From Acidisoma silvae (lineage in GTDB: Bacteria; Pseudomonadota; Alphaproteobacteria; Acetobacterales; Acetobacteraceae), in assembly GCF_020618775.1 (NCBI RefSeq), contig NZ_JAESVB010000002.1:62001-126000 (forward strand): a DNA stretch of 64,000 nucleotides, written 5' to 3'. Position numbers and translations under genes: made by a program. The notes under the pieces are model-generated. The model was not told where the DNA came from and did not search any database. It saw nothing but the letters and a program-made list of their open reading frames with translations. Positions 1 to 64,000 of the stretch are shown here, one piece after another. Within the stretch, counting starts at the first letter, position 1. Each line of letters starts with the position of its first letter.

Positions 1-1
1 G

Positions 2-1111
2 TGGCAGGCCTATCTGGACTGGTATCGCGATATCCTGCACCTGCCGGTGCGCAACGACACCGGCATCACCGGCATTACGGAACAAGGCAGTTTGCTGGCC
101 GCCACGACCGACAAGGGCGAGGTTCTGCTGGCCCGCAAGATCGTGCTGGCGACCGGCATTGCCGGCAGCGGCGCCTGGCTGATCCCGGATTTCATTGAAA
201 AGAACCTGCCGCGCGCACGCTACGGTCATACGTCGGAGCCGATCGACTTCGCCGCCCTTGCCGGCAAGCGTGTCGGCGTGCTGGGGGCCGGCGCATCCGC
301 CTTCGACAATGCCGCGACCGCACTGGAAGCGGGCGCCAGCCGTGTGCAGTTGTGCGTCCGCCGCCGGCTGCTGCCGCGCGTGAACCCCTATCGCTGGATG
401 GAACAGGCTGGCTTCCTCAGCCAATTCGCGGAACTGCCGGACCTGCTGCGCTGGCGCTTCATGCGGCATATCTTCACCATGAACCAGCCGCCGCCGCCCG
501 ATACCGTGGCGCGCTGCGCGGCCTTTCCGCAATTCTCGGCCCATCCCGGCACGCCCTGGCTGGACGCGCGGATGGAGGGTGAGGACATCCGTATCCGGGT
601 GCCGGGGGGCGAGCTTGCCTTCGACTTCGTCATCATCGGCGCGGGCTTCATCATCGACGCGTCCCGCCGTCCTGAACTGGCCCATTTCGCCCCGGCCATC
701 GCTACCTGGGCCGATCACTTCACCCCACCCGAGGGCGAGGAAGACCCGGTTCTGGCCAGCTACCCCTATCTCAGCCGCAGCTTCGCCTTCACCGAACGGC
801 TGACCGGCCAGGCGCCGGCCTTGGCCAATCTTCACAACTTCACCTTCGGCGCCATGCCCAGCATGGGCCTGTCGGGTGCCTCCATCAGCGGGCTGAAATT
901 CGGCGTCCGCCGGCTGGTGAATGCCATCTGCCGGGATTTCTATCTGGAAGACGCGGAAGCCAGCTATCGCAGCCTGCTCGACTATCAGGAGCCGGAACTA
1001 ACAGCCCTGTCCTGGCCGGACGGCGGGATTGGGGAAGCCCTGTTGCCGATGCCTCTGCCCAATGACCGGACCAACCCTCATCAGAACGACAGATTGAACA
1101 AAACGCTTTGA
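2..1111 (+). CDS. FAD/NAD(P)-binding oxidoreductase, 5' end outside window
   Basis: The frame is open from base 2, so the gene begins upstream and only its C-terminal 369 residues are here. A Rossmann motif, GVLGAGASAFDNAA, lies near 273-314 and is followed by a basic stretch (CVRRR), as expected for binding a dinucleotide phosphate. A second conserved segment, FVIIGAGFIIDASRRPEL, lies near 627-680. This pattern fits the flavin-dependent monooxygenase-like or CzcO-like flavoproteins, which use FAD and NAD(P)H in the cytoplasm. The first FAD-binding glycine motif is outside the window, so the subfamily and substrate cannot be fixed. The gene ends 166 bp before a SorC regulator on the same strand. 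The class is fairly sure; the function is unknown. Confidence 0.75.
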   Translation, partial: WQAYLDWYRDILHLPVRNDTGITGITEQGSLLAATTDKGEVLLARKIVLATGIAGSGAWLIPDFIEKNLPRARYGHTSEPIDFAALAGKRVGVLGAGASAFDNAATALEAGASRVQLCVRRRLLPRVNPYRWMEQAGFLSQFAELPDLLRWRFMRHIFTMNQPPPPDTVARCAAFPQFSAHPGTPWLDARMEGEDIRIRVPGGELAFDFVIIGAGFIIDASRRPELAHFAPAIATWADHFTPPEGEEDPVLASYPYLSRSFAFTERLTGQAPALANLHNFTFGAMPSMGLSGASISGLKFGVRRLVNAICRDFYLEDAEASYRSLLDYQEPELTALSWPDGGIGEALLPMPLPNDRTNPHQNDRLNKTL

Positions 1112-1277
1112 GCTGCCACAATTGTGCGCGGCCTTCGATGGCTTGACCTTAGATGCGGCAATATCGCAAGAGCTAGGCCCAGTGACTGAAGCGGCCTGCC
1201 GGGCATCAGGGTCCAAGAGCTAGGACCGGGGGATCAACTCTCCGGCGAATGACTAAGCCATTAGTAAAGAATGTGGA

Positions 1278-2309
1278 ATGAAGAGCGACACCAGGAAAGC
1301 AGCCCCGCTATCCATCAATATCGCGCATGAATCGGACGATGCGCTGATCGTCCGAACGGCTTGGCTCTATTATATGGCCGGGCTGAACCAGGAAGAGACG
1401 GCGACGAAGCTGGGCCTGCACCGCACCCGCGTGAACCGGCTTCTGGCCGAGGCGCGCGAACGGGGTCTGGTGACGATCACCATTCAGCATGAAAGCGCGC
1501 AGGAACTGGCGACCGAGCAGGAAATCGCCCAGTTCTATGGGCTGGATTTCTGCCTTGCGACACCGCTGATCGGCTTCGAGGATGTCGCCGGCAATCCGGC
1601 TCTGCTGGAGGCCCAGGGGCTGATCGCCCGCCGGGCCGTGGGCAGCGCCGGCGCCAATTTTCTGCGCGGCAAGCTGGCCCAGGGGCCGATTACCGTGGGC
1701 ATCAGCTGGGGCCGCACGCTGGAACAGGTGGCGCTGCATCTATCCGGCGTCCGCAACCCGGAAGCGCGCTTCGTCTCGCTGATGGGCTCGCTGACCCGCA
1801 ATTCAGCCTCCAACCCCTTCGAAGTGGTGCAGGCGCTGGCGGCGCGCACGGGCGGCGAAGGCCATTTCATACCGGTGCCCTTCATCGCCGATTCCAAGGC
1901 CGACCGGGACGTTCTGGCCTCCCAGCGCAGCGTCGTGGAAGCGATCGCATTGGCCGAGAATGCCGATCTCTACATCGTCAGCCTGGGCGCGCTGTCGGAA
2001 CGGTCATCGCTGCGCCGGCAGAACATGCTGTCGCCCGAGGAGTTGCAGGAAGCCGTGGCGGCCGGCGCCGTCTGCGACACCATGGGCAAGCTCTTCGCGC
2101 TGGACGGACGGCCGCTGGAGCATGACATCAACAACCGCACCATTGCCGTGAATATCGAGGCGCTGCGCGGCCGGGACGTCGTGCTGCTCTGCGGCGGCAT
2201 CGACAAGATCGACGCGCTGGAAGCGGTTTTGCGCAGCGGCCTGATCCGTGGCCTGATCATCGACGGCGATACGGCGCGGCTGCTGGCACAGCGCTGCCAC
2301 CCGGTCTGA
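1278..2309 (+). CDS. SorC-family sugar-sensing transcriptional regulator
   Basis: 343 residues, the usual SorC/DeoR-type length. Residues about 25-70 form an N-terminal helix-turn-helix (AWLYYMAGLNQEETATKLGL, then HRTRVNRLLAEARERG). The rest matches the SorC sugar-phosphate-binding domain, with ITVGISWGRTLEQVA, a central LYIVSLGALSERSS segment and a C-terminal IDGDTARLL. SorC proteins bind phosphorylated sugars and control carbohydrate genes. The start follows a gap of about 165 bp and the stop overlaps the lipocalin start (ATGA). The nearest sugar genes are glgCA downstream and the RbsABC-type importer at 5.9-10.4 kb. Control of that importer is a guess from proximity. No operator was identified. 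Confidence 0.88.
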   Translation: MKSDTRKAAPLSINIAHESDDALIVRTAWLYYMAGLNQEETATKLGLHRTRVNRLLAEARERGLVTITIQHESAQELATEQEIAQFYGLDFCLATPLIGFEDVAGNPALLEAQGLIARRAVGSAGANFLRGKLAQGPITVGISWGRTLEQVALHLSGVRNPEARFVSLMGSLTRNSASNPFEVVQALAARTGGEGHFIPVPFIADSKADRDVLASQRSVVEAIALAENADLYIVSLGALSERSSLRRQNMLSPEELQEAVAAGAVCDTMGKLFALDGRPLEHDINNRTIAVNIEALRGRDVVLLCGGIDKIDALEAVLRSGLIRGLIIDGDTARLLAQRCHPV

Positions 2310-2902
2310 TGACCGGGGGCCGCCAGCCGGATCGGCAGAGGCGCGGTGGCGTCTCCAAGCTGGCTTTGGCAGGGCTCGCCCTGCTGATCGCCGGCCTGGG
2401 CGTCGTCTCCGCCCGGCCGCGCCGGCAAAACCGGCCGCCGCCACCTCGCCCGCGCAAGGCCGTCGATCTGGAGCAGTATCTGGGGCGTTGGTACGAATTC
2501 GCCCGTTACACGGCCTGGTTCGAGCGCGGTGCGGAAGCCGTCACGGCGGAATACTCGCTGAGGCCTGACGGGCTGATCCGCGTCGTCAATATCTCGCATC
2601 AGGGTGGCCCGGCTGGCCCGCTACGCTGGGCCGAGGCGAAGGCGCGGCCCGTGGCGGGCAGCAACAATGCCAAGCTCAAAGTCGCTTTCTTCGGACCAGT
2701 CTTTCTCGGCGACTATTGGGTTCTGGACCATGCGGATGACTACGCCTGGTCTATCGTCGGCGAAGGCTCCCGCCGCTATCTATGGATTTTGACGCGAGAC
2801 CCCTTCCCTTCGGCTGAGACGCAAACTCTGCTTTTGTCGCGCGTTCAGTCTTTTGGCTATGACCTGTCGCGCCTGCATATGACGGTCCACGCTTCCGCCT
2901 GA
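2309..2902 (+). CDS. Lipocalin-family protein (Blc-like), membrane-anchored or exported
   Basis: 197 residues. A basic N-terminus is followed by a hydrophobic segment ([17 protein letters not shown], about residues 17-33) and a proline/arginine-rich linker. The lipocalin signature GRWYEFARY follows at about 59-67. Later segments fit the eight-stranded barrel: [20 protein letters not shown] and [12 protein letters not shown]. The best match is bacterial Blc, which binds lipids at the envelope. No lipobox cysteine is visible near the hydrophobic segment, so this is probably a signal anchor or a cleaved signal and not a lipoprotein. Its start overlaps the SorC stop, so the two are probably co-translated. 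The substrate is unknown. Confidence 0.82.
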
Positions 2903-2994
2903 TCACCATGGCGTTTGCGGGCGCCGTCCGCGACGGCCGCCCCTTCTGTTCCTCCCCGGCCTTGGCTAAGCTTGATGATAAGGGAGGAATAAAA

Positions 2995-4263
2995 ATGATC
3001 GAAAAATCCAAAGCCGTTTCGCCTCTATCCCGTACCGCCATGGCCTATGTCCTGGCGGGTGGACGCGGCAGCCGATTGATGGAGATGACCGACCGACGCG
3101 CGAAGCCCGCCGTCTATTTCGGCGGCAAATCCCGCATTATCGATTTTGCCCTCTCCAATGCTCTGAATTCCGGCATCCGCCGCATTGCTGTTGCAACGCA
3201 ATATAAAGCCCATAGCCTGATCCGGCATATGCAGCGCGGCTGGAACTTTCTGCGCCCCGAGCGCAACGAAAGCTTCGACATCCTGCCCGCCAGCCAGCGC
3301 GTCAGCGAAACCCAGTGGTATGCCGGCACGGCGGACGCCGTCTTCCAGAATATCGACATCATCCAGGACTATCATCCCGAACATATCGTCATCCTGGCCG
3401 GCGACCATATCTACAAGATGGATTACGAGCTCATGCTGCTACAGCATGAGGACAATAACGCCGATGTCACCGTTGCCTGCCTGGAAGTGACGAAGGCGGA
3501 AGCGACGGCGTTCGGCGTTGTCGCGGTGGATGACAACGACCGCATCATTTCGTTTCTGGAAAAACCCAAAGACCCGCCGACCATGCCGGGCAATTCCGAA
3601 ATGTGCTTCGCCAGCATGGGCATCTATGTCTTTCGCACCAAATTCCTGTTCGACCAGTTGAAGCGAGACGCGGAAGACCCCAATTCCAGCCGCGATTTCG
3701 GCAAGGACATCATTCCGTTTCTTGTCGAGCAGGGCCGCGCCTTCGCGCATCGCTTCACGCAATCCTGCGTCCGCTCGGTCGATCATGCCGAAACCTACTG
3801 GCGCGACGTCGGCACGCTGGACGCCTATTGGCAGGCGAATGTCGATCTGACCGATGTCGTGCCGCCGCTGGACCTGTATGACGAAACCTGGCCGATCTGG
3901 TCCTACGCCCAGCTGACGCCGCCGGCGAAATTCGTGCATGACGTGGGCGAGCGGCGGGGCGAGGCCGTGGCGTCCCTCGTCTCCGGCGGTTGCATCGTCT
4001 CCGGCGCAAGGGTGCGGCGGTCGCTTCTCTCCACCGGGGTGCACGCGCATTCCTACTCCACCATCGACGGCGGCGTCATTCTTCCCTATGCCAAAATCTC
4101 CCGCTATGCGCAGCTGACCAATGTCATCGTCGATGCCGGCGTCATCATCCCGGAAGGCCTGATCGTCGGACAGGATCCCGAGCATGACGCGCAGCGTTTC
4201 CGCCGCAGCGAAGGCGGCATTTGTCTTATCACCCAACCGATGATCGATGCGCTTAATCTATGA
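2995..4263 (+). CDS. glgC: Glucose-1-phosphate adenylyltransferase (ADP-glucose pyrophosphorylase)
   Basis: Makes ADP-glucose from glucose-1-phosphate and ATP, the committed step of glycogen synthesis. The ATG at 2995 is chosen because a strong ribosome site (AGGGAGGAA) lies just upstream. An in-frame ATG at 2908 would add 29 residues without homology. The 422-residue product carries the nucleotide-binding loop [10 protein letters not shown] near its start, followed by [21 protein letters not shown]. The catalytic GDHIYKMDY segment comes next, then [11 protein letters not shown] in the C-terminal left-handed beta-helix. Length and motifs are normal. The stop overlaps the glgA start (ATGA), so glgC and glgA are translationally coupled. 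Confidence 0.97.
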
Positions 4264-5711
4264 AAAATCTTGAGGTTCTGTCGGTCACATCCGAATTCTT
4301 TCCGCTGATCAAAACCGGCGGACTGGCGGATGTGGCCGGTGCCTTGCCGGCGGCCCTGGCCGCCGAAGGCGTCACCGTGACGACGCTGCTGCCCGGCTAT
4401 CCGGCGGTGATGAAGGGTTTGCAAGACGCCGAACCCGCGCATGACATCGCCGATCTGTTCGGCGGCACAGCCCGCCTGTGGCGCGGGCGATGCGGCCAGG
4501 CAAAGCTGATCGTCATTGAGGCTGCGCATTTGTTCGACCGGCCGGGCAATCCTTATCTCGACAGCAGCGGCCGCGACTGGCCCGACAATCCGCAGCGCTT
4601 CGCCGCCCTCGCCCATACGGCGGCCGCCATCGGGCGTGGACTGATGCCGGGATACCAGCCCGATATCCTGCACGGGCATGACTGGCAGGCCGGCCTGATG
4701 CCGGCCTATCTGCATTTCAGCGGTGACGCGGCGGATGCTGGCACAACGCGGCCGCCGAGCGTGATGACGGTTCATAACCTCGCCTTTCAGGGCCTGTGCG
4801 ATGCCGGCCTGCTGGGCGCCTTGCGCCTGCCTACCCAGGCCTATTCGATCCATGGCGTGGAATATTTCGGCCGCATCAGCTTTCTCAAAGCCGGCTTGCG
4901 CCTTGCCAATAACATCACCACCGTCTCCCCCACCTATGCGCGGGAAATCTGCACGCCCGAGGACGGCATGGGGCTGGACGGATTGCTGCGCAGTCGCGGC
5001 ACGGCGCTGTCCGGCATTCTGAACGGCATCGACACCGACGTCTGGAATCCGGCGACGGATGCCGCTTTGCCGCAGCGCTTCGCGCAGGCGACGCTCAGCC
5101 AGCGCGCGAGCAACAAGGCCGCCCTGTGCGCGCGTTTCGGCCTGGAGCCTGACCGGCTGCTGTTCGGCGTGGTCAGCCGGTTGACCGCGCAAAAGGGACT
5201 GGACCTGCTGCCCGAAAGCCTGCCCACACTGCGGGCCCTGGGCGCGGCCATCGTCATCCTGGGCGCGGGCGCGCCCGAATTGGAACGCGCCTATGCCCAA
5301 GCCGCGCGGCCCGGCGAAATGGGCCTGTTCATCGGCTATGACGAAGCGCTGGCGCATCTGATCTATGCCGGCGCGGATGCGCTGCTGATCCCGTCCCGCT
5401 TCGAGCCCTGCGGCCTGACTCAGCTTTGCGCCATGCGCTACGGCTGCCTGCCTGTCGTCACCCGCGTCGGCGGTCTGGCCGATACCGTGATCGACGCGAA
5501 TGAGGCGGCACTCAGCGCCGGTGTCGCGACGGGCTTTCAGATGGAGCACGCGGATAGTCGCAGCCTGGACCTTGCGCTCCGCCGCGTCGCCGCCGTCTGG
5601 GGCGACAGACCGGCCTGGGACGCGATGCAGCGCAATGCACTGGCGGCCGAGGTTGGCTGGACCCGCTCCGCCGCCCGCTACGCGGACCTCTATCGCGGTT
5701 TGGTTGTGTAG
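4260..5711 (+). CDS. glgA: Glycogen synthase (ADP-glucose type, GT5)
   Basis: Transfers glucose from ADP-glucose to growing alpha-1,4-glucan. The 483-residue length is typical. The N-terminal [13 protein letters not shown] loop that binds ADP-glucose is at about residues 18-30. GHDWQAGL comes next, and the C-terminal Rossmann domain has [11 protein letters not shown] and [10 protein letters not shown]. It is coupled to glgC through an ATGA overlap. glgX and treZ, at 54-58 kb, probably act on the same glucan, while the branching enzyme glgB is not in this window. A REP-like double hairpin lies immediately downstream between this gene and the convergent permease gene and could end transcription from both sides. 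Confidence 0.97.
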
Positions 5712-5716
5712 GTTTT

Positions 5717-5820
5717 CAGGTTTTCACTGAAACGACGTCATTCCCGCGGAAGCGGGAATCCTCTCCCTTTGGCATGCCGACGAGGCACAGAAGATGCCCG
5801 CTTGCGCGGGCATGACGGTT
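5717..5820 (+). repeat. REP-like double-hairpin repeat, copy 1
   Basis: About 104 bp. It begins with CAGGTTTTCACTGAAACGAC and contains two palindromes. The first has arms ATTCCCGC and GCGGGAAT (5740-5759, loop GGAA). The second has arms ATGCCCGC and GCGGGCAT (5794-5813, loop TTGC). The same arrangement recurs at 11949-13092, where an IS interrupts it, and at 34359-34459 on the other strand. This copy sits between convergent genes (glgA and a permease), consistent with a bidirectional terminator or mRNA-stabilising element. Confidence 0.85.
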
Positions 5821-5850
5821 GAAGACGGTGGCAACCAAGCCCGACGACGT

Positions 5851-6891
5851 TTAGCGCTTCGGCAGAAAATGCCTTGCCCAGGCCCAGACGCGGCCGACGC
5901 CGGCAACCCCCAGCAGCACCGCGCCCCACAAAGCAAGGCTGAGGAACTGGCTGATATTGAGCAGATTGGCGGCGGTGGAGACCAGTTGCAGCACGATCAG
6001 CGACATGACGAGGCCACTCACCTTGCCGAAACCGCCTGCCGGGTCGATGCCGCCCAGCACGGCGGCCAGAATGGTGATGAGCAGATAGCTCTCGCCATAG
6101 GCGGCATTGGCCGAGTTGAAGCGCGCCATCATCAGCAGCCCAGCCAGCGCCGAAAGCAGCGCCGAAATCAGATAGACGCGCACCAGCACGCGCCGCGTGT
6201 CGATGCCCGAGTAGCGCACGGCCTGAAGATTGGAGCCGAGCATCGTCACCCGCTGACCGAAGGACGTGCGGGTCAGCAGCACGCCCATGGGAATGGCGAT
6301 GACCGCGAAAACGATCAGCACCACCGGCACGCCAAAAACCAAGCCATTGCCGATGAAGACCATGAAGGGCGGAAAGCCCGCGATGACGCCGCCATGGGTC
6401 AACCCCACCGCGATGCCCTTCACCATGGTCATGGTGCCGAGCGTGGCCAGAATGGGCGAGACGCCCAGATAGGCGATGACGGTGCCGTTGAGCAGGCCGA
6501 CCAGCCCCGCGACGCCGAAGGCCGCCGCGAGGGCCGCAATATGCCACAGCACCATGCTGGCGCCCGATCCGCCCAGCCCGAAATGCGTAAAGACATAGGC
6601 AGCGGCGAGCGCGGAGAGATTGGCGGTGGCGATGATCGACAGGTCCAGCCCGCCGGACAGCAGCGGCACCATCATGGCCAGCGCGAAGATGCCAAGCTCC
6701 GGCAGCTGAAAAGCCATGGAGCGGATGGCCGCGCCGTTGAACAGCCGATGGCCGAGCAGCACCGCGAACAGCGCCACCAGGGCCAGGAACAGGACCACCA
6801 GCCGGAACAGGACCGGACTTGGCTTCCAGCCTGCGGCGCTGGCCACCGGTGCCGGCGGCGGCGGGCGGGTCGTCACCGAACCCTCGCTCAT
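5851..6891 (-). CDS. ABC sugar transporter permease (RbsC-like), second of two
   Basis: Inner-membrane permease of a carbohydrate-uptake type 2 importer. The ATG at 6891 is chosen because it overlaps the upstream permease's TGA (ATGA). A longer reading from 6981 lies inside that gene. The 346-residue product starts with a short soluble region, followed by about eight to ten hydrophobic segments. The family region PLLSGGLDLSIIATANLSAL is near residues 76-95. LAGLLMMARFNSANAAYG and TILAAVLGGIDPAGGFG follow nearer the C-terminus. It is the last gene of the SBP-ATPase-permease-permease operon. Having two different permeases suggests a heterodimeric channel, as in the autoinducer-2 and rhamnose importers. 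The substrate is unknown. Confidence 0.9.
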   Translation of the reverse strand: MSEGSVTTRPPPPAPVASAAGWKPSPVLFRLVVLFLALVALFAVLLGHRLFNGAAIRSMAFQLPELGIFALAMMVPLLSGGLDLSIIATANLSALAAAYVFTHFGLGGSGASMVLWHIAALAAAFGVAGLVGLLNGTVIAYLGVSPILATLGTMTMVKGIAVGLTHGGVIAGFPPFMVFIGNGLVFGVPVVLIVFAVIAIPMGVLLTRTSFGQRVTMLGSNLQAVRYSGIDTRRVLVRVYLISALLSALAGLLMMARFNSANAAYGESYLLITILAAVLGGIDPAGGFGKVSGLVMSLIVLQLVSTAANLLNISQFLSLALWGAVLLGVAGVGRVWAWARHFLPKR

Positions 6892-7889
6892 GCCATCACC
6901 CGTCGTATGCCGGCGCGCTGGCGCTGCCGTTCCAATGCCAGCGCACTGACAGCGATCAGGATGACGGCACCGGTGAAGCATTCGGACCAGTAGGACTGCA
7001 CGCCGAGCAGAAGCAGGCCGTTCTGCAGAAAGGCCAGCAGCATGACGCCAAGGATGGTGCCGAACACGGTGCCGACACCGCCCATCAGGCTGGCGCCGCC
7101 CAGCACGACGGCCGCGAGCACATCCAACTCGCGCCCGACCAGCGCATTGGGGGAGACCGACTGCGCATCCTGCGCCTGGATCAGCGAGGCCATGCCGGCA
7201 ACGAAGCCCATATAACCGTAGACGAGAAGATTGAGGCGAAAGACCTTGATGCCGACGCGCTGCGCGGCATCCTTGTTACTGCCCAGCGCATAGATCTGCC
7301 GCCCGATATTGGTGCGCGTCAGCAGCAGCGCCGTCACCACGAAAGCGCCGATCAGCCCGATCATCTGGAGATTGAAAATGTAAGGATTGCCCTGCTTGTC
7401 GGTATAAACAACCCAGCTGGCACCATTGGTAAACCAGTCCGGCAGCTGGAAAATCTCATTCCCATGGGTCACGAACATCAGCAGGCCGAAGAAGACATTC
7501 AGCGTCGCGATGGTGACGATGATGCTGGACAGGCCCAGCGTCCCGATGAGAACGGCGTTGATAAGGCCACAGGCAATGCCGACGGCGGCGACGATCAGGA
7601 TAACCTCCACCCAGCCGACATTGAAATGATTGGCGACGGTCATGGCGACATATTGCGCGACCGAGGCCGAGGCGGTGAAGGAGATGTCGATGCCGCCCGA
7701 AATCAGCACCACCAATAGCCCGGCGGCCAGCATGCCCGAGAAAGAATAGGAGGTCAGCAGGTCGATCATATTCTGCAGGCTGAAGAAGGATCGTGTCGCC
7801 AGCGACAGAAAGACGAAGAGCACGACCACGACAAGCAGCAGCTTGCCTTCATGGCTATGCAGAAGGCGCTTGGTGAAGTCAGGCATCAA
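6888..7889 (-). CDS. ABC sugar transporter permease (RbsC-like), first of two
   Basis: 333 residues with many membrane segments. VVLISGGIDISFTASASVAQ corresponds to the GGIDLSVG-type family motif of RbsC-like permeases. AAVVLGGASLMGGVG is the second signature near the C-terminus. The gene overlaps the ATPase gene upstream (7879-7889) and the second permease downstream (6888-6891), so all three are probably translated together. Two adjacent start codons (MM) exist at 7889 and 7886, which makes little difference to the product. The two permeases are clearly different sequences and not a recent duplication. Confidence 0.9.
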   Translation of the reverse strand: MMPDFTKRLLHSHEGKLLLVVVVLFVFLSLATRSFFSLQNMIDLLTSYSFSGMLAAGLLVVLISGGIDISFTASASVAQYVAMTVANHFNVGWVEVILIVAAVGIACGLINAVLIGTLGLSSIIVTIATLNVFFGLLMFVTHGNEIFQLPDWFTNGASWVVYTDKQGNPYIFNLQMIGLIGAFVVTALLLTRTNIGRQIYALGSNKDAAQRVGIKVFRLNLLVYGYMGFVAGMASLIQAQDAQSVSPNALVGRELDVLAAVVLGGASLMGGVGTVFGTILGVMLLAFLQNGLLLLGVQSYWSECFTGAVILIAVSALALERQRQRAGIRRVMA

Positions 7890-9363
7890 TCGCCTCCCGC
7901 AGAGCGGTTTCGGTTATATCGGCCGGATGGAACTCGCCTTTCACGCGGCCGCCCTGCATCACCAGGATGCGATGCGCGTGATAGAGAACTTCCGGGATTT
8001 CGTCGGAGATCATCATCACCGCCATGCCTTCGGCGGCCAGACGCTTGACGATGGCATAGATACCGTCCTTGGCATTAATATCGACGCCGACGGTCGGGCT
8101 GTCGAGAATGAGAACGCGCGGCTGTGTCGCCAGCCACTTGGCGATGACGACGCGCTGCTGATTGCCGCCCGAAAGGGTGCGCACCGGATTTTCCGGGTCC
8201 GAGACCTTGATGCCCAGTTGCTCGATCCCCTGGCGCACGGCCTGGCGCCTGCGATCGGCGCTCAAAAGGCCGCCGGCGCCCTTCAGCTTATCGAGAGTCG
8301 ACAGCACGATATTGGATGCGATCGGCTGTTCCAGAACCAGGCCCAGCGACAGCCTGTCTTCCGAGACATAGGCAATGCCATGGTCGATGGCAGCACGATT
8401 GGAGGTGAGATGAACCGGCGCGCCGTCCATGCGGATTTCGCCCTGATCGGCAGGCCGCATGCCGAACAGCGACAAAGCCAGTTCCGTCCGCCCTGAGCCG
8501 AGCAGGCCGATGACGCCGAGGATTTCCCCCTGGCGGATATCGAGGCTGACATCCTGGAAATCCCCCCGCCGCGACAGCGCCTTGACGGACAGCACGACAG
8601 GCGCCTGCGACAGGTCCGGCACGACAACCTTGTAGTCGAATTCATGACCGGTCATCAGCGAGCCCAGCCGGCGGGGCGTCATGTCCTGCGCGTCCCAGGT
8701 GCCGAGCTTGCGGCCGTCGCGCAAAACCGTGACGCGCTCGGCAATCTCCATCACCTCATCCAGCCGATGGCTGACGAAGACGACGGCGATGCCCCGCCGC
8801 TTCAATTCCCGCGTGATGTCCAGCAGCGTATCGACTTCGGTGCGGGTCAGCGAGGCGGTCGGCTCATCCATGATGACCAGCCGCGCTTCCGCCGCCAACG
8901 CGCGGCAGATGGCAACAAGCTGGCGCTGCGCGATGGAGAGTTCGCCGACCAGCGCATCCAGGTCCAGCGCCACGCCAAGCCGCGCGACCACGGCTTCGGC
9001 GCGCGACCGCAAGCGCCGCTGCCCCGCCCCGCGAAAGCCCCGCAGATGCTGCGCGAAGGCGATATTTTCGGCGACCGTCAGATCCGGGAACAGCGACAGA
9101 TCCTGATAGATGACCTGAATGCCGATGCGCGTGCTTTCCGCAGGTGTCAGATGCGTATAGAGGCGGCCGTCGATCACGATCTCCCCGCCCGCATCCGGCG
9201 GCTGCACGCCGGAGATGATCTTGATCAGGGTCGATTTGCCGGAGCCGTTCTCACCGGCCAGGCAATGCACCTCACCCGCGCCGATCGTCATATCGACATC
9301 GGCAAGCGCCGTGACGCCGCCAAAATGCTTGGAAATTCCAGTCAGGCTAATGAAGTCGGGCAT
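7879..9363 (-). CDS. Sugar ABC transporter ATP-binding protein (RbsA/MglA-like, two ATPase domains)
   Basis: 494 residues, the normal size for a tandem-domain sugar ATPase. The first domain has Walker A GENGSGKST (about residues 38-46), LSIAQRQ as a degenerate signature, and Walker B LVIMDEPTAS. The second domain keeps LSGGNQQR and LILDSPTVGVD but has GLLGSGRTE as its Walker A-like loop, which is usual for RbsA/MglA. It powers import through the two permeases downstream. It lies 59 bp after the substrate-binding protein gene, and a strong hairpin sits in that gap. Confidence 0.93.
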   Translation of the reverse strand: MPDFISLTGISKHFGGVTALADVDMTIGAGEVHCLAGENGSGKSTLIKIISGVQPPDAGGEIVIDGRLYTHLTPAESTRIGIQVIYQDLSLFPDLTVAENIAFAQHLRGFRGAGQRRLRSRAEAVVARLGVALDLDALVGELSIAQRQLVAICRALAAEARLVIMDEPTASLTRTEVDTLLDITRELKRRGIAVVFVSHRLDEVMEIAERVTVLRDGRKLGTWDAQDMTPRRLGSLMTGHEFDYKVVVPDLSQAPVVLSVKALSRRGDFQDVSLDIRQGEILGVIGLLGSGRTELALSLFGMRPADQGEIRMDGAPVHLTSNRAAIDHGIAYVSEDRLSLGLVLEQPIASNIVLSTLDKLKGAGGLLSADRRRQAVRQGIEQLGIKVSDPENPVRTLSGGNQQRVVIAKWLATQPRVLILDSPTVGVDINAKDGIYAIVKRLAAEGMAVMMISDEIPEVLYHAHRILVMQGGRVKGEFHPADITETALREAIDA

Positions 9364-9387
9364 TGGCGGCCCCTTATTGTGCAGACA

Positions 9388-9413
9388 AAGGGCTGGGCGC
9401 CCGCCCAGCCCTT
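9388..9413 (-). terminator. Intercistronic hairpin between binding-protein and ATPase genes
   Basis: Perfect inverted repeat with 11-bp arms AAGGGCTGGGC and GCCCAGCCCTT around a GCCC loop. No T-run follows on the minus strand, so full termination is unlikely. In many binding-protein operons such hairpins stabilise the binding-protein mRNA or partly block transcription of the membrane genes, which gives an excess of binding protein. That role is inferred. Confidence 0.55.
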
Positions 9414-9422
9414 CGCCTTGTC

Positions 9423-10445
9423 TCAGAGACCGGTGGCGGCGATCGTCGCGTCGATATTGCTTTTGTCGAAAGACAAAATCCGATCGACGCTGATGAGCTT
9501 ATTGGCGGCATCGACCGTCGCCTTGCCCATGCCGGGAATATCCATGCCGGTTTCGAACTTGGTTCCCTGCAACTGGAGGCTTGCGACGGCCACCATGGCG
9601 TAGCCGGCATCCTTGGGGCTCCACAGGAAGCCCTGGCGGATGACGCCGGCATCGATCAACGGCTTGCCCTGGCTGGGGATGATCGTGCCGACGATCGAAA
9701 TCTTCTTCTGCAAATGCCGCTGCTTGACGACATTGCCGGAGCCGATCGGGCCGTTGGAGCCGAAGCCCAGAATGCCGCGCACATTCGGATAGCCCTGCAA
9801 CACTTCGCGCGTGACTTGTTCTGAGGTATCGATTTCGTCCGCGCCGGGGAAGCGCGACGTCGCGAGCTTCATGTTCGGATAGTTCTTTTGCTGGTAGGCG
9901 ATTGCCGCATCGGCCCATTTATTATGCAGCGGTGTTGTCAGCGTGCCGACATAGATGACGTATTCGCCCGTCTCTCCCATGTCCTTCGCCAGCGCCTTCA
10001 TCTGCATCTCTCCGAAGACCACCGAATCGAGCAGTTCCACGTCCCAGGTGCGGCCGTCCTGATTGGGGCCTTCCTGCGTGATGACGATGATGCCGGCCGC
10101 CTGGGCGCGGGCCAGAACCGGTGCCAGCACCTTCACGTCCAGCGGCACGAGGCCGAGCACATCGACCTTTTTGGCGATCTGGTCTTCCACCAGGCGCACC
10201 TGCTGCGCGGGGTCGACCGTCACCGGCCCGACCATGGAGGTATTGAGATGGAACTTTTCGCCGCCTTCGATCAGCCCCTTCTGCAGGAAGTTGAACCAAG
10301 GCACGCCCTGGATTTTGACGACCGTCGCCATCACCTTCTCGGTGTCGGCGAAACTGGCGCGGGGCAGCGCGGCGGCGGCAACGCCACCCAGAACCAAGCC
10401 GCCCATCTGGCGGCGACTTACGATGGGATTGATAATCTTTGTCAT
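9423..10445 (-). CDS. Periplasmic sugar-binding protein of the ABC importer (RbsB-like)
   Basis: 340 residues, typical of periplasmic binding protein class I. The N-terminus has a Tat-like motif (SRRQMGG) and a hydrophobic core (LVLGGVAAAALPRASFA), so export is likely, with cleavage near residue 34. The mature part begins DTEKVMATVVKIQGVPWFN. VDPAQQVRLVEDQIAKKVD and later EQVTREVLQGYPNVRGILGF follow the RbsB/LsrB pattern. It captures a sugar or sugar derivative and delivers it to the permease pair. The ligand cannot be read from sequence. The neighbouring divergent FAH-type gene suggests a sugar acid or a sugar catabolised through a 2-keto-3-deoxy acid. It is first in its operon, with its promoter in 10446-10770. 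Confidence 0.9.
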   Translation of the reverse strand: MTKIINPIVSRRQMGGLVLGGVAAAALPRASFADTEKVMATVVKIQGVPWFNFLQKGLIEGGEKFHLNTSMVGPVTVDPAQQVRLVEDQIAKKVDVLGLVPLDVKVLAPVLARAQAAGIIVITQEGPNQDGRTWDVELLDSVVFGEMQMKALAKDMGETGEYVIYVGTLTTPLHNKWADAAIAYQQKNYPNMKLATSRFPGADEIDTSEQVTREVLQGYPNVRGILGFGSNGPIGSGNVVKQRHLQKKISIVGTIIPSQGKPLIDAGVIRQGFLWSPKDAGYAMVAVASLQLQGTKFETGMDIPGMGKATVDAANKLISVDRILSFDKSNIDATIAATGL

Positions 10446-10770
10446 TCTTGGCGTCCTTTTTGGATCTTTGCGATCACTCTTGTTTTAGGCGCTCTCGTTT
10501 TAGTCTCTCTGGCCGCTCGTGTGCGGCGGCCGGCTTAGTCCCCTCTGTTCACGCGCATTGCTTGCGTCTGCTCGGCAGCAAACCATAAAGATTTCTGAAG
10601 CGACAGAGCCTTCACGGACCCTCTGCCTGATTTATTGTGCATGGGACGACGGACGGATGCGCGTTTGCGCAAGCTCTGCCCCATGCGGAGAGGCTTGCCA
10701 GCGGCGCCCGAGGCTTCCAAGCTCCGCCGAAAGATGGGTGGCTTAAGCCCCCAACCGGAGAGGACGACGC
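10446..10770. other. Divergent intergenic region between sugar importer and FAH-type gene
   Basis: No gene of credible composition was found. The region should hold two divergent promoters. A ribosome site (GGAGAGGACGACGC) directly precedes the ATG at 10771. A small inverted repeat, TGCGC-GTTT-GCGCA, lies near 10659-10672 and is a weak operator candidate. A T-rich stretch near 10475-10505 lies upstream of the binding-protein gene. No confident -35/-10 pair was assigned. Confidence 0.5.
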
Positions 10771-11940
10771 ATGACGGCCCATGATTATCTGCCCCAGGAC
10801 CTCGACCAGGCGACCCTGATCGGCCGGGTCTTCGATCCCGCTGTGGGCGGCCCCTGCATCGTGCATCTGCGCGGCGATCATTTGGCCGATATCACGGCCG
10901 CCGGCCCCACTGTCTCAGCCCTGCTGGAACGCGACGACCTGCTGAGCGCGGTGCGCGACGTGCCCGCCGCCCGCAGCTTTGCGCTGGCCGAGGTCATCGA
11001 GAATAGCCTGTCCGGACAGCAGGACGCCCCCCACCTGCTCGCGCCCTGCGACCTTCAGGCCGTGAAGGCCTGCGGCGTCACCTTCGCCCGCTCCATGCTG
11101 GAACGCGTGATCGAGGAGCGCGCGCGGGGGGATTTTCGGGCCGCCGCCACCATTCGCGCCCAGATCGGCAATGCCATCGGCGGACAATTGCGCGATCTCA
11201 AGCCCGGGTCCGAAGCAGCCGCACAGGCGAAAGCCATGCTGATGGAAGCCGGCTACTGGTCGCAATATCTGGAAGTCGGCATCGGGCCGGATGCGGAGGT
11301 CTTCACCAAGGCCCCGGTTCTGGCGTCCGTCGGGCTGGGCGCCCAGATCGGCATTCTCAAAAAATCGAGCTGGAACAACCCGGAGCCGGAAGCTGTGCTG
11401 GCGGTCAACAGCCGTGGCCTTATTCTGGGCGCGACTTTGGGCAATGACGTCAATCTGCGCGACATCGAAGGGCGCAGCGCGCTGCTGCTGGGCAAGGCGA
11501 AGGACAATAACGCCTCTTCCGCCATCGGCCCCTTCATCCGCCTCTTCGACGAGCATTTCTCGCTCGATGACGTGCGGAAGTGGGAGATTGCCCTACGGGT
11601 GACCGGTGCCGAAGACGGCTATGTGCTGGACGGGGCGAGTTCCATGAGCGAGATCAGCCGCGATCCGGAGGAATTGGTGGCCCATGCGACGGGGCCGCAT
11701 CACCAATATCCGGACGGGTTCATGCTGTTTCTGGGCACGCTCTTCGCGCCGATCCAGGATCGCGACACGCCGGGCCAGGGTTTCACCCATAAGACCGGCG
11801 ATCAGGTGGCAATCGCGACCCCGCAATTGGGGAGACTGGTCAACACCGTCACCTATGCCGAGGAGGCCGCCCCTTGGACTTTCGGCATCGGCGCCCTGAT
11901 GCGCAATCTGGGCGCGCGCGGCCTGCTCGGCGGGACTTAG
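10771..11940 (+). CDS. Fumarylacetoacetate hydrolase-superfamily protein
   Basis: 389 residues. The C-terminal half carries the FAH fold: a metal-site region (PEPEAVLAVNSRGLILGATL, GNDVNLRDIEG) followed by LGKAKDNNASSAIGPFIRL and a long C-terminal part. The N-terminal 100 residues are a separate cap-like region, as in FAH-type dehydratases of 2-keto-3-deoxy sugar acids. Enzymes of this superfamily cleave or dehydrate 2-oxo acids with a divalent metal. The gene is divergent from an RbsABC-type importer, so a role in sugar-acid breakdown is a reasonable inference. An acylpyruvase or another FAH reaction is possible. A strong ribosome site precedes the ATG. Confidence 0.8.
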   Translation: MTAHDYLPQDLDQATLIGRVFDPAVGGPCIVHLRGDHLADITAAGPTVSALLERDDLLSAVRDVPAARSFALAEVIENSLSGQQDAPHLLAPCDLQAVKACGVTFARSMLERVIEERARGDFRAAATIRAQIGNAIGGQLRDLKPGSEAAAQAKAMLMEAGYWSQYLEVGIGPDAEVFTKAPVLASVGLGAQIGILKKSSWNNPEPEAVLAVNSRGLILGATLGNDVNLRDIEGRSALLLGKAKDNNASSAIGPFIRLFDEHFSLDDVRKWEIALRVTGAEDGYVLDGASSMSEISRDPEELVAHATGPHHQYPDGFMLFLGTLFAPIQDRDTPGQGFTHKTGDQVAIATPQLGRLVNTVTYAEEAAPWTFGIGALMRNLGARGLLGGT

Positions 11941-11969
11941 GGGCTTTTCAGGTTTTCACTGAAATGACG

Positions 11970-12977
11970 TCATTCCCGCGAAGGCGGGAATGTGGATTCT
12001 CGTTTGAAGTGCAACACCCTGGAGAAGACCTCAGCTGGGGTTAGGAAGTCCAGGCATTGTCTGGGTGTATGGTTATAGGTGCGTGCGATGGCGCAGATCT
12101 GTTCCTGAGTGAGGCCGAGGAGGTCTGTTTTTCTGGGTAGGAAGCGGCGGATGCGACCGATGGCGTTCTCAACGCCGCCCTTCTGCCAGGGGGCGTGGGG
12201 ATCGCAGAAGTAGGTATCGAGGCCGATGCGATAATGCTCGGCGAATTCAGTGCCGTTGTCGAAGGTCAGGGATTGCTTGAGGCTTGGCGGCAGCGGGCTG
12301 AGCAGGCCTTTAAGGGTCTTGGCGGTAGGCGAGGCTTTGCGGGTTTTCGTTTTGACCAGGGCGGTCAGGCGGGAGGTTCGCTCATGCAGGACGAGGACCG
12401 ACTGACCATAGGTCGAGAACAGCATGAAGTCGGCTTCCCAGTGTCCGGGCTGGAGCCGGGGCAAGGCGTCGGCGGGGCGCTGCGACAGTGCCACGCGGTG
12501 TTGGATAAAGCTTGCCGGTGATCCGCCGCGGCGCCCGCGACGGCCGCGCTTGGCGCGGGCTTGGGGCAGGTAATGGCGCCAGGCGCGGTCGTTGGTGCGC
12601 TTCAACTGGGCGTAGATGAAGCGATAGATGCTCTCATGGCCGATGACCGCCTGACCTTGCTCTTGTTTCAGCCGGCCTGACACCTGCTCGGGCGACCACC
12701 CTTTGGCGAGGGCCGCCAGCACCTGCTCGCGCAGGGCCGTATCACGCTCCAAGCGGCTGCCCGACCAGCGCCGGGCCGAGGTCTGGTCCTGAGCATGGCC
12801 GGGCTTGTAGATCTGGGCTTTCAGCCCCGAACCGGTGTTGCGCTTCAGTTCGCGACAGATGCTGGATGGCGCGCGATCCAAAGCTGCAGCAACTTGCCGG
12901 ATCGACGCGCCCGAGGCGCGTAAGCGGGCAATCTCACACCGCTCTTCGACGCCAAGCTGATCGTAGTGCCGTCCCAT
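11970..12977 (-). CDS. IS30-family transposase
   Basis: 335 residues. The N-terminal helix-turn-helix GVEERCEIARLRASGASIRQ starts near residue 9. The DDE catalytic region includes PGHWEADFML (first D), SLTFDNGTEF (second D) and PWQKGGVENAIGRIRRFLP (E). GGAGGTG lies upstream of the ATG at 12977. The reading frame runs past the left end of the element: the last six residues (FPPSRE) and the TGA come from the REP-like hairpin next to the insertion. The native element may therefore have no stop codon of its own. The fold is complete, so the enzyme may still be active. Confidence 0.93.
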   Translation of the reverse strand: MGRHYDQLGVEERCEIARLRASGASIRQVAAALDRAPSSICRELKRNTGSGLKAQIYKPGHAQDQTSARRWSGSRLERDTALREQVLAALAKGWSPEQVSGRLKQEQGQAVIGHESIYRFIYAQLKRTNDRAWRHYLPQARAKRGRRGRRGGSPASFIQHRVALSQRPADALPRLQPGHWEADFMLFSTYGQSVLVLHERTSRLTALVKTKTRKASPTAKTLKGLLSPLPPSLKQSLTFDNGTEFAEHYRIGLDTYFCDPHAPWQKGGVENAIGRIRRFLPRKTDLLGLTQEQICAIARTYNHTPRQCLDFLTPAEVFSRVLHFKRESTFPPSRE

Positions 12978-13025
12978 ACCAACACCTCCGCCAATGCAGG
13001 GTGTTGCACTTCGTGTGAGAACTCA
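11992..13025 (-). mobile_element. IS30-family insertion sequence, about 1034 bp
   Basis: The ends are imperfect inverted repeats of about 29 bp. They share TTCTC and then an identical 16-bp block, GAAGTGCAACACCCTG, at 12006-12021 and (reverse) 12997-13012. The flanks show a possible 6-bp target duplication, GGGAAT, at 11986-11991 and 13026-13031. IS30 elements usually duplicate 2-3 bp, so part of the match may belong to the target palindrome. The target is the REP-like repeat, in keeping with the known IS30 preference for symmetrical targets. The element contains a single intact transposase gene. Confidence 0.85.
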
Positions 13026-13137
13026 GGGAATCCTCTCCCTTCGGCACCGCGACAAAGCTTAGAAGATGCCCGCATTCGCGGGCATGACGGTTGGCGAGGC
13101 GCTTCAATCCAAAACGGAAACGCTCGAAGGACGGCGG

Positions 13138-14613
13138 TCATCCCGGCGGGCTGAGCCATTGGAACAGCCCGTTCTTGGACAAAGGCTCGAACAATTCCGC
13201 CGGGCCTTCGGGGTCCAGAACCTCGTTATCCGCAAGCCAGGTCTCGACGGCATCCAAATCCGGAATCTCGTAGGGCCGAAGTGAGCGGCCCGGTCCGCGC
13301 AGCTGCTCGATCGCGGCGATCAGCGATCCGCGCGCCTCATAGACTTCGCTGAATTCCTGGGGCGATATCCCGAGATGCTCGGCCAGAAGCCCGTTTCTGA
13401 TGGAGGCGGCCGCCGCCGCGACCCCGGCATCCGGATTCCGTTCCGCATCGATACAGACATCGCATTCGGTATCCAGACGCATCGAGCGGTTATTGATATT
13501 GGCCGAGCCGATGCGGATCATCCGATCATCGATGATGGTGATCTTGGCATGGACATAGATGGGGTCACCGCCGGATGTATAGGGATGATAAACGGCCAGG
13601 CGCCCGCCCGCATCATGCTTGCGCAACGCTGCGATAAGCCGTGCACGCGCGCTGTCCATGGCAAGGGGCTGCAACCAGCCTTCGGCGGTCTCGGGGTTGA
13701 TGACGACGATCTCAGGCCCATCGGCCTCCTGAAGCCGCTGGCCGATGGCTTCGGCAATCCGCCGTGAGGCGAAATACTGGCTTTCAAGATAGATGACCCG
13801 TCGCGCCGCCGCGATCTGGTCAATGAACAGCTGCTCGATTTCCAGAACGGGCGTCTGGTCGCTCATTTCAGGATGCGACCGCGCCACCGCGACATCGACG
13901 CCGTGAAGCAGGGGCGCCAGACCCTCCGGCCAAAGTGGATCGGCGCTGTCGATCGCAGGCAGTTTTTCAGCCGTCGCTCGCTCCCAACGGTCCCGGCATT
14001 CCTGGGAGATGACGGCCGCGACCGGACCGGACAAAGCCGTGCTGGCATCGTGCCAGGGCTTATAGGGCTTGCCACCGGGCTGCACGCGCCGGGGGTCCTG
14101 GTGGATATGCGCGCGGGTGTCCCAGCGGTCAGCCGTCATGTCGATACCGCCGCAGAAAGCGAGGCAATCGTCGATGGAGACCATCTTCTGATGATGGGAC
14201 GATGCGGTGGGATGATGACCGTCCAGCTTGACATGAATACGGGGATGAACGGCCCATTTGACCGCCGTAATGGCGGTCGTCGGCTGAAACAGGCTTTTGA
14301 GCGCACCGGTATCCCAGCGCAGAAGATAGACTTCCAGGTCCGGGCTGCGCTCGACCAGCCAAAGCAGAAACTCGCCGATCCTATCCGGCTCGCCCGCGAC
14401 CCGGTCATCCGTGTGGAAGCCGATCCGCGCGTCGAAATCCCAGCCCACCAGCATGACGCGCTTTGTCGCAGCCAGAAGCGCCTTGCGGAGTATCGCGAAA
14501 TACGCTTCCGCATCGATGATCACGGATAGCGTATCGGCCCGCGCAACCTGCCAGCAATTCCGCCCTTCATCGAATATGCCTTGTCCGGCCATTCCATCGC
14601 TCACTACAGGCAC
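13138..14613 (-). CDS. Phospholipase D-family protein (cardiolipin synthase-like)
   Basis: 491 residues with two HKD motifs. The first is SSHHQKMVSIDD, near residue 160. The second is HAKITIIDDRMIRIGSANIN, near 355-375. Each supplies half of the PLD active site, which moves phosphatidyl groups or hydrolyses phosphodiesters. There is no N-terminal membrane pair as in bacterial Cls, so a soluble or peripheral PLD is more likely than a true cardiolipin synthase. The listed start is GTG at 14613. An in-frame ATG at 14592 would drop seven residues. The gene is convergent with the FAH-type gene across the IS and repeat. Confidence 0.85.
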   Translation of the reverse strand: MPVVSDGMAGQGIFDEGRNCWQVARADTLSVIIDAEAYFAILRKALLAATKRVMLVGWDFDARIGFHTDDRVAGEPDRIGEFLLWLVERSPDLEVYLLRWDTGALKSLFQPTTAITAVKWAVHPRIHVKLDGHHPTASSHHQKMVSIDDCLAFCGGIDMTADRWDTRAHIHQDPRRVQPGGKPYKPWHDASTALSGPVAAVISQECRDRWERATAEKLPAIDSADPLWPEGLAPLLHGVDVAVARSHPEMSDQTPVLEIEQLFIDQIAAARRVIYLESQYFASRRIAEAIGQRLQEADGPEIVVINPETAEGWLQPLAMDSARARLIAALRKHDAGGRLAVYHPYTSGGDPIYVHAKITIIDDRMIRIGSANINNRSMRLDTECDVCIDAERNPDAGVAAAAASIRNGLLAEHLGISPQEFSEVYEARGSLIAAIEQLRGPGRSLRPYEIPDLDAVETWLADNEVLDPEGPAELFEPLSKNGLFQWLSPPG

Positions 14614-14729
14614 CCGTCGCTGTTAATGACCGGACCATAAATCAGGCGGTGAGGCACGTCATCCAAGGCGGGCTACCCAATTCGGGCCCGGCTGGCCCGG
14701 CTCGGCATCATCGGCCAGCCCTGGAATGG

Positions 14730-15161
14730 TCAGATTATTTTCTGCAACAGCGCGAAGAGCAGGCGTCCCTCGTCTTCCGTCAGCGGGGCCAGGGTTTCCT
14801 GCGTGATGCCGGCGGCGGCGGCGAGATTTCGCTCCGTCATCGCGCGGCCTTCCGGTGTCAGGTCAACCAACAGCTTGCGCCGATCATCGGCATCCGGCAG
14901 GCGCGCGACCAGGGCCCGCGCCTCCAGCCTGTCCACCGTGCCTTTGACGGTCGCGGCATCCATGCAGACCGCACGGCCGAGGGCGGATTGCGAAGTCTGG
15001 CCGATTTCATGCAGCTTTGCCAGCACCGCCCATTGCATCGGCGTCAGCCCGTCGCCGATCATCTGCGCGAAGATATTGGTATGGCGCTGCGTCACCCGCC
15101 GCAGCACAAAGCCGATCTGCTTGTCCAGGACATAGGCTTTCTCGACCGTTTCCATCGGCAT
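14730..15161 (-). CDS. MarR-family transcriptional regulator, last gene of the nicotinate operon
   Basis: About 143 residues, a normal MarR length. The winged helix spans about residues 35-100, including LTPMQWAVLAKLHEIGQTSQ and the wing VDRLEARALVARLPDADDRR. The ATG at 15161 lies just after the upstream TAA. A second ATG at 15155 is also possible, and longer readings enter the upstream gene. In Pseudomonas putida a MarR repressor, NicR, controls nicotinate genes by sensing 6-hydroxynicotinate. By position this protein is the best candidate to bind the palindromes at 22745-22776 and 30545-30564, but that is inferred. The GntR regulator at 34.5 kb is the alternative. Confidence 0.9.
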   Translation of the reverse strand: MPMETVEKAYVLDKQIGFVLRRVTQRHTNIFAQMIGDGLTPMQWAVLAKLHEIGQTSQSALGRAVCMDAATVKGTVDRLEARALVARLPDADDRRKLLVDLTPEGRAMTERNLAAAAGITQETLAPLTEDEGRLLFALLQKII

Positions 15162-15162
15162 A

Positions 15163-15747
15163 TTACCGCAACCCGTCCTGGCCGATGATATCGGCGGCGG
15201 CAAGACCACCGACGCGCGCCAGCGGCCGGCCACTATCCGTCACCACCACCGCGACCAGAATTTCATTGGCCCGCGGCGCGTCGGCGATGCTGACCTCCAT
15301 GGCGTCGAAATGGCTGCGCACATAGGCCGCGTTGCGATGGCCGAGCGGCACGTCGATCGCCGTGCCCATCGTGCCGCGTTTCTTGGCGGAGGGTACCAGC
15401 GCGGTGCCGCCGCCCAGCACGCCGCGCATCGGCGCACCCAGTTTGGGGTGCAGGATGGCAGCCGCGTGTTCGATCTCACCCGCCTCCCCCACCACGGCCG
15501 CCTTGCCGTAGCTTTCCGCCGCATCCGGCGCGATGCCGAGGGCCGCGACGGCACGCGCCGTCAGCAGCGCGCCTAATTCGGCACCGATGTCGATCAGCGG
15601 AGACAGATCGGCCGTGAAGCTGCCGGCGAAGGGGTTGGCGATGACGGCGATGGCCGCCGCGCGGCGGGTCGGCGGATTGACCGTCTCGCCCATTTCCACC
15701 AGCACCTCGTCGGTCATGGTGACGAGCTTGCGGATGGCGGCGGTCAT
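15163..15747 (-). CDS. DUF1185 (amino acid synthesis family, PF06684) protein, second paralog
   Basis: 194 residues. RRAAAIAVIANPFAG is near residues 28-42, VRSHFDAMEVSIADAPRA is near 145-162, and ARVGGLAAADIIG is at the end. These blocks also occur in the upstream neighbour, so the two are tandem paralogs. Structural work on the family describes a chorismate-mutase-like fold, but no reaction is established. The ATG overlaps the previous stop (ATGA), so the two are co-translated. In this operon it follows nicotinate dehydrogenase and 6-hydroxynicotinate reductase genes, so a role on a ring-opened or lactam intermediate is possible. The two paralogs may form a hetero-oligomer. The function is unknown. 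Confidence 0.85.
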   Translation of the reverse strand: MTAAIRKLVTMTDEVLVEMGETVNPPTRRAAAIAVIANPFAGSFTADLSPLIDIGAELGALLTARAVAALGIAPDAAESYGKAAVVGEAGEIEHAAAILHPKLGAPMRGVLGGGTALVPSAKKRGTMGTAIDVPLGHRNAAYVRSHFDAMEVSIADAPRANEILVAVVVTDSGRPLARVGGLAAADIIGQDGLR

Positions 15748-16328
15748 CGCAGACCGTCCTCGCCCTTGATGGCATCGGCCGCCAGGCCGCCGACGCGCGC
15801 ATGGATGCGCGCCCCCGTTGTCATGACAAGAACCAGCGCAAGTTCATCCGCCCGAGGGCCATCCGGCACGCCCACTTCCATGGCGTCGAAATGGCTGCGG
15901 ACATAGGCCGCGTTGATATGGGTGACAGGAATATCCAGCCGCGTGCCGGGACCGCCGACCTTCTTGGCGGAAGGCACGATGGCCTTCGCGTCGCCCAGCA
16001 CGGCCCGCATGGCATAGCCGCCCGGCACATGCCACAGCGCGCCATGTTCCAGCTCACCGGCCGCACCGACGATGGCACCCTTGCCGTAGCCCTGCACGAC
16101 GGACGGGTCACCGCCCAGCGCTGTGACCAAGCGTTCCGCCATATCCACGCCCAGCGGTTCCAGCACTTTCATGAAATAGGATATCTCTTCGACATAGCGG
16201 CCCGCAAAGGGATTGGCGATGACGCTGATGGCCGCCGCCCGGCGCAAAGGCACTGACGCCACCGGGCCGCCTTCGTGAAAAATCTCCTCGACCGTCAGCA
16301 GGCGCTTGCGCAGTTCGATATCAGCCAT
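15744..16328 (-). CDS. DUF1185 (amino acid synthesis family, PF06684) protein, first paralog
   Basis: 194 residues. The ATG at 16328 is chosen because the conserved region starts there (MADIELRKRLLTVEEIFHEG). A longer reading from 16592 lies inside the UPF0280 gene. Shared family blocks are RRAAAISVIANPFAG, IVPSAKKVGGPGTRLDIPV and VRSHFDAMEVGVPDGPRA. It overlaps the UPF0280 gene by 8 bp and the second paralog by 4 bp. It has exactly the same length as its paralog, but the sequences have clearly diverged, so the duplication is old. No catalytic residues can be named for this family. Confidence 0.85.
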   Translation of the reverse strand: MADIELRKRLLTVEEIFHEGGPVASVPLRRAAAISVIANPFAGRYVEEISYFMKVLEPLGVDMAERLVTALGGDPSVVQGYGKGAIVGAAGELEHGALWHVPGGYAMRAVLGDAKAIVPSAKKVGGPGTRLDIPVTHINAAYVRSHFDAMEVGVPDGPRADELALVLVMTTGARIHARVGGLAADAIKGEDGLR

Positions 16329-17202
16329 GGTGTCTCTCCCCCGTGACGCAGGTTTCACCCTGCAAATGTAGCGCGGCCCTTTCGATGAGGCCTTCCACAA
16401 CCAACCTATCCGCCAACGCCAGGCCCTGCGACAGCGCGCGGGCTTTTTCAGCGGGTGCCAGCGCGCCGACATCGCGAGTGACAAGGAAATCGCCAAGGTC
16501 ACTGTCAGGCTGAATTCTGTTCGCTGCCACACGCTGCACGGCCGGGTGGTCCGGCAGATCGACGGCATTGGCGATGACGGTCGCCGCCGCATCGGCCTGT
16601 GCTGCCGTCTTCGCCAGCACTGTCACGGCATCCGCGATGCCGCGCGAAAAGCTGCGGCCGCGCCAGCCGCTGGTGGCCAAGCCGCGCGCAGGGTTATCAC
16701 TCGTCAGCGTGAAACGGCCGAAAAGGTCGATGCCGCCCAGTTCCGGCTTCGCCACCATGCCGATGGCGATGGACTGACCGGAGCCAAGGTGGATCGCGAT
16801 ATCGCCACCGTTATTGACGGCCGCACGGTCAAGCGCGGCTGCTTCCAGCATGGCCGCCAGCATCGTCTCAGCCACTGCCCCGGCGACGGCCACCATGGGC
16901 GTGATGAAGCCCCAGCTGGCCAGCGGCCGCACCGCCGCGCGCATCAGCGTCGCGACGGCGCCGTCTGGCCAGGGCGTCTCGGCCGTCACGCCCTGCCGCA
17001 GCAAAGGCAATTCGGCGCAGAGCTCATCCAGCACCGTCGCGAACCGCGCCTCTGCCGCCCGATAGGCCTGTTCCACGGCGGTGGCACTGCCTTCGGCCAT
17101 GATGACGAGGTCGATCGGCCCGTCCTGCAGATGCAGGCGCGGCAGGCCATCGGCCGCCGTCGGCGGCAAGAGACGGGCGACCGCGCGCCCAGCGATCATC
17201 AA
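16321..17202 (-). CDS. UPF0280 family protein (ApbE-like superfamily)
   Basis: 293 residues, typical of UPF0280. Recognisable segments are SWGFITPMVAVAGAVAETML (about 96-115) and NNGGDIAIHLGSGQSIAIGM (about 130-150), the latter corresponding to the glycine-rich NNGGDI block. The family belongs to the ApbE-like superfamily. ApbE itself transfers FMN covalently to Thr or Ser of partner proteins. The gene overlaps the hnr stop (ATGA). Hnr of Eubacterium barkeri is reported to carry covalent flavin, so this protein may be a dedicated flavin transferase for the neighbouring Hnr. That link is inference. A role in ring cleavage is an alternative. Confidence 0.85.
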   Translation of the reverse strand: MMIAGRAVARLLPPTAADGLPRLHLQDGPIDLVIMAEGSATAVEQAYRAAEARFATVLDELCAELPLLRQGVTAETPWPDGAVATLMRAAVRPLASWGFITPMVAVAGAVAETMLAAMLEAAALDRAAVNNGGDIAIHLGSGQSIAIGMVAKPELGGIDLFGRFTLTSDNPARGLATSGWRGRSFSRGIADAVTVLAKTAAQADAAATVIANAVDLPDHPAVQRVAANRIQPDSDLGDFLVTRDVGALAPAEKARALSQGLALADRLVVEGLIERAALHLQGETCVTGERHHG

Positions 17203-18656
17203 TGCTTCGTCATCGGCAGCAAAGGCCAGGGATTGTCCGGCAATTGCTCCACGAGCACATGCGGTGTTGCCGCATCAAGCTCAGTCGCCCGCTTCACGTG
17301 ATCCATATAGCCGCCCATGGCCTGGTAATCGGCCAGCGGCATGGTGAATTCGATGGGCGCGACCAAGGCGGGTGTCGGCACATAGCCGAAGGCATTGTCC
17401 GGCAGCTTCAGCACATCGACCATGAAAGTGATGCCGCCGCCGGGCCAGAGATAGACCGGCGCGCCGCCGCAGGTGAGCCGGGTTATGCTGCGCCCGACCG
17501 ATTGCGTAAGGCGCACGGGATTGTCCGTCACACCGGCGCGCAGAGACCCGCCGGCACCGCCGATGAACAGCACGCTGCACAAAGCGGGTTCGCAATTCTC
17601 GGCGATACGCTCGACAGACTCCTGCAAGTCAGGCGGCATGTCATGCTGCACCGGCCGCAGGTCATCGTCCAGCACGTAATAGCCGTAATGCTCACCCGTT
17701 GTGCTGACCATCAGCATGCGAATGCCCGGCCGCGCATGCTTGGCATCGAAAGGATCGAGAATGGAGAGCGGATCGGAAATATCCGTCCCGCCCCAGCCTG
17801 TGCCGGGATGCGCCACCTGGAAATAGCGGCCAGGGGTGGAGCGGCGGCCGCGCATGCGAATGCCGGTGGGCGCAACACCCAAAAGCTTGCCGCCCTGATG
17901 CTCGGACAAGACACCGGTGATATGATCGTCAACCACGACGACCTCATCCACCTTACCCAGCCATTGCGGCGCGAAAATACCGATGGTGGCAGAGCCGCAG
18001 CCGACGCGCATGCGCGTCTCCATCACGTCATTGACGATCGGTGCCTTGCCGGCCTGCACGATGACGGTGGCGCCATCATCAATGGTGAGTTCCACGGCCT
18101 GCTTATTGGACAACGCCAGCAGCGTATCGCAGGTGATGCGGCCTTCCTTCTTGCCGCCGCCCGTCAGATGGCCGACACCGCCCAGCGACAGCATCTGCGA
18201 CCCGTATTCGCCGGTCGTGACATGGCCGACAGGCTCACCCTTAGCGCGGACGATGGCCCGCTCATTGCCCAGATGCCGGTCGGTATCGACTTTGATCTTG
18301 ACGCCGCAATAGCTGAACACGCCTTCCGTTACCACCGTCACCATATCGACGCCATCGACAGGCGTGGAGACGATGAAGGGCGCGGGCTTGTAATCGGGAT
18401 AGGTTGTGCCGGCGCCGATGGCGGTGACGAAGGTATCCGCCCCGCGCACCAGACGGCCGTCCCAATCCTCGGCCGATTGATGCGTGACCATGGGCCTGCC
18501 TTGGGCCGCCGCCATTTCCAGCAGCACCAGCGGATCGACGCGCACCAGAAGCCCATCCGCATTGGCGTAGCGGTCACAGGCGCCGGCAAGACCCGGGCGG
18601 ATATTGCACATGACGGGGCAGGCGTCGCAGCGAATGGTGGCGGCAGGATCTGTCAT
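17199..18656 (-). CDS. hnr: 6-hydroxynicotinate reductase-like iron-sulfur protein
   Basis: 485 residues. The N-terminus has four cysteines in the pattern CDACPVMC and then GACDRY (about residues 10-27), suited to an iron-sulfur cluster. The body matches Hnr: VVTEGVFSYCGVKIKVDTD, GHVTTGEYGSQMLSLGGVGH and TRMRVGCGSATIGIFAPQWL, with RLTCGGAPVYLWPGGGITF near the C-terminus. Hnr reduces 6-hydroxynicotinate to 6-oxo-1,4,5,6-tetrahydronicotinate with ferredoxin in E. barkeri. A related activity is known biochemically in Azorhizobium. I see no ApbE-type flavinylation motif (D-x-x-S/T-G-A-T/S). The closest stretch is GCGSATIG. It lies 14 bp after nicB. The family assignment is good; the substrate is inferred from nicAB. 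Confidence 0.85.
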   Translation of the reverse strand: MTDPAATIRCDACPVMCNIRPGLAGACDRYANADGLLVRVDPLVLLEMAAAQGRPMVTHQSAEDWDGRLVRGADTFVTAIGAGTTYPDYKPAPFIVSTPVDGVDMVTVVTEGVFSYCGVKIKVDTDRHLGNERAIVRAKGEPVGHVTTGEYGSQMLSLGGVGHLTGGGKKEGRITCDTLLALSNKQAVELTIDDGATVIVQAGKAPIVNDVMETRMRVGCGSATIGIFAPQWLGKVDEVVVVDDHITGVLSEHQGGKLLGVAPTGIRMRGRRSTPGRYFQVAHPGTGWGGTDISDPLSILDPFDAKHARPGIRMLMVSTTGEHYGYYVLDDDLRPVQHDMPPDLQESVERIAENCEPALCSVLFIGGAGGSLRAGVTDNPVRLTQSVGRSITRLTCGGAPVYLWPGGGITFMVDVLKLPDNAFGYVPTPALVAPIEFTMPLADYQAMGGYMDHVKRATELDAATPHVLVEQLPDNPWPLLPMTKH

Positions 18657-18670
18657 TTTTCTTGCTCCCG

Positions 18671-21600
18671 CTATTGGCTGATATGGGTTGAGGTTTCGCG
18701 CAGTCGGGAAATTGTCTTGTCGAGATCAGCCCATTCCGGCCGGCCCGGCGCATATTGGCGGCGCAGGAAGCGCACCAGATCGGCAATCTGGCTGTCTGAC
18801 AGAACCGGCCCGAAGGCCGGCATCGATCCCAGATCGGCGATAGCCGGTTTCGGCACACCGCGCAGAATGGTGCGGATGAGATTATCCGGTCTGTCGCTAT
18901 GCAGATTGCTGTTGAAGGCGAGATTGGGCTTCACGCCGAAGAGCGGCGGCGCGGTCGGTGCGTGGCAGACGGCGCAGGCCCCCTGAAAGATGCGGCCGCC
19001 CGGCCCGGCCGAGGGCAATAGCGCCGTTGCATTCCGCGCATCCGCTGTTGCTATCGCGGCTTTTTCCGCTTCAGGGGTGACGGGCGGCAGGTCGCTCGCC
19101 AGATAATGCGCCATGGCGCGCAGGTCTTCGTCCGGCAGGGCCTGCAATTCATGAATGACCGGCGCCATCGGCCCTGCCGCCGGCCCATGCAAAGGCGAAA
19201 AGCCGGTGCGGAGATAGGTGAAAAGCTCCCCCTCGCTCCAGGGGATCGGCGCGCGCGACAAGGTGGAGAGCGCCGGCGCTTCCCACCCTTCCGCCACACC
19301 GCCAGCATAGCGCTGGCTGGCGAGCTCGGCCCCCAGGGCGTTGCGCGGCGTATGGCAACTGCTGCAATGGCCCAGACCCTCCACCAGATAGGCGCCGCGA
19401 TTCCAGATCTCCGACCGCGCTGTGTCAGGCTGAAAGGCGCCGGTCTTGAGATAGAGCGCGTTCCAGCCTGCCATCAGCGGCCGCATATTCATCGGGAAAG
19501 CGAGCTTGTTCGCGGACGTGGCAGAACCAACCGGCGTCTGCGCCATCAGATAGGCGTATATCGCTTCAAGATCGGCATCGGTCGTCTTGGTGAAATGGTC
19601 ATAGGGAAAGACGGGATAGAGATGCCGCCCGTCCCGCCCGATGCCTTCGCGCATGGCACGACGGAAGGCATCGAAAGACCAGGCGCCGATGCCGGTCTTC
19701 ACGTCCGGTGTCAGATTGGTGCTGAAGACCGTGCCGAAGGGCGTTTCCAGGCCGAGACCGCCGGCCATGGGCTGCCCGCCTTCGGCCGTATGGCAGACGG
19801 CGCAATCGCCCAAAGCCGCCAGGGTTTTGCCCTTCGCGATGGTCGAAGCCGAATAGAGTGTCGGGTCAATCCCGCTGATCGGCGCGATGGCCGAGCGGAT
19901 AGGCAGCGCCAGCGTGCCGATACCGACCAAACCGGCGAGGCCGATGCCGAGCCCGGCCCAGAAGCCGCGCGGCTTCGCGGGCTTTGCTGGTGCGGCGAGT
20001 GCCGCAGGCGGCTTTGCCTGCGCAACACCGGCCGCTTGCAGCCCCGCCAGCACGCGTTCCGGCGTGAAGGGCAATTCGCGAAAGCGCACGCCGGTCGCGT
20101 CATAAATGGCATTGGCGATGGCGGCGGCACTGGGGACAGAGGCCGATTCCCCCACGCCCAGCGGCGGCTCTTCGGGCTTGTCCATCATCAGCACGTCGAT
20201 AGGCGGAATTTCGGGGAAGGTGATCATGGGGTAGCCGCCCCATTCCTTCGTCTCCACCGCAATCTGGTTGAAGGTCACTTCCTCCTTCAGCACGCGGCTG
20301 ATGGACTGGATGACATTGCCGTGGATCTGATGCTGCACCCCGGCCGGGTTGATCATCAGCCCCGAATCCTGCCCGACCGTGATCTTTGTCAGGGCAACAT
20401 CGCCGGTCGCCGTGTTGACCTCAACATCGGCGACCCAGGCGGACCACGCCGCCGGCACGCCGGGAAACTGGCCATGGACATAGACGGCATAGGCAAAGCC
20501 CCGCCCGCGCAGAATGTCGCCCTCGCCGCCCAGCGTTCCGGGCGCGGTATGCGGCACCCAATCGACACGATCGGCCATGGCGCGCACGAGATCGACGGCG
20601 CGCGGATCCTCAAGATAGCGCAGGCGGTAGGCGATGGGGTCCACGCCGGCCGCCGCCGCCGCTTCGTCGATCCAGCTTTCATGCGCGAAGGAATTCGGCA
20701 TGGAGGAGACGCCGCGCAGCCAGGAGGCGCGAACGATGGGCGCCATGTCATGCGCCGTCGCGCGCAGAGCGCCATAGCTATAGGGCGGAATGGCCGTGCG
20801 GTCGCCCATGGTGAAAACCATGGGCACGGGCGGCACCACGCCGGTCAGCAGGGAGGCCAGAAGCGGCGCACCATTGGACGGGTAGCGGACAGAAAAGTCG
20901 TAGGATGCAACGTCACCTGTTGCATCCAGCCCGCCGCGCACCTCCATCAATTGCGCGGTGCCTTTCGGCTCCCAGGCCGTCTCCTGTTCGCGCGTCAATT
21001 GCACGCGCACCGGGCGGCCGACCGCGCGGGACAGCAGGGCCGCATCGCCGCCGACATCATCCGCACAGTTGCGGCCATAGCAGCCGGCGGCCTGAAGGCG
21101 GATGATTTCGATCCGGGCTTCCGGCATGGCCATCAGCTTGGCCAGATCGGCGCGCAGCATATGGGGGTTCTGGGTGCCAGACCACAGCGTCAGCCTGTCC
21201 GGCTGACAATCCGCGACCGAACAGGACGGCCCGATGGACCCGTGCAGGTGATAGGGCCAGACATAGGTGCGGTCCATCGGCTGGGCCACGCCCGCGCGCG
21301 TGACCTCGACATCGCCGCGATGAACCAGTTCGCGCGGGGTGCTGGGGTTTTCCCGCAAGGCGGTCGGGATATCTGTCAGGTCGCGCAGATGCGGAATGGG
21401 CTTCCAGGTCACGCGCAGGCGCTCGGCCGCACGGGCCGCCTGCTCCTCCCGCTCCGCCACGATGCCGATGAAATCGCCGATGACGACGACGGCGACGATA
21501 CCGGGCAGATCGGCGATGGATGACTGGTCGACATCGATGAGGCTTGTGCCGACGAAATCCCCCACATCGACACCGGCATAGGGCGGGCGCACCACGCGGC

Positions 21601-22216
21601 CATGCAGCATATCCGGCACGCGGACGTCATGAACATAGACCAGCCCGCCGGTCGCCTTGGCCGGCAGATCGACCCGCGCGGCCTTCTGGCCGACGACGCG
21701 GTATTCGGAAACGGGCTTGAGGGGCGCCGCCATATCGATGCGCAGGACAATCCGTTCCTGCCCGATCAGTTCGCCATAGGTCACGGTGCGCGCGCCTGCG
21801 GTGACGACGCCATCGGTGACGGTGAGATCGCCTGCCGCGATATCCAGCCGCTCGGCCGCGCGGGCCAGCAGCACGGCGCGTGCGGTCGCCGCTGCCCGCG
21901 CCAAAGGCTTGGCGCTGACCTGGATGGTTTCAGAGGCGATGGTCGGCCCTTGATTGGGCGTGCGCTCGGTATCGCCCAGCACCACCGTCACGCGCGGAAA
22001 GGCGACGTCCAATTCCTCGGCCACGATCTGGCCCAACGCGGTGCCGATGCCGGTGCCGAGATCGACATGGCCGTTAAAGGCCGTGACGCGGCCATCGGCA
22101 CTGACGATGACAAAGATTTCCACATCATCCGCGCCAGTCGCATTCGCCTTGTCGCGCACCACCACAAGCTGGCTGCCCGCCGCCAGATAGTCCGCCGTGC
22201 TGCGCTTCTCGGTCAT
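18671..22216 (-). CDS. nicB: Nicotinate dehydrogenase-type large subunit: molybdopterin domain fused to tri-heme cytochrome c
   Basis: 1181 residues, close to the roughly 1190 of P. putida NicB. Residues about 1-735 are a xanthine-dehydrogenase-like molybdopterin domain (FNGHVDLGTGIGTALGQIVA, AGCYGRNCADDVGGDAALLS, PLGVGESASVPSAAAIANAI). A hydrophobic segment (WAGLGIGLAGLVGIGTLALP) follows at about 750-770. Three c-type heme sites come next: CAVCH (about 803), CSSCH (about 950) and CAVCH (about 1079). The molybdenum part should face the cytoplasm and the hemes the periplasm, passing electrons to the respiratory chain. It hydroxylates nicotinate to 6-hydroxynicotinate if it is a true NicB. Related dehydrogenases act on isoquinoline or aldehydes. 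It overlaps nicA (ATGA). Confidence 0.85.
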   Translation of the reverse strand: MTEKRSTADYLAAGSQLVVVRDKANATGADDVEIFVIVSADGRVTAFNGHVDLGTGIGTALGQIVAEELDVAFPRVTVVLGDTERTPNQGPTIASETIQVSAKPLARAAATARAVLLARAAERLDIAAGDLTVTDGVVTAGARTVTYGELIGQERIVLRIDMAAPLKPVSEYRVVGQKAARVDLPAKATGGLVYVHDVRVPDMLHGRVVRPPYAGVDVGDFVGTSLIDVDQSSIADLPGIVAVVVIGDFIGIVAEREEQAARAAERLRVTWKPIPHLRDLTDIPTALRENPSTPRELVHRGDVEVTRAGVAQPMDRTYVWPYHLHGSIGPSCSVADCQPDRLTLWSGTQNPHMLRADLAKLMAMPEARIEIIRLQAAGCYGRNCADDVGGDAALLSRAVGRPVRVQLTREQETAWEPKGTAQLMEVRGGLDATGDVASYDFSVRYPSNGAPLLASLLTGVVPPVPMVFTMGDRTAIPPYSYGALRATAHDMAPIVRASWLRGVSSMPNSFAHESWIDEAAAAAGVDPIAYRLRYLEDPRAVDLVRAMADRVDWVPHTAPGTLGGEGDILRGRGFAYAVYVHGQFPGVPAAWSAWVADVEVNTATGDVALTKITVGQDSGLMINPAGVQHQIHGNVIQSISRVLKEEVTFNQIAVETKEWGGYPMITFPEIPPIDVLMMDKPEEPPLGVGESASVPSAAAIANAIYDATGVRFRELPFTPERVLAGLQAAGVAQAKPPAALAAPAKPAKPRGFWAGLGIGLAGLVGIGTLALPIRSAIAPISGIDPTLYSASTIAKGKTLAALGDCAVCHTAEGGQPMAGGLGLETPFGTVFSTNLTPDVKTGIGAWSFDAFRRAMREGIGRDGRHLYPVFPYDHFTKTTDADLEAIYAYLMAQTPVGSATSANKLAFPMNMRPLMAGWNALYLKTGAFQPDTARSEIWNRGAYLVEGLGHCSSCHTPRNALGAELASQRYAGGVAEGWEAPALSTLSRAPIPWSEGELFTYLRTGFSPLHGPAAGPMAPVIHELQALPDEDLRAMAHYLASDLPPVTPEAEKAAIATADARNATALLPSAGPGGRIFQGACAVCHAPTAPPLFGVKPNLAFNSNLHSDRPDNLIRTILRGVPKPAIADLGSMPAFGPVLSDSQIADLVRFLRRQYAPGRPEWADLDKTISRLRETSTHISQ

Positions 22217-22683
22217 CGCTGCGCGGTCATCTGCACGGCGCGTTTTGCCGCACGGAGGATTTCGACATGGGCGCCGCAGCGACAGAGATTATAGCGCAGG
22301 GCCTCGGTAATCGCATTGTCGCTCGGCTGGCTGTCGCGCGCCAATAGAGCTGCCACCGTCATGATCATGCCATTGAGGCAATAGCCGCATTGGGCGCCTT
22401 CCTCGGCAATGAAGGCCGCCTGCACGGGATGCGGGTTCTCTGCGGTGCCGAGACCTTCCAGCGTGGTGATCTCTCGCCCCTCCACCAGCCCCACGGGCAG
22501 GCAGCAGGCGCGGGCCGCGACGCCATCGACCAGCACGGTGCAGGCGCCGCATTCGCCCAGGCCGCAGCCGTATTTGGGACCGTTGAGGCCGAAATCATTG
22601 CGCAGGATGAAGAGCAGCGGCGTGTCATCGGCCAGCACCAGCACCTGCTCGCTACCATTGACGCAGAGCGTCACCGGCCGCAT
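22213..22683 (-). CDS. nicA: Nicotinate dehydrogenase-type small [2Fe-2S] subunit
   Basis: 156 residues, like NicA (157). The plant-type [2Fe-2S] motif CGLGECGACTVL lies near residues 40-51. The second cluster is formed by CGYC and CRCG (about 98-101 and 135-138). This subunit passes electrons from the molybdenum centre to the cytochrome part of NicB. It is first in an operon of seven closely spaced genes. A -35 TTGACA and a palindrome overlapping the presumed -10 lie 60-115 bp upstream. Isoquinoline 1-oxidoreductase alpha subunits are equally similar by motif, but the hnr neighbour favours nicotinate. Confidence 0.87.
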   Translation of the reverse strand: MRPVTLCVNGSEQVLVLADDTPLLFILRNDFGLNGPKYGCGLGECGACTVLVDGVAARACCLPVGLVEGREITTLEGLGTAENPHPVQAAFIAEEGAQCGYCLNGMIMTVAALLARDSQPSDNAITEALRYNLCRCGAHVEILRAAKRAVQMTAQR

Positions 22684-22744
22684 GGGCGATGATCTCCGCT
22701 AGGCCGCGATCCTGTCCCGCTGCTCCGCCGCATGGCCTCGCTTA

Positions 22745-22776
22745 CCCATGATCGTTTGTATGCAAAGGATCATGGG
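22745..22776. promoter_or_regulatory. 32-bp near-perfect palindromic operator upstream of nicA
   Basis: The outer 9-bp arms (CCCATGATC and GATCATGGG) are perfect complements, and the inner arms (GTTTG and CAAAG) have one mismatch around TATG. The 20-bp core ATCGTTTGTATGCAAAGGAT (22751-22770) recurs at 30545-30564 before the fused hydantoinase gene with 18 identities. It overlaps the proposed -10 of the nicA promoter, so it should act as a repressor site. The regulator is probably the operon's MarR protein or the GntR protein at 34.5 kb. Confidence 0.75.
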
Positions 22777-22798
22777 TCGGCTCTTCTGCCGCTGTCAA
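22769..22798 (-). promoter_or_regulatory. Probable nicA operon promoter
   Basis: A perfect -35 TTGACA (22798-22793) and a -10 CATGAT (22774-22769, four of six consensus bases) are separated by 18 bp. The -10 lies inside the palindrome. The expected transcription start is near 22762, about 80 bp before the nicA ATG. Found by eye. Confidence 0.5.
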
Positions 22799-22849
22799 TC
22801 AGTTTTGGGTCAGTTCGAAGGCAAGACGCTTGGCGCGATCCGGTCTGGC

Positions 22850-25800
22850 CTATGGTGACCCGAGCCCCCGCTCGCGGCGCCCCGATGGCGCCGCCGTCGC
22901 ATGGCCTGCCCCTTGGTTGGCGGCAAGCCTGGCCCGCAGCCGCTCGACCTGCGGGCCAGCGATGACGAGTGGCGCATAGCCAAGAGCCGCCCAGCGCAAT
23001 TGCGCATCGAGCTCGGGCGGGGAGAAGCGCGGATGCGCCTCTATCACGCCGCCACCATTGACAAAGGCAGCCCGCTGGCCGGTTTCGAGATAGGTTTCCG
23101 TCGGCAGCCCTTCCGCGAAGATGACGTCATGGGTGGCCAATTCTATGTGGTAATAGGTCACGCGCGGCTGGTTCAACTGCGCGACGCTGTCGCCGTTGAT
23201 CAGGTATTTCACCGGGATCAGCACGCCCTCCATAAACAGCGCGTGGTCAGGCGACAGGAGCAGGTCGCGGGCCGGCTGCTGCGGCCCGAAGGCATGGGCC
23301 AGGATGCGCACCGGCAGGACGCTTGCGGGGTCCGGATGGCGGCTGCAATCCAGGCTGCGATGGCCGATCCAACGCACTGTCTCCTGCCGGCCGCCGACCA
23401 CTGTGACGCTGTCGCCCGCAGCCATTGTCTCCACCGCGCGATCGCCCGCGGGCGTGCGGATGCGCGTGCCCTCAGCGAAGCAGGCAATGGCCTTGATACC
23501 CATGATACCGTCGGCGAGGTCGAACATGATGCTCTCGCCGTAATAGGCGCCGATGCCGGTATTGACGGCGCCGGGATTGGTCGCGTCGGCAGCAGTGGCC
23601 ACGCCAACCTCGTTGACGCCGGCGATCGTGCCCGCGCCCTGGATCGACAAAGTCCAGCCGATGTCCGAACCGACGCCGGTTGATGACAATACAACATTAA
23701 TCCCATCGCTAAGCCTTTCTCCGGTTTTTGTTGCGGTTTCCAGGCTGCCGTCTACGGTCAGCGTTGTGCCGGTGAAGATCGTCGTATGGGTGGCACCCGT
23801 ATCGAAGATGAAGCTCGTCGGGACAGAGGTGCCGTTCACTGAGATTGTGCCGGTGGCTTGCGATTTCCCATAGGTGGCATAGCCGGAATTCGCGAAAGTA
23901 TCGGCAAGGTTCCGCCCGTTCAGGGCGATGATCGTGTCATAGGATTCGATATCGGCTTCCGTCAGCCCCACCTGTAGCGTGCCGACCTGACCGAGCGCAC
24001 CATCCGGGTTATTGCCGATGGTGATGACGAAACCGTTGGAAAGCCCATTGCCGAGCTGGCCGAGCACGGCCTCTATGCCGTTATTGTCATTCAGCCCGAG
24101 ACCGAAATCGCCATAGAAGTAATCTTCGAGAGGCGCCGTCGTCGGGTCGCTGGTCAGCGACGTGTTCCAATTCTGCGTCGAGAAGTTGCCTTGGTCTGCC
24201 GCGTTGGTGATCAATCCGACATTGACGTTGCTGACGGTGAGCGGTGTTCCGCCAGTGGTCTGCAGCGTGACGGCGGTATTGACGACCTGCGCCACGTAGT
24301 CATTGCCGCTGACATAGGTCATCGCATCGGGCGCCGTGCCGACCGCCGTGTAGGACGACCACCAGTCCGGCGTATAAGCGGCGAAGAAGCCGGACGCGCC
24401 GGTATCGAGTTCGACCATCTTATAGGTCTGGCCACCGTCGAAGCTGACCTCGATGCCAAGCTTATAGGAATCGTTGTAGGGCAGCACATAGATCGGGATA
24501 TCGACCGGGGCCTGCGTTGTCGGCGTGACCGTGCCGCTGGTTGCCTGCACGAGCGTTACGGCGATGCCGCCTGCGGGCGAGGCAGTCGCCGAAAACGTGT
24601 CCCCGGCATAGGCCGAACCGAGATTGATCGCGGTGCTGGTGCTGCTGCTGCTGCCGTTGGTGCTGCTGGTAACGCTGGTGACGGTGAGCAGGCCGCTCGG
24701 GTCGATCGTCGCACTGAGCGTCCCAGTACCGCTCGGCTGGATGGTTTCAATGTCAATGGTGTCGCCGGCGGCAAAGCCGTTTACGACGGTGCTTGCGGAC
24801 AGGCCGTCATAAAGCGTCAAAGTGCCATCAGTGCCGCTGAAGGTGATGCTGCCGCTGGCCGCGCCGCCCGCCGCGATGATGAGCGCGCCGCCCGCGCCGA
24901 TGATGTCATCATAGGCAACGCCGCCGCTGGCCACACGGTCGACCGCGTTCAGGCCAATGACGGTTCCGCTCTCGGTGCCGCCGCCATAGACGAAGCCCGT
25001 GGCGCCGCTTTGCAGCGTCAAGCCAGCCGAGGCGGTGTAGAGAAAGGCACTCGTGCCACCGTTGATCACCACATGACCACCCGTGATAAGCTGGCCCGCG
25101 CCGATGCCGTCCGTGGTTGATGTAACAAGCAATGTTCCCGGCAATGCGATGACCGTGCCGCCGGCCTCGATTGTCGGGTCGATGATGGTGCCGCCGTCTG
25201 CCACCAGGACAGCGCCGGACTCGATAATAAGGTCGCTCTCCGTGCCACCGAAGGCGATGATCTCGCCCCCTGCGGCAATCGTCACATCCTCCGCCGTCGC
25301 CCCCGACAGAATGGCGAAGCCGCTGACGCTGCCGCCACGGATTGTGCCGTAAACATAGGCGGCGCCGCCCGCGTCGATCACCGTGTCGAAGGCACTGCCG
25401 ACATAGGCCGTCCCGACATTGACGATGTAAAGGGCACCGCCATTCTCCACCTCGGTGTTCGACACGACACCATAAACGGCCTGAATGCCGCCGCTTCCGA
25501 CCTTGGTATCGCGCGCGATGCCAGCCGAATCGACAATCGAATAGCCGTTCAGCACCGTCGTGGATATCGCGGTGCCGGAACTGAAGACGTATTGGACGCC
25601 GCCATTTTCCAAAACAGAGCCGATTGCCACCGCGCCCGCATTGACGACCTGGATGCTGCTGTCGACCGTCACATCCTGAGCCTGGCCGCCCGTGAAAATC
25701 TCCTCGCTCGCGCCCGGCAGCAGCGTGCCGCCGCTGGCGACGCCATCGGTGAGCACCAGAACCTGCGCGCCACTTGCGACGGTCTGGCCCACGGCCAGGC

Positions 25801-26236
25801 TGCCCACGCTGCCGTCGGCGTCAATGACGACGGCACCGGTACTGATCGCCGAACCGGCCGTAACGGTCGCCGCGCCGCCGGGTTCGATAATGGCATAGCC
25901 ACCGCTCGCGACCGAAAGGGCAGAGACCGTGCTGCCACTCTGTGCGATAAGGAGACCGGCCAAGACGGTGGTGCTGATTGCTGTGCCGCCGGCTGAGACC
26001 AGTTCGAAACCGCCACTGCTCACGACCGTGCCGCTCGCGATACCGCCCGATGAAATCGCTTGAAAGCCGCCGCCTGTGACGGTGGCGTCGAGATCGACAC
26101 CGAAAAGCTGTTCACTGCCGCCGCTGATAAGCGCCGAAAGGGCTGTACCACCCGAGTCCACCACCAGCACGTCACCCGCACGTATCGTCGCAGGGGTCAC
26201 AGCGGTGGTGCCGCTACTGATGGTGATGATCGTCAT
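22850..26236 (-). CDS. Large secreted protein: AIDA-like repeats, pepsin-like two-DTG region, C-terminal Hint domain
   Basis: 1128 residues. Residues about 1-480 are glycine-rich repeats of roughly 20 residues (SSGGFELVSAGGTAISTTVL, DVTIAAGGEIIAFGGTESDL), like AIDA-type beta-helix repeats of autotransporter passengers. The middle (about 575-900) has two aspartic-protease motifs, LDTGASGFF (about 610) and IFDTGATHT (about 810). FGLGL follows the first, and YYGESIMFDLADGIMG closes the region. This pattern suggests a two-lobed pepsin-like fold. A Hint domain begins with CFAEGTRIRT (about 916) and has LLLSPDHALFMEG. No classical signal peptide or autotransporter barrel is present, so export may be by a type I system. 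Hint proteins are common in Acetobacteraceae. The function is unknown. Confidence 0.85.
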   Translation of the reverse strand: MTIITISSGTTAVTPATIRAGDVLVVDSGGTALSALISGGSEQLFGVDLDATVTGGGFQAISSGGIASGTVVSSGGFELVSAGGTAISTTVLAGLLIAQSGSTVSALSVASGGYAIIEPGGAATVTAGSAISTGAVVIDADGSVGSLAVGQTVASGAQVLVLTDGVASGGTLLPGASEEIFTGGQAQDVTVDSSIQVVNAGAVAIGSVLENGGVQYVFSSGTAISTTVLNGYSIVDSAGIARDTKVGSGGIQAVYGVVSNTEVENGGALYIVNVGTAYVGSAFDTVIDAGGAAYVYGTIRGGSVSGFAILSGATAEDVTIAAGGEIIAFGGTESDLIIESGAVLVADGGTIIDPTIEAGGTVIALPGTLLVTSTTDGIGAGQLITGGHVVINGGTSAFLYTASAGLTLQSGATGFVYGGGTESGTVIGLNAVDRVASGGVAYDDIIGAGGALIIAAGGAASGSITFSGTDGTLTLYDGLSASTVVNGFAAGDTIDIETIQPSGTGTLSATIDPSGLLTVTSVTSSTNGSSSSTSTAINLGSAYAGDTFSATASPAGGIAVTLVQATSGTVTPTTQAPVDIPIYVLPYNDSYKLGIEVSFDGGQTYKMVELDTGASGFFAAYTPDWWSSYTAVGTAPDAMTYVSGNDYVAQVVNTAVTLQTTGGTPLTVSNVNVGLITNAADQGNFSTQNWNTSLTSDPTTAPLEDYFYGDFGLGLNDNNGIEAVLGQLGNGLSNGFVITIGNNPDGALGQVGTLQVGLTEADIESYDTIIALNGRNLADTFANSGYATYGKSQATGTISVNGTSVPTSFIFDTGATHTTIFTGTTLTVDGSLETATKTGERLSDGINVVLSSTGVGSDIGWTLSIQGAGTIAGVNEVGVATAADATNPGAVNTGIGAYYGESIMFDLADGIMGIKAIACFAEGTRIRTPAGDRAVETMAAGDSVTVVGGRQETVRWIGHRSLDCSRHPDPASVLPVRILAHAFGPQQPARDLLLSPDHALFMEGVLIPVKYLINGDSVAQLNQPRVTYYHIELATHDVIFAEGLPTETYLETGQRAAFVNGGGVIEAHPRFSPPELDAQLRWAALGYAPLVIAGPQVERLRARLAANQGAGHATAAPSGRRERGLGSP

Positions 26237-26581
26237 GCCACGTTCTCCGCAGGCTTTGGCGACAAGGTTATTAGGTGATTTGAACGTTCAGATGGCCCCG
26301 CACGTCAGACAAGCCCCGCGGTCCACAAGCATGCGCCGCCATGCACCGCTGCCCAACCGCCGCGCGTTCATAATAGAATCGCAGGCGGCGCCACCGCACT
26401 ATTCATTATGAGACCCTTCAGGAAGGCCCATTTAACGGAAGGGTTTTTGATTTTCCATCAATAAGTTTTGAATCGGCATCATATTTACAATGCGATGCAA
26501 TCATCTGGCGCGCAACCGCGCTTCATACGGATATCAAAACATTAATGTCAAAAGAATATTTCGGTCTATTTTAGCGTTTCT
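26237..26581. other. AT-richer gap between Hint protein gene and cysQ
   Basis: No gene was found. The stretch from about 26440 to 26580 is clearly richer in A and T than its surroundings, and the promoter of the downstream Hint gene should lie in this gap. A ribosome site (GGAGAACGTGGC) precedes that gene's ATG. A plus-strand hairpin with 7-bp arms (ACCCTTC 26413-26419, GAAGGGT 26438-26444) followed by five Ts looks like an intrinsic terminator, but no plus-strand gene ends before it. Confidence 0.45.
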
Positions 26582-27388
26582 TTAAGAAATTGTCTCTTCG
26601 GACGGCAACAACGCCGTCTGAAGCGCCGCCTTGCCATGCGCGACAAAATGCGGATTGCGGAAGTCCGGCTTGCCATAGGCGAAGGCACCGCCCTTGACGG
26701 TGGTGACGCCACCGCCGGCCGCCGCGAGCACGGCATGGCCGGCCGCAATGTCCCATTCCATGGTCGTGCCCAGGCGCGGATAGAGATCGGCCTCGCCGGC
26801 CGCGACAAGACACAGTTTCAGCGAACTGCCGGCGGCGCGGAAGGCCGCGACCGTCCGGCCGTCCAGGAAGGCATTCATGGCCGTGGCGTCACCGTGGGAC
26901 CGCGAGCCTACAACCGTCAGCCCTTCCGGCGGCACGGCGCGCACGGCGATGGCACGCTCGCCCGCCTGATCCGTCAGCGTCGCCGCACCCTCCGTGCCGG
27001 CATAGGTCTGCCCCAGCGCCGGCGCGACGACGACGCCGAGCACCGGGCGTCCGTCCTCGATCAGGGCGATATTGACGGTGAACTCGCCATTGCCGTTGAG
27101 GAATTCGCGGGTGCCGTCCAGCGGGTCAACCAGCCAGAAGCGGGCGCCGACACGGGCGGGGCCGATGCCCTGCGCCACTTCCTCCTCCGAGACCACCGGG
27201 ATATCGGGCGTCAGCGCGCGGAGTGCAGGCAGGATGACGGCTTCCGCCGCTTCATCCGCCAGCGTCACCGGGCTGCCGTCAGCTTTCGCCTTCATGCCGG
27301 ACGTATCGCCGTAGAAGCCGAGCGTGGTGCGGCCGGCTTCCTCAGCCAAAGGCCGCACGGCCGCAAGCAGATCGGACAACACACTCAT
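26582..27388 (-). CDS. cysQ: 3'(2'),5'-bisphosphate nucleotidase
   Basis: 268 residues of the inositol monophosphatase fold. The metal-binding motif [13 protein letters not shown] lies near residues 84-96, and the second metal motif [16 protein letters not shown] near 213-228. CysQ removes the 3' phosphate from PAP or PAPS, which keeps PAP from building up when sulfate is activated. Its ATG overlaps the cysNC stop (ATGA), so it is the third gene of the cysD-cysNC-cysQ operon. The context makes CysQ much more likely than an inositol phosphatase. Confidence 0.93.
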
Positions 27389-29295
27389 ATCGCCGCGCCG
27401 CGCAGGAGGCCGCGCTGTTCCAGCACCGCGATGATCTGGTCAGCCGCCTGTTCCGAGGTCAGCGCCGTCGTATCGATATGAATCTCCGGCGTCTCCGGCG
27501 CTTCATAGGGGCTGGAAATGCCGGTGAAATTCTTGATCTCACCCCGGCGGGCCTTCTTATACAGGCCCTTCGGGTCGCGCTCCTCCGCCAATGCCAAGGG
27601 CGTGTCGATGAAGACTTCCAGGAACTCCCCGTCGGGCAGCAATTCCCGCACCATCTGCCGTTCAGAGCGGAAGGGCGAGATGAAGGAGGTCAGCACGATA
27701 AGCCCGGCATCCGTCATCAACCGGGCGACCTCGCCCACGCGGCGGATATTCTCGACGCGGTCGCCGTCAGTGAAGCCCAGGTCGCGGTTCAGGCGATGGC
27801 GCACATTGTCGCCGTCCAGCAGGGTGGAATGCTTGGCCATTTCATACAGGCGACGCTCGACGATATTGGCGATGGTCGATTTGCCGGCGCCGGACAGGCC
27901 GGTGAACCACAGCACGAAGGCGCGCTGATCCTTCTGCGCGGCGCGCGCCGCGCGGTCGATCTCGATCGCCTGCCAATGGATATTCTGGGCGCGGCGCAAA
28001 GCGAAATGAATGGTGCCGGCGGCGACCGTTTCATTCGTGAAGCGGTCGATGAGAATGAAGCCGCCGGTATGCCGGTTCTTCTCGTACGGGTCGAAGGCAA
28101 TCGGCTGGCTGAGGCTGAGATTGCAGAGGCCGATTTCATTCATCGCCAATTGCTTGGACGCGATCTGTTCCAGCGTATTGACATTGACCTTGTGCTTCAG
28201 CGCGGTGACGGAGGCGACGACGGTCTTCGCGCCGAGCTTGAGCAGGTAACTGCGGCCGGGCAGCATCGCCGCCTCATTCATCCAGACCAGCGTCACTTCG
28301 AACTGGTCGGAGACTTCGACCGGGTCATCCATGCCCGTCAGGATATCGCCACGGCTGCAGTCGATCTCATCGGCCAGCGAAATGGTGACGGACTGGCCGG
28401 CAACCGCGAAGGGCAGATCGCCATCCAGAAACACGCGGGAGACGCGGCTTTCCCGGCCTGAGGGCATGACGCGCACGATATCGCCCGGCTTGACCGAGCC
28501 CGAGGCGATGAGACCGGAAAAGCCCCGGAAATCCGGGCTGGGGCGGTTGACCCATTGCACCGGCATCCGGAAAGCGGCAGCGCGATCGGCCGTCTTGGTC
28601 TCAACCGTTTCCAGGTGCGCCAGCAGGGGCTGGCCCATATACCAGGGCATATTGCCGCTTTTTTCGGTGATATTGTCACCGGCCAGCGCGGAGAGCGGAA
28701 TCGGCACAATATTGTCGAGCGACAGGCCGCTCGCGAAATTCATGTAGTCGCCGACGATGCGGTTGAAGACATCCTGGCTGTAATTGACCAGATCCATCTT
28801 GTTGATGGCCAGCACGATATTGCGGATGCCGACCAGCGAGGCGAGGTAGGAATGGCGCCGCGTCTGCGTCAGCACGCCGCGCCGGGCGTCGATGAGGATG
28901 ACGGCGAGGTCGGCGGTTGAAGCGCCCGTCACCATGTTGCGGGTATATTGCTCATGGCCCGGCGTATCGGCGACGATGAATTTCCGCTTTTCCGTCGCGA
29001 AGAACCGATAGGCGACGTCGATGGTGATGCCCTGCTCGCGCTCGGCGGCCAACCCATCCACCAGCAGCGCGAAGTCGATCCCTTTGCCCTGCGTGCCCAT
29101 CTTTATGGAATCGGCTTCCAGCGCCGCCAGCTGATCCTCGAAGATCATGCGGCTGTCGTAGAGCAGGCGGCCGATCAGGGTGGATTTACCGTCGTCGACC
29201 GAACCGCAGGTGATGAAACGCAGCAGGCTTTTATGCTCATGCTGGCGCAGATAGGCCTCGATATCGGTCGAGAGCAGGTCGTTCTGGATATCCAT
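27385..29295 (-). CDS. cysNC: Bifunctional sulfate adenylyltransferase subunit 1 / adenylylsulfate kinase
   Basis: 636 residues. The N-terminal two thirds are the GTPase Cys[19 protein letters not shown] (P-loop, about 33-50), ADTPGHEQY and NKMDL. The C-terminal third is APS kinase: [14 protein letters not shown] (about 464-477), [15 protein letters not shown] and [10 protein letters not shown]. CysN drives APS formation with CysD using GTP, and the kinase then makes PAPS. The fusion is common in alphaproteobacteria. It overlaps cysD by one base (TGATG) and cysQ by four. Confidence 0.96.
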
Positions 29296-30425
29296 CAGAA
29301 ATACCCCTCCTGCTTCTTCTTTTCCATGCTGCCGGCGCTGTCTTTGTCGATGGCACGGCCCTGGCGCTCGCTGGTCGTGGTCAGCAGCATTTCCTGGATG
29401 ATCTCGGGCAGGGTATCGGCCGCACTTTCCACCGCCCCGGTCAGCGGATAGCAGCCGAGGGTGCGGAAGCGGATACTTTTCGTCACCGGCGTCTGGCCTT
29501 CAGGAATACGCATCCGCGCGTCGTCGACCATGACGGTCATGCCATTGTACTCCACCACCGGACGCGGCGCGGCGTAATAGAGCGGCACGATGGGGATGCT
29601 TTCCTTGTAGATATATTGCCAGATATCAAGTTCCGTCCAATTGGACAGCGGAAAGACGCGGATCGTCTCCCCCTTGTTCTTGCGGGTATTGTAGAGATTC
29701 CAGAGTTCAGGCCGCTGGCTTTTGGGGTCCCAGCGATGGCCGGGGGCGCGGAAGGAAAATATGCGCTCCTTGGCGCGGCTTTTCTCCTCGTCGCGCCGCG
29801 CGCCACCGAAAGCGACATCGAAGCCGAAATGGTCCAGCGCCGCCTTCAGCGCCTCGGTCTTCATGATATCGGTATAGGCGCCGCCATGGTCGAAGGGATT
29901 GATGCCGCGCGCGACACCGTCCTGGTTGATCCATTCATGCAGGTCCAGGCCGAGTTCCTTCACCCGCTGGTCGCGGAAGGCGATCATTTCCTGGAACTTC
30001 CAGGTTGTATTGACGTGCAGCAGCGGAAAAGGCGGCTTGCCGGGGGCGAAGGCCTTCATGGCCAGATGCAGCATCACCGCGCTGTCCTTGCCGACCGAGT
30101 AGAGCATGACGGGCTTCTCGGCCTCGGCCGCCACTTCGCGCATGATATGGATGCTCTCGGCTTCCAAGCGCTGAAGATGGGTCAGGTCCGGCGCCGTCAG
30201 GGCAGCGTCATGAGCGGCGTTCGGCACGGTGGTCTCCCATAGATCGGGTCGCAGATGGTGGCGCGGGATGCCGGTGAATTCCTCCACCTTCAGCACCATG
30301 TCGGCCGGAATTTCACGGTCGCCGCTGACCCATTGGCTGACCGCGCCCTCGCTTCGCCCGACCGCTTCCGCGATCTCGCGCTGACGTTTGCCGCTGCTGC
30401 GGAAGAGAGTTCTGAGATCGGCCAT
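29295..30425 (-). CDS. cysD: Sulfate adenylyltransferase subunit 2 with an in-frame N-terminal helix-turn-helix
   Basis: Residues about 92-376 are normal CysD ([17 protein letters not shown], the PP-loop [39 protein letters not shown]), which makes APS from sulfate and ATP with CysN. Ordinary CysD is about 300 residues. Here an additional 66 residues from the ATG at 30425 form a Cro/YdaS-like helix-turn-helix ([20 protein letters not shown], then [11 protein letters not shown]). A GTG at 30227, preceded by GGGAGA at good spacing, would give a conventional 310-residue CysD. The locus could therefore make a fusion, a plain enzyme or both. An inverted-repeat cluster lies just upstream at 30435-30451. 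Confidence 0.93.
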
Positions 30426-30434
30426 GGGGCGCGG

Positions 30435-30451
30435 CTTTAGCTAAACTAAAG
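30435..30451. promoter_or_regulatory. Clustered TTTAG/CTAAA half-sites before cysD
   Basis: CTTTAG-CTAAA-CTAAAG: the first two half-sites form a perfect 10-bp palindrome (TTTAGCTAAA, 30436-30445), and a third half-site follows directly. The cluster lies 10-26 bp upstream of the HTH-CysD ATG. It is a candidate autoregulatory site, by position only. Confidence 0.4.
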
Positions 30452-30516
30452 TCTCTCAACAATGTCCTAATCGACAGTGCTGCTTCGCCCTTTTTCGGGG
30501 CGGCACCACTTACCGC

Positions 30517-30564
30517 TTTACCCGCTGCCCCCTGTCCCGTTTAATCGTTCGCATACAAACGATC
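30517..30564 (+). promoter_or_regulatory. Probable promoter and operator of the fused hydantoinase gene
   Basis: -35 TTTACC (30517-30522) and -10 TTTAAT (30540-30545) are separated by 17 bp. The 20-bp imperfect palindrome ATCGTTCGCATACAAACGAT follows at 30545-30564. Its last 13 bases are identical to the nicA operator read in the direction of transcription, and the two cores share 18 of 20 bases. In both promoters the core starts at the end of the -10 box, which supports control by the same repressor. Found by eye. Confidence 0.65.
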
Positions 30565-30575
30565 TGGGGTGGCCT

Positions 30576-33500
30576 ATGGCGCGGCGGGTTGCTGGAATCG
30601 ATGTCGGCGGTACCTTTACCGACGTACTCCTGTTCGAGGAGGGTGCCAGCGGCGGTCGCGTGCAATTTGCGAAAGTCCCCTCCACCACCGCCAATCAGGC
30701 CGAAGGCGTGCTGCAAGGCATCACGGCGGCGGGGACGACGCCGGCCGAACTCGACCTGCTGATCCATGGCACCACCGTCACCACCAACGCCGTGCTGGAA
30801 CGGAAAGTCGCCCGCGTCGGGCTGATCACCACGCAAGGCTTTCGCGACACGCTGGAAGTGGGCCGCCGCACCCGACCCCACCCCTACGGCCTGTTCGGCG
30901 TCTTCGAGCCGCTGGTGCCGCGCGAATTACGGCTGGAAGTGCCGGAACGGCTGGATGCCAGCGGCACCGTTCTGACGCCGCTGGATGAGGAAGGCGTCCG
31001 CACGGCGGTCATCGCGCTGCGCGACGCCGGCTGCGAAGCGCTCGTCATCCATTTCCTGCACGCCTATGCCAATCCGGCGCATGAACTGGCCGCCGGCCGC
31101 ATTGCCGCAGAACTCTGGCCCAATGCGTACATCACCCTTGGCCATGCCCTGCTGTCGGAATACCGGGAATATGAGCGCGGCACGACGGCATCGGTGAATG
31201 CCGCCGTTCAGCCGGTGCTGGACCGCTATCTGGACCGGCTGACCGAAGGGCTGCGCGCCCAGGGCTTCCGTCACGATCTGCTGGTCATGAACGGCAATGG
31301 CGGCACCATCGCCGCCCCCCTCGCCGCGCGCGAGGCCGCCAAAACCGTCATGTCCGGCCCGGCCTCCGGCGTCATCGCCGCCGCCACCACCTTGCTGCAA
31401 TCCGGCGTCGGCGATGCGGTGACCTATGACATGGGCGGCACCTCCAGCGATGTCGCGCTGATCAGCGGCGGGCTGCCGGAAGTCTCGGCCGAACTGACCA
31501 TCGATTACGGCCTGCCGATCCATGTACCCATGGTCGATGTCCGCACCATCGGCGCGGGCGGCGGCTCCATCGCCTGGCTGGACGCTGCCGGCATGCTGCG
31601 CGTGGGGCCGCATAGCGCGGGCTCGACGCCCGGCCCCATCTGCTATGGACGCGGTGGGCAGCAACCCACCATAACGGACGCCAATCTCATCCTCGGCCGG
31701 CTGGACGCCGCGCGTATCAGCCTCTGCGGCAACCGCGTGACGCTGGACGAAGTACGCGCCATCTTCGCCGAAAAGCTGGCGACGCCGCTGGGCATGACGG
31801 TGGACGAAGCCGCCGCCGCCGTCATCGCGCTCGGCAATGTCCATATGGCGGGTGCCATCCGCATGGTCTCTCTTTCGCGCGGACGCGACCCGCGCAAGCT
31901 GAGCCTGTTTGCCTTCGGCGGCGCGGGGCCGCTGCATGCCGTGGCGCTCGCCGCCGATCTTGGCATTCCGGATGTGCTGATTCCGGCGCGGCCGGGCCTG
32001 ACCAATGCACTGGGTTGCCTTGTCGCCGATCTGCGGCAGGATTTCGTCAATACGCTCAACCAGCCGCTCGACAGCCTTGATATGGCCGAGGTCCATCGCC
32101 TGCTGGCCGATCAGGTGGCGCGCGGCATCGCCGTCAACGCCGCCCAGCAGGGCGAGATCGAGCAGACGGACATCCGGCACTCCGCCGATATGCAGTTCCG
32201 CGGCCAGACGCATCTGATCCGCGTCGCCATCCCCGATGCCCATATCTCCCGCGAAGCGCTGCAAGCGCTGTTCGAGGATGCCTATTTCGAGCGCTTTCAG
32301 ATCCGCATGCCGGAAATCCGCGCGACGCTGGTCAACCTCAATACTTCCGTCACCGGGCGGCGGAAGCCCTTTCCAGTGGCAGCACTACAGGATGCCTCGC
32401 TGCGCGTGGCGACCGTTGCAGAAGCACAGACCGGCAGCCGGCCGGTATTCGCGGGCGGCGTCTGGGTCGATTGTCCGCTCTACGCACGGGATGCCTTGCC
32501 GATTGGCGGCACACTGACCGGCCCCGCAGTGCTGGAACAGGCCGACAGCACCATTTTCGTCGATGCCGGCGCAACGCTGCGGGTAGACGCCATCGGCAAT
32601 CTGCGCATCGCGCCTGCCAGTCTGACCGACGCGGCAGCTGGGTCCGAGAGTATCGACCCGCTGGCGCTCGCCGTCATCGAAGCCGGCTTGCAGCAGGTCT
32701 GCAACGAAATGGACCTTGCCTTCTCGCGCTCGGCTTTTTCACCTGTCATCGCCGAAGCCGATGACCGGTCCGACGGGATTTACGATGCCGAGACCGGCGC
32801 CTTGATCGCGCAAGGCGAGTTGGGGCTGCCGGTCTTCGTCGGCGTCATGCAGTATTCGACCGGTGAGATCACCCGGCTGATCCGCGAAGGCCGGATCGCG
32901 GCACCAGAGCCCGGCGATATCTATATCGTCAACGACCCTTATCTGGGCGGCACGCATCTGATGGATGTGCGCTTCGCGATGCCCTATTTCCACGACGGCA
33001 AACTACTCTGCTGGCTACAGAATACCGGCCACTGGCCGGATACCGGCGGCATGACGCCGGGCGGCTTTTCGGCGCATGCGACCGAGGTGGAGCAGGAAGG
33101 GCTGCGCCTGCCACCCGTGAAACTGTTCAAGCGCGGCGAGATGGACCAGGAAATCCTCTCCATCATCAATGCCAATATCCGGGTCGCGGACCAGCGCATC
33201 GGCGACATCAAGGCGCAGGTCTCGGCCTTGAAGATCGGTGAGCGGCGGCTGGGCGAATTGATCGCCCGCTACGGGCTGGGCACGGTTTCGGGCGTCATCA
33301 CGGAGATGAAGGGCCGCGCGGCGAACCTGATGCGCGCCAAGATCGCCACGATCCCGGACGGCGTTTACGAGAGCGAGGCCTTCGTCGATTCGGACGGCAT
33401 CGTCAACGCGCCCCTGCGCATCGCGCTGACCATGACAAAGGCTGAGGGCGCTCTCAATTTTGACTTTTCAAAGTCGAGCGCGCCCTGCCGGGGGCCGATG

Positions 33501-34343
33501 AATTCGGTCTTCGCGACGACGCTGTCCTCCGTCTATCTCGCCGTGCGGCATATCTTCCCGGATGTGCCGCTGAATGCCGGTGCCTTCGCACCCTTGATCG
33601 TGCCGCGCCCGGAAGGCACCTTCCTGGACGCGCGCTATCCGCGCCCGGTCTCCGGCTGTGCGGCGGAAGTGTCCCAGCGCATCGCGGAAGCGGTGTTCCT
33701 GGCGCTTGTGCAGGCAATCCCGGAGAAGGTGACAGCAGCCCCCGCCGGCTCCTCCGGCAATTTCGCGCTGGGCGGTTTCGACCCCAAGACAGGCGCCGGC
33801 TATGTCATGTATCAGATCTCGGGCGGCGGTTACGGCGGCAATATCCTGCATGACGGGCTGACGAACGGCTGTTCGACCATCGGCATTTCCAAAACCGCGC
33901 CGGTGGAAGTGATGGAGCAGAAATTCCCCATCCTGTTCCGCCGCTTCGGTCTGCGCGAAGGATCGGGCGGGGCCGGCCAGCATCGCGGCGGCTTCGGCGT
34001 GCATTACGAGATCGAGATTCTGCGCGGCGAGGCGACGGCCAGTTTCGTCATGGATCACGGGCGTTTCGGTCCGCCGGGTGCGCAAGGTGGCCAGGACGGC
34101 GCGCCCAATATCGTGCGCGTCCACCGCAACGGCGAAGTCTATATCCCTGAACATCTCTCCAAGGATCAGAATATCCGCGTGCAGGCCGGCGACCGCGTGG
34201 AAGTGATGACACCCGGCGGCGGTGGCTATGGCGATGCCACCAAGCGGTCACCCGATCTGGTGCGGCGGGATATCGCGCGCGGCTATTACACGGAAGACGA
34301 GGCGAAGGCGCTTTGGCCTAAGGCTGGAGTCCGTCAGAGTTAA
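30576..34343 (+). CDS. Fused hydantoinase/oxoprolinase (HyuA-HyuB type), ATP-dependent
   Basis: 1255 residues. The ATG at 30576 is chosen because GIDVGGTFTDVLLFEEG begins directly after it and GGGGTGG lies upstream. An ATG at 30477 would add 33 residues covering the promoter. Residues about 1-690 are HyuA-like (MSGPASGVIAAATTLLQSG, VTYDMGGTSSDVAL). HyuB starts near 694 (IDPLALAVIEAGLQQVCNEM) and ends with TPGGGGYGDATKR. The layout is that of 5-oxoprolinase, which opens a lactam using ATP. The promoter shares an operator with nicA, so the substrate may be the nicotinate-derived lactam. Hydantoin, oxoproline or N-methylhydantoin are conventional alternatives. It is divergent from cysD. Confidence 0.9.
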   Translation: MARRVAGIDVGGTFTDVLLFEEGASGGRVQFAKVPSTTANQAEGVLQGITAAGTTPAELDLLIHGTTVTTNAVLERKVARVGLITTQGFRDTLEVGRRTRPHPYGLFGVFEPLVPRELRLEVPERLDASGTVLTPLDEEGVRTAVIALRDAGCEALVIHFLHAYANPAHELAAGRIAAELWPNAYITLGHALLSEYREYERGTTASVNAAVQPVLDRYLDRLTEGLRAQGFRHDLLVMNGNGGTIAAPLAAREAAKTVMSGPASGVIAAATTLLQSGVGDAVTYDMGGTSSDVALISGGLPEVSAELTIDYGLPIHVPMVDVRTIGAGGGSIAWLDAAGMLRVGPHSAGSTPGPICYGRGGQQPTITDANLILGRLDAARISLCGNRVTLDEVRAIFAEKLATPLGMTVDEAAAAVIALGNVHMAGAIRMVSLSRGRDPRKLSLFAFGGAGPLHAVALAADLGIPDVLIPARPGLTNALGCLVADLRQDFVNTLNQPLDSLDMAEVHRLLADQVARGIAVNAAQQGEIEQTDIRHSADMQFRGQTHLIRVAIPDAHISREALQALFEDAYFERFQIRMPEIRATLVNLNTSVTGRRKPFPVAALQDASLRVATVAEAQTGSRPVFAGGVWVDCPLYARDALPIGGTLTGPAVLEQADSTIFVDAGATLRVDAIGNLRIAPASLTDAAAGSESIDPLALAVIEAGLQQVCNEMDLAFSRSAFSPVIAEADDRSDGIYDAETGALIAQGELGLPVFVGVMQYSTGEITRLIREGRIAAPEPGDIYIVNDPYLGGTHLMDVRFAMPYFHDGKLLCWLQNTGHWPDTGGMTPGGFSAHATEVEQEGLRLPPVKLFKRGEMDQEILSIINANIRVADQRIGDIKAQVSALKIGERRLGELIARYGLGTVSGVITEMKGRAANLMRAKIATIPDGVYESEAFVDSDGIVNAPLRIALTMTKAEGALNFDFSKSSAPCRGPMNSVFATTLSSVYLAVRHIFPDVPLNAGAFAPLIVPRPEGTFLDARYPRPVSGCAAEVSQRIAEAVFLALVQAIPEKVTAAPAGSSGNFALGGFDPKTGAGYVMYQISGGGYGGNILHDGLTNGCSTIGISKTAPVEVMEQKFPILFRRFGLREGSGGAGQHRGGFGVHYEIEILRGEATASFVMDHGRFGPPGAQGGQDGAPNIVRVHRNGEVYIPEHLSKDQNIRVQAGDRVEVMTPGGGGYGDATKRSPDLVRRDIARGYYTEDEAKALWPKAGVRQS

Positions 34344-34358
34344 TTGGAATCACCGCCA

Positions 34359-34459
34359 ACCGTCATGCCCGCGAAAGCGGGCATCTTTTCCTCATTACGG
34401 TGCCTGACCCAAAAGATACCCGCTTCCGCGGGAATGACGTCGTTTCAGTGAAAACCTGA
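34359..34459 (-). repeat. REP-like double-hairpin repeat, copy 3 (inverted)
   Basis: Reverse orientation relative to copies 1 and 2. Hairpin ATGCCCGC-GAAA-GCGGGCAT is at 34365-34384. Hairpin ATACCCGC-TTCC-GCGGGAAT is at 34416-34435 with one arm mismatch. The shared tail GTTTCAGTGAAAACCTG then follows. The copy lies between the convergent hydantoinase and GntR genes and could end transcription from both. Confidence 0.85.
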
Positions 34460-34465
34460 CAGCCT

Positions 34466-35182
34466 CTACGTCGTGACGAGAATCTGCACGCGCTGACTGG
34501 CGGCACGGGCGATGCCATATTCGATCGCCTGTCCCGCTTCGTCCTGATCGACCGTTTCCATGATCAGTACGGGCTCGCTGCTTTTCTGATGCAGCAGCAC
34601 GGCTTCCTCCGGGCTTGGCAGGCGCGTCCAGATGCGCGTGCTGCGCCGGGTGTAGTCGGCGACCCCGAAGCGGCGCAGCGCCACCGTCAGTGAGTTGGTC
34701 TCCCGGAAGGCTGCATCGATGCCGCGAAACCGCTCGGCCGGCAGATGCGCAGTCTTGAGGCTGACCGGCTGGCCATCCGCGCGACGGACGATTTCAAGAA
34801 CGATGACCAGATCATCGGGATCCAGCCCCAGGCCAGCCGCGACCTCGACGCCGGCCGCCTGTTCGCGCGCCGAAAGCAGTTCGCCGTCCGCCAGACGGCT
34901 TTGCTGAGACAGGATTTCGCTGAAGCGGGTGCGCGTGCCGAGCGGATATTCGATGACGGGCGCAGGACGCACGAAGGTGCCGCGACCATGCTGAACGCTG
35001 ACCAATCCGGCATCCGACAGCGCACCGATGGCTTGCCGCAGGGTGTGGCGATTGACGGCGAAGCGTTCGGCCAGCACCGTCTCGGTCGGCAGCCGGGAGC
35101 CCGGGGCGAAGGCACCGGCGCTGATTTCCGCCGTCAGGATCTCGGCGATCCGCTGCCACATGACAACGCGGGGTAGTCGCAT
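34466..35182 (-). CDS. GntR-family regulator with UTRA domain (PhnF-like)
   Basis: 238 residues. The N-terminal winged helix (RLPTETVLAERFAVNRHTLR, about 30-49) is followed by a UTRA ligand-binding domain from about residue 90. The best resemblance is to PhnF, the phosphonate regulator, through VNRHTLRQAIGALSDAGLVS and YTRRSTRIWTRLPSPEEA. No phosphonate genes are in the window, so the PhnF name may mislead. The gene converges on the fused hydantoinase gene and could regulate it. No GntR-type operator was identified at its own promoter. Confidence 0.87.
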   Translation of the reverse strand: MRLPRVVMWQRIAEILTAEISAGAFAPGSRLPTETVLAERFAVNRHTLRQAIGALSDAGLVSVQHGRGTFVRPAPVIEYPLGTRTRFSEILSQQSRLADGELLSAREQAAGVEVAAGLGLDPDDLVIVLEIVRRADGQPVSLKTAHLPAERFRGIDAAFRETNSLTVALRRFGVADYTRRSTRIWTRLPSPEEAVLLHQKSSEPVLIMETVDQDEAGQAIEYGIARAASQRVQILVTT

Positions 35183-35287
35183 AAACTCTCCTGCTTGCGG
35201 GCTCGACCGCCGCTCACAATCAGGGGCTAAGCCAATCAGGCAATAAAAACAACGCCTGACTGTTATGAAAGCAGGATGTTACGGGAT

Positions 35288-35953
35288 TCAGACCGCGAGA
35301 TGCCGCCGAAAAAAGTCCAGGCTGCGGGTCTGGGCCAGGCTGAAAGCGCCTTCGTTGAAGCTGGCGCGGGCTTCGCAACCGAAACCATGCGCCGCCCTTT
35401 CATAGACGAAAACCTCAGCACCCGGCTGGGCTGCGCGAATGGCGTCCACATCCGTCAGCGGAATACCGTGATCCTCGGCACCGAAATGGAGTTGCACGGG
35501 ACAATGCGGGGTCTCTGTGCGGGTAGCGGCGATGCCGCCGCCATACCAGCCGATGGCAGCCTTGAAGCTCTGGCTGCGCGTCGCCCCCCACCAGGCGATG
35601 GTACCGCCCCAGCAATAGCCGATGATGCCGATGGTCTTGGTGCCGAGCGAAGCGGCGGCGGCCTCGATATCCAGCATCACCTGGTCCTCGGTGATCTTGG
35701 CGCGCAGCGCGAGGCCATGGTCGCGGTCCTCCGCGCCATAGCCGAGTTCGACACCGCGCTCGGCCCGGTCGAACAGCGCCGGGCAGATGACAGCGAAACC
35801 GGCTTCGGCCAGCGCGTCGCTCGCGAAACGCATATGGCCGTTGACGCCGAAAATTTCCTGCACAACGACAAGACCCATGGTGGCGTCGGCGGGCCCCGCC
35901 TTGTAGGCGGAGAGTTCGTGGCCGTCGCCGGCGATCAGCGCGATGGTGCTCAT
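35288..35953 (-). CDS. Dienelactone hydrolase-family alpha/beta hydrolase
   Basis: 221 residues, the usual length. The nucleophile is cysteine in GYCWGG (about residue 114), with the histidine in YERAAHGFG near 190. This matches the Cys-Asp-His triad of dienelactone hydrolases, which hydrolyse lactones or esters in the cytoplasm. No catechol-pathway genes are nearby, so the substrate is unknown. It lies 29 bp downstream of rppH on the same strand. Confidence 0.88.
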   Translation of the reverse strand: MSTIALIAGDGHELSAYKAGPADATMGLVVVQEIFGVNGHMRFASDALAEAGFAVICPALFDRAERGVELGYGAEDRDHGLALRAKITEDQVMLDIEAAAASLGTKTIGIIGYCWGGTIAWWGATRSQSFKAAIGWYGGGIAATRTETPHCPVQLHFGAEDHGIPLTDVDAIRAAQPGAEVFVYERAAHGFGCEARASFNEGAFSLAQTRSLDFFRRHLAV

Positions 35954-35982
35954 GAGCGGTCTATCCTGTGCGCCGGATGAGG

Positions 35983-36477
35983 TCAGGCCGGCACAGCGAA
36001 GCGCGCGAAGGACTCCGCCAGAACCGCATAGATATCGCGCTTGAAACTCGTGGCGAGGCCCGGAAGATTCGCGAGATCCTCCCAGCGCCAGGCATCGAAT
36101 TCCGGATGCGGATCGAGGTCGAGGCGGATATCGCTGTCTTCGCCTGTAAAGCGCAGCGCGAACCAGCGCTGGCGCTGGCCGCGATACTTGCCACCCAATG
36201 CCTTGCCGATCAGCTCATCCGGCAGATCGTACTGCACCCATTCGGGATGCTCGCCCAGGATCTCGGCCTTTTCGGTGCCGATCTCCTCACCCAGCTCGCG
36301 GAAGATCGCGACGGCCGGGTCTTCGTCCGCGTCGATGCCGCCCTGCGGCAGCTGCCAGCCGCCGGCCGCCCCTTCCGCGTTCGGAAAGTCGGCCCGACGC
36401 GCGACGAAGATACGCCCCTCGCGATTGAACAGCACCGCCCCGACATTGGGGCGGTAGGGCATGTCTTCACGGCGCAT
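35983..36477 (-). CDS. rppH: RNA pyrophosphohydrolase
   Basis: 164 residues. The ATG at 36477 is chosen because AGGAG lies seven bases upstream. Another ATG at 36462 (MPYRPNVG) is possible, and longer readings run into ctpA. The Nudix box GGIDADEDPAVAIFRELGEE, completed by the following IG, is complete with its metal-binding glutamates. WQLPQGGID and KRDIYAVLAESFARF fit RppH/NudH, which removes pyrophosphate from mRNA 5' ends or hydrolyses dinucleoside polyphosphates. It is 23 bp behind ctpA in a conserved alphaproteobacterial gene block. Confidence 0.93.
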   Translation of the reverse strand: MRREDMPYRPNVGAVLFNREGRIFVARRADFPNAEGAAGGWQLPQGGIDADEDPAVAIFRELGEEIGTEKAEILGEHPEWVQYDLPDELIGKALGGKYRGQRQRWFALRFTGEDSDIRLDLDPHPEFDAWRWEDLANLPGLATSFKRDIYAVLAESFARFAVPA

Positions 36478-36500
36478 GGGCGGCTCCTGGATCGACAGGC

Positions 36501-37886
36501 TTAGTTGGACGCGCTTTTGACGGGAGCCATCGCCGCCACGACCTTGAGCGCTTCCTGAAGCTGGAAGTCGGTCGCGGGCTTGGCGGGGTCGAATTTCGGC
36601 CAATCCGCCGGCGGCGCCTTCGGGATCGACTTGGCAATCGCCGGCAGATCGGTGCGCGCGGCCAGCGGCGGCAGCTGCTTGCTGTTGGGGTTCAGCATGG
36701 CGTGCTGAAGGTCACTTTCGCGCAGCGGCTGCATGGCGTTCGCCGCTTCGATCGACTCGGCCACGGGGATATCCGGCGTGATGCCCAGATCCTGGATGGA
36801 CCGGCCAGACGGGGTGAAGTAGCGCGCCGTGGTCAGGCGCATGGCGCTGTTATCGGGCAGCGGGATGACGGTCTGCACCGACCCCTTACCGAAGCTGCGC
36901 TCGCCCATGATGATGGCGCGACGGTTGTCCTGCAGCGCGCCGGAAACGATTTCGGCGGCCGAGGCGGTGCCCGGATTGATCAGCACGACAATCGGCAGAT
37001 CGCCCGCGACGTCGCCGTCCGGCTTGGCGCTCCAGACTTCGCTATCCTCGGGGTGACGGGCGCGGGTGGAGACGATCTCGCCGGTATTCAGGAAGTCATT
37101 GGCGACGGCCACGCCCTGATCCAGCAGGCCGCCCGGATTGTTGCGCAGATCCAGAACATAGCCGTGCAGCTTGCCCTTGGTCTGGGCGTTGATCTTCTTG
37201 ATCGCGTCGCGGATGCCCTGATCGGCATTTTCGGAGAAGACCGAGAGGCGGATATAGCCGATATCGCCATAAACCTCGGAATGCACCGCCGGCACGTTGA
37301 TGACTTCACGGGTCAGCTTCAGCACGACCGGCTTCGGCTTATCGGCCGGCTTGATGGTCAGCGAAATGCTGGATCCCGGCGCGCCGCGCATCTCGTCCAC
37401 CGCCGTGTCCAAAGACAGACCCTGCACGGACTTGCCGTCGATCGCGATGATGAGGTCATTCGGCTTGATATTGGCCTTGGCCGCCGGGGTGCCGTCGATG
37501 GGGCTGATGACCTTGATCCAGCCGCCCTCCTGGCTCACCTCAAGGCCGAGTCCGCCGAAAGCGCCGTCGGTCTGCGCCTGCATGTCGCGATATTGCTGGG
37601 CGTTCATATAGGCGCTGTGCGGATCAAGCCCGGCCAGCATGCCGTTGATGGCATTCTCGATCAGCGACTGGTCATTGACCGGGGTCACATAATCCGCCTT
37701 CACGCGCTCGAAGACATCTCCGAACAGGCTGAGCAGCTGATAGGTGCCGGTGGCATTGTCATCGGCATGGGCCGACGCGATGCCGAGAACTCCGCCGAAT
37801 CGGTGGAGAAGAACGTCGGACGCGGGCATGACGGCGAGACCCGCCACAAACGCCGAACCGATCAGCAAGCCAGAGCGAAACTTCAT
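36501..37886 (-). CDS. ctpA: Carboxy-terminal processing peptidase (S41 family)
   Basis: 461 residues. An N-terminal signal sequence (LLIGSAFVAGLAVMPASDVL) sends it to the periplasm. A PDZ domain spans about 95-180 (GLGLEVSQEGGWIKVISPID). The S41 core has NNPGGLLDQGVAVANDFL, the serine in NPGTASAAEIVSGAL and the lysine in ERSFGKGSVQTVIPL. It cleaves C-terminal regions of envelope proteins. In this gene block it follows an EnvC-like activator, suggesting shared roles in cell-wall remodelling. Confidence 0.95.
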   Translation of the reverse strand: MKFRSGLLIGSAFVAGLAVMPASDVLLHRFGGVLGIASAHADDNATGTYQLLSLFGDVFERVKADYVTPVNDQSLIENAINGMLAGLDPHSAYMNAQQYRDMQAQTDGAFGGLGLEVSQEGGWIKVISPIDGTPAAKANIKPNDLIIAIDGKSVQGLSLDTAVDEMRGAPGSSISLTIKPADKPKPVVLKLTREVINVPAVHSEVYGDIGYIRLSVFSENADQGIRDAIKKINAQTKGKLHGYVLDLRNNPGGLLDQGVAVANDFLNTGEIVSTRARHPEDSEVWSAKPDGDVAGDLPIVVLINPGTASAAEIVSGALQDNRRAIIMGERSFGKGSVQTVIPLPDNSAMRLTTARYFTPSGRSIQDLGITPDIPVAESIEAANAMQPLRESDLQHAMLNPNSKQLPPLAARTDLPAIAKSIPKAPPADWPKFDPAKPATDFQLQEALKVVAAMAPVKSASN

Positions 37887-38012
37887 CCGAACTTTCCTAA
37901 ATCCGCCACCCTGGGGCGCGGTCGTGGGGCGGAGAAATGACGGACCAGCGCATCCTGATCACTGTCCGTCACCGTACATGGCCTGCATTGTGGGAAGGAA
38001 ACCAGCCAATAA

Positions 38013-39275
38013 TCAACCCTGGGCACGCAGCCATGGCGTAGGATTCACCGGATTCCCATCCTGCCGTAACTCAAGATAGAGCTTTGGCCGGGCCGCCGGC
38101 TGGCTCGGATTCCATCCGCCCATGACCCCGACAGGCTCCCCTGCCTGCACCCTTTGTCCGACGCTGACGTCGAGCCGGTCAAGGCCAGCCATGACAAAGT
38201 CATAACCTTTGCCGCAATCGACGATGACAAGCAGGCCATAGCTGCGGAACGGTTGGCCAAACAGCACATTGCCGGTGCAGGGGGAGACGACGCGCGCACC
38301 CGGCGGCGTGGCGTAGGACAGGCCGGTCGCCGGTCCCGCCAGAGTCTGGTCGCCCCAGCCACGGATCAATTTGCCGGCAACAGGAGACATGATCTGTCCG
38401 GACGGGCTGCCGAGGCCATTGCCGGCGGGGGCCGCCAGCGCCGTCGCCTGGGCCTGGGCGCGTGCAGCGGCCGCCGCCCTGCCCGCCCGCGCAGCCTGGC
38501 GGGCCAGGCGGGCGGCCTTGGCTGCCGCCGCCGCACGGGCAGCGGCGATACGCCGGATGGCATCCTGAAGGCTCTGCGCCCGCGTGGCGTCCTGTGCCGC
38601 CGCCTGATCGGCCGCGTCGGCGGCACTTTCCGCGCTTTGGCGGCTGGCGGCGGCACTGGCGATCTGCGCGTCCAGCGCCGCTTCCTGCGCCGCCTGCACG
38701 GCCGTCGCCTGCGCCAAGGCGGGTGCCGCCGCCTGCATATCGGCGGTCAGCGCGTCCAGCTTGTCGCGCTCGGCCTTGAGCGCCGCCGCCTGCCGTCCGA
38801 TTTCTCGCGACAGGCCCTGCAGCACCAGCAGGCCACGCAAGGTGTTCTGCGGCTGCGCCGGCACGGCCAGCAGGGTTTCCGACGGATAGAGCGCCAGCCG
38901 CTCGATCAGTGGCAGCATGGGCGCGAAAGCCGTGGCGCGCGCCACCAGATCAGCCGTGACCTTCTTTTTCTGGGCCGCCAGATCGGCCATGCGGTCTGCC
39001 GCCGCCGCCGTGGCGTCTTCCGCCGCACGCAGGCGCGTGGCGGCGTCCACCCGCTGCTGGGAGAGACTGGTCTGCATGGCGGCCAGTGCCGCTGCACGCG
39101 CGCGGGCGGCGACGGCCTGGCTTTGATGCAGAGCGCGCTGTGCCTGCGCCTGCTTCACATCGGCCTGGGACGGCGCATTGGCCGCCATCGCGGAGCCGCT
39201 GATCAGGCTGGCCGCCGACAGAACCAGACCAAAGCGCAGGCCGCGCGAAATGCTAGGCGCTCGTGGCAGCGTCAC
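38013..39275 (-). CDS. envC: EnvC-like murein hydrolase activator (degenerate M23 domain)
   Basis: 420 residues. A signal peptide (LRFGLVLSAASLISGSAMAA) comes first, then a long alanine-rich coiled coil (about 33-290). The C-terminal LytM fold has IRGWGDQTLAGPATGLSYAT and PKLYLELRQDGNPVNPTPWL. The metal-binding histidines of active M23 enzymes are absent: the position of HxH reads YLE. As in E. coli EnvC, the domain should activate an amidase and not cut peptidoglycan itself. Its start overlaps the gpmI end by 23 bp. The coiled coil makes strongly biased codons and spurious frames on the other strand. Confidence 0.9.
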   Translation of the reverse strand: MTLPRAPSISRGLRFGLVLSAASLISGSAMAANAPSQADVKQAQAQRALHQSQAVAARARAAALAAMQTSLSQQRVDAATRLRAAEDATAAAADRMADLAAQKKKVTADLVARATAFAPMLPLIERLALYPSETLLAVPAQPQNTLRGLLVLQGLSREIGRQAAALKAERDKLDALTADMQAAAPALAQATAVQAAQEAALDAQIASAAASRQSAESAADAADQAAAQDATRAQSLQDAIRRIAAARAAAAAKAARLARQAARAGRAAAAARAQAQATALAAPAGNGLGSPSGQIMSPVAGKLIRGWGDQTLAGPATGLSYATPPGARVVSPCTGNVLFGQPFRSYGLLVIVDCGKGYDFVMAGLDRLDVSVGQRVQAGEPVGVMGGWNPSQPAARPKLYLELRQDGNPVNPTPWLRAQG

Positions 39276-40803
39276 CGCTCCGCAGCAGGCTGACGCCGGT
39301 CATGGCCGCCGGCTGGGCGATCCCCATCAGGGCCAGCAGGGTCGGCGCAATATCGCCCAACCGCCCGCTGGCGATGGTGGCGCCGGCCGGCGCGCCCATC
39401 AAAATGGCAGGCACCGGGTTCAGCGTATGAGCCGTATGCGGCACATGCGTCACCTGATCGCGCATCAGCTCGCAATTGCCGTGATCAGCCGTCACGAAAA
39501 GCGCGCCGCCCTGGCGGGCGACCGCCGCCGCGATTTCGCCCAGACCCGTGTCGACCGTTTCCACGGCCTTGATCGCGGCGTCCAGAATGCCGGTATGACC
39601 GACCATGTCCGGATTGGCGAAATTGAGAATGACAAGATCGAAACGCCCGCTGTCGATGGCCGCCACCGCCTTGGCGGTCAGTTCAGGCGCCGACATTTCC
39701 GGCTGCAAATCATAAGTCGCGACTTTGGGCGACGGGACCAGGATACGCTCCTCGCCCTCATTCGGAACCTCGTTGCCGCCGTTCAGGAAGTAGGTGACAT
39801 GCGGGTATTTCTCGGTCTCCGCCATGCGCAGCTGGCGGCGGCCGGCGCGGGCCACAACCTCGCCCAACAGGTCGCTCATGCCGATCGGGGCGAAAAGCGT
39901 GGTCTGAAAGGCGTCGAGCGCGGTGCTGTATTGGGTCATGCCGGCAGCCGCCGCGAAGGGTGGCAGCGGGCCACGGTCGAAGCCGTCAAAGGCCGGGTCC
40001 AGGAAAGCCATCAGAATCTGGCGCGTGCGGTCGGCGCGGAAGTTGAAGGTCAGCAGCGTGTCGCCCGGCTTGACGCCGTCATAGTCGCCGATCACCGCCG
40101 GCAGCAGGAATTCGTCGCCAAGGTCTTCACCATAGCCGGCTGCGATGGCTTCCGCCGCCGAACCGAAATGGGGGCCTTGGCCGACGATGACAACGTCATA
40201 GGCGCGCTTCACGCGCTCCCAGCGATTGTCCCGGTCCATGGCGTAGTAGCGGCCGCTCAGCGTCGCGATGCGCGCGCCCGGCGGCAGCGCCGCCTCGAAG
40301 GCGGCGACAAAGCCGGCACCGGAACGCGGCGGCGTATCGCGCCCGTCGGTAATGGCATGGATCAGAACAGTGAGGCCGGCATCCGTCAGGATGCGGGCAA
40401 GGGCGACCGCATGATCCTGATGGGCATGGACGCCGCCGGGAGAGATCAGACCGAGCAGATGGATGATGCCGGACCCGGCGCGGGCTTTGGCGATCAGGTC
40501 AAGCAGAACCGCGTTCTGGCCGAGCGAGCCGTCGCGCGCGGCGCGGGTGATGCGCGGCAGATCCTGCATGACGACGCGGCCGGCGCCGATATTCATATGG
40601 CCGACTTCGGAATTGCCGAACTGGCCTTCCGGTAGGCCAACATCCTCGCCCGAGGTGCTGAGAAAGGTATGGGGGCAATTACCCCAGAGCCGGTCGAAGC
40701 TCGGCGTATGGGCCAAACGGACGGCATTGTCGGTATTCGAGTCGCGCCAACCCCAACCGTCCAGAATGACCAGCATTACCGGGCGTTGCAGTTGGTCGGT
40801 CAT
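39253..40803 (-). CDS. gpmI: 2,3-bisphosphoglycerate-independent phosphoglycerate mutase
   Basis: 516 residues, the normal length. LVILDGWGWRD supplies the first metal aspartate, and the catalytic serine is in FGNSEVGHMNIGAG (about 62-75). VHAHQDHAVALAR, ITDGRDTPP, FRADRTRQ, NFANPDMVGHTG and TADHGNCE complete the alkaline-phosphatase-type metal sites. It interconverts 3- and 2-phosphoglycerate with manganese. The gene lies between rlmH and envC, a usual place in Rhodospirillales. Confidence 0.97.
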   Translation of the reverse strand: MTDQLQRPVMLVILDGWGWRDSNTDNAVRLAHTPSFDRLWGNCPHTFLSTSGEDVGLPEGQFGNSEVGHMNIGAGRVVMQDLPRITRAARDGSLGQNAVLLDLIAKARAGSGIIHLLGLISPGGVHAHQDHAVALARILTDAGLTVLIHAITDGRDTPPRSGAGFVAAFEAALPPGARIATLSGRYYAMDRDNRWERVKRAYDVVIVGQGPHFGSAAEAIAAGYGEDLGDEFLLPAVIGDYDGVKPGDTLLTFNFRADRTRQILMAFLDPAFDGFDRGPLPPFAAAAGMTQYSTALDAFQTTLFAPIGMSDLLGEVVARAGRRQLRMAETEKYPHVTYFLNGGNEVPNEGEERILVPSPKVATYDLQPEMSAPELTAKAVAAIDSGRFDLVILNFANPDMVGHTGILDAAIKAVETVDTGLGEIAAAVARQGGALFVTADHGNCELMRDQVTHVPHTAHTLNPVPAILMGAPAGATIASGRLGDIAPTLLALMGIAQPAAMTGVSLLRSGDAATSA

Positions 40804-40840
40804 GGCGCGGCTCTCCGTTCTTAGGCGTCAGCCGCTGGTA

Positions 40841-41299
40841 TCACGGCCGTCCCTCCCGGTGGTAGGGGTGACCTGTCAGGATGCTATGGGCGCGGAATAG
40901 CTGCTCGGCCAGCATGACGCGGACCAGCATATGCGGCCAGGTGAAGCGGCCGAGTGACATCTTGGCATCCGCGCGGGCGATCACGCTGGCGTCCAGGCCT
41001 TCCGCGCCGCCGATCAGGAAGCAGATCGGGCGCCCGAGGCCCTGCCAGCCCTCGACCATGCGGGCAAAACCCGGACTGTCAGGCGTGGCACCATCCTGAT
41101 CGAGGGCCACGACAAAGGCCTGCGGCGGCAGCGCAGCGAGCAGGGCCTGCCCTTCCCGCCGCTTGATCTCGACGGGCGCGCCGCGCCCGTCCGGCAGTTC
41201 GGTCAGCGCCAGCGCCGGCCGCAGCCGGCCGGCATAGCGGGCGAAAAGCTCCGCCTCCGGCCCGCGCGACTGCTTTCCGATGGCGATGACGCGCATCAT
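40841..41299 (-). CDS. rlmH: 23S rRNA pseudouridine-1915 N3-methyltransferase
   Basis: 152 residues from the ATG at 41299. The next codon is also ATG. The SPOUT-fold motifs are present: [20 protein letters not shown] (about 100-119) and the terminal [10 protein letters not shown]. RlmH methylates the pseudouridine at position 1915 of 23S rRNA in assembled ribosomes. It follows rsfS by 16 bp, the usual partner order. A longer reading upstream overlaps rsfS and is not supported. Confidence 0.96.
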
Positions 41300-41315
41300 C
41301 GGGTGACCAGGGCGA

Positions 41316-41825
41316 TCAGCCCTCGCTCGGCTCGTCCAGGTCAGCGCCCCACATCTTTTCCAGGCCATACAGCTCACGGCTGTCGGGCTTGAAGAGATGG
41401 ACGACGATATCGCCGGCATCGATCAGCACCCAGTCGGAGCCGCCGGCACCTTCCAGGCGCACACGCCCGAAGCCGTTGTCGCGCAGCTTTTCCTGCAAAT
41501 GGGTGGCCATGGCGCTGATCTGACGATCGGCCAGGCCGCTCGCGATGATCATACGGTCGGCGAAACTCGCCTTTCCGGCCAGATCGAGCGTCACGATATT
41601 CTCACCCTTATCGTCTTCCAGGCTGGTGACGATGAGGGCCTGCAGACGGTCGAGGTCGGACGGCGTGGCAGCGACCTTGCGGCTTTTCGCGCGCGGGCCG
41701 GAAATGACGGCCTTCTTGCGGAGCGTCGTCGCGGGTGCGGCTGTTGTCCCCGCCGCAGCAGCGGCCTTGGGGGACGCGACGCGGCGGCGCGGTGCAGCCG
41801 GGTCGGTGGTCGGGTTGCGGGCTAT
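41316..41825 (-). CDS. rsfS: Ribosomal silencing factor RsfS, no canonical start codon
   Basis: RsfS binds ribosomal protein uL14 and blocks subunit joining. The conserved domain is read as [19 protein letters not shown], then [20 protein letters not shown], to 41316. The domain starts near 41650, upstream of the only standard start in frame (GTG at 41594), which would cut off its first strand and helix. Upstream of that the frame is open to a stop at 41877 with no ATG, GTG or TTG. It encodes a basic Ala/Pro-rich extension common in relatives. The best start is ATA at 41825: it overlaps the nadD stop and follows GGAGAAGG, with GGAG seven bases away. A sequence error is the alternative. Confidence 0.85.
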
Positions 41826-42502
41826 TGGCCTTCTCCATTTATGGCGCTGCGCGTCGCAGCATCGATTGTGGCGGCCTCATTGGCAGAGGCTGCCGATTTC
41901 GCCGCACGTAGCGCTGTTGCGGATAGCGCATTTTGAGCGGCAGGCAAGAAAATCCAGGCAGGGGTCTGGGCTGCGGCAAGGCGGGAGGCGGCGCGCGCCG
42001 GGCGGCGCGCATGACGCAGGCGATGCGCCGCACGGCCCGCCATGGCCCCCATATTATGTTCCGGGCGCGGCAGAACGCCCAGCGCCGTATGCGCGGCAAT
42101 GCTGCGCCAGCGCTGCCAGCGCGCGAGGTCTTCCAGATTATCCGCGCCCATCAGCCAGACGAAATCCACGCCCGGGAAAAGCCGGTGCAGTTTCGTGAGC
42201 GTCGCCCAGGTATAGCGGGAGCCGAGCTTCGCCTCGATCGCGGTTGCGACGATGCGGCGGCCGTCGGCCATCGCCTGGGCCGAGGCCAGACGTTCGGCGA
42301 AGGGCGCCATGCCGTGCGCCGGTTTCAGCGGATTGCCGGGGGAGACCATAAGCCAGACCTGATCGAGCGCGAAACGCCGGCGGGCGAGCTTGGCGACATG
42401 CAGATGCCCGTCATGGGCCGGGTTGAAAGACCCGCCCAAGAGGCCGATGCGCATGCGCCGCTTGTCGCCATGCTTCGGCACGCCATCCCGCTGGCCCCGC
42501 AT
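41822..42502 (-). CDS. nadD: Nicotinate-nucleotide adenylyltransferase
   Basis: 226 residues from ATG 42502. An ATG at 42454 (MRIGLLGGSFNP) would fit the usual NadD start better, but neither has a strong ribosome site. The nucleotidyltransferase motifs are GGSFNPAHDGHLHVA and FVWLMGADNLEDLARWQRW, and the C-terminal region has NALSATALR in place of the usual ISST motif. It makes NaAD in NAD synthesis and is a housekeeping gene unrelated to the nicotinate breakdown operon. Its end overlaps the proposed rsfS start, and it lies 12 bp after proA. Confidence 0.93.
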   Translation of the reverse strand: MRGQRDGVPKHGDKRRMRIGLLGGSFNPAHDGHLHVAKLARRRFALDQVWLMVSPGNPLKPAHGMAPFAERLASAQAMADGRRIVATAIEAKLGSRYTWATLTKLHRLFPGVDFVWLMGADNLEDLARWQRWRSIAAHTALGVLPRPEHNMGAMAGRAAHRLRHARRPARAASRLAAAQTPAWIFLPAAQNALSATALRAAKSAASANEAATIDAATRSAINGEGQ

Positions 42503-42513
42503 GGGGAAAGGCG

Positions 42514-43776
42514 TCAGGGCCGCACCTGGCCCGATCCGCGCACCTGATAGCGGAAGGTGGTCAATTGCTCGACGCCGACCGGGCCGCGCGCATGGATGCG
42601 CCCCGTGGCGATGCCGATTTCGGCGCCGAAGCCGAATTCACCGCCATCGCAGAACTGGGTGGAGGCATTCCACAGCACGACCGCGCTGGAAGTGCCGTTG
42701 AGGAACTGCTCGGCCACCGCCGCGTCCTCGGTGATGATCGCTTCCGTATGCTCGCTGCCGTGGCGCGCGATATGGGCCATGGCCGCATCGACGCCATCGA
42801 CGACCGCGACATTGAGGATCTTGTCCAGCCATTCGGTGCTGAAATCGCCCTCGGCCGCCGGCGTCAGGTCTGGCAGAATGGCGCGCGCACGGTCATCGGC
42901 GCGAAAATCGCAGCCGAGGGCGGCGAGGTCCGCGACAATCTCCGGCAGCAGGCCAGGTGCTACGGCCGCGTCGATCAGCAGCGTTTCGGTGGCGCCACAG
43001 ACATCGGTGCGGCGCATTTTCGCGTTTTTCAGGATGGTCCGCGCCATGGCGGGATCGGCCGCCGCGTGGATATAGGTGTGGCAAAGCCCGTCGGCATGGG
43101 ACAGCACCGGCACGCGGGATTCCTGCTGGACGCGCGTCACCAGCCCTTTGCCGCCGCGCGGAATGATGAGGTCGATCAGCCCGGCCGCGCGCAGCATGGC
43201 GGCGACGAAAGCCCGGTCCCGGCTGGGCGCGATCTGCACGGCGGCTTCCGGCAGGCCGGCCTCGCGCAGACCTTCGGCGATGGCCGCGTGGATCGCCTGA
43301 GCGCTGTTAAAACTATCCGACCCGCCGCGCAGAATGACGGCATTGCCCGAGGCCAGACAAAGCCCCGCCGCATCGGCCCCGACATTGGGCCGGCTTTCAT
43401 AGATCATGCCGATGACGCCGATCGGCGTGGAAATGCGCTGGAATTGCAGCCCATTCGGCCGCACCCATTCCGACTGGACGCGCCCCAGTGGATCGGCGAG
43501 ATCGGCGATTTCCTCCAGCCCGACGGCCATGCCCTCGACCCGCTTTTCGTCCAAGCGCAGACGGTCGCGCAACGCCGGCGTGCCCTCATAGCCCGCGACA
43601 TCGATGGCATTCGCGTCCAGAATCGCCGGCATATGGGCGCGCAGGGCGCGGGCGGCTGCCCGCAGCGCGTGCTGACGCTCGGCATGGCTGGAGCGGGCAA
43701 GAGCGCGCGAGGCTTCCCGCGCCGCAAGGGCGGCTGCGCGAAGATCGGCTGCGGCGGTATCGACGTCGATATTCAT
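42514..43776 (-). CDS. proA: Glutamate-5-semialdehyde dehydrogenase (gamma-glutamyl phosphate reductase)
   Basis: 420 residues. The catalytic cysteine is in MRRTDVCGATETLL (about 250-263). Other family blocks are IGVIGMIYESRPNV, VILRGGSDSFNSAQAI and LIIPRGGKGLV. ProA makes glutamate semialdehyde for proline synthesis. It starts the minus-strand block proA-nadD-rsfS-rlmH-gpmI. The usual partner proB is not in the window. Upstream is a 535-bp AT-richer gap. Confidence 0.96.
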   Translation of the reverse strand: MNIDVDTAAADLRAAALAAREASRALARSSHAERQHALRAAARALRAHMPAILDANAIDVAGYEGTPALRDRLRLDEKRVEGMAVGLEEIADLADPLGRVQSEWVRPNGLQFQRISTPIGVIGMIYESRPNVGADAAGLCLASGNAVILRGGSDSFNSAQAIHAAIAEGLREAGLPEAAVQIAPSRDRAFVAAMLRAAGLIDLIIPRGGKGLVTRVQQESRVPVLSHADGLCHTYIHAAADPAMARTILKNAKMRRTDVCGATETLLIDAAVAPGLLPEIVADLAALGCDFRADDRARAILPDLTPAAEGDFSTEWLDKILNVAVVDGVDAAMAHIARHGSEHTEAIITEDAAVAEQFLNGTSSAVVLWNASTQFCDGGEFGFGAEIGIATGRIHARGPVGVEQLTTFRYQVRGSGQVRP

Positions 43777-44311
43777 CAGTGGGCCTGCAGAACAAAGCGA
43801 GGGTCAAAAGTCAGAATAGCATAATAAAACCCGAGACTTTCTGCCTTTCCACCCCAGTCCTGGCAATGCCGGCCTGCGCGCGGCAGCACCGCGCCTTATT
43901 CGGAAGGCAAAGATCGAGATCCAACACAAATGTGATGAACTGTTGATTTATCAAATAAAACTATGACCAAATCTGAGCCAATCAAGGCAGAAATGTGGCG
44001 AGATGAACTTGCCCTGCGACAAGAACAACTTAGCTGGCACACCGGCTTTATTGTCCAAAATATCGGGTTTGATTCATCCAGTTTTGCTTGCATTGAACGG
44101 AAAATTCCGCATTATCGCGATTGTGACCGATAATTCTTCTGACACTCGGCCCCGTGATTTGTTTTATTCACAAGACCTTAGCGGGGTCTCCTTCGCAGCG
44201 ACGTTAAAATGTCGCACAGGATTGATCCGGAAAGCAGCGCCGCTTCGCGATGCCGCCGGGTCTCAAGGGGAAGTGCGTTCTGCTGCTTCCCCCAAAAAGG
44301 AGAGACCTGGG
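43777..44311. other. AT-richer gap between divergent proA and rlpA
   Basis: The base composition is clearly lower in GC than the flanking genes from about 43920 to 44230. Promoters for proA and rlpA should lie here, but I cannot assign them. One short open frame (43963-44133) is listed separately. A ribosome site AAAAAGGAGAGACC precedes the rlpA ATG. No hairpin, repeat or RNA gene was recognised. The composition suggests foreign or non-coding DNA. Confidence 0.5.
43963..44133 (+). CDS. Possible small protein, 56 residues, unrecognised
   Basis: An ATG-to-TAA frame starting MTKSEPIKAEMWRDELALRQ and ending HYRDCDR. I recognise no family. There is no clear ribosome site. Its third codon positions are not GC-rich, unlike every confident gene around it, so it is either recently acquired or not coding. 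Confidence 0.22.
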   Translation: MTKSEPIKAEMWRDELALRQEQLSWHTGFIVQNIGFDSSSFACIERKIPHYRDCDR

Positions 44312-44986
44312 ATGAAGTCGCGCATTGCGCTCTCTATCGCCCCGATCTTGATGATCACCTTCGCGCACCAAGCCGCCAATGCGGCGACGACGCCCGAAAA
44401 AACCGTTCATCATGCCCGCACCGCTGCGGTGACGCATCGCCACGGCAAGTCGCGGGTGGCGATGGCCAGCCTGCGCCACAGCCGGCATGTTCATGTCCAC
44501 CACCTGGCGATGCGCCATGTCCATGGCCGCCACGTCCAGGTTGCCCATGCCGTGACCGACAGCGACGGCTGGAATCCGGAAGTCGCCAATATCTCCTATC
44601 CGTCCGGCAGCAAGCCGATCGGCGCCTCCGTGCATCTGACGAGCTTCACCGAGCCGCAGGATGCCAGCACCGCCACGGCTTCGGGCATCGAAACCGCCTC
44701 GATCCAGACCGGCGTCGCCTCCTACTACGGTGGCCGGCATAATGGCCGCCGCACCTCCAGCGGCCGAATTTTCAACGAGCATGAGATGACGGCGGCCCAC
44801 GCCACCCTGCCTTTCGGCACCAAGGTGCTGGTCAAGGTTCCGGGCAGCGACCGCTCGGTCGTCGTGACGATTACCGACCGCCTTTATTCCAGCCACCGCA
44901 TCATCGACCTATCCGAAGGTGCCGCCGAACGCCTGGGCATCATGCGCCAGGGTCTGGCCATGGTGACGCTGACCCCGGAAGACTGA
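44312..44986 (+). CDS. rlpA: RlpA-like septal ring protein (double-psi barrel) with His-rich linker
   Basis: 224 residues. The ATG at 44312 is chosen for its strong ribosome site and the signal peptide that follows (SRIALSIAPILMITFAHQAA). Residues about 30-80 hold 13 histidines, for example SRHVHVHHLAMRHVHGRHVQ, which is unusual. The C-terminal DPBB domain starts with TGVASYYGGRHNGRRTSSGR and includes TAAHATLPFGTKVLV and RIIDLSEGAAERLGI. The usual NDRGP motif reads TDRLYSS. RlpA proteins are periplasmic, and some cut naked glycan strands. With the altered motif, activity is uncertain. There is no SPOR domain. Confidence 0.85.
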   Translation: MKSRIALSIAPILMITFAHQAANAATTPEKTVHHARTAAVTHRHGKSRVAMASLRHSRHVHVHHLAMRHVHGRHVQVAHAVTDSDGWNPEVANISYPSGSKPIGASVHLTSFTEPQDASTATASGIETASIQTGVASYYGGRHNGRRTSSGRIFNEHEMTAAHATLPFGTKVLVKVPGSDRSVVVTITDRLYSSHRIIDLSEGAAERLGIMRQGLAMVTLTPED

Positions 44987-45355
44987 TCGCGGCGGTCGTT
45001 GTCGCCTCGGCGCGATGACGACTGACCCGGCCGGTTTCCGCAGATCGCAGCCTTCGGCCTCGCCGAAAGGCTGTATCGCCCCTCGGGGCCCGGCACAAAA
45101 ATATGTGATCAGCGCAAATGTCGTTCCCGCTTTCCGCATGAGCCGTGCGGTCAGGCGAGACGGCATGACGGCATTCGTGCTTATGTAGTGACGGTTGTTC
45201 GGCATGGCCCGCTTTGGCGGCAAGGCATCCGTCGCCCCAATCGGCCGCAGAACCATCCGTGAAGATTGCGCAAAAGCCCGTCCCCCCGTTTCAGCGCGGC
45301 ACGAGCCATGCCATACCCATGCGTCGATGACCTCGTGAAGAAGGATATCAGAACC
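44987..45355. other. Gap between rlpA and transketolase gene
   Basis: No gene is supported. A hairpin at 45048-45073 (CAGCCTTCGGC, loop, GCCGAAAGGCTG with one bulge) may help end rlpA transcription but lacks a T-run. The transketolase promoter should lie between about 45080 and 45340. ATG codons at 45308 and 45320 lie in this gap. Confidence 0.4.
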
Positions 45356-47389
45356 GTGGCAGACGTCTCTCCCGGCACGATCAAGACCGTGCCCGCTCCT
45401 AAGGACAAGAACCTGCGTGACCTCGCAGACTGCATTCGCTTCCTTTCCATGGACGCCGTGCAGCTGGCGAAAAGCGGCCATCCCGGCGCCCCCATGGGCA
45501 TGGCCGATATCGCGGTCGTCCTGTTCAAGGATTTCATGAAGTTCGACGCGAAGGCCCCGAAGTGGTTCGACCGCGACCGCTTCATCCTGTCGAACGGCCA
45601 CGGCTCCATGCTCCTCTACAGCCTGCTTTATCTGCTGGGCTACGAGGACATGACGATCGAGGACCTCAAGACGTTCCGTCAGGTTGGCACCAAGACCGCC
45701 GGCCATCCGGAATACGGCCACGCCGCCGGCATCGAGACGACGACCGGCCCGCTCGGCCAGGGCATCGCCAATTCCGTCGGCTTCTCGCTGGCCGAAGCGA
45801 TTCTCTCCGCCCAGTACGGCAAGGATCTCGTCAACCACCACACCTATGTGTTCCTCGGTGACGGCTGCCTTCAGGAAGGCGTCAGCCAGGAAGCGATTTC
45901 GCTCGCCGGCCATTACAAGCTCGGCAACCTGATCTGCTTCTGGGATCACAACTCCATCACCATCGACGGCGATACCAGCCTCTCGACCTCGGAAGACGTC
46001 ATCAAGCGCTTCCAGGCCGAAGAATGGCACACGCTGGAAATCGACGGTCATGACACAGACGCCATCCGCGACGCCATCAAGGCCGCGCAGGCCGTGACCG
46101 ACAAGCCGACCCTGATCGCCTGCAAGACGATCATCGGTTTCGGCTTCCCGACCAAGGCCGGCACGCACAAGGCGCATTCCGACGCGCCGGGCGAGGAAGA
46201 AATCGCCGGCGCCCGCAAGCTGCTGGACTGGGACGCCCCGCCCTTCGTCATCCCCGAGAACCTGCTCAGCCAGTGGCGTGAGATCGGCTCCAAGGGTGCC
46301 AAAGAGCATGCCGCCTGGAACGAGCGTTTCAAGTCCGCGCCGGCTGACTTCCAGCGCCGCGTGAACAACGAACTGCCGGCCGACTGGCGCAATGCCATCG
46401 CCGCTGCCCGCGCCGAATTCATCGCGAGTGGCAAGGAAATGGCGACCCGTTCGGCAAGCGGCGCCGTGCTGAACCATCTGTTCGACGCCATCCCCGAAAT
46501 GCTCGGCGGCTCGGCTGACCTCACGCCGTCCAACAACACCAAGGCGAAGAACCAGACCGAAATCCATCCGGGTGAGTTCATCGGCTCCTATGTCCATTAC
46601 GGCATTCGTGAACACGGCATGGCGGCGGCGCTGAACGGCATCACGCTGCATGGCGGCCTGATTCCCTACGGCGGCACCTTTATGTGCTTCTCCGACTATT
46701 GCCGCCCCTCGATCCGCCTCTCAGCGCTGATGGAGATCCGCTCGATCTTCGTCATGACGCATGACAGCATCGGCCTCGGCGAAGACGGCCCGACCCATCA
46801 GCCGGTCGAGCATATGGCCGCCATGCGCGCCATGCCGAATCTTGGCGTCTATCGTCCGGGCGACCCGGTCGAGACCGCCGAGTGCTGGGAACTGGTGCTT
46901 GACCAGCCGCATACCCCGGCTTTCTTGGCGCTCTCCCGCCAGCCGATGCCGCTGCTCCGTAAAGAGGCCGGCACCGAGAACAAGTCGGCGAAGGGTGGCT
47001 ACGTGCTCATCGAAGCCGAAGGCGGCGCGCGTGAAGTGACGCTGTTTGCCACCGGCTCCGAACTGCATATGGCGGTCGAAGCCCGCACAGCGCTGCAGGC
47101 GGACGGCATTCCGACCGCCGTCGTCTCCATGCCGAGCTGGCTCCATTTCGAGAAGCAGGACGCGGCCTACAAGCGGTCTGTCATCGGCACCAACAAGGCG
47201 CGTGTCGCCGTGGAAGCCGCGGTCGAACTCGGCTGGAGCAAATACACGGGTGACTACGGCCGCTTCGTCGGCATGCACAGCTTCGGCGCCTCCGGCAAGA
47301 TCGGCGACGTCTACAAGAAGTTCGGCATCACGACGGACGCGGTGATCGCCGCCGCGAAGGCCAGCCTTGCCGACGTCAAGGCCGGCTAA
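45356..47389 (+). CDS. tkt: Transketolase
   Basis: Moves two-carbon units between sugar phosphates in the pentose phosphate pathway using thiamine diphosphate. The product is 677 residues from the GTG at 45356, with AAGAAGGAT upstream. In-frame ATGs at 45308 and 45266 would add 16 or 30 non-conserved residues, so the exact start is uncertain. Domains in order: LRDLADCIRFLSMDAVQLAK, the thiamine site GDGCLQEGVSQEAISLAGHY with NSITIDGDTS, the pyrimidine domain with EHGMAAALNGITLHGG, and MHSFGASGKIGDVYKKFGIT at the C-terminus. A perfect terminator follows 21 bp after the stop. Confidence 0.96.
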   Translation: MADVSPGTIKTVPAPKDKNLRDLADCIRFLSMDAVQLAKSGHPGAPMGMADIAVVLFKDFMKFDAKAPKWFDRDRFILSNGHGSMLLYSLLYLLGYEDMTIEDLKTFRQVGTKTAGHPEYGHAAGIETTTGPLGQGIANSVGFSLAEAILSAQYGKDLVNHHTYVFLGDGCLQEGVSQEAISLAGHYKLGNLICFWDHNSITIDGDTSLSTSEDVIKRFQAEEWHTLEIDGHDTDAIRDAIKAAQAVTDKPTLIACKTIIGFGFPTKAGTHKAHSDAPGEEEIAGARKLLDWDAPPFVIPENLLSQWREIGSKGAKEHAAWNERFKSAPADFQRRVNNELPADWRNAIAAARAEFIASGKEMATRSASGAVLNHLFDAIPEMLGGSADLTPSNNTKAKNQTEIHPGEFIGSYVHYGIREHGMAAALNGITLHGGLIPYGGTFMCFSDYCRPSIRLSALMEIRSIFVMTHDSIGLGEDGPTHQPVEHMAAMRAMPNLGVYRPGDPVETAECWELVLDQPHTPAFLALSRQPMPLLRKEAGTENKSAKGGYVLIEAEGGAREVTLFATGSELHMAVEARTALQADGIPTAVVSMPSWLHFEKQDAAYKRSVIGTNKARVAVEAAVELGWSKYTGDYGRFVGMHSFGASGKIGDVYKKFGITTDAVIAAAKASLADVKAG

Positions 47390-47410
47390 GCCACGTCGCT
47401 TTCGAGACTG

Positions 47411-47448
47411 GAGAAAGGGCCGGTGGAGCAATCCACCGGCCCTTTCTC
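47411..47448 (+). terminator. Intrinsic terminator of tkt
   Basis: A perfect 17-bp stem (GAGAAAGGGCCGGTGGA and its complement) around a GCAA loop, ending in a pyrimidine-rich CTTTCTCTT. It lies just after the tkt stop and before the GlcG-like gene. Confidence 0.85.
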
Positions 47449-47499
47449 TTGGAAGCCGTGCAGTTCAATCTGCCTGACGCGATTAAAAGGATTAAGCCT

Positions 47500-47922
47500 A
47501 TGCTGACGATTAAGAGACTAAGCCTGACGGACGCGCACCTGCTGATCGCGGGCGCCACCGCGAAGGCCCAGGAAATCGGCGTGCCGATGTGCATGGCCGT
47601 GACGGATGAATCCGGCCAGCTGATTGCCTTTGACCGCATGGACGGCGGCAAGCTGACCAGCAGCATCATCGCCCAGGACAAGGCCTATACGGCGGCCGGC
47701 GCCAAGCGCACGACGGAAAGCTACGGCACCGCCAGCCAGCCCGGCAGCCCGGCCTATGGCATCAACTCGGCCATCGGCGGCCGGCTGATGGTCGTGGCCG
47801 GCGGCCTGCCCGTGATTGTCGACGGCGATGTCGTCGGTGCGATCGGCCTCAGCTCCGGCACGCCGGCACAGGATAGCGAATGCGCGCAGGCCGGTATCGA
47901 TCATTGGATGCGCAACCGATAA
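47500..47922 (+). CDS. GlcG/HbpS-family heme-binding-like protein
   Basis: 140 residues from the ATG at 47500, with AAAAGG ten bases upstream. The family pattern is clear: AKAQEIGVPMCMAVTDESGQ, LIAFDRMDGGKLTSS, KAYTAAGAKRTT, INSAIGGRLMVVAGGLPVIV and VVGAIGLSSGTPAQDSECAQ. GlcG-like proteins bind small ligands or heme, and their reactions are poorly known. The gene is isolated after the tkt terminator and convergent with the acyltransferase gene. There is no signal peptide, so a cytoplasmic location is expected. Confidence 0.87.
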   Translation: MLTIKRLSLTDAHLLIAGATAKAQEIGVPMCMAVTDESGQLIAFDRMDGGKLTSSIIAQDKAYTAAGAKRTTESYGTASQPGSPAYGINSAIGGRLMVVAGGLPVIVDGDVVGAIGLSSGTPAQDSECAQAGIDHWMRNR

Positions 47923-47934
47923 GCGAAGACGGCC

Positions 47935-47958
47935 CCGGTCGGGCTTCAGCCCGGCCGG
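47935..47958. terminator. Strong hairpin between convergent genes
   Basis: Arms CCGGTCGGGC and GCCCGGCCGG with one G-T pair, loop TTCA. It sits in the 63-bp gap between the GlcG-like gene and the convergent acyltransferase gene. There is no T-run on either side, so termination efficiency is uncertain. Confidence 0.45.
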
Positions 47959-47985
47959 AATGCACACCAGTCTCGCGGCCCTGGT

Positions 47986-49284
47986 TCATTCAGGCGTCTG
48001 CGCTGCCGCCAGACAGGCCCCCTTCAGCGCCGCGACCACACCGGCCGAGAGATCACGCATGGCAGCAGGGTCGACGTCCTGCGCGCGGTAAACGCTATTG
48101 GCGGTCAGACGTCCGTCAAAAATGGTGATCGAGCAATTCGGGTAGCGCTGGGGCAGACCGGTTGCATAATCAAACCCCATCGGCTTCAGCACCGCGATGT
48201 CGTCATGAAAGGCGACGGCGCCCATATCTGAAATATTGAGGGCCACGGGCGCCGTCTGTGGCGTGCCGAAATTGCGCGGATAGTCATGATAATCCTGGAA
48301 GATGCGGCCGTCCTGCGTGCCGCTGCGAATATCCTCCTGGATAGACCGGGCGATATCGAAAATCGTCTGATCCATATCCGCGATCCGGGTGACGTGGCCG
48401 GTAATGGCGGAGAAGACGAGATCGACCGAAATATGCGGCTCCAGCCTGCGGCGCATGTCGATGGAGGCGCGCATCAGCATCTGCCGCGCCGGGCGGCCTG
48501 ACAGATCGCGAATGGCGAGGCCGAAGGCCGCTGCCAGCAGGCAATGCAAGGAGACGCCATGATTGCGGGCTGCCGCCAGCATGGCCTGGGTCAACTCCGG
48601 CTCGATCGTCAGGGATTCCATCCGATAGCGCGACATTGCCGGCGCCTTTACCGGCTGCGGCAGACGCAGGAAATCTGCGTCCACAACCTGCGCCGCTGTC
48701 TTTGGCACCGCCGCCAGATTGAGCGCCGCGAGGCAATGCTCCACCGCCGCGTCGATTGTCTGAGGAAAGGCTTGCTCCTCGACAGGCGGAACCTCGCCAC
48801 GCCGCACACAATCGCAGAAATGGATGAGCGACGAATGGATGGCGACAAGCGAGGTGGCATCCGTCACGGCATGGGAGGTGACGAGCAGGATATCGAATCC
48901 CGCCGCATCCGCCAGGACATAGGCGGCATAGACGCTGGCTGACAGATCGAGCGGACGGTTGATCAGTGCATCGTAAAGATCGCTCGGGCTTTGTGATGCG
49001 CGGTCGATCCAGGTCACGCCGGTCGGCTCATCCGCCAGCCGTTCGACGAAATGCCCCGCCGCGACGGCCGCCCGCAAAATGGGATAATGCGCCTCCAGCG
49101 CCGCCAGCGCCCTTTCGAACTCAGACTGCATGATGGCGCCCATCACGCCGCTATGGCTCACCACCTGCGTGCCGGTGCGGAGATAGATTGCCTCGGTCGG
49201 CGAGGGCTCGCGGAAATGCCGCGCCGGTAGGGGCGCCTCCAGCCGAGGCTCGACCAGGGATTGAGACAAGACAGGCCTCCGCAC
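47986..49284 (-). CDS. Condensation/PapA-like acyltransferase
   Basis: 432 residues with the chloramphenicol-acetyltransferase-like fold. The catalytic HxxxD motif appears as SHAVTDATS (about residues 137-143). The usual first histidine is serine and the glycine is alanine, as in several PapA-like enzymes. The C-terminal half has SVDLVFSAITGHVTRIADMD and NISDMGAVAFHDDIAVLKPM, the latter at the DFGWG-like position. Such enzymes move acyl groups onto alcohols or amines, often in lipid or natural-product assembly. It lies 71 bp after an RND pump gene on the same strand. No polyketide or peptide synthetase is in the window. The substrate is unknown. Confidence 0.75.
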   Translation of the reverse strand: MRRPVLSQSLVEPRLEAPLPARHFREPSPTEAIYLRTGTQVVSHSGVMGAIMQSEFERALAALEAHYPILRAAVAAGHFVERLADEPTGVTWIDRASQSPSDLYDALINRPLDLSASVYAAYVLADAAGFDILLVTSHAVTDATSLVAIHSSLIHFCDCVRRGEVPPVEEQAFPQTIDAAVEHCLAALNLAAVPKTAAQVVDADFLRLPQPVKAPAMSRYRMESLTIEPELTQAMLAAARNHGVSLHCLLAAAFGLAIRDLSGRPARQMLMRASIDMRRRLEPHISVDLVFSAITGHVTRIADMDQTIFDIARSIQEDIRSGTQDGRIFQDYHDYPRNFGTPQTAPVALNISDMGAVAFHDDIAVLKPMGFDYATGLPQRYPNCSITIFDGRLTANSVYRAQDVDPAAMRDLSAGVVAALKGACLAAAQTPE

Positions 49285-49355
49285 CGAAACGAAAGCCCTA
49301 TCTGAACGGGTCAGCCCGCCTGGGTGTCAAGACGCATCAGGCGGTCACCCCTTGT

Positions 49356-52300
49356 TCAATCCGCCACCTCCGAACTGACCGGCTGCATCTTCTCGGCCAG
49401 ACGCGGCAGCTTTCGCTGCTTTTTGGGGGCGAGCCAATGCGACAGGCCATCCAGATAGAGATAGATCACCGGCGTGGTGTAGAGCGTCAGCACCTGGCTG
49501 AGCAGCAGGCCGCCGACCATGGCGAAGCCCAGCGGCTTGCGGAGTTCCGACCCCGCTCCGCTTTCCAGCATCAGCGGCAGGCCGCTGAGCATGGCCGCCA
49601 TCGTCGTCATCAGAATGGGCCGGAAGCGGAGAAGGCAGGCTTGCCGAATGGCCTCCAGCGGCTCCAGACCTTCACGCCTTTCGGCATGGATGGCGAAATC
49701 CACCATCATGATGCCGTTCTTCTTGACGATGCCGATGAGCAGGATGATGCCGATGAGCGCGATGACGGTCAGCTGATAGCCGAACAGCATCAGCATCAGC
49801 AGCGCGCCGACGCCGGCGGACGGCAGCGTCGAGAGAATGGTCAGCGGCAGGATGTAGCTCTCATACAGAATGCCGAGGATGATATAGACGGCGATGAGGG
49901 CTGCGGCGACCAGGATCGGTTCCGAACTCAAGGATGCCTGGAAGGCCTGGGCCGTGCCCTGGAAATTGCCCTGCACCGTATCCGGCACGCCGATCTGGCT
50001 TTTCATCCTGGCAACCTGACTGACGACGCTGCCGAGCGAGGCATTGCCTTTCAGGTTGAAGGAGATGGTGACGGACGGGAACTGGCTTTGATGGTTGACG
50101 GCCAGCGGCTGCACCGGCGCCGTCGTCTCGGACACGAAGGTTGACAAGGGAACCACAGCGCCAGTGCTGGACTTCACGTAGAGCTTGCCGAGCGTGCTGA
50201 TCTTGCCGAACTCGTTCGGCCTGGCCTCCAGGATGATGTAATAGGCCTTGTTGCCGGTAAAATACTGCGCCACTTCGCGCTGGCCGAAAGCGTCATACAG
50301 AATGGCGTCGATCGCCGCCGGCTGAATGCCAAAGCGCGCCGCCTGCTCGCGGTCGATCACCATCGAAACCGTGGTGCCGCCATTCTCCTGATCCGAGGTC
50401 ACGTCCTGCAGCTCCGGCAGCTTCTGCATCGCCGCCAGCACCTTCGGCGCCCAGTGGTTGAGCTCCGTCGAACTCGAATCCTGAAGCGTATATTGATACT
50501 GCGTCTTCGACAGGCGGGCGCCGACGCTGACATCCTGCGCCGGCTGCATGAAGAGGCGGATGCCCGTCAGGCTCGCCGTCGCGTGGTTGATCTGGTTGAT
50601 GACCTGCGTGACAGTGTATTTGCGCTTATCCCAGGGTTTCAGCGAAATATACATGCGGCCGTCATTGGCCGCCTGGCCGCCGACGCCCGAGCCCACAGTC
50701 GCCGTGATCGACTGCACCGAGGCGTTTTTCAGCACGGTCGCGTTCAGCTGCTGCTGTAGCCGGGAAATCTGGCCAAAGGACGCATCCTGCGCCACTTCCG
50801 AAATACCGATGATGGTGCCGGTATCCTGAACCGGAAAGAAGCCTTTCGGGATCACGATATACAGAAAGACCGTCAGCGAGACGGTCGCGATCCAGACCAT
50901 CAGGGTGATGAAGCGGAAGCGCAGCGCGACATCCAGCGTGCGGGCGTAGAAGCTGACCATGCCGTCGAACAGGCGCTCCACGAAATTATAGAGCTTGCCG
51001 TGTTTCTTGGTCTCCGGGCGCAAGAACCTTGATGCCATCATCGGCGTCAGCGTCAGCGAGACGATGGCAGAGATGACAATGGTGATGGAAACGGTGATGG
51101 CGAATTCGCGGAACAGCCGGCCGACGATGCCACCCATCAGCAGCAGCGGAATGAAGACCGCGATCAGCGACAGGCTGATGGAGAGGATGGTGAAGCCGAT
51201 CTCGCCCGCGCCCTTCAGCGCCGCCTCGAAAGGCCCCATGCCCTCTTCCATATGCCGGACGATATTTTCCAGCATGACGATGGCGTCATCGACGACGAAG
51301 CCGACCGCAATGGTCAGCGCCATGAGCGAAAGATTGTCGAGGCTGAAACCCGCCGCATACATCACAGCCAGCGTGCCGACGAGGGCGACCGGAATGGTGA
51401 TGCTGGGGATGATGGTCGCCCAGATGCTGCGCAGGAACAGGAAGATGACGGCGACCACAAGGCAGATGGACAGCATGAGCGTGAATTCGACGTCACTGAC
51501 CGAGGCACGAATGGTCAGCGTGCGATCGGCCACCACATCCAGATGCACATTGGGCGGGAAATAGGCTTCAAGCGCCGGCAGCTTCGCCTTGATGCCATCG
51601 GCCGTGGAGATGACATTCGCACTCGGCAGCTTGAAGATGAGCAGCGTGACCGCGCGCTTTTTATTGACCCAGGCAGCAAGCTCGCGATTTTGCGGCCCGG
51701 CCACGGCCTGCCCGATATCCTTGATGCGGATGGCCGCGCCGTTCTTATAGCCGATGATGAGGTCGTTATACGGCGCGGCCGTCGTCATCTGGTCGTTATT
51801 GTAGATGGTGAAGGACCGGTTGGGACCGTCGACACTGCCCTTGGGGTCATCCACCGTCGCATCCGTCAGAACGGTGCGCACGTCCTCCATCGTCATGCCC
51901 ATGGCGGCCAGACGCGCCGGGTCCACCTGCACGCGGATCGCGGGCGTCTGCTGGCCGCCGACGAGAACCTGACCGACACCGGGCAACTGGGACAGCTGCT
52001 GTTCGACGATATTCTCGGCGTAGTTATCGACTTCCGTGATCGGCGCCTGATCGGAATGCATGCCCAGGATCATGATCGGGCTGTCGGAGGGATTGATAGC
52101 GCGGAAGGTCGGCGGACTCGGCATATCCGCCGGCAGAGACCCCTGCGCGGCATTCATCGCTTCCAGCAGCAGCGTCTCGGCATTGCCCAGGTTGGTGCTG
52201 AGATCGAACTGTAGCGTGATCTGCGTGCTGCCATAGGTGCTGGTGGAGGTCATCTGCGACAGGCCGGGCAGCATCTGCCCGAACTCCGTCTCCAGCGGCG

Positions 52301-52493
52301 TCGCGACCGTGGACGCCATGGTGGCGGCACTCGCGCCCGGATAGGTGGCGCTGACCGTCAGCGTCGGGAAGGTCACGTTCGGCAGGGGAGCCACCGGCAG
52401 CAGCGGATAGGCGGCCAGACCGACCAGAAAGATGGCGGCCGCCACAAGCGAGGTCGCGATCGGGCGGCGGATGAAGGGGGTCGAAATACTCAT
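49356..52493 (-). CDS. RND efflux transporter, inner-membrane pump (MdtB/MdtC-like)
   Basis: 1045 residues, the normal RND size. The N-terminus ISTPFIRRPIATSLVAAAIF and the periplasmic region (YPGASAATMASTVATPLETE) follow the HAE1 pattern. The proton-relay aspartates are in VGFVVDDAIVMLENIVRHME (TM4, about 395-414). GIVKKNGIMMVDFAIHAERR and FRPILMTTMAAMLSGLPLML are the second-half counterparts. It exports drugs or other hydrophobic molecules by proton exchange together with the adaptor encoded 72 bp upstream and an outer-membrane channel not found here. The acyltransferase gene downstream may be in the same transcript. Confidence 0.95.
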   Translation of the reverse strand: MSISTPFIRRPIATSLVAAAIFLVGLAAYPLLPVAPLPNVTFPTLTVSATYPGASAATMASTVATPLETEFGQMLPGLSQMTSTSTYGSTQITLQFDLSTNLGNAETLLLEAMNAAQGSLPADMPSPPTFRAINPSDSPIMILGMHSDQAPITEVDNYAENIVEQQLSQLPGVGQVLVGGQQTPAIRVQVDPARLAAMGMTMEDVRTVLTDATVDDPKGSVDGPNRSFTIYNNDQMTTAAPYNDLIIGYKNGAAIRIKDIGQAVAGPQNRELAAWVNKKRAVTLLIFKLPSANVISTADGIKAKLPALEAYFPPNVHLDVVADRTLTIRASVSDVEFTLMLSICLVVAVIFLFLRSIWATIIPSITIPVALVGTLAVMYAAGFSLDNLSLMALTIAVGFVVDDAIVMLENIVRHMEEGMGPFEAALKGAGEIGFTILSISLSLIAVFIPLLLMGGIVGRLFREFAITVSITIVISAIVSLTLTPMMASRFLRPETKKHGKLYNFVERLFDGMVSFYARTLDVALRFRFITLMVWIATVSLTVFLYIVIPKGFFPVQDTGTIIGISEVAQDASFGQISRLQQQLNATVLKNASVQSITATVGSGVGGQAANDGRMYISLKPWDKRKYTVTQVINQINHATASLTGIRLFMQPAQDVSVGARLSKTQYQYTLQDSSSTELNHWAPKVLAAMQKLPELQDVTSDQENGGTTVSMVIDREQAARFGIQPAAIDAILYDAFGQREVAQYFTGNKAYYIILEARPNEFGKISTLGKLYVKSSTGAVVPLSTFVSETTAPVQPLAVNHQSQFPSVTISFNLKGNASLGSVVSQVARMKSQIGVPDTVQGNFQGTAQAFQASLSSEPILVAAALIAVYIILGILYESYILPLTILSTLPSAGVGALLMLMLFGYQLTVIALIGIILLIGIVKKNGIMMVDFAIHAERREGLEPLEAIRQACLLRFRPILMTTMAAMLSGLPLMLESGAGSELRKPLGFAMVGGLLLSQVLTLYTTPVIYLYLDGLSHWLAPKKQRKLPRLAEKMQPVSSEVAD

Positions 52494-52565
52494 CTAAGGT
52501 CGGGAGCCTCCAGCGGAGATGCGGGGCAGCACAAAGGCCGCGCGAACGGGGATGCGAGGCACCCG

Positions 52566-53732
52566 CTAGCCGGAGGAGCCGTCGTCATCGGTGGCGCCGG
52601 AGGCTTCCACCTTGGCGGCATCGACAGTCTTGCCTTGGACTTTGGTACCCGGGGACAGGCGCGACTGGCCGGAAACCACCACGTCATCCCCCGCCGACAC
52701 GCCTTTGGAAATCACGCTGGTGCCGCTGTCCTGGTAGGAGACGGTGACGGGCGTCTGGGCGACGGAATTGTCCGGCTTGACCAGAAAGACGAAAAGCCCG
52801 TCTGGCCCGTGCTGCACGGCGATAGACGGGACCGTCACCGCATTCGGCAAAGTCTTGACCTGCAAACGCGTATTGACGAACTGACCGGGCCAGAGATGGT
52901 CGTCGTCATTCGCGAAGCGTGCCTTGAGGGCGATCGTACCGGTGGCCATGGCGATGGTATTGTCGGGCGTCAGCAGCGTGCCGGTGGCGATGGGCGCCCC
53001 GGAATCCTTATCCGTCACCAGCACCGCCAGCGGGCCTTTGGCCCGCGCGTCCTGCACCTGCGGCAGTTGATCCTCCGGCAGGGTAAACACGACCGCGATG
53101 GGCTTGTCCTGGGTCACGGTCAAAATCGGGCTGGTGCCATTGGCCTGCACGAGATTGCCGACATCGATCTGATAGAGGCCGACGCGACCGTCGAAGGGCG
53201 CGCGGATGGTGGCATAGCCGAGATTGATCTTGGCGGTTTCGATCATGGCGTTATCCGCCTGGATCACCGCCTGATCCTTGCCGACGACCGCGCGCTGGTC
53301 ATCCACCTGCTGAACCGGGGCGTAGCTGCTTTTCGCCAGTTTGGTATAGCGGTCCAGGTCAAGCTGCGCGCTTTGCAGGGAAGCAAGATCTTCCGCCCGC
53401 TGCGCGAGCGCCTGATCGAGTGACGCCTGATAGGGCGAAGGATCGATGCGGGCGATGATATCGCCTTTCTTGACCTCCGCGCCTTCCTTGGCCGGCAGAT
53501 CGATCAGAACACCGTTGACCTGCGCCTTGATCGAAACCGTATTATAGGCCTGCACGTTGCCGAGACCGTCGAAATAGACAGGCACATCCTTGGCCAAGGC
53601 CTTGGTCACCGTCACGGGAACGGGTGCGGGCGTTGCCGCATGGGCCGGGGCAAAAACCATTCCGTCGACCAAAGCCAAAGACGCGGCGAAGACGATCCAA
53701 TGTTTACTGGTAAAGCGGGCCTGCCCGTTCAT
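52566..53732 (-). CDS. RND efflux periplasmic adaptor (MdtA-like)
   Basis: 388 residues. The signal sequence HWIVFAASLALVDGMVFAPA precedes the adaptor body. Lipoyl halves are IKAQVNGVLIDLPAKEGAEV and ATIRAPFDGRVGLYQIDVGN, joined by a coiled hairpin with DLASLQSAQLDLDRYTKLAK. The beta-barrel and membrane-proximal domains follow. The C-terminus is acidic (SGATDDDGSSG). There is no lipobox cysteine, so membrane attachment is probably through the signal anchor or protein contacts. It is first in the pump operon. Confidence 0.94.
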   Translation of the reverse strand: MNGQARFTSKHWIVFAASLALVDGMVFAPAHAATPAPVPVTVTKALAKDVPVYFDGLGNVQAYNTVSIKAQVNGVLIDLPAKEGAEVKKGDIIARIDPSPYQASLDQALAQRAEDLASLQSAQLDLDRYTKLAKSSYAPVQQVDDQRAVVGKDQAVIQADNAMIETAKINLGYATIRAPFDGRVGLYQIDVGNLVQANGTSPILTVTQDKPIAVVFTLPEDQLPQVQDARAKGPLAVLVTDKDSGAPIATGTLLTPDNTIAMATGTIALKARFANDDDHLWPGQFVNTRLQVKTLPNAVTVPSIAVQHGPDGLFVFLVKPDNSVAQTPVTVSYQDSGTSVISKGVSAGDDVVVSGQSRLSPGTKVQGKTVDAAKVEASGATDDDGSSG

Positions 53733-53968
53733 ATCGTCTCCACCTCGTCATGCGCTTGGCTGCGCTGTTACAGCCATATCTAGAGGCTTCGCGAGGGCTT
53801 GACGCTTGGTATCTCAGCTTCGTGAGAGGCTGTTGCAATCCGTCACAGAACGAAACCTTCCGCAGTGCGGCGTTCGCGTCCTGTCTCCGCTTTGATTGCG
53901 AAGTTTATCTGGCAGGTAACGGGAATTTTCGTCTCAACGCACTCAGGCGCCGAGCTGTATGGCCGCTG

Positions 53969-54340
53969 TCAGGCGTGGCTGGCGCTCAAGGCCTCGCGCA
54001 GCATCGCGAGCAGATGGCGCGGCAGATAGGGCTTGCCCAAGAAACGATATCCGAGTTCCGGATCCCAGACCCGGGCTATGACGTCAGGGCGGCCGGACGC
54101 GATGATGACGGGCAACTGCGGATAGTGGATACGCGCTTGCGCCGCCACTTCCGCCCCATCGGCCTGGCCGGGCATGTGAAAGTCAGTGACCAAAGCCTCG
54201 ATCGGCTGGGGCTGCTGATCCATCAGCGCGACGGCCTCATCACCGCTCGCCACCTGAATCACCTCGAATCCGCCATCAGCCAGGCTTTCAGCCATGATTT
54301 CGCGGATCAGCGGTTCGTCTTCGACCAGCAGGATAGCCAC
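53969..54340 (-). CDS. Single-domain response regulator (CheY-like receiver)
   Basis: 123 residues from a GTG at 54340 with GGGGATATAGG upstream. Longer readings have no receiver homology. AILLVEDEPLIREIMAESLA carries the acidic pocket, the phosphorylated aspartate is in ALVTDFHMPG, and the conserved lysine is in FLGKPYLPRHLLAMLREAL. No output domain follows, so it should act by protein contact. No kinase gene is adjacent. Similar stand-alone receivers are often paired with hybrid or HWE kinases elsewhere. Confidence 0.9.
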   Translation of the reverse strand: MAILLVEDEPLIREIMAESLADGGFEVIQVASGDEAVALMDQQPQPIEALVTDFHMPGQADGAEVAAQARIHYPQLPVIIASGRPDVIARVWDPELGYRFLGKPYLPRHLLAMLREALSASHA

Positions 54341-54458
54341 CCTATATCCCCAACAGGCAGTTACATTCCGTATATTTGCCCGGTGCTGCGCCTTTACATG
54401 GTCTCCTGGCCACACAAGATCGCGTGGCCGCTGCGCGTGTCGTTGCGATGCAGCATCG

Positions 54459-56249
54459 TCAGGGAGAAAATATCCAGCACACTGACCATGCCGGGAGATT
54501 TTCCTTCTGTGGCAACGCCCCTTCTTGCCATAACGGCTGAGAATCGACGGTAAAATCGCCCGCGACATCCGCCGATGACAGATTGGCGAGCAGCGTCAGA
54601 CGGCCAGCCGGGGTCACCGGCCAAGTCACCTCCACCGCCCCTTTGCCCAGCATCCGTGCTTTTCCGCCATGGCGAATCCCGGCGAGAAGCGGGACCAGCT
54701 TTTCCCGCCGGATAGTCAGAATGCGCCGATACCAGTCCTGCACCGCCGGATCGATCGCATCCCAGCGCAGCTTGGAGGCGATGAAGGTGGTCTCGGCCAG
54801 AGGGTCAGGGATTTTCTCTCGCGTCTCAGGGTCACTGAAAGCCGGGAAGCGGGCGAATTCCTCCCGCCGGCCGTCCCGCACCTTCTCGGCCAGTTCGCCC
54901 TCGAAATCGGCGAAGAACAGGAATGGCGATGTGGCACCCAGTTCCTCGCCCATAAAGAGCATCGGCACCTGCGGCAGCAGCAGATAGACGGCCGAGACCG
55001 CGCGCACGGCTTCGGGCGCTGCAATCTGCGTCAGGCGCTCGCCCATGGCGCGATTGCCGATCTGGTCGTGATTCTGCGCGAAGGCCACGAAAGCGGAGGG
55101 CGGCAGATGGGCACAGGGCTCGCCCCTGGCCTTGCCGCTATAGTCCATCGCTTCGCCCTGAAAGGCGAAGCCTTCCGCCAGCGCCCGGCCGAGCAGGTCC
55201 GGCTGATGCGCGTATGGCGCGTAATAGGCGACATCCTCGCCCGTGGCGGCCACATGCAGGACATGGTGGACGTCGTCATTCCACTGGGCCGAGTAGTCCT
55301 TGGGCGTGCCGCCGGCGTCCCGCATCAGATAGCTGGCGCGGTTATCCTCATTCTCCAGCACCAGATGCAGCGGCCGGTCCGTCACCCGCGCACGCAGCGT
55401 CTCGGCCAGTTCCAGCAGCAGATGCTTGGGACCGTCATCCTGAATGGCATGGACGGCATCGAAGCGCAGCCCGTCGAGATGGAACTCCTCGATCCAGTAA
55501 AGCGCGTTATGGATGAAGAAGTCCCTGACCGGGCGGCTGTCCGCGCCATCGACATTCACGCCCGCGCCCCAGGGGCTTTTATGGCGATCCGTGAAGAATT
55601 GCGGCGCGTAGACGGGCAGGTAATTCCCGTCCGGGCCGAAGTGATTGTAGACGACATCCAGCATGACGCCGATGCCCCGCGCATGCGCGGCATCCACCAG
55701 CGCCTTGAAGTCTTCCGGCCGGCCATAGCTGCTGTCGGGTGCGAAGGGCAGTACGCCGTCATAGCCCCAGTTGCGCTGTCCCGGAAAATCCGCGACCGGC
55801 ATGATTTCGATGACCGTGACGCCAAGATCGGCCAGATGATCGAGCTTGGCGATGGCCGCGCGGAAGCTGCCTTCCGGCGTGAAGGTGCCGATATGCAGCT
55901 CGTAGATGACAGCCTCGGCCCAGGCCCGCCCGCGCCAGCCATGATCCTGCCAGTCATAGGCCTTGGGGTCGACGACTTCGCTCGGGCCATGGACATCCTG
56001 CGGCTGGAAGCGGGAGGCCGGATCCGGCACGCGCAGCCCGTCTTTCACGACATACTGATAAAGCGAACCGGCATGGGCCTCGGGCATCCGCTTCTCATGC
56101 CAACCGCCCTCGCCCGCCACCATCGGCACCGGATCCCGTCCATCCAGAGCAATCGCGACCTGTGCTTCACCGGGCGCCCAGAGACGGAACAGGACAGCAT
56201 CGCCCTGCAAGCTTGCCCCGAAGGGCAAGTCATGGACCCGGCTCGTCAT
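54459..56249 (-). CDS. treZ: Malto-oligosyltrehalose trehalohydrolase
   Basis: 596 residues of the GH13 family. An N-terminal carbohydrate-binding region (VLFRLWAPGEAQVAIALDG) precedes the barrel. GVMLDVVYNHFGPDGNYLP, the nucleophile in DGLRFDAVHAI, the acid in LHLVLENEDN, and AFVAFAQNHDQIGNRAMGER are all present. TreZ releases trehalose from maltooligosyl trehalose made by TreY. No treY is in the window, so it must be elsewhere or absent. It overlaps glgX by four bases (ATGA), linking trehalose release to glycogen debranching. Confidence 0.94.
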   Translation of the reverse strand: MTSRVHDLPFGASLQGDAVLFRLWAPGEAQVAIALDGRDPVPMVAGEGGWHEKRMPEAHAGSLYQYVVKDGLRVPDPASRFQPQDVHGPSEVVDPKAYDWQDHGWRGRAWAEAVIYELHIGTFTPEGSFRAAIAKLDHLADLGVTVIEIMPVADFPGQRNWGYDGVLPFAPDSSYGRPEDFKALVDAAHARGIGVMLDVVYNHFGPDGNYLPVYAPQFFTDRHKSPWGAGVNVDGADSRPVRDFFIHNALYWIEEFHLDGLRFDAVHAIQDDGPKHLLLELAETLRARVTDRPLHLVLENEDNRASYLMRDAGGTPKDYSAQWNDDVHHVLHVAATGEDVAYYAPYAHQPDLLGRALAEGFAFQGEAMDYSGKARGEPCAHLPPSAFVAFAQNHDQIGNRAMGERLTQIAAPEAVRAVSAVYLLLPQVPMLFMGEELGATSPFLFFADFEGELAEKVRDGRREEFARFPAFSDPETREKIPDPLAETTFIASKLRWDAIDPAVQDWYRRILTIRREKLVPLLAGIRHGGKARMLGKGAVEVTWPVTPAGRLTLLANLSSADVAGDFTVDSQPLWQEGALPQKENLPAWSVCWIFSP

Positions 56250-58384
56250 GCGGCATCGACCTCGCTATTGGGATGGCCGAAGGCAAGCACGGAGCGGCCG
56301 GTGACGGTATAGACGTCGCCGGTCTTCGAGACCACGTCTTCGATATCCGGGCGATTGGTATCAACAATCAGCGTCCACTCATCGCCGCCCGCGCATTCCG
56401 GCAGGGTGAAGTTGACGCCATCAGCCGCCGCGTTGAAGACGAGCAGAATGGTGGCGTCGCCGCCGCGCTTGCGAATGCCGCTGGGCTGCGCGCGCCCGTC
56501 GATCAGCATGCCGAAGCAGCGCATGCCTTCGTCACCCCATTGGCCGTCTTCCATCTCCGCGCCTGAGGCATTGATCCAGGTGACGTCCTTGACGCCCAGT
56601 TCCTCGTTGAACACGCCTCTGAGGAAGCGGTTGCGGCGCAGGATGGCGTAATTGTGCCTGAGCGTCGTCAGCTTGCGCACGAAGGCGATAAGCGACTGGC
56701 CCTTCTCCTCGATCTGCCAGTTCAGCCAGCTGATCTCGCTATCCTGGCAATAGGCGTTGTTATTGCCCTGCTGCGTGCGGCCGAATTCGTCACCCGCCAG
56801 CAGCATCGGCGTGCCTTGCGACAGCAGCAGCGTCGTCAGCATATTGCGGATCTGGCGCTCGCGCAGCGCGTTGATTTCCGCGTCATCCGTGGGGCCTTCG
56901 GCGCCGCAATTCCAGGACCGGTTGTCGGAACTGCCGTCGCGACCGTCCTCGCCATTCGCCTCGTTATGTTTCTCATTATAGGTGACGATATCGTTGAGCG
57001 TGAAACCGTCATGGGCGGTGATGAAATTCACCGACGCGAAGGGACGGCGGCCGTCACGGTCATAGATATCGCCGGAAGCGCAAAGGCGCGGCACGATGGC
57101 GGCGGCCGATGCCTCCCCTTTCCAGAAGTCGCGCGAAATATCGCGGAACTTGTCGTTCCACTCGGCCCAGCCGGGCGGAAAGCCGCCGACCTGATAGCCG
57201 CCGGGACCGCAATCCCAGGGCTCCGCGATCAGTTTCACGCTTTGCAGCAGCGGGTCTTGCCCGCAGGCTTTCAGGAAGCCCGACTGCTCATCGAAACCAT
57301 GCGGTTCACGCGCCAGGATGGTGCCGAGGTCGAAGCGGAATCCATCGACATGCGTCTCTCCCGCCCAGTAGCGCAGGCTGTCCGTCACCAGCTGGATAAC
57401 ACGCGGATGGCTGAGATTGACGGTATTACCGGTGCCGGTGTCGTTGATATAGTAACGCTTCTGGTCGGGCAGCAGCCGGTAATAGCTGGCATTGTCGATG
57501 CCCTTGAAGGACAAGGTCGGCCCGAGTTCATTGCCCTCGGCGGTATGGTTGTAGACGACGTCGAGAATGACTTCGAGCCCGGCATCATGCAGGCTCGCCA
57601 CCATTTCTTTGAACTCACGCAGAGACTGTTCGCGCTCGGAGGCATAGCGCGGATCGGGCGCGAAGAAGCCGATGGTGTTGTAGCCCCAATAATTGGTGAG
57701 GCCCTTTTCCAGCAACTGACTGTCGTTGATGAAGCTATGAATGGGCAGCAGTTCCACCGATGTCACGCCCAGGCTGCGGATATAGTCGGTCACGGATTTA
57801 TGGCCGAGACCGGCATAGGTACCACGCTGCTTTTCCGGCACGTCCGGATGCAGCTTGGTGAAGCCCTTGACGTGAGTCTCATACAGAATCGTGTGATCCC
57901 AGGCCACGGGATGGCGATTGGGCTCTCCCTTCCAGTCGAAGCCTGGGTCCACAACCACACATTTCGGCATGAAGGGCGCGCTGTCGCGCTCGTCGAAGGT
58001 TGTGTCGTCTCCGCTTTCCATCTGATAGCCGAAGATCGCCGGATTCCAGGTCAGGTCACCGGTATGGGCGCGGGCGTACGGGTCCAGCAGCAGCTTGTTC
58101 GGATTGAAGCGATGGCCTTCTTCCGGCGCGTAAGGCCCATGCACGCGATAGCCGTAGACCTGGCCCGGCCCGATGCCGCCGATCCAGCCGTGGAAGATCT
58201 GGTCTGTATATTCCGGGAGTTCGATCCGCTCGATCTCCTCGCTGCCGTCGGCGGTGAACAGGCAGACTTCCACTTTGGTGGCATGAGCCGAGAAGAGCGC
58301 GAAATTGACGCCCTCCCCGTCCCAGGTCGCGCCACGGGGATGCGGCAATCCTTCACGAAGGCGCAGGTTCAGACTCTCGGCCAA
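56246..58384 (-). CDS. glgX: Glycogen debranching enzyme (isoamylase-type)
   Basis: 712 residues. The N-terminal domain starts LREGLPHPRGATWDGEGVNF. GH13 motifs are ILDVVYNHTAEGNE, DGFRFDLGTILAREPHG and VNFITAHDGFTLNDIVTYNE, and the later LLLSQGTPMLLAGDEFGRTQ is typical of GlgX/TreX. It hydrolyses alpha-1,6 branches of phosphorylase-trimmed glycogen. The stop overlaps the treZ start, so the two are co-translated. Together with glgCA at 3-5.7 kb this gives glycogen synthesis and partial breakdown in one window. Confidence 0.95.
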   Translation of the reverse strand: MAESLNLRLREGLPHPRGATWDGEGVNFALFSAHATKVEVCLFTADGSEEIERIELPEYTDQIFHGWIGGIGPGQVYGYRVHGPYAPEEGHRFNPNKLLLDPYARAHTGDLTWNPAIFGYQMESGDDTTFDERDSAPFMPKCVVVDPGFDWKGEPNRHPVAWDHTILYETHVKGFTKLHPDVPEKQRGTYAGLGHKSVTDYIRSLGVTSVELLPIHSFINDSQLLEKGLTNYWGYNTIGFFAPDPRYASEREQSLREFKEMVASLHDAGLEVILDVVYNHTAEGNELGPTLSFKGIDNASYYRLLPDQKRYYINDTGTGNTVNLSHPRVIQLVTDSLRYWAGETHVDGFRFDLGTILAREPHGFDEQSGFLKACGQDPLLQSVKLIAEPWDCGPGGYQVGGFPPGWAEWNDKFRDISRDFWKGEASAAAIVPRLCASGDIYDRDGRRPFASVNFITAHDGFTLNDIVTYNEKHNEANGEDGRDGSSDNRSWNCGAEGPTDDAEINALRERQIRNMLTTLLLSQGTPMLLAGDEFGRTQQGNNNAYCQDSEISWLNWQIEEKGQSLIAFVRKLTTLRHNYAILRRNRFLRGVFNEELGVKDVTWINASGAEMEDGQWGDEGMRCFGMLIDGRAQPSGIRKRGGDATILLVFNAAADGVNFTLPECAGGDEWTLIVDTNRPDIEDVVSKTGDVYTVTGRSVLAFGHPNSEVDAA

Positions 58385-58514
58385 GGGGGCGCTCCATCCG
58401 GCGGGTGCAATGACAGGCCGTAGATGGGATGCAAGCGGTCGAAACCAAGGATCAGCGGAAGGCTTAAACTAAAAGTTCCTGAGCCCTCGTCTCGCACTCT
58501 TGCGTCATCGACCG

Positions 58515-59672
58515 TCAGGCCGCCACAGCCCGGCGTGCCGCGCCGAAGATCGACAGCGCCAGCACGCCCACGACCAGCAAGGCGGTGCTGAGCGACGTCG
58601 CGCCCGCGACGAAGCCGATGATGGCGGGGCCGCACAGCATGCCGGCATAGCCGACCGCGCTGATGACGGGGATGGAGATGCTGGCCGGCACGCCAGGCAC
58701 GCGCGCCGCTGCGCTGAACAGCAGCGGCACGATATTGGCGGCACCAATGCCGACCAGGGCAAAGCCCAGAAGAGCCGCCGGTCCCGGCAGCCAAACGGCA
58801 GCGCCCCATCCCGCCGCCGCGATCAAGGCGCTGATGCGCAGCAGGCGCACGGTGCCGAAATGCCGCGTGAGCCAGTCGCCGGACAACCTGCCGCCAGCCA
58901 TGGTGACGGAAAAGGACGCATAGCCGAGCCCGCCATAGGCCGCCGGCAAGCCCTTGCCGTGCAGGAACAACGCGCTCCAGTCGAGCGCAGCGCCTTCACC
59001 CAGAAAGCCCGCGAAACACAGCGCGCCGATCAGAATCACCAGAGGATGCAGCGCCCGGCCGGCGCGGGACGCGCCCGGAACCGGCTCCGCCGCTGGCGCT
59101 TCCTGGCCCGGCAGCAGGCTCGGCAAGCGCCACAGCGCCACGCACAGCACCAGGACTGCGGTCAGCAGCGCGCCGATGCTGACCGCCAGACCGGCGCCGA
59201 GCAGTAGCGTCAGGCCCAGCGAGCCAGCCAGACCGCCAAGGCTGAACATGCCGTGAAAACCGGACATCATCGGCCTGGCGCTGAGCCGCTCCACCTCCAC
59301 GGCCTGGGTGTTCATGGCGGCATCGACGGCGCCGATACCGAAGCCGAAGACGATCAGGGCCGCGGCCAGCAGCGGCGGGTCGGACAGCCAGCCGAGCAGC
59401 GGCATCGCGACCGTCAACAGCAGCGCACCGACCAGCAGCACGCGGCGCGAGCCGTGGCGTCCCAATCCCCAGGATATGACGGGCATGACGGCAACGGCAC
59501 CGACGCCGAGCCCGAGCAGGACCAGGCCGAAGGTCGCCGTGTTCAGGCCTGTCCGCGCCTTGGCATAGGGCACCATCGGCGCCCAGGCGGCATTGGCGAG
59601 GCCGGCCAGAAAAAAGAACAGCCGCGTGGATATCCGCGCGGCTGCAAGCTTCGGTTCCGTCACCTTGTCCAA
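58515..59672 (-). CDS. MFS transporter (YbjJ-like)
   Basis: 385 residues with about 12 hydrophobic segments. The loop between segments 2 and 3 reads WGLGRHGSRRVLL, the MFS-A-like motif. FGIGAVDAAMNTQAVEVERL and MMSGFHGMFSLGGLAGSLGL (segments 4-5) resemble the YbjJ/FucP-type subgroup. The matching second-half loop is AGGRLSGDWLTRHFG. The substrate is unknown. It lies after ftsZ on the same strand but is separated by an intrinsic terminator, so it is probably transcribed on its own. Confidence 0.88.
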   Translation of the reverse strand: MDKVTEPKLAAARISTRLFFFLAGLANAAWAPMVPYAKARTGLNTATFGLVLLGLGVGAVAVMPVISWGLGRHGSRRVLLVGALLLTVAMPLLGWLSDPPLLAAALIVFGFGIGAVDAAMNTQAVEVERLSARPMMSGFHGMFSLGGLAGSLGLTLLLGAGLAVSIGALLTAVLVLCVALWRLPSLLPGQEAPAAEPVPGASRAGRALHPLVILIGALCFAGFLGEGAALDWSALFLHGKGLPAAYGGLGYASFSVTMAGGRLSGDWLTRHFGTVRLLRISALIAAAGWGAAVWLPGPAALLGFALVGIGAANIVPLLFSAAARVPGVPASISIPVISAVGYAGMLCGPAIIGFVAGATSLSTALLVVGVLALSIFGAARRAVAA

Positions 59673-59716
59673 GCGGGTTTCCTTCGGCCGGTCCCGCTCA
59701 AGGCGACGGCATCGTC

Positions 59717-59749
59717 AAAAAGAGCCGCCGCCTCTTGCGAGGCGACGGC
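59717..59749 (-). terminator. Intrinsic terminator of ftsZ
   Basis: Read on the minus strand: an 11-bp stem (GCCGTCGCCTC with GAGGCGGCGGC, one G-T pair), loop GCAA, then TCTTTTT. It lies 11 bp after the ftsZ stop. Confidence 0.85.
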
Positions 59750-59759
59750 GTCTGCATGG

Positions 59760-61319
59760 TCAGGACTGCTGGCGGCGCAGGAAGGCCGGGATTTCCAGCC
59801 CACCCATCTCATCAGCGGCGGCCGGGCGGCTCGGGCGCGCGGCCGGGGCATCCGGGCGCGGCTCGGCGGCGGCAGCCGGTTCCATACGCTCGACCTGGGC
59901 CGGCGCGGCGGAGGCCGCCGGGGCGGACTGCGTCCGCTTGCCGATGGCGCCGGTCACGCGGTTGAACAGGCTGGTGCCGACGGACGGCGACGGAGCCGGG
60001 GCTTCGCTCTGCCGGGAGACCGGCTCGGCGAAGAGGCTGCGGGTGCTGGCCGGGCGCTGCGGCAGGCCGGCCGGGGAGCGCAGAGCCGGGGCGGCGGAGG
60101 GCAGCGGCGCGGCAGGCGTCAGGTTCGGCATCATCCCACCCTGCGGCTGAGCCGCCGGGGTCACGTTCTGCGCCGGGCTCCATTGCGGGGTCGAGGGCGT
60201 GAAGGACGGCGTGAAGCCGACGGCCGGCGGCATGCCGGTGGTGCCGGTCGCCTGCAACGGCATCTCGGCCGGGGCCGAGACCTGGGCCGGCTGGGTGATG
60301 CGGTCGTTGCTGGCGGCGAGTTCCAGCTTCGGGCGGTATTCGATGGCAGCGGAATCGATGCCCGTCGCGACGACGCTGACGCGGATGCGGCCGTTGAGCG
60401 TGCTGTCGATCGCCGAACCGAAGATGATGTTGGCTTCCTCGTCCACTTCCTCACGGATGCGGTTGGCCGCCTGATCGACCTCGAACAGCGTCATGTCGTC
60501 GCCGCCGGTGATGTTGATCAGCAGGCCGCGCGCGCCGGCCATATTGGTGTCTTCCAGCAGCGGGTTGCTGATGGCGGCTTCCGCCGCGCGGACCGAACGG
60601 CCCTCGCCTTCGGCTTCGCCCGTTCCCATCATCGCCTTGCCCATTTCGGACATGACGGTGCGGATATCGGCGAAATCGAGGTTCACGAGGCCCGGAACGA
60701 CCATAAGGTCGGTGACGCCGCGCACGCCCATGTAGAGGACGTTGTCGGCCATCTGGAAGGCTTCCTTCCAGCTGGTGTGCTCATTGGCGATCCGGAACAG
60801 GTTCTGGTTCGGGATGATGATGAGCGTATCGACATATTGCTGTAGCTCGGCGATGCCGGCCTCGGCCGAACGCGCGCGCTTGATGCCTTCGAAGGAGAAG
60901 GGCTTGGTCACGACGCCGACGGTCAGGATGTCATGCTTGCGGGCAAGACGGGCGATGACCGGCGCCGCACCCGTACCGGTGCCACCGCCCATGCCGGCGG
61001 TGATGAAGACCATGTGAACGCCTTCCAGATGGCGCTCGAGGTCCGCTTCCGCTTCCTCAGCCGACAGACGGCCGACTTCCGGCTTGCCGCCGGCGCCATT
61101 GCCCTGGGTGATGGTCGGCCCGAGCTGAATGCGGCGGTCGGCGCGGCTGCGCATGAGCTGCTGCGCATCGGTATTGGCGACGATGAATTCAACGCCCGGA
61201 AGATTGAGCGCGATCATGTTGTCGACGGCATTGGTGCCGCCGCCGCCCACGCCGATGACGCAGATCTTCGGCGTGAAATCGGAGTGGGTCTGCTGCGGAA
61301 CGGTGAGGTTCAGCGTCAT
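59760..61319 (-). CDS. ftsZ: Cell division protein FtsZ
   Basis: 519 residues. The tubulin signature [16 protein letters not shown] is near residues 107-122. [16 protein letters not shown] precedes it, and [20 protein letters not shown] contributes to the T7 region. A Pro/Ala-rich linker (about 340-500) is longer than in E. coli, as usual in alphaproteobacteria. The conserved tail [14 protein letters not shown] binds FtsA and other partners. FtsZ forms the division ring by GTP-driven assembly. It is last in the ddl-ftsQ-ftsA-ftsZ series and is followed by a clear terminator. Confidence 0.97.
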
Positions 61320-61419
61320 GGGCGGTCTCCTTGGAAAAACTTGCCCGGCAGAGGTTGTCCGTCCGGCGCGACAGGAATGGAAAGGAACGCGGTGAAAGCA
61401 ACGCGGCCGTGCTGCGGCA

Positions 61420-62715
61420 TCAGACGCGCTCCTTAAGGAAAGAGATCAGGCGTTTGAGCGGACCGCCCACACGCTTCGTCTCGAGGTCGATGTCCTGCAT
61501 CGAACGACCTTCGCCCGAGGCCCAGGCGAGCAGACCCGCGCCGGTGGCGAAAGCGGGACCGGAGGCGGCATCGGGCAGGCCCCGCAATCCGACGGGACGG
61601 CCAAGACGCACCTGCTTGCCCAGGATATGGGCCGCCAGCTCACGGGCACCCGCAAGCTGGCAAGCCCCGCCGGTCAGCACGACGCGTGCTCCGGCGACGC
61701 GGGACAGGCCGGAATTCTCCAGCCGATCCTTCACGATCTCAAAAATCTCTTCCAGGCGCGGGCGGATGATGCTGACCACCATGCTGCGCGGCACCTTGGC
61801 GATCTGATGTTCTTCCTCGCCCACCAGGGGCACGGGCAGCATCTCGCGCTCGTCATCCGGGCTCGCCTGGCAGGATCCGTAGAGCGTCTTCAGCCGCTCG
61901 GCATGGGCGACCGGGGTGGAGAGCAGGCGCGCGATGTCATTGGTGACATGACTGCCGCCGACCAGCGTGCTGGCCGTGTGCAGCAACTGCCCTTCCGCGA
62001 AGACGGCGAAGCTGGTGGAACCGCCGCCCATATCGATGACCGTCGTGCCTAGTTCGCGCTCATCCTCCACCAGCGTCGCGAGACCGGCGGCGAAGGGCGC
62101 GGAGACGATTTCCGCAATCTCCAGATCGCAGCGGTTGAGGCAGGTATGGAGGTTGCGCAGCGCCGAAGAGACGGCGTCGATCACATGCAGCCGCGCCGTC
62201 AGCGTTTCGCAATGCAGGCCGCGCGGGTCTTCGACGCGCATGGTCTCATCAACGGAAAAGGACAGCGGCAGAATATGGATCGTGTCGCGCCCTTCGGATT
62301 CGGCGCGATGCCGGCCTTCCAGCACCACGCTGCGAATCTCGTCCTCGCCGATGACACGGCCGCCCACGGGCCACTGCACATTGAACAGCCGGCTTTCCGG
62401 CTGGCCGCAGCCGAGATTGACGGTGACGGAGCGCAGCCGCGTATCGGCCATATCCTCGGCCTGGCCCACAGCGGCCCGGATGGCGCGCTCGGCCTCGTCC
62501 AGATCGGTAATGGCGCCGTGGCGGATGCCGCGGCCCTTTTGCCAGCCAAAGCCCAGGATGCGGCGAGTGCCGTCCGGCTCCGCCTTGCCGATCATGCAGG
62601 TGATCTTGGTGGAGCCGATATCGAGCGCGCCGAACACGCCCGTGCGCAGCATGCGCGCGCGGGGCGGCAGTTCGCTGGATACCGGCGGCAGAGAGCGGCG
62701 TGCCATGTCGTTCAC
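61420..62715 (-). CDS. ftsA: Cell division protein FtsA
   Basis: 431 residues from a GTG at 62715, chosen because GGGAG lies eight bases upstream. An ATG at 62706 would lose three residues, and an ATG at 62760 would overlap ftsQ. The actin-fold phosphate loops are [16 protein letters not shown] and [18 protein letters not shown], and [20 protein letters not shown] contributes to the adenosine site. The C-terminal amphipathic helix [13 protein letters not shown] should bind the membrane. FtsA anchors FtsZ to the inner membrane. It starts 13 bp after the ftsQ stop. Confidence 0.95.
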
Positions 62716-62728
62716 GGACCTCACTCCC

Positions 62729-63676
62729 TCAAGAATGCTTGTTGGTGTTGCCGGCATCATTGCCGGACTTGGACTTGTCCTTGCCCGACGCGCTGGTATC
62801 CGGCGCGGGTTCGGGGCGGACGGTGACGCGGTCAGGCAAGCGCAGGTCGACGACCTTCACCGGTCGGTCGAGCAGTTGCATGCGCGTCTGTAGCGCTTGC
62901 AGGCGGCCGAGTGCGGCATCCTGGTCCTCGCCCGGCAGCATGACGGTGGCGCCGGATTTGAGAACGAGATTCCAGCGTTCCTGACCGACGCGCACGGCGC
63001 CGACGAGACGCGAACGGATGTCGGGATATGGCTTCATCTCGTCGAACAATTCGGTGGTGGCCTCGGGCGCGCCTGGCCCCACGACCAACGGCAGGTCGAG
63101 TTCCTGCGAGGCGCGGCCGACATCCTGCTCGCCCATCGTCTCGCCGTTGCGGTCGATCAGGCGGAAAGTCCCGTGGTCCTGCCAGACGGCATAAGGCGCG
63201 CGCTCGATCAATCGCACGACCAGGGTGTCGGGCAGACGGCGTTCCACCACCGCATCGGCCACCCAGCCGAGCGACAGCAGCCGGCTGCGCGCGTCATTGA
63301 GCGAGAAGCCGAGAATGGGCTGGCCTATCATCACGCCCAGCGCATGGCGCAGCAGCGGCTCGGGCGTATTCTCCCGCCCGTCGATGACGATGTTGCGGAC
63401 ATTGAGGCCCATGACGGAGCCGATGCCGCCCAGAACCGAACGCACGCCGCTCAGCGATCCACCGCTATCCGCACTGCGCAGCATGAGACTGGCCACAAAG
63501 ATGACGACGATGATGCCACCGGCGCCGATGGCCGGCCGCGTCATGCGGCGCAGGCGGCGCATCAGCATGTCGCGCTGGCTGGGACGATCGACGACGCTGG
63601 CGCTGGCCATCATGCGCGCATGGGCCAGACGGCCCTGGTCTTCGACGATGGGGGGGCGTTTGGCTAAGCGCGGCAT
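62729..63676 (-). CDS. ftsQ: Cell division protein FtsQ
   Basis: 315 residues. A cytoplasmic basic N-terminus ([13 protein letters not shown]) precedes one membrane segment ([18 protein letters not shown], about 49-66). The POTRA domain follows ([20 protein letters not shown]), then [20 protein letters not shown] and [20 protein letters not shown]. The C-terminus is Lys/Ser/Asn-rich and probably disordered. FtsQ links cytoplasmic and periplasmic division proteins. Its start overlaps the ddl end by 13 bp, indicating translational coupling. Confidence 0.95.
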
Positions 63677-64000
63677 TGCGCGGCCTCCACCATCCAGGCG
63701 CAGAGTGCGGGGAAGCTGATGCCGATATGCGCCGCCTGTTCCGGCAGCAGCGAGGTCGGCGTCAGGCCCGGCTGCGTATTCACTTCCAGCAGCACGAGGC
63801 GGCCGGGCGCACCCGCCGTATCGTCATAGCGGAAGTCCGAGCGGGAGGCGCCGGCGCAGCCCAGCGCCTGATGCGCGCGCAAAGCGACGTCCATCGCCTG
63901 TTCGGTGATCGTCTCCGGCACCTGAGCCGGAATGACATGGAAGGAGCCGCCTTCGGCATATTTCGATTCATAGTCGTAGAAGGCGTGGCTGGCCTTGATT
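63664..64000 (-). CDS. ddl: D-alanine--D-alanine ligase, C-terminal part only
   Basis: The frame is open through the window edge, so the gene begins beyond 64000. The 111 residues seen include [25 protein letters not shown] and [20 protein letters not shown], which carries the metal and ATP ligands of the ATP-grasp fold. Ddl makes the D-Ala-D-Ala dipeptide of peptidoglycan. The neighbouring ftsQ, ftsA and ftsZ confirm the standard division and wall gene order. Confidence 0.93.

Follow-up and report, generated by a model that had tools for sequence, protein, structure and literature searches.

The window analyzed here, a 64,000-nucleotide stretch of the Acidisoma silvae genome, carries a set of closely packed genes on the minus strand, a gene for a fused hydantoinase-type protein on the plus strand, and two operator-like sites:

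14730..15161, minus strand: MarR-family regulator (PF01047, E 5.3e-14, scanned without the first nine residues)
15163..15747, minus strand: AA_synth (DUF1185) protein 2, 194 aa (PF06684, 239.8 bits against a cut-off of 27)
15744..16328, minus strand: AA_synth (DUF1185) protein 1, 194 aa (PF06684, 234.6 bits against 27)
16321..17202, minus strand: UPF0280 protein (NF003322, 367.7 bits against a cut-off of 290)
17199..18656, minus strand: Hnr-like 6-hydroxynicotinate reductase, 485 aa (26 plasmid records at 60-80% identity)
18671..22216, minus strand: NicB-like molybdopterin and three-heme cytochrome c subunit, 1181 aa (MoCoBD and cytochrome c domains)
22213..22683, minus strand: NicA-like [2Fe-2S] subunit of nicotinate dehydrogenase (Pfam Fer2 and Fer2_2)
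22755..22766, no strand: palindromic operator-like site TTTGCATACAAA, upstream of nicA
30548..30559, no strand: second operator-like site TTCGCATACAAA, with one mismatch, 16 nt before the hyuAB ATG
30576..34343, plus strand: fused HyuA-HyuB hydantoinase/oxoprolinase-type protein, 1255 aa (Hydantoinase_A and Hydantoinase_B domains)

As a preliminary description of this DNA had stated, the seven minus-strand genes overlap or nearly abut (14730-22683), in the order nicA, nicB, hnr, UPF0280, two AA_synth genes and marR. The span it gave, 14730-22776, is right for the genes but not for the end: the first codon lies at 22683, and the remainder to 22776 is upstream region. NicA has a counterpart of 88% identity in Acidisoma cellulosilyticum (L011). 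The three hemes claimed for NicB are present as CxxCH motifs at residues 805, 951 and 1081, and the protein shares 58-61% identity with the NicB proteins encoded alongside nic-pathway genes at three loci (L109-L111). Judged by its Pfam domains, a predicted molybdenum hydroxylase for C6, of the NicAB type, is present. The assignment of Hnr to its family rests on its plasmid relatives, 17 of the 26 being annotated as 6-hydroxynicotinate reductase. Seven Hnr cysteines (Cys10, 13, 17, 27, 176, 220 and 355) are invariant in 37 sequences. An AlphaFold model of Hnr (mean pLDDT 70) gave no PDB match at E <= 0.001, and sequence searches for a solved structure gave no convincing match. UPF0280 starts at either TTG 17202 or ATG 17199, and AA_synth protein 2 matches the solved structure 2QTP (SPO0826) with an E of 3.6e-75.

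The preliminary description had regarded the union of NicAB with Hnr as unusual, and this view was not borne out. With 50% identity or more required of each subunit, NicA and NicB adjoin Hnr in 45 of the 80 Hnr genome contigs that we kept, 32 of the 45 being titled Bradyrhizobium. A conserved cluster that joins Hnr with the genes for the initial three steps is described by Shettigar 2012 in strain SG-6C, Azorhizobium caulinodans ORS571, Bradyrhizobium japonicum USDA110 and Rhodopseudomonas palustris HaA2 (PMC3511419). As in Acidisoma, Hnr and first-step genes are clustered there with unknown genes, and reduction in these aerobes goes via the tetrahydro lactam, as predicted here; unlike here, that cluster is said to include an ABC transporter as well as the genes of all three initial steps. 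The available text of that report does not state the dehydrogenase type (NicAB or another). In our window there was no match to the ABC-transporter proteins tried or to the amidohydrolase. We reject the idea of a rare hybrid, given the 45 contigs that carry both parts and the published Hnr clusters in aerobes; the pairing is already known in kind and is not new. Within the retrieved stretches, AA_synth is present in 72 and a MarR homologue in 53 of the 80 Hnr contigs.

It is improbable, in our judgment, that the substrate of NicAB and Hnr is some other pyridine carboxylate or related N-heterocycle rather than nicotinate. NicB-like proteins are indeed common (1052 plasmid records at E <= 1e-5), and 26 of the 80 Hnr contigs use a xanthine-dehydrogenase-type hydroxylase. 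However, all three of the non-Hnr NicB loci that were opened, from 60 listed, carry nic-pathway genes, which at two of them include an annotated 2,5-dihydroxypyridine dioxygenase, and SG-6C, which has the Hnr cluster, is described as growing on nicotinate and 6-hydroxynicotinate (PMC3511419). A NicB tree did not cleanly separate the pathways. On sequence grounds, the route put forward in the preliminary description, from nicotinate to 6-hydroxynicotinate to the tetrahydro lactam, is likely.

Two known pathways offer a comparison. The nic pathway of Pseudomonas putida comprises NicAB, NicC, NicX and others, with a MarR regulator. The NicAB-type dehydrogenase and the MarR regulator recur here, and we propose the Acidisoma MarR protein as a NicR-like repressor; unlike in P. 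putida, Hnr takes the place of NicC in the operon, from which NicC is absent as had been claimed, and the ring-cleaving dioxygenase NicX had no match in the genome, while both plasmid controls matched. The nicotinate fermentation cluster of Eubacterium barkeri, the subject of work by Alhapel in 2006, reportedly encodes an NADP-type dehydrogenase that depends on selenium, an enamidase that depends on a metal, and an Hnr that carries Fe-S clusters along with a covalently bound flavin. The Hnr step is common to both, and Acidisoma has NicAB and HyuAB instead.

The absence of an amidohydrolase enamidase, already noted for the operon, extends to the genome: a single query, a presumed enamidase that is common in Hnr clusters, found nothing at E <= 1e-3 in the 98.9% complete assembly. 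Of 51 Hnr genomes, 44 gave a match to a protein of this type. Another search of the Acidisoma genome, with a query of looser boundaries, was also empty. The genome has 23 matches to PF01979; for 12 of these loci, direct comparison with the enamidase-type protein led us to reject an ordinary enamidase, and the empty whole-genome search led us to reject such a gene elsewhere in the genome.

The preliminary description left ring opening unexplained and overlooked hyuAB. The HyuAB protein scores above cut-off for both of its domains (Hydantoinase_B 528.8 bits, Hydantoinase_A 282 bits), and is 58% (HyuA) and 69% (HyuB) identical to the pair in an Hnr cluster of Neorhizobium (L003). In a HyuB tree, in which long outgroup branches were flagged, it falls with four fetched Hnr-linked HyuBs in a clade supported at 100/99. 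A close HyuB (59% identity or more) is present in 4 of 7 Hnr genomes without the amidohydrolase versus 1 of 44 with it (Fisher p 0.0007). The 26 plasmid records that carry Hnr divide into 16 in which the amidohydrolase is present at 66% identity or more and 10 in which HyuB is present at 71% or more; no HyuB at 60% or more was found in those 16. We suggest that HyuAB is probably an ATP-dependent lactamase that takes over the ring-opening job of the enamidase. Like 5-oxoprolinase and the caprolactamase CapAB, it has Hydantoinase_A and Hydantoinase_B domains and a predicted capacity for ATP-driven lactam opening; it differs in being fused, in falling below the CapA and CapB NCBIfam equivalog cut-offs (472 and 304 versus 1000 bits), and in its predicted substrate, a tetrahydropyridone carboxylate. 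A 5-oxoprolinase pair has been described as opening delta-valerolactam (PMC11033972).

Some observations count against such a swap. Three of the seven Hnr genomes that lack the amidohydrolase, all of them MAGs, also lack a close HyuB, and hyuAB lies ~8 kb from the operon, with a Hint-type protein and cysteine-pathway genes between. A Microvirga genome has both the amidohydrolase and HyuAB; there HyuAB sits beside AA_synth genes and nucleoside hydrolases, with no Hnr within 19 kb, so the HyuAB clade serves other purposes as well. HyuAB could be an unrelated lactamase, with ring opening of the tetrahydro lactam left to the AA_synth pair or to another amidohydrolase of the genome, a reading to which we give a minor share of the probability. 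The frequency of AA_synth in Hnr contigs and the number of PF01979 matches would fit it, as would the relatives of AA_synth described in trigonelline and hydroxycoumarin catabolism (PMC7913881). But in many clusters AA_synth and the amidohydrolase stand side by side, so the one does not simply replace the other, and 9 of 68 Hnr genomes have no AA_synth; for these reasons we reject AA_synth as the sole substitute for the enamidase. The empty enamidase search also argues against the unrelated-lactamase reading, as does the sharing of operator-like sites.

The palindrome upstream of nicA is flanked, as judged by eye, by 10-bp inverted-repeat arms (22744-22753 and 22768-22777), and it shares the 14-mer GCATACAAACGATC with the site at hyuAB. 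These two are the only sites with at most one mismatch in the 64 kb. In A. cellulosilyticum, hyuAB is also preceded by a one-mismatch site (L116:12715), although both sites of that species carry one mismatch each, which counts against the pattern. Family-wide we found 92 sites in 62 of 88 loci, compared with 0-11 for 12 permuted controls, counts that are not independent since the loci include many close relatives. Of the 92, 88 fall in the 350 bp that precede a cluster gene, regions that together make up 14% of the bases, and 18 of these 88 are upstream of the amidohydrolase. The palindrome did not turn up in the stretches fetched from Acidisphaera (L026, L117), Microvirga (L120), G039 (L121) and Methylobacterium (L009). 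Also counting against the link, two exact sites at the oxidative locus L111 adjoin an ABC-transporter gene and not nicAB.

Taken together, we think it likely that the operon and hyuAB encode a single inducible pathway for the reductive breakdown of nicotinate, with HyuAB standing in for the enamidase. In an Acidisoma-like alphaproteobacterium, presumably aerobic, NicAB would hydroxylate nicotinate at C6 and pass electrons via its hemes to the respiratory chain, and Hnr would reduce 6-hydroxynicotinate to 1,4,5,6-tetrahydro-6-oxonicotinate. HyuAB would then open the six-membered lactam with ATP to give aminomethylene-glutarate, which would lose ammonia to yield 2-formylglutarate, with the two AA_synth proteins acting at or just after ring opening. 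MarR would control both promoters through the common palindrome, and UPF0280 would be dedicated to Hnr maturation, possibly attaching the covalent flavin. Of the interpretation in the preliminary description, the proposed first two steps, the lack of a match to an enamidase-type amidohydrolase and the idea of small genes in maturation and control (UPF0280, MarR) are supported, and the unusual pairing is not. Such a pathway would represent an enzyme swap in vitamin degradation, with ATP-driven hydrolysis in place of a metal-dependent enamidase.

UPF0280, which we take to be COG2122, and Hnr occur in identical sets of genomes, 68 of 385 alphaproteobacterial genomes sampled. By hhalign, UPF0280 resembles the FAD:protein FMN transferase ApbE/Ftp (probability 92, E 5e-7, 126 columns), with the GG, TSG and D-x3-T positions aligned, the last presumably the metal site of ApbE. 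D204, T208 and T177-G179 are invariant in 34 UPF0280 sequences and align with invariant columns of six ApbE proteins. Sixteen of the 34 relatives match ApbE at E <= 0.01 (best 2.2e-5); the window protein itself falls below the Pfam ApbE cut-off (17.0 versus 25.6 bits). Despite this profile likeness, UPF0280 does not have the HxxDP loop, the invariant H and DP of ApbE falling in a gap of the profile alignment; this loop presumably holds the general-base histidine of ApbE. That the general base is a histidine is stated in PMC12052999. We saw no DxxSGAT-type motif in Hnr by eye.

Since UPF0280 appears to be a remote ApbE relative, it is probably a maturation factor of Hnr, and perhaps its flavin transferase. 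Alternatively, UPF0280 might supply sulfur or aid assembly of the Hnr iron-sulfur clusters, which we regard as a tentative possibility. COG2122 relatives are described as required for Desulfovibrio to make homocysteine and for Methanosarcina to use sulfide efficiently, with a suggested role in persulfide or sulfur trafficking (PMC5764234, PMC12068725), and both the invariant Hnr cysteines and the missing HxxDP loop are in keeping with this. However, UPF0280 has no invariant cysteine among the 34 sequences, and it retains the positions aligned to the ApbE motifs. A broader proposal, that UPF0280 is a cytosolic, Hnr-dedicated flavin transferase from a diverged ApbE branch without the histidine loop and that HyuAB and AA_synth form an ATP-driven module for opening reduced pyridone rings that has repeatedly replaced the enamidase, is speculative and, as a whole, rather unlikely. 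Loading of the Hnr flavin by UPF0280, if true, would bear on the dependence of methanogens and sulfate reducers on related COG2122 proteins for assimilating sulfur and making homocysteine. UPF0280/COG2122 and DUF1185, families of unknown role, gain directly testable partners.

A few loci seem at first to show UPF0280 and Hnr apart. L062 has no UPF0280 on its 3 kb contig, and the MAG L046, the sole Hnr genome of seven tested without UPF0280, has a contig that ends just after Hnr. UPF0280 lies on another contig in Acidisphaera (L026). In Hydrogenophaga pBPS33-1, an apparent exception to the link between the two, the Hnr is a C-terminal remnant beside an IS1071 element.

Gene calls and domain searches recovered the whole seven-gene operon of the preliminary description (nicA, nicB, hnr, UPF0280, two AA_synth genes and marR), all on the minus strand and in the order claimed there. 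The reading frames of nicA and nicB share 4 nt, a gap of 14 nt separates nicB from hnr, the gene of the 6-hydroxynicotinate reductase homologue Hnr, and the remaining genes overlap or abut. The surrounding genome is 5.44 Mb in size and 98.9% complete, with the window lying in contig C2. Among the matches listed, the nearest named relative is Acidisoma cellulosilyticum, in which Hnr is 93% identical and the gene order is the same.

To classify NicAB, we compared the window NicB with that of three plasmid loci lacking Hnr, from the 60 records listed among 1052 matches, and observed identities of 58-61%. All three loci have FAD monooxygenase, alpha/beta hydrolase, Asp/Glu racemase-type and N-carbamoylsarcosine amidohydrolase-type genes as neighbours, and two contain an annotated 2,5-dihydroxypyridine 5,6-dioxygenase. 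Judged by sequence, the window NicAB looks like the nicotinate type of dehydrogenase. NicX, the ring-cleaving dioxygenase of the oxidative pathway, had no match in the A. silvae genome at E <= 1e-3, and both control plasmids did match; distant matches were found in an Acidisoma genome (46%) and a Bradyrhizobium genome (36%). Thus, the oxidative nicotinate route is probably absent from A. silvae.

In 2006, Alhapel reportedly described the E. barkeri Hnr as having a covalent flavin and iron-sulfur clusters, and the first three nicotinate genes are said there to be present in nine Proteobacteria. We scanned a species-genome collection for Hnr and kept the best 80 of at least 588 confirmed relative stretches. 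NicA and NicB (at least 50% identity) were present on 45 of these 80 contigs, 32 of them titled Bradyrhizobium, and a xanthine-dehydrogenase-type large subunit on 26; none had both. In the retrieved stretches, some of which end at contig ends, UPF0280 was present on 77 of the 80 and at least one AA_synth on 72. The joining of NicAB to Hnr, initially taken as unusual, is therefore common; for aerobes, Hnr clusters have already been published (Shettigar and colleagues, PMC3511419, in the accessible text of which the dehydrogenase type is unnamed).

UPF0280 belongs with Hnr. Across an even sample of the class Alphaproteobacteria, made up of 385 genomes with A. silvae included, Hnr (E <= 1e-60) and UPF0280 (NF003322, E <= 1e-30) were each found in 68, and the two genome lists were identical; in 65 of the 68, UPF0280 exceeded the NF003322 family cut-off. 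UPF0280 directly follows Hnr in 82 of 88 loci and is present on all 26 Hnr plasmids, and the sole further plasmid with UPF0280 keeps an Hnr remnant. In Acidisphaera it lies on a contig other than that of Hnr, and in one MAG of the seven Hnr genomes tested it was not found. That further plasmid, from Hydrogenophaga sp. BPS33, holds UPF0280 and a C-terminal Hnr remnant (3975-5028 and repeats) within blocks repeated with IS1071 elements, four UPF0280 places in all.

Pfam ApbE, the FAD:protein FMN transferase family, was matched by 16 of 34 UPF0280 members at E <= 0.01, with the window protein scoring 17.0, under the cut-off of 25.6. In a profile comparison with six ApbE proteins, UPF0280 gave a probability of 92%, an E-value of 5e-7 and a score of 55.8, compared to a best score of 26.6 in 100 column shuffles. 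The GG, TSG and D-x3-T positions line up, and no counterpart of the ApbE HxxDP loop was aligned in UPF0280. By these sequence profiles, UPF0280 is a remote ApbE relative. Because Hnr is reported to carry a covalent flavin, the simplest role for UPF0280 would be flavin loading of Hnr. For the window Hnr itself (17199-18656, minus strand), comparison with solved structures, whether made from the sequence or from a model of moderate confidence, brought up no convincing relative.

AA_synth is tied more loosely to Hnr than UPF0280, being present in 81 of the 385 genomes, including 59 of the 68 with Hnr. The second window AA_synth protein matches the solved structure 2QTP (E 3.6e-75), which is described in its structure paper as a hexamer with a chorismate-mutase-like fold and with gene neighbours of branched-chain amino-acid transporter type. 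At a Microvirga locus (L120, genome G022, reached via locus L052; 6336-13481), we observed the order HyuA-HyuB-AA_synth-AA_synth; next come two nucleoside hydrolases and an ABC transporter of the sugar type, a gene set that may serve to break down a nucleoside whose base is unusual. Hnr, UPF0280 and the amidohydrolase were not found in the 19 kb around these genes. The occurrence of AA_synth beside HyuA-HyuB without Hnr suggests that it may act at or after ring opening.

Many Hnr clusters include an amidohydrolase, the presumed enamidase. We searched 51 Hnr genomes whole (those of 50 of the 80 kept loci, plus A. silvae), and at E <= 1e-60 the amidohydrolase was present in 44 and not found in seven: A. 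silvae, Acidisoma, Acidisphaera and four MAGs. The single Hydantoinase_B match in that genome is the fused HyuA-HyuB of the window (1255 aa, counted from the ATG at 30576), which we propose as a lactam-opening substitute; a Neorhizobium Hnr cluster has a pair 58% (HyuA) and 69% (HyuB) identical to it. Some HyuB homologue (E <= 1e-60) is present in 43 of the 51 genomes, and a close one (at least 59%) in only five, the next best identity being 44%. Close HyuB was found in 4 of the 7 genomes without the amidohydrolase versus 1 of the 44 with it (Fisher p 0.0007); the three others of the seven, all MAGs, had neither.

Among the 26 Hnr plasmids, a set from plasmid records whose cases are not independent since 12 of the 16 with the amidohydrolase are Sulfitobacter, those 16 carry the amidohydrolase (at least 66% identity) and the remaining 10 carry HyuB (at least 71%). 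None of the 16 is in the full list of 17 plasmid records with HyuB of at least 60%. In a tree of 19 HyuB sequences, which took in four of the ten Hnr-linked HyuBs, the window protein fell in a nine-row clade (support 100/99) with these four and the Acidisoma, Acidisphaera, Microvirga and G039 (a further genome) proteins. HyuA/HyuB proteins include ATP-dependent lactamases. According to PMC11033972, an oxoprolinase pair hydrolyses the six-membered delta-valerolactam. Among the open-licence papers listed, none ties HyuAB or UPF0280 to nicotinate by title and abstract opening; one of them, an Aspergillus paper (PMC6346535), contains both 6-hydroxynicotin- and oxoprolinase.

The nicotinate operon and hyuAB also share an operator-like palindrome:
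15161 (start), minus strand: MarR regulator
22755-22766: palindrome TTTGCATACAAA, upstream of nicA
30548-30559: one-mismatch copy of TTTGCATACAAA, 16 nt before the hyuAB ATG

Nowhere else in the 64-kb window does a sequence come within one mismatch of three palindrome variants, and both site regions have GCATACAAACGATC in common. A longer pattern built from both sites found those two alone at up to 2 mismatches (mean 0.02 in 100 shuffles, never two sites). A. cellulosilyticum likewise has a one-mismatch site upstream of nicA and of hyuAB. In 88 Hnr loci, many closely related to one another, the three variants (up to one mismatch) gave 92 sites in 62 loci, compared to 0-11 for 12 permuted palindromes; a single variant gave 41, compared to a mean of 1.6 and a maximum of 7 for 30 permutations. 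Of the 92, 88 fall in the 350 bp upstream of one of the cluster genes detected (such zones make up 14% of bases), and 18 of these 88 are upstream of the amidohydrolase. Thus, sites of one kind mark the amidohydrolase in some genomes and hyuAB in the window. We predict that the MarR protein binds it. No such palindrome turned up in the stretches retrieved for Acidisphaera, Microvirga, G039 and Methylobacterium, nor in two of three oxidative nic loci; the third, on a Phyllobacterium plasmid, has two exact copies (13330 and 13542) away from nicAB, shortly before a solute-binding-protein gene of an ABC transporter.

A PhnF-type GntR regulator (34466-35182, minus strand) adjoins hyuAB convergently, and is kept beside it in A. 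cellulosilyticum. The nicotinate operon is separated from the cys genes by a large repetitive protein (22850-26236, minus strand) with a C-terminal region that looks Hint-like by eye; in A. cellulosilyticum, the cys genes are ~1 kb from nicA. The window CysD (29295-30425, minus strand) has an in-frame N-terminal helix-turn-helix (HTH_3 and YdaS-like, residues 6-64), to our knowledge an unusual arrangement, and it is conserved over its full length at 93% in A. cellulosilyticum.
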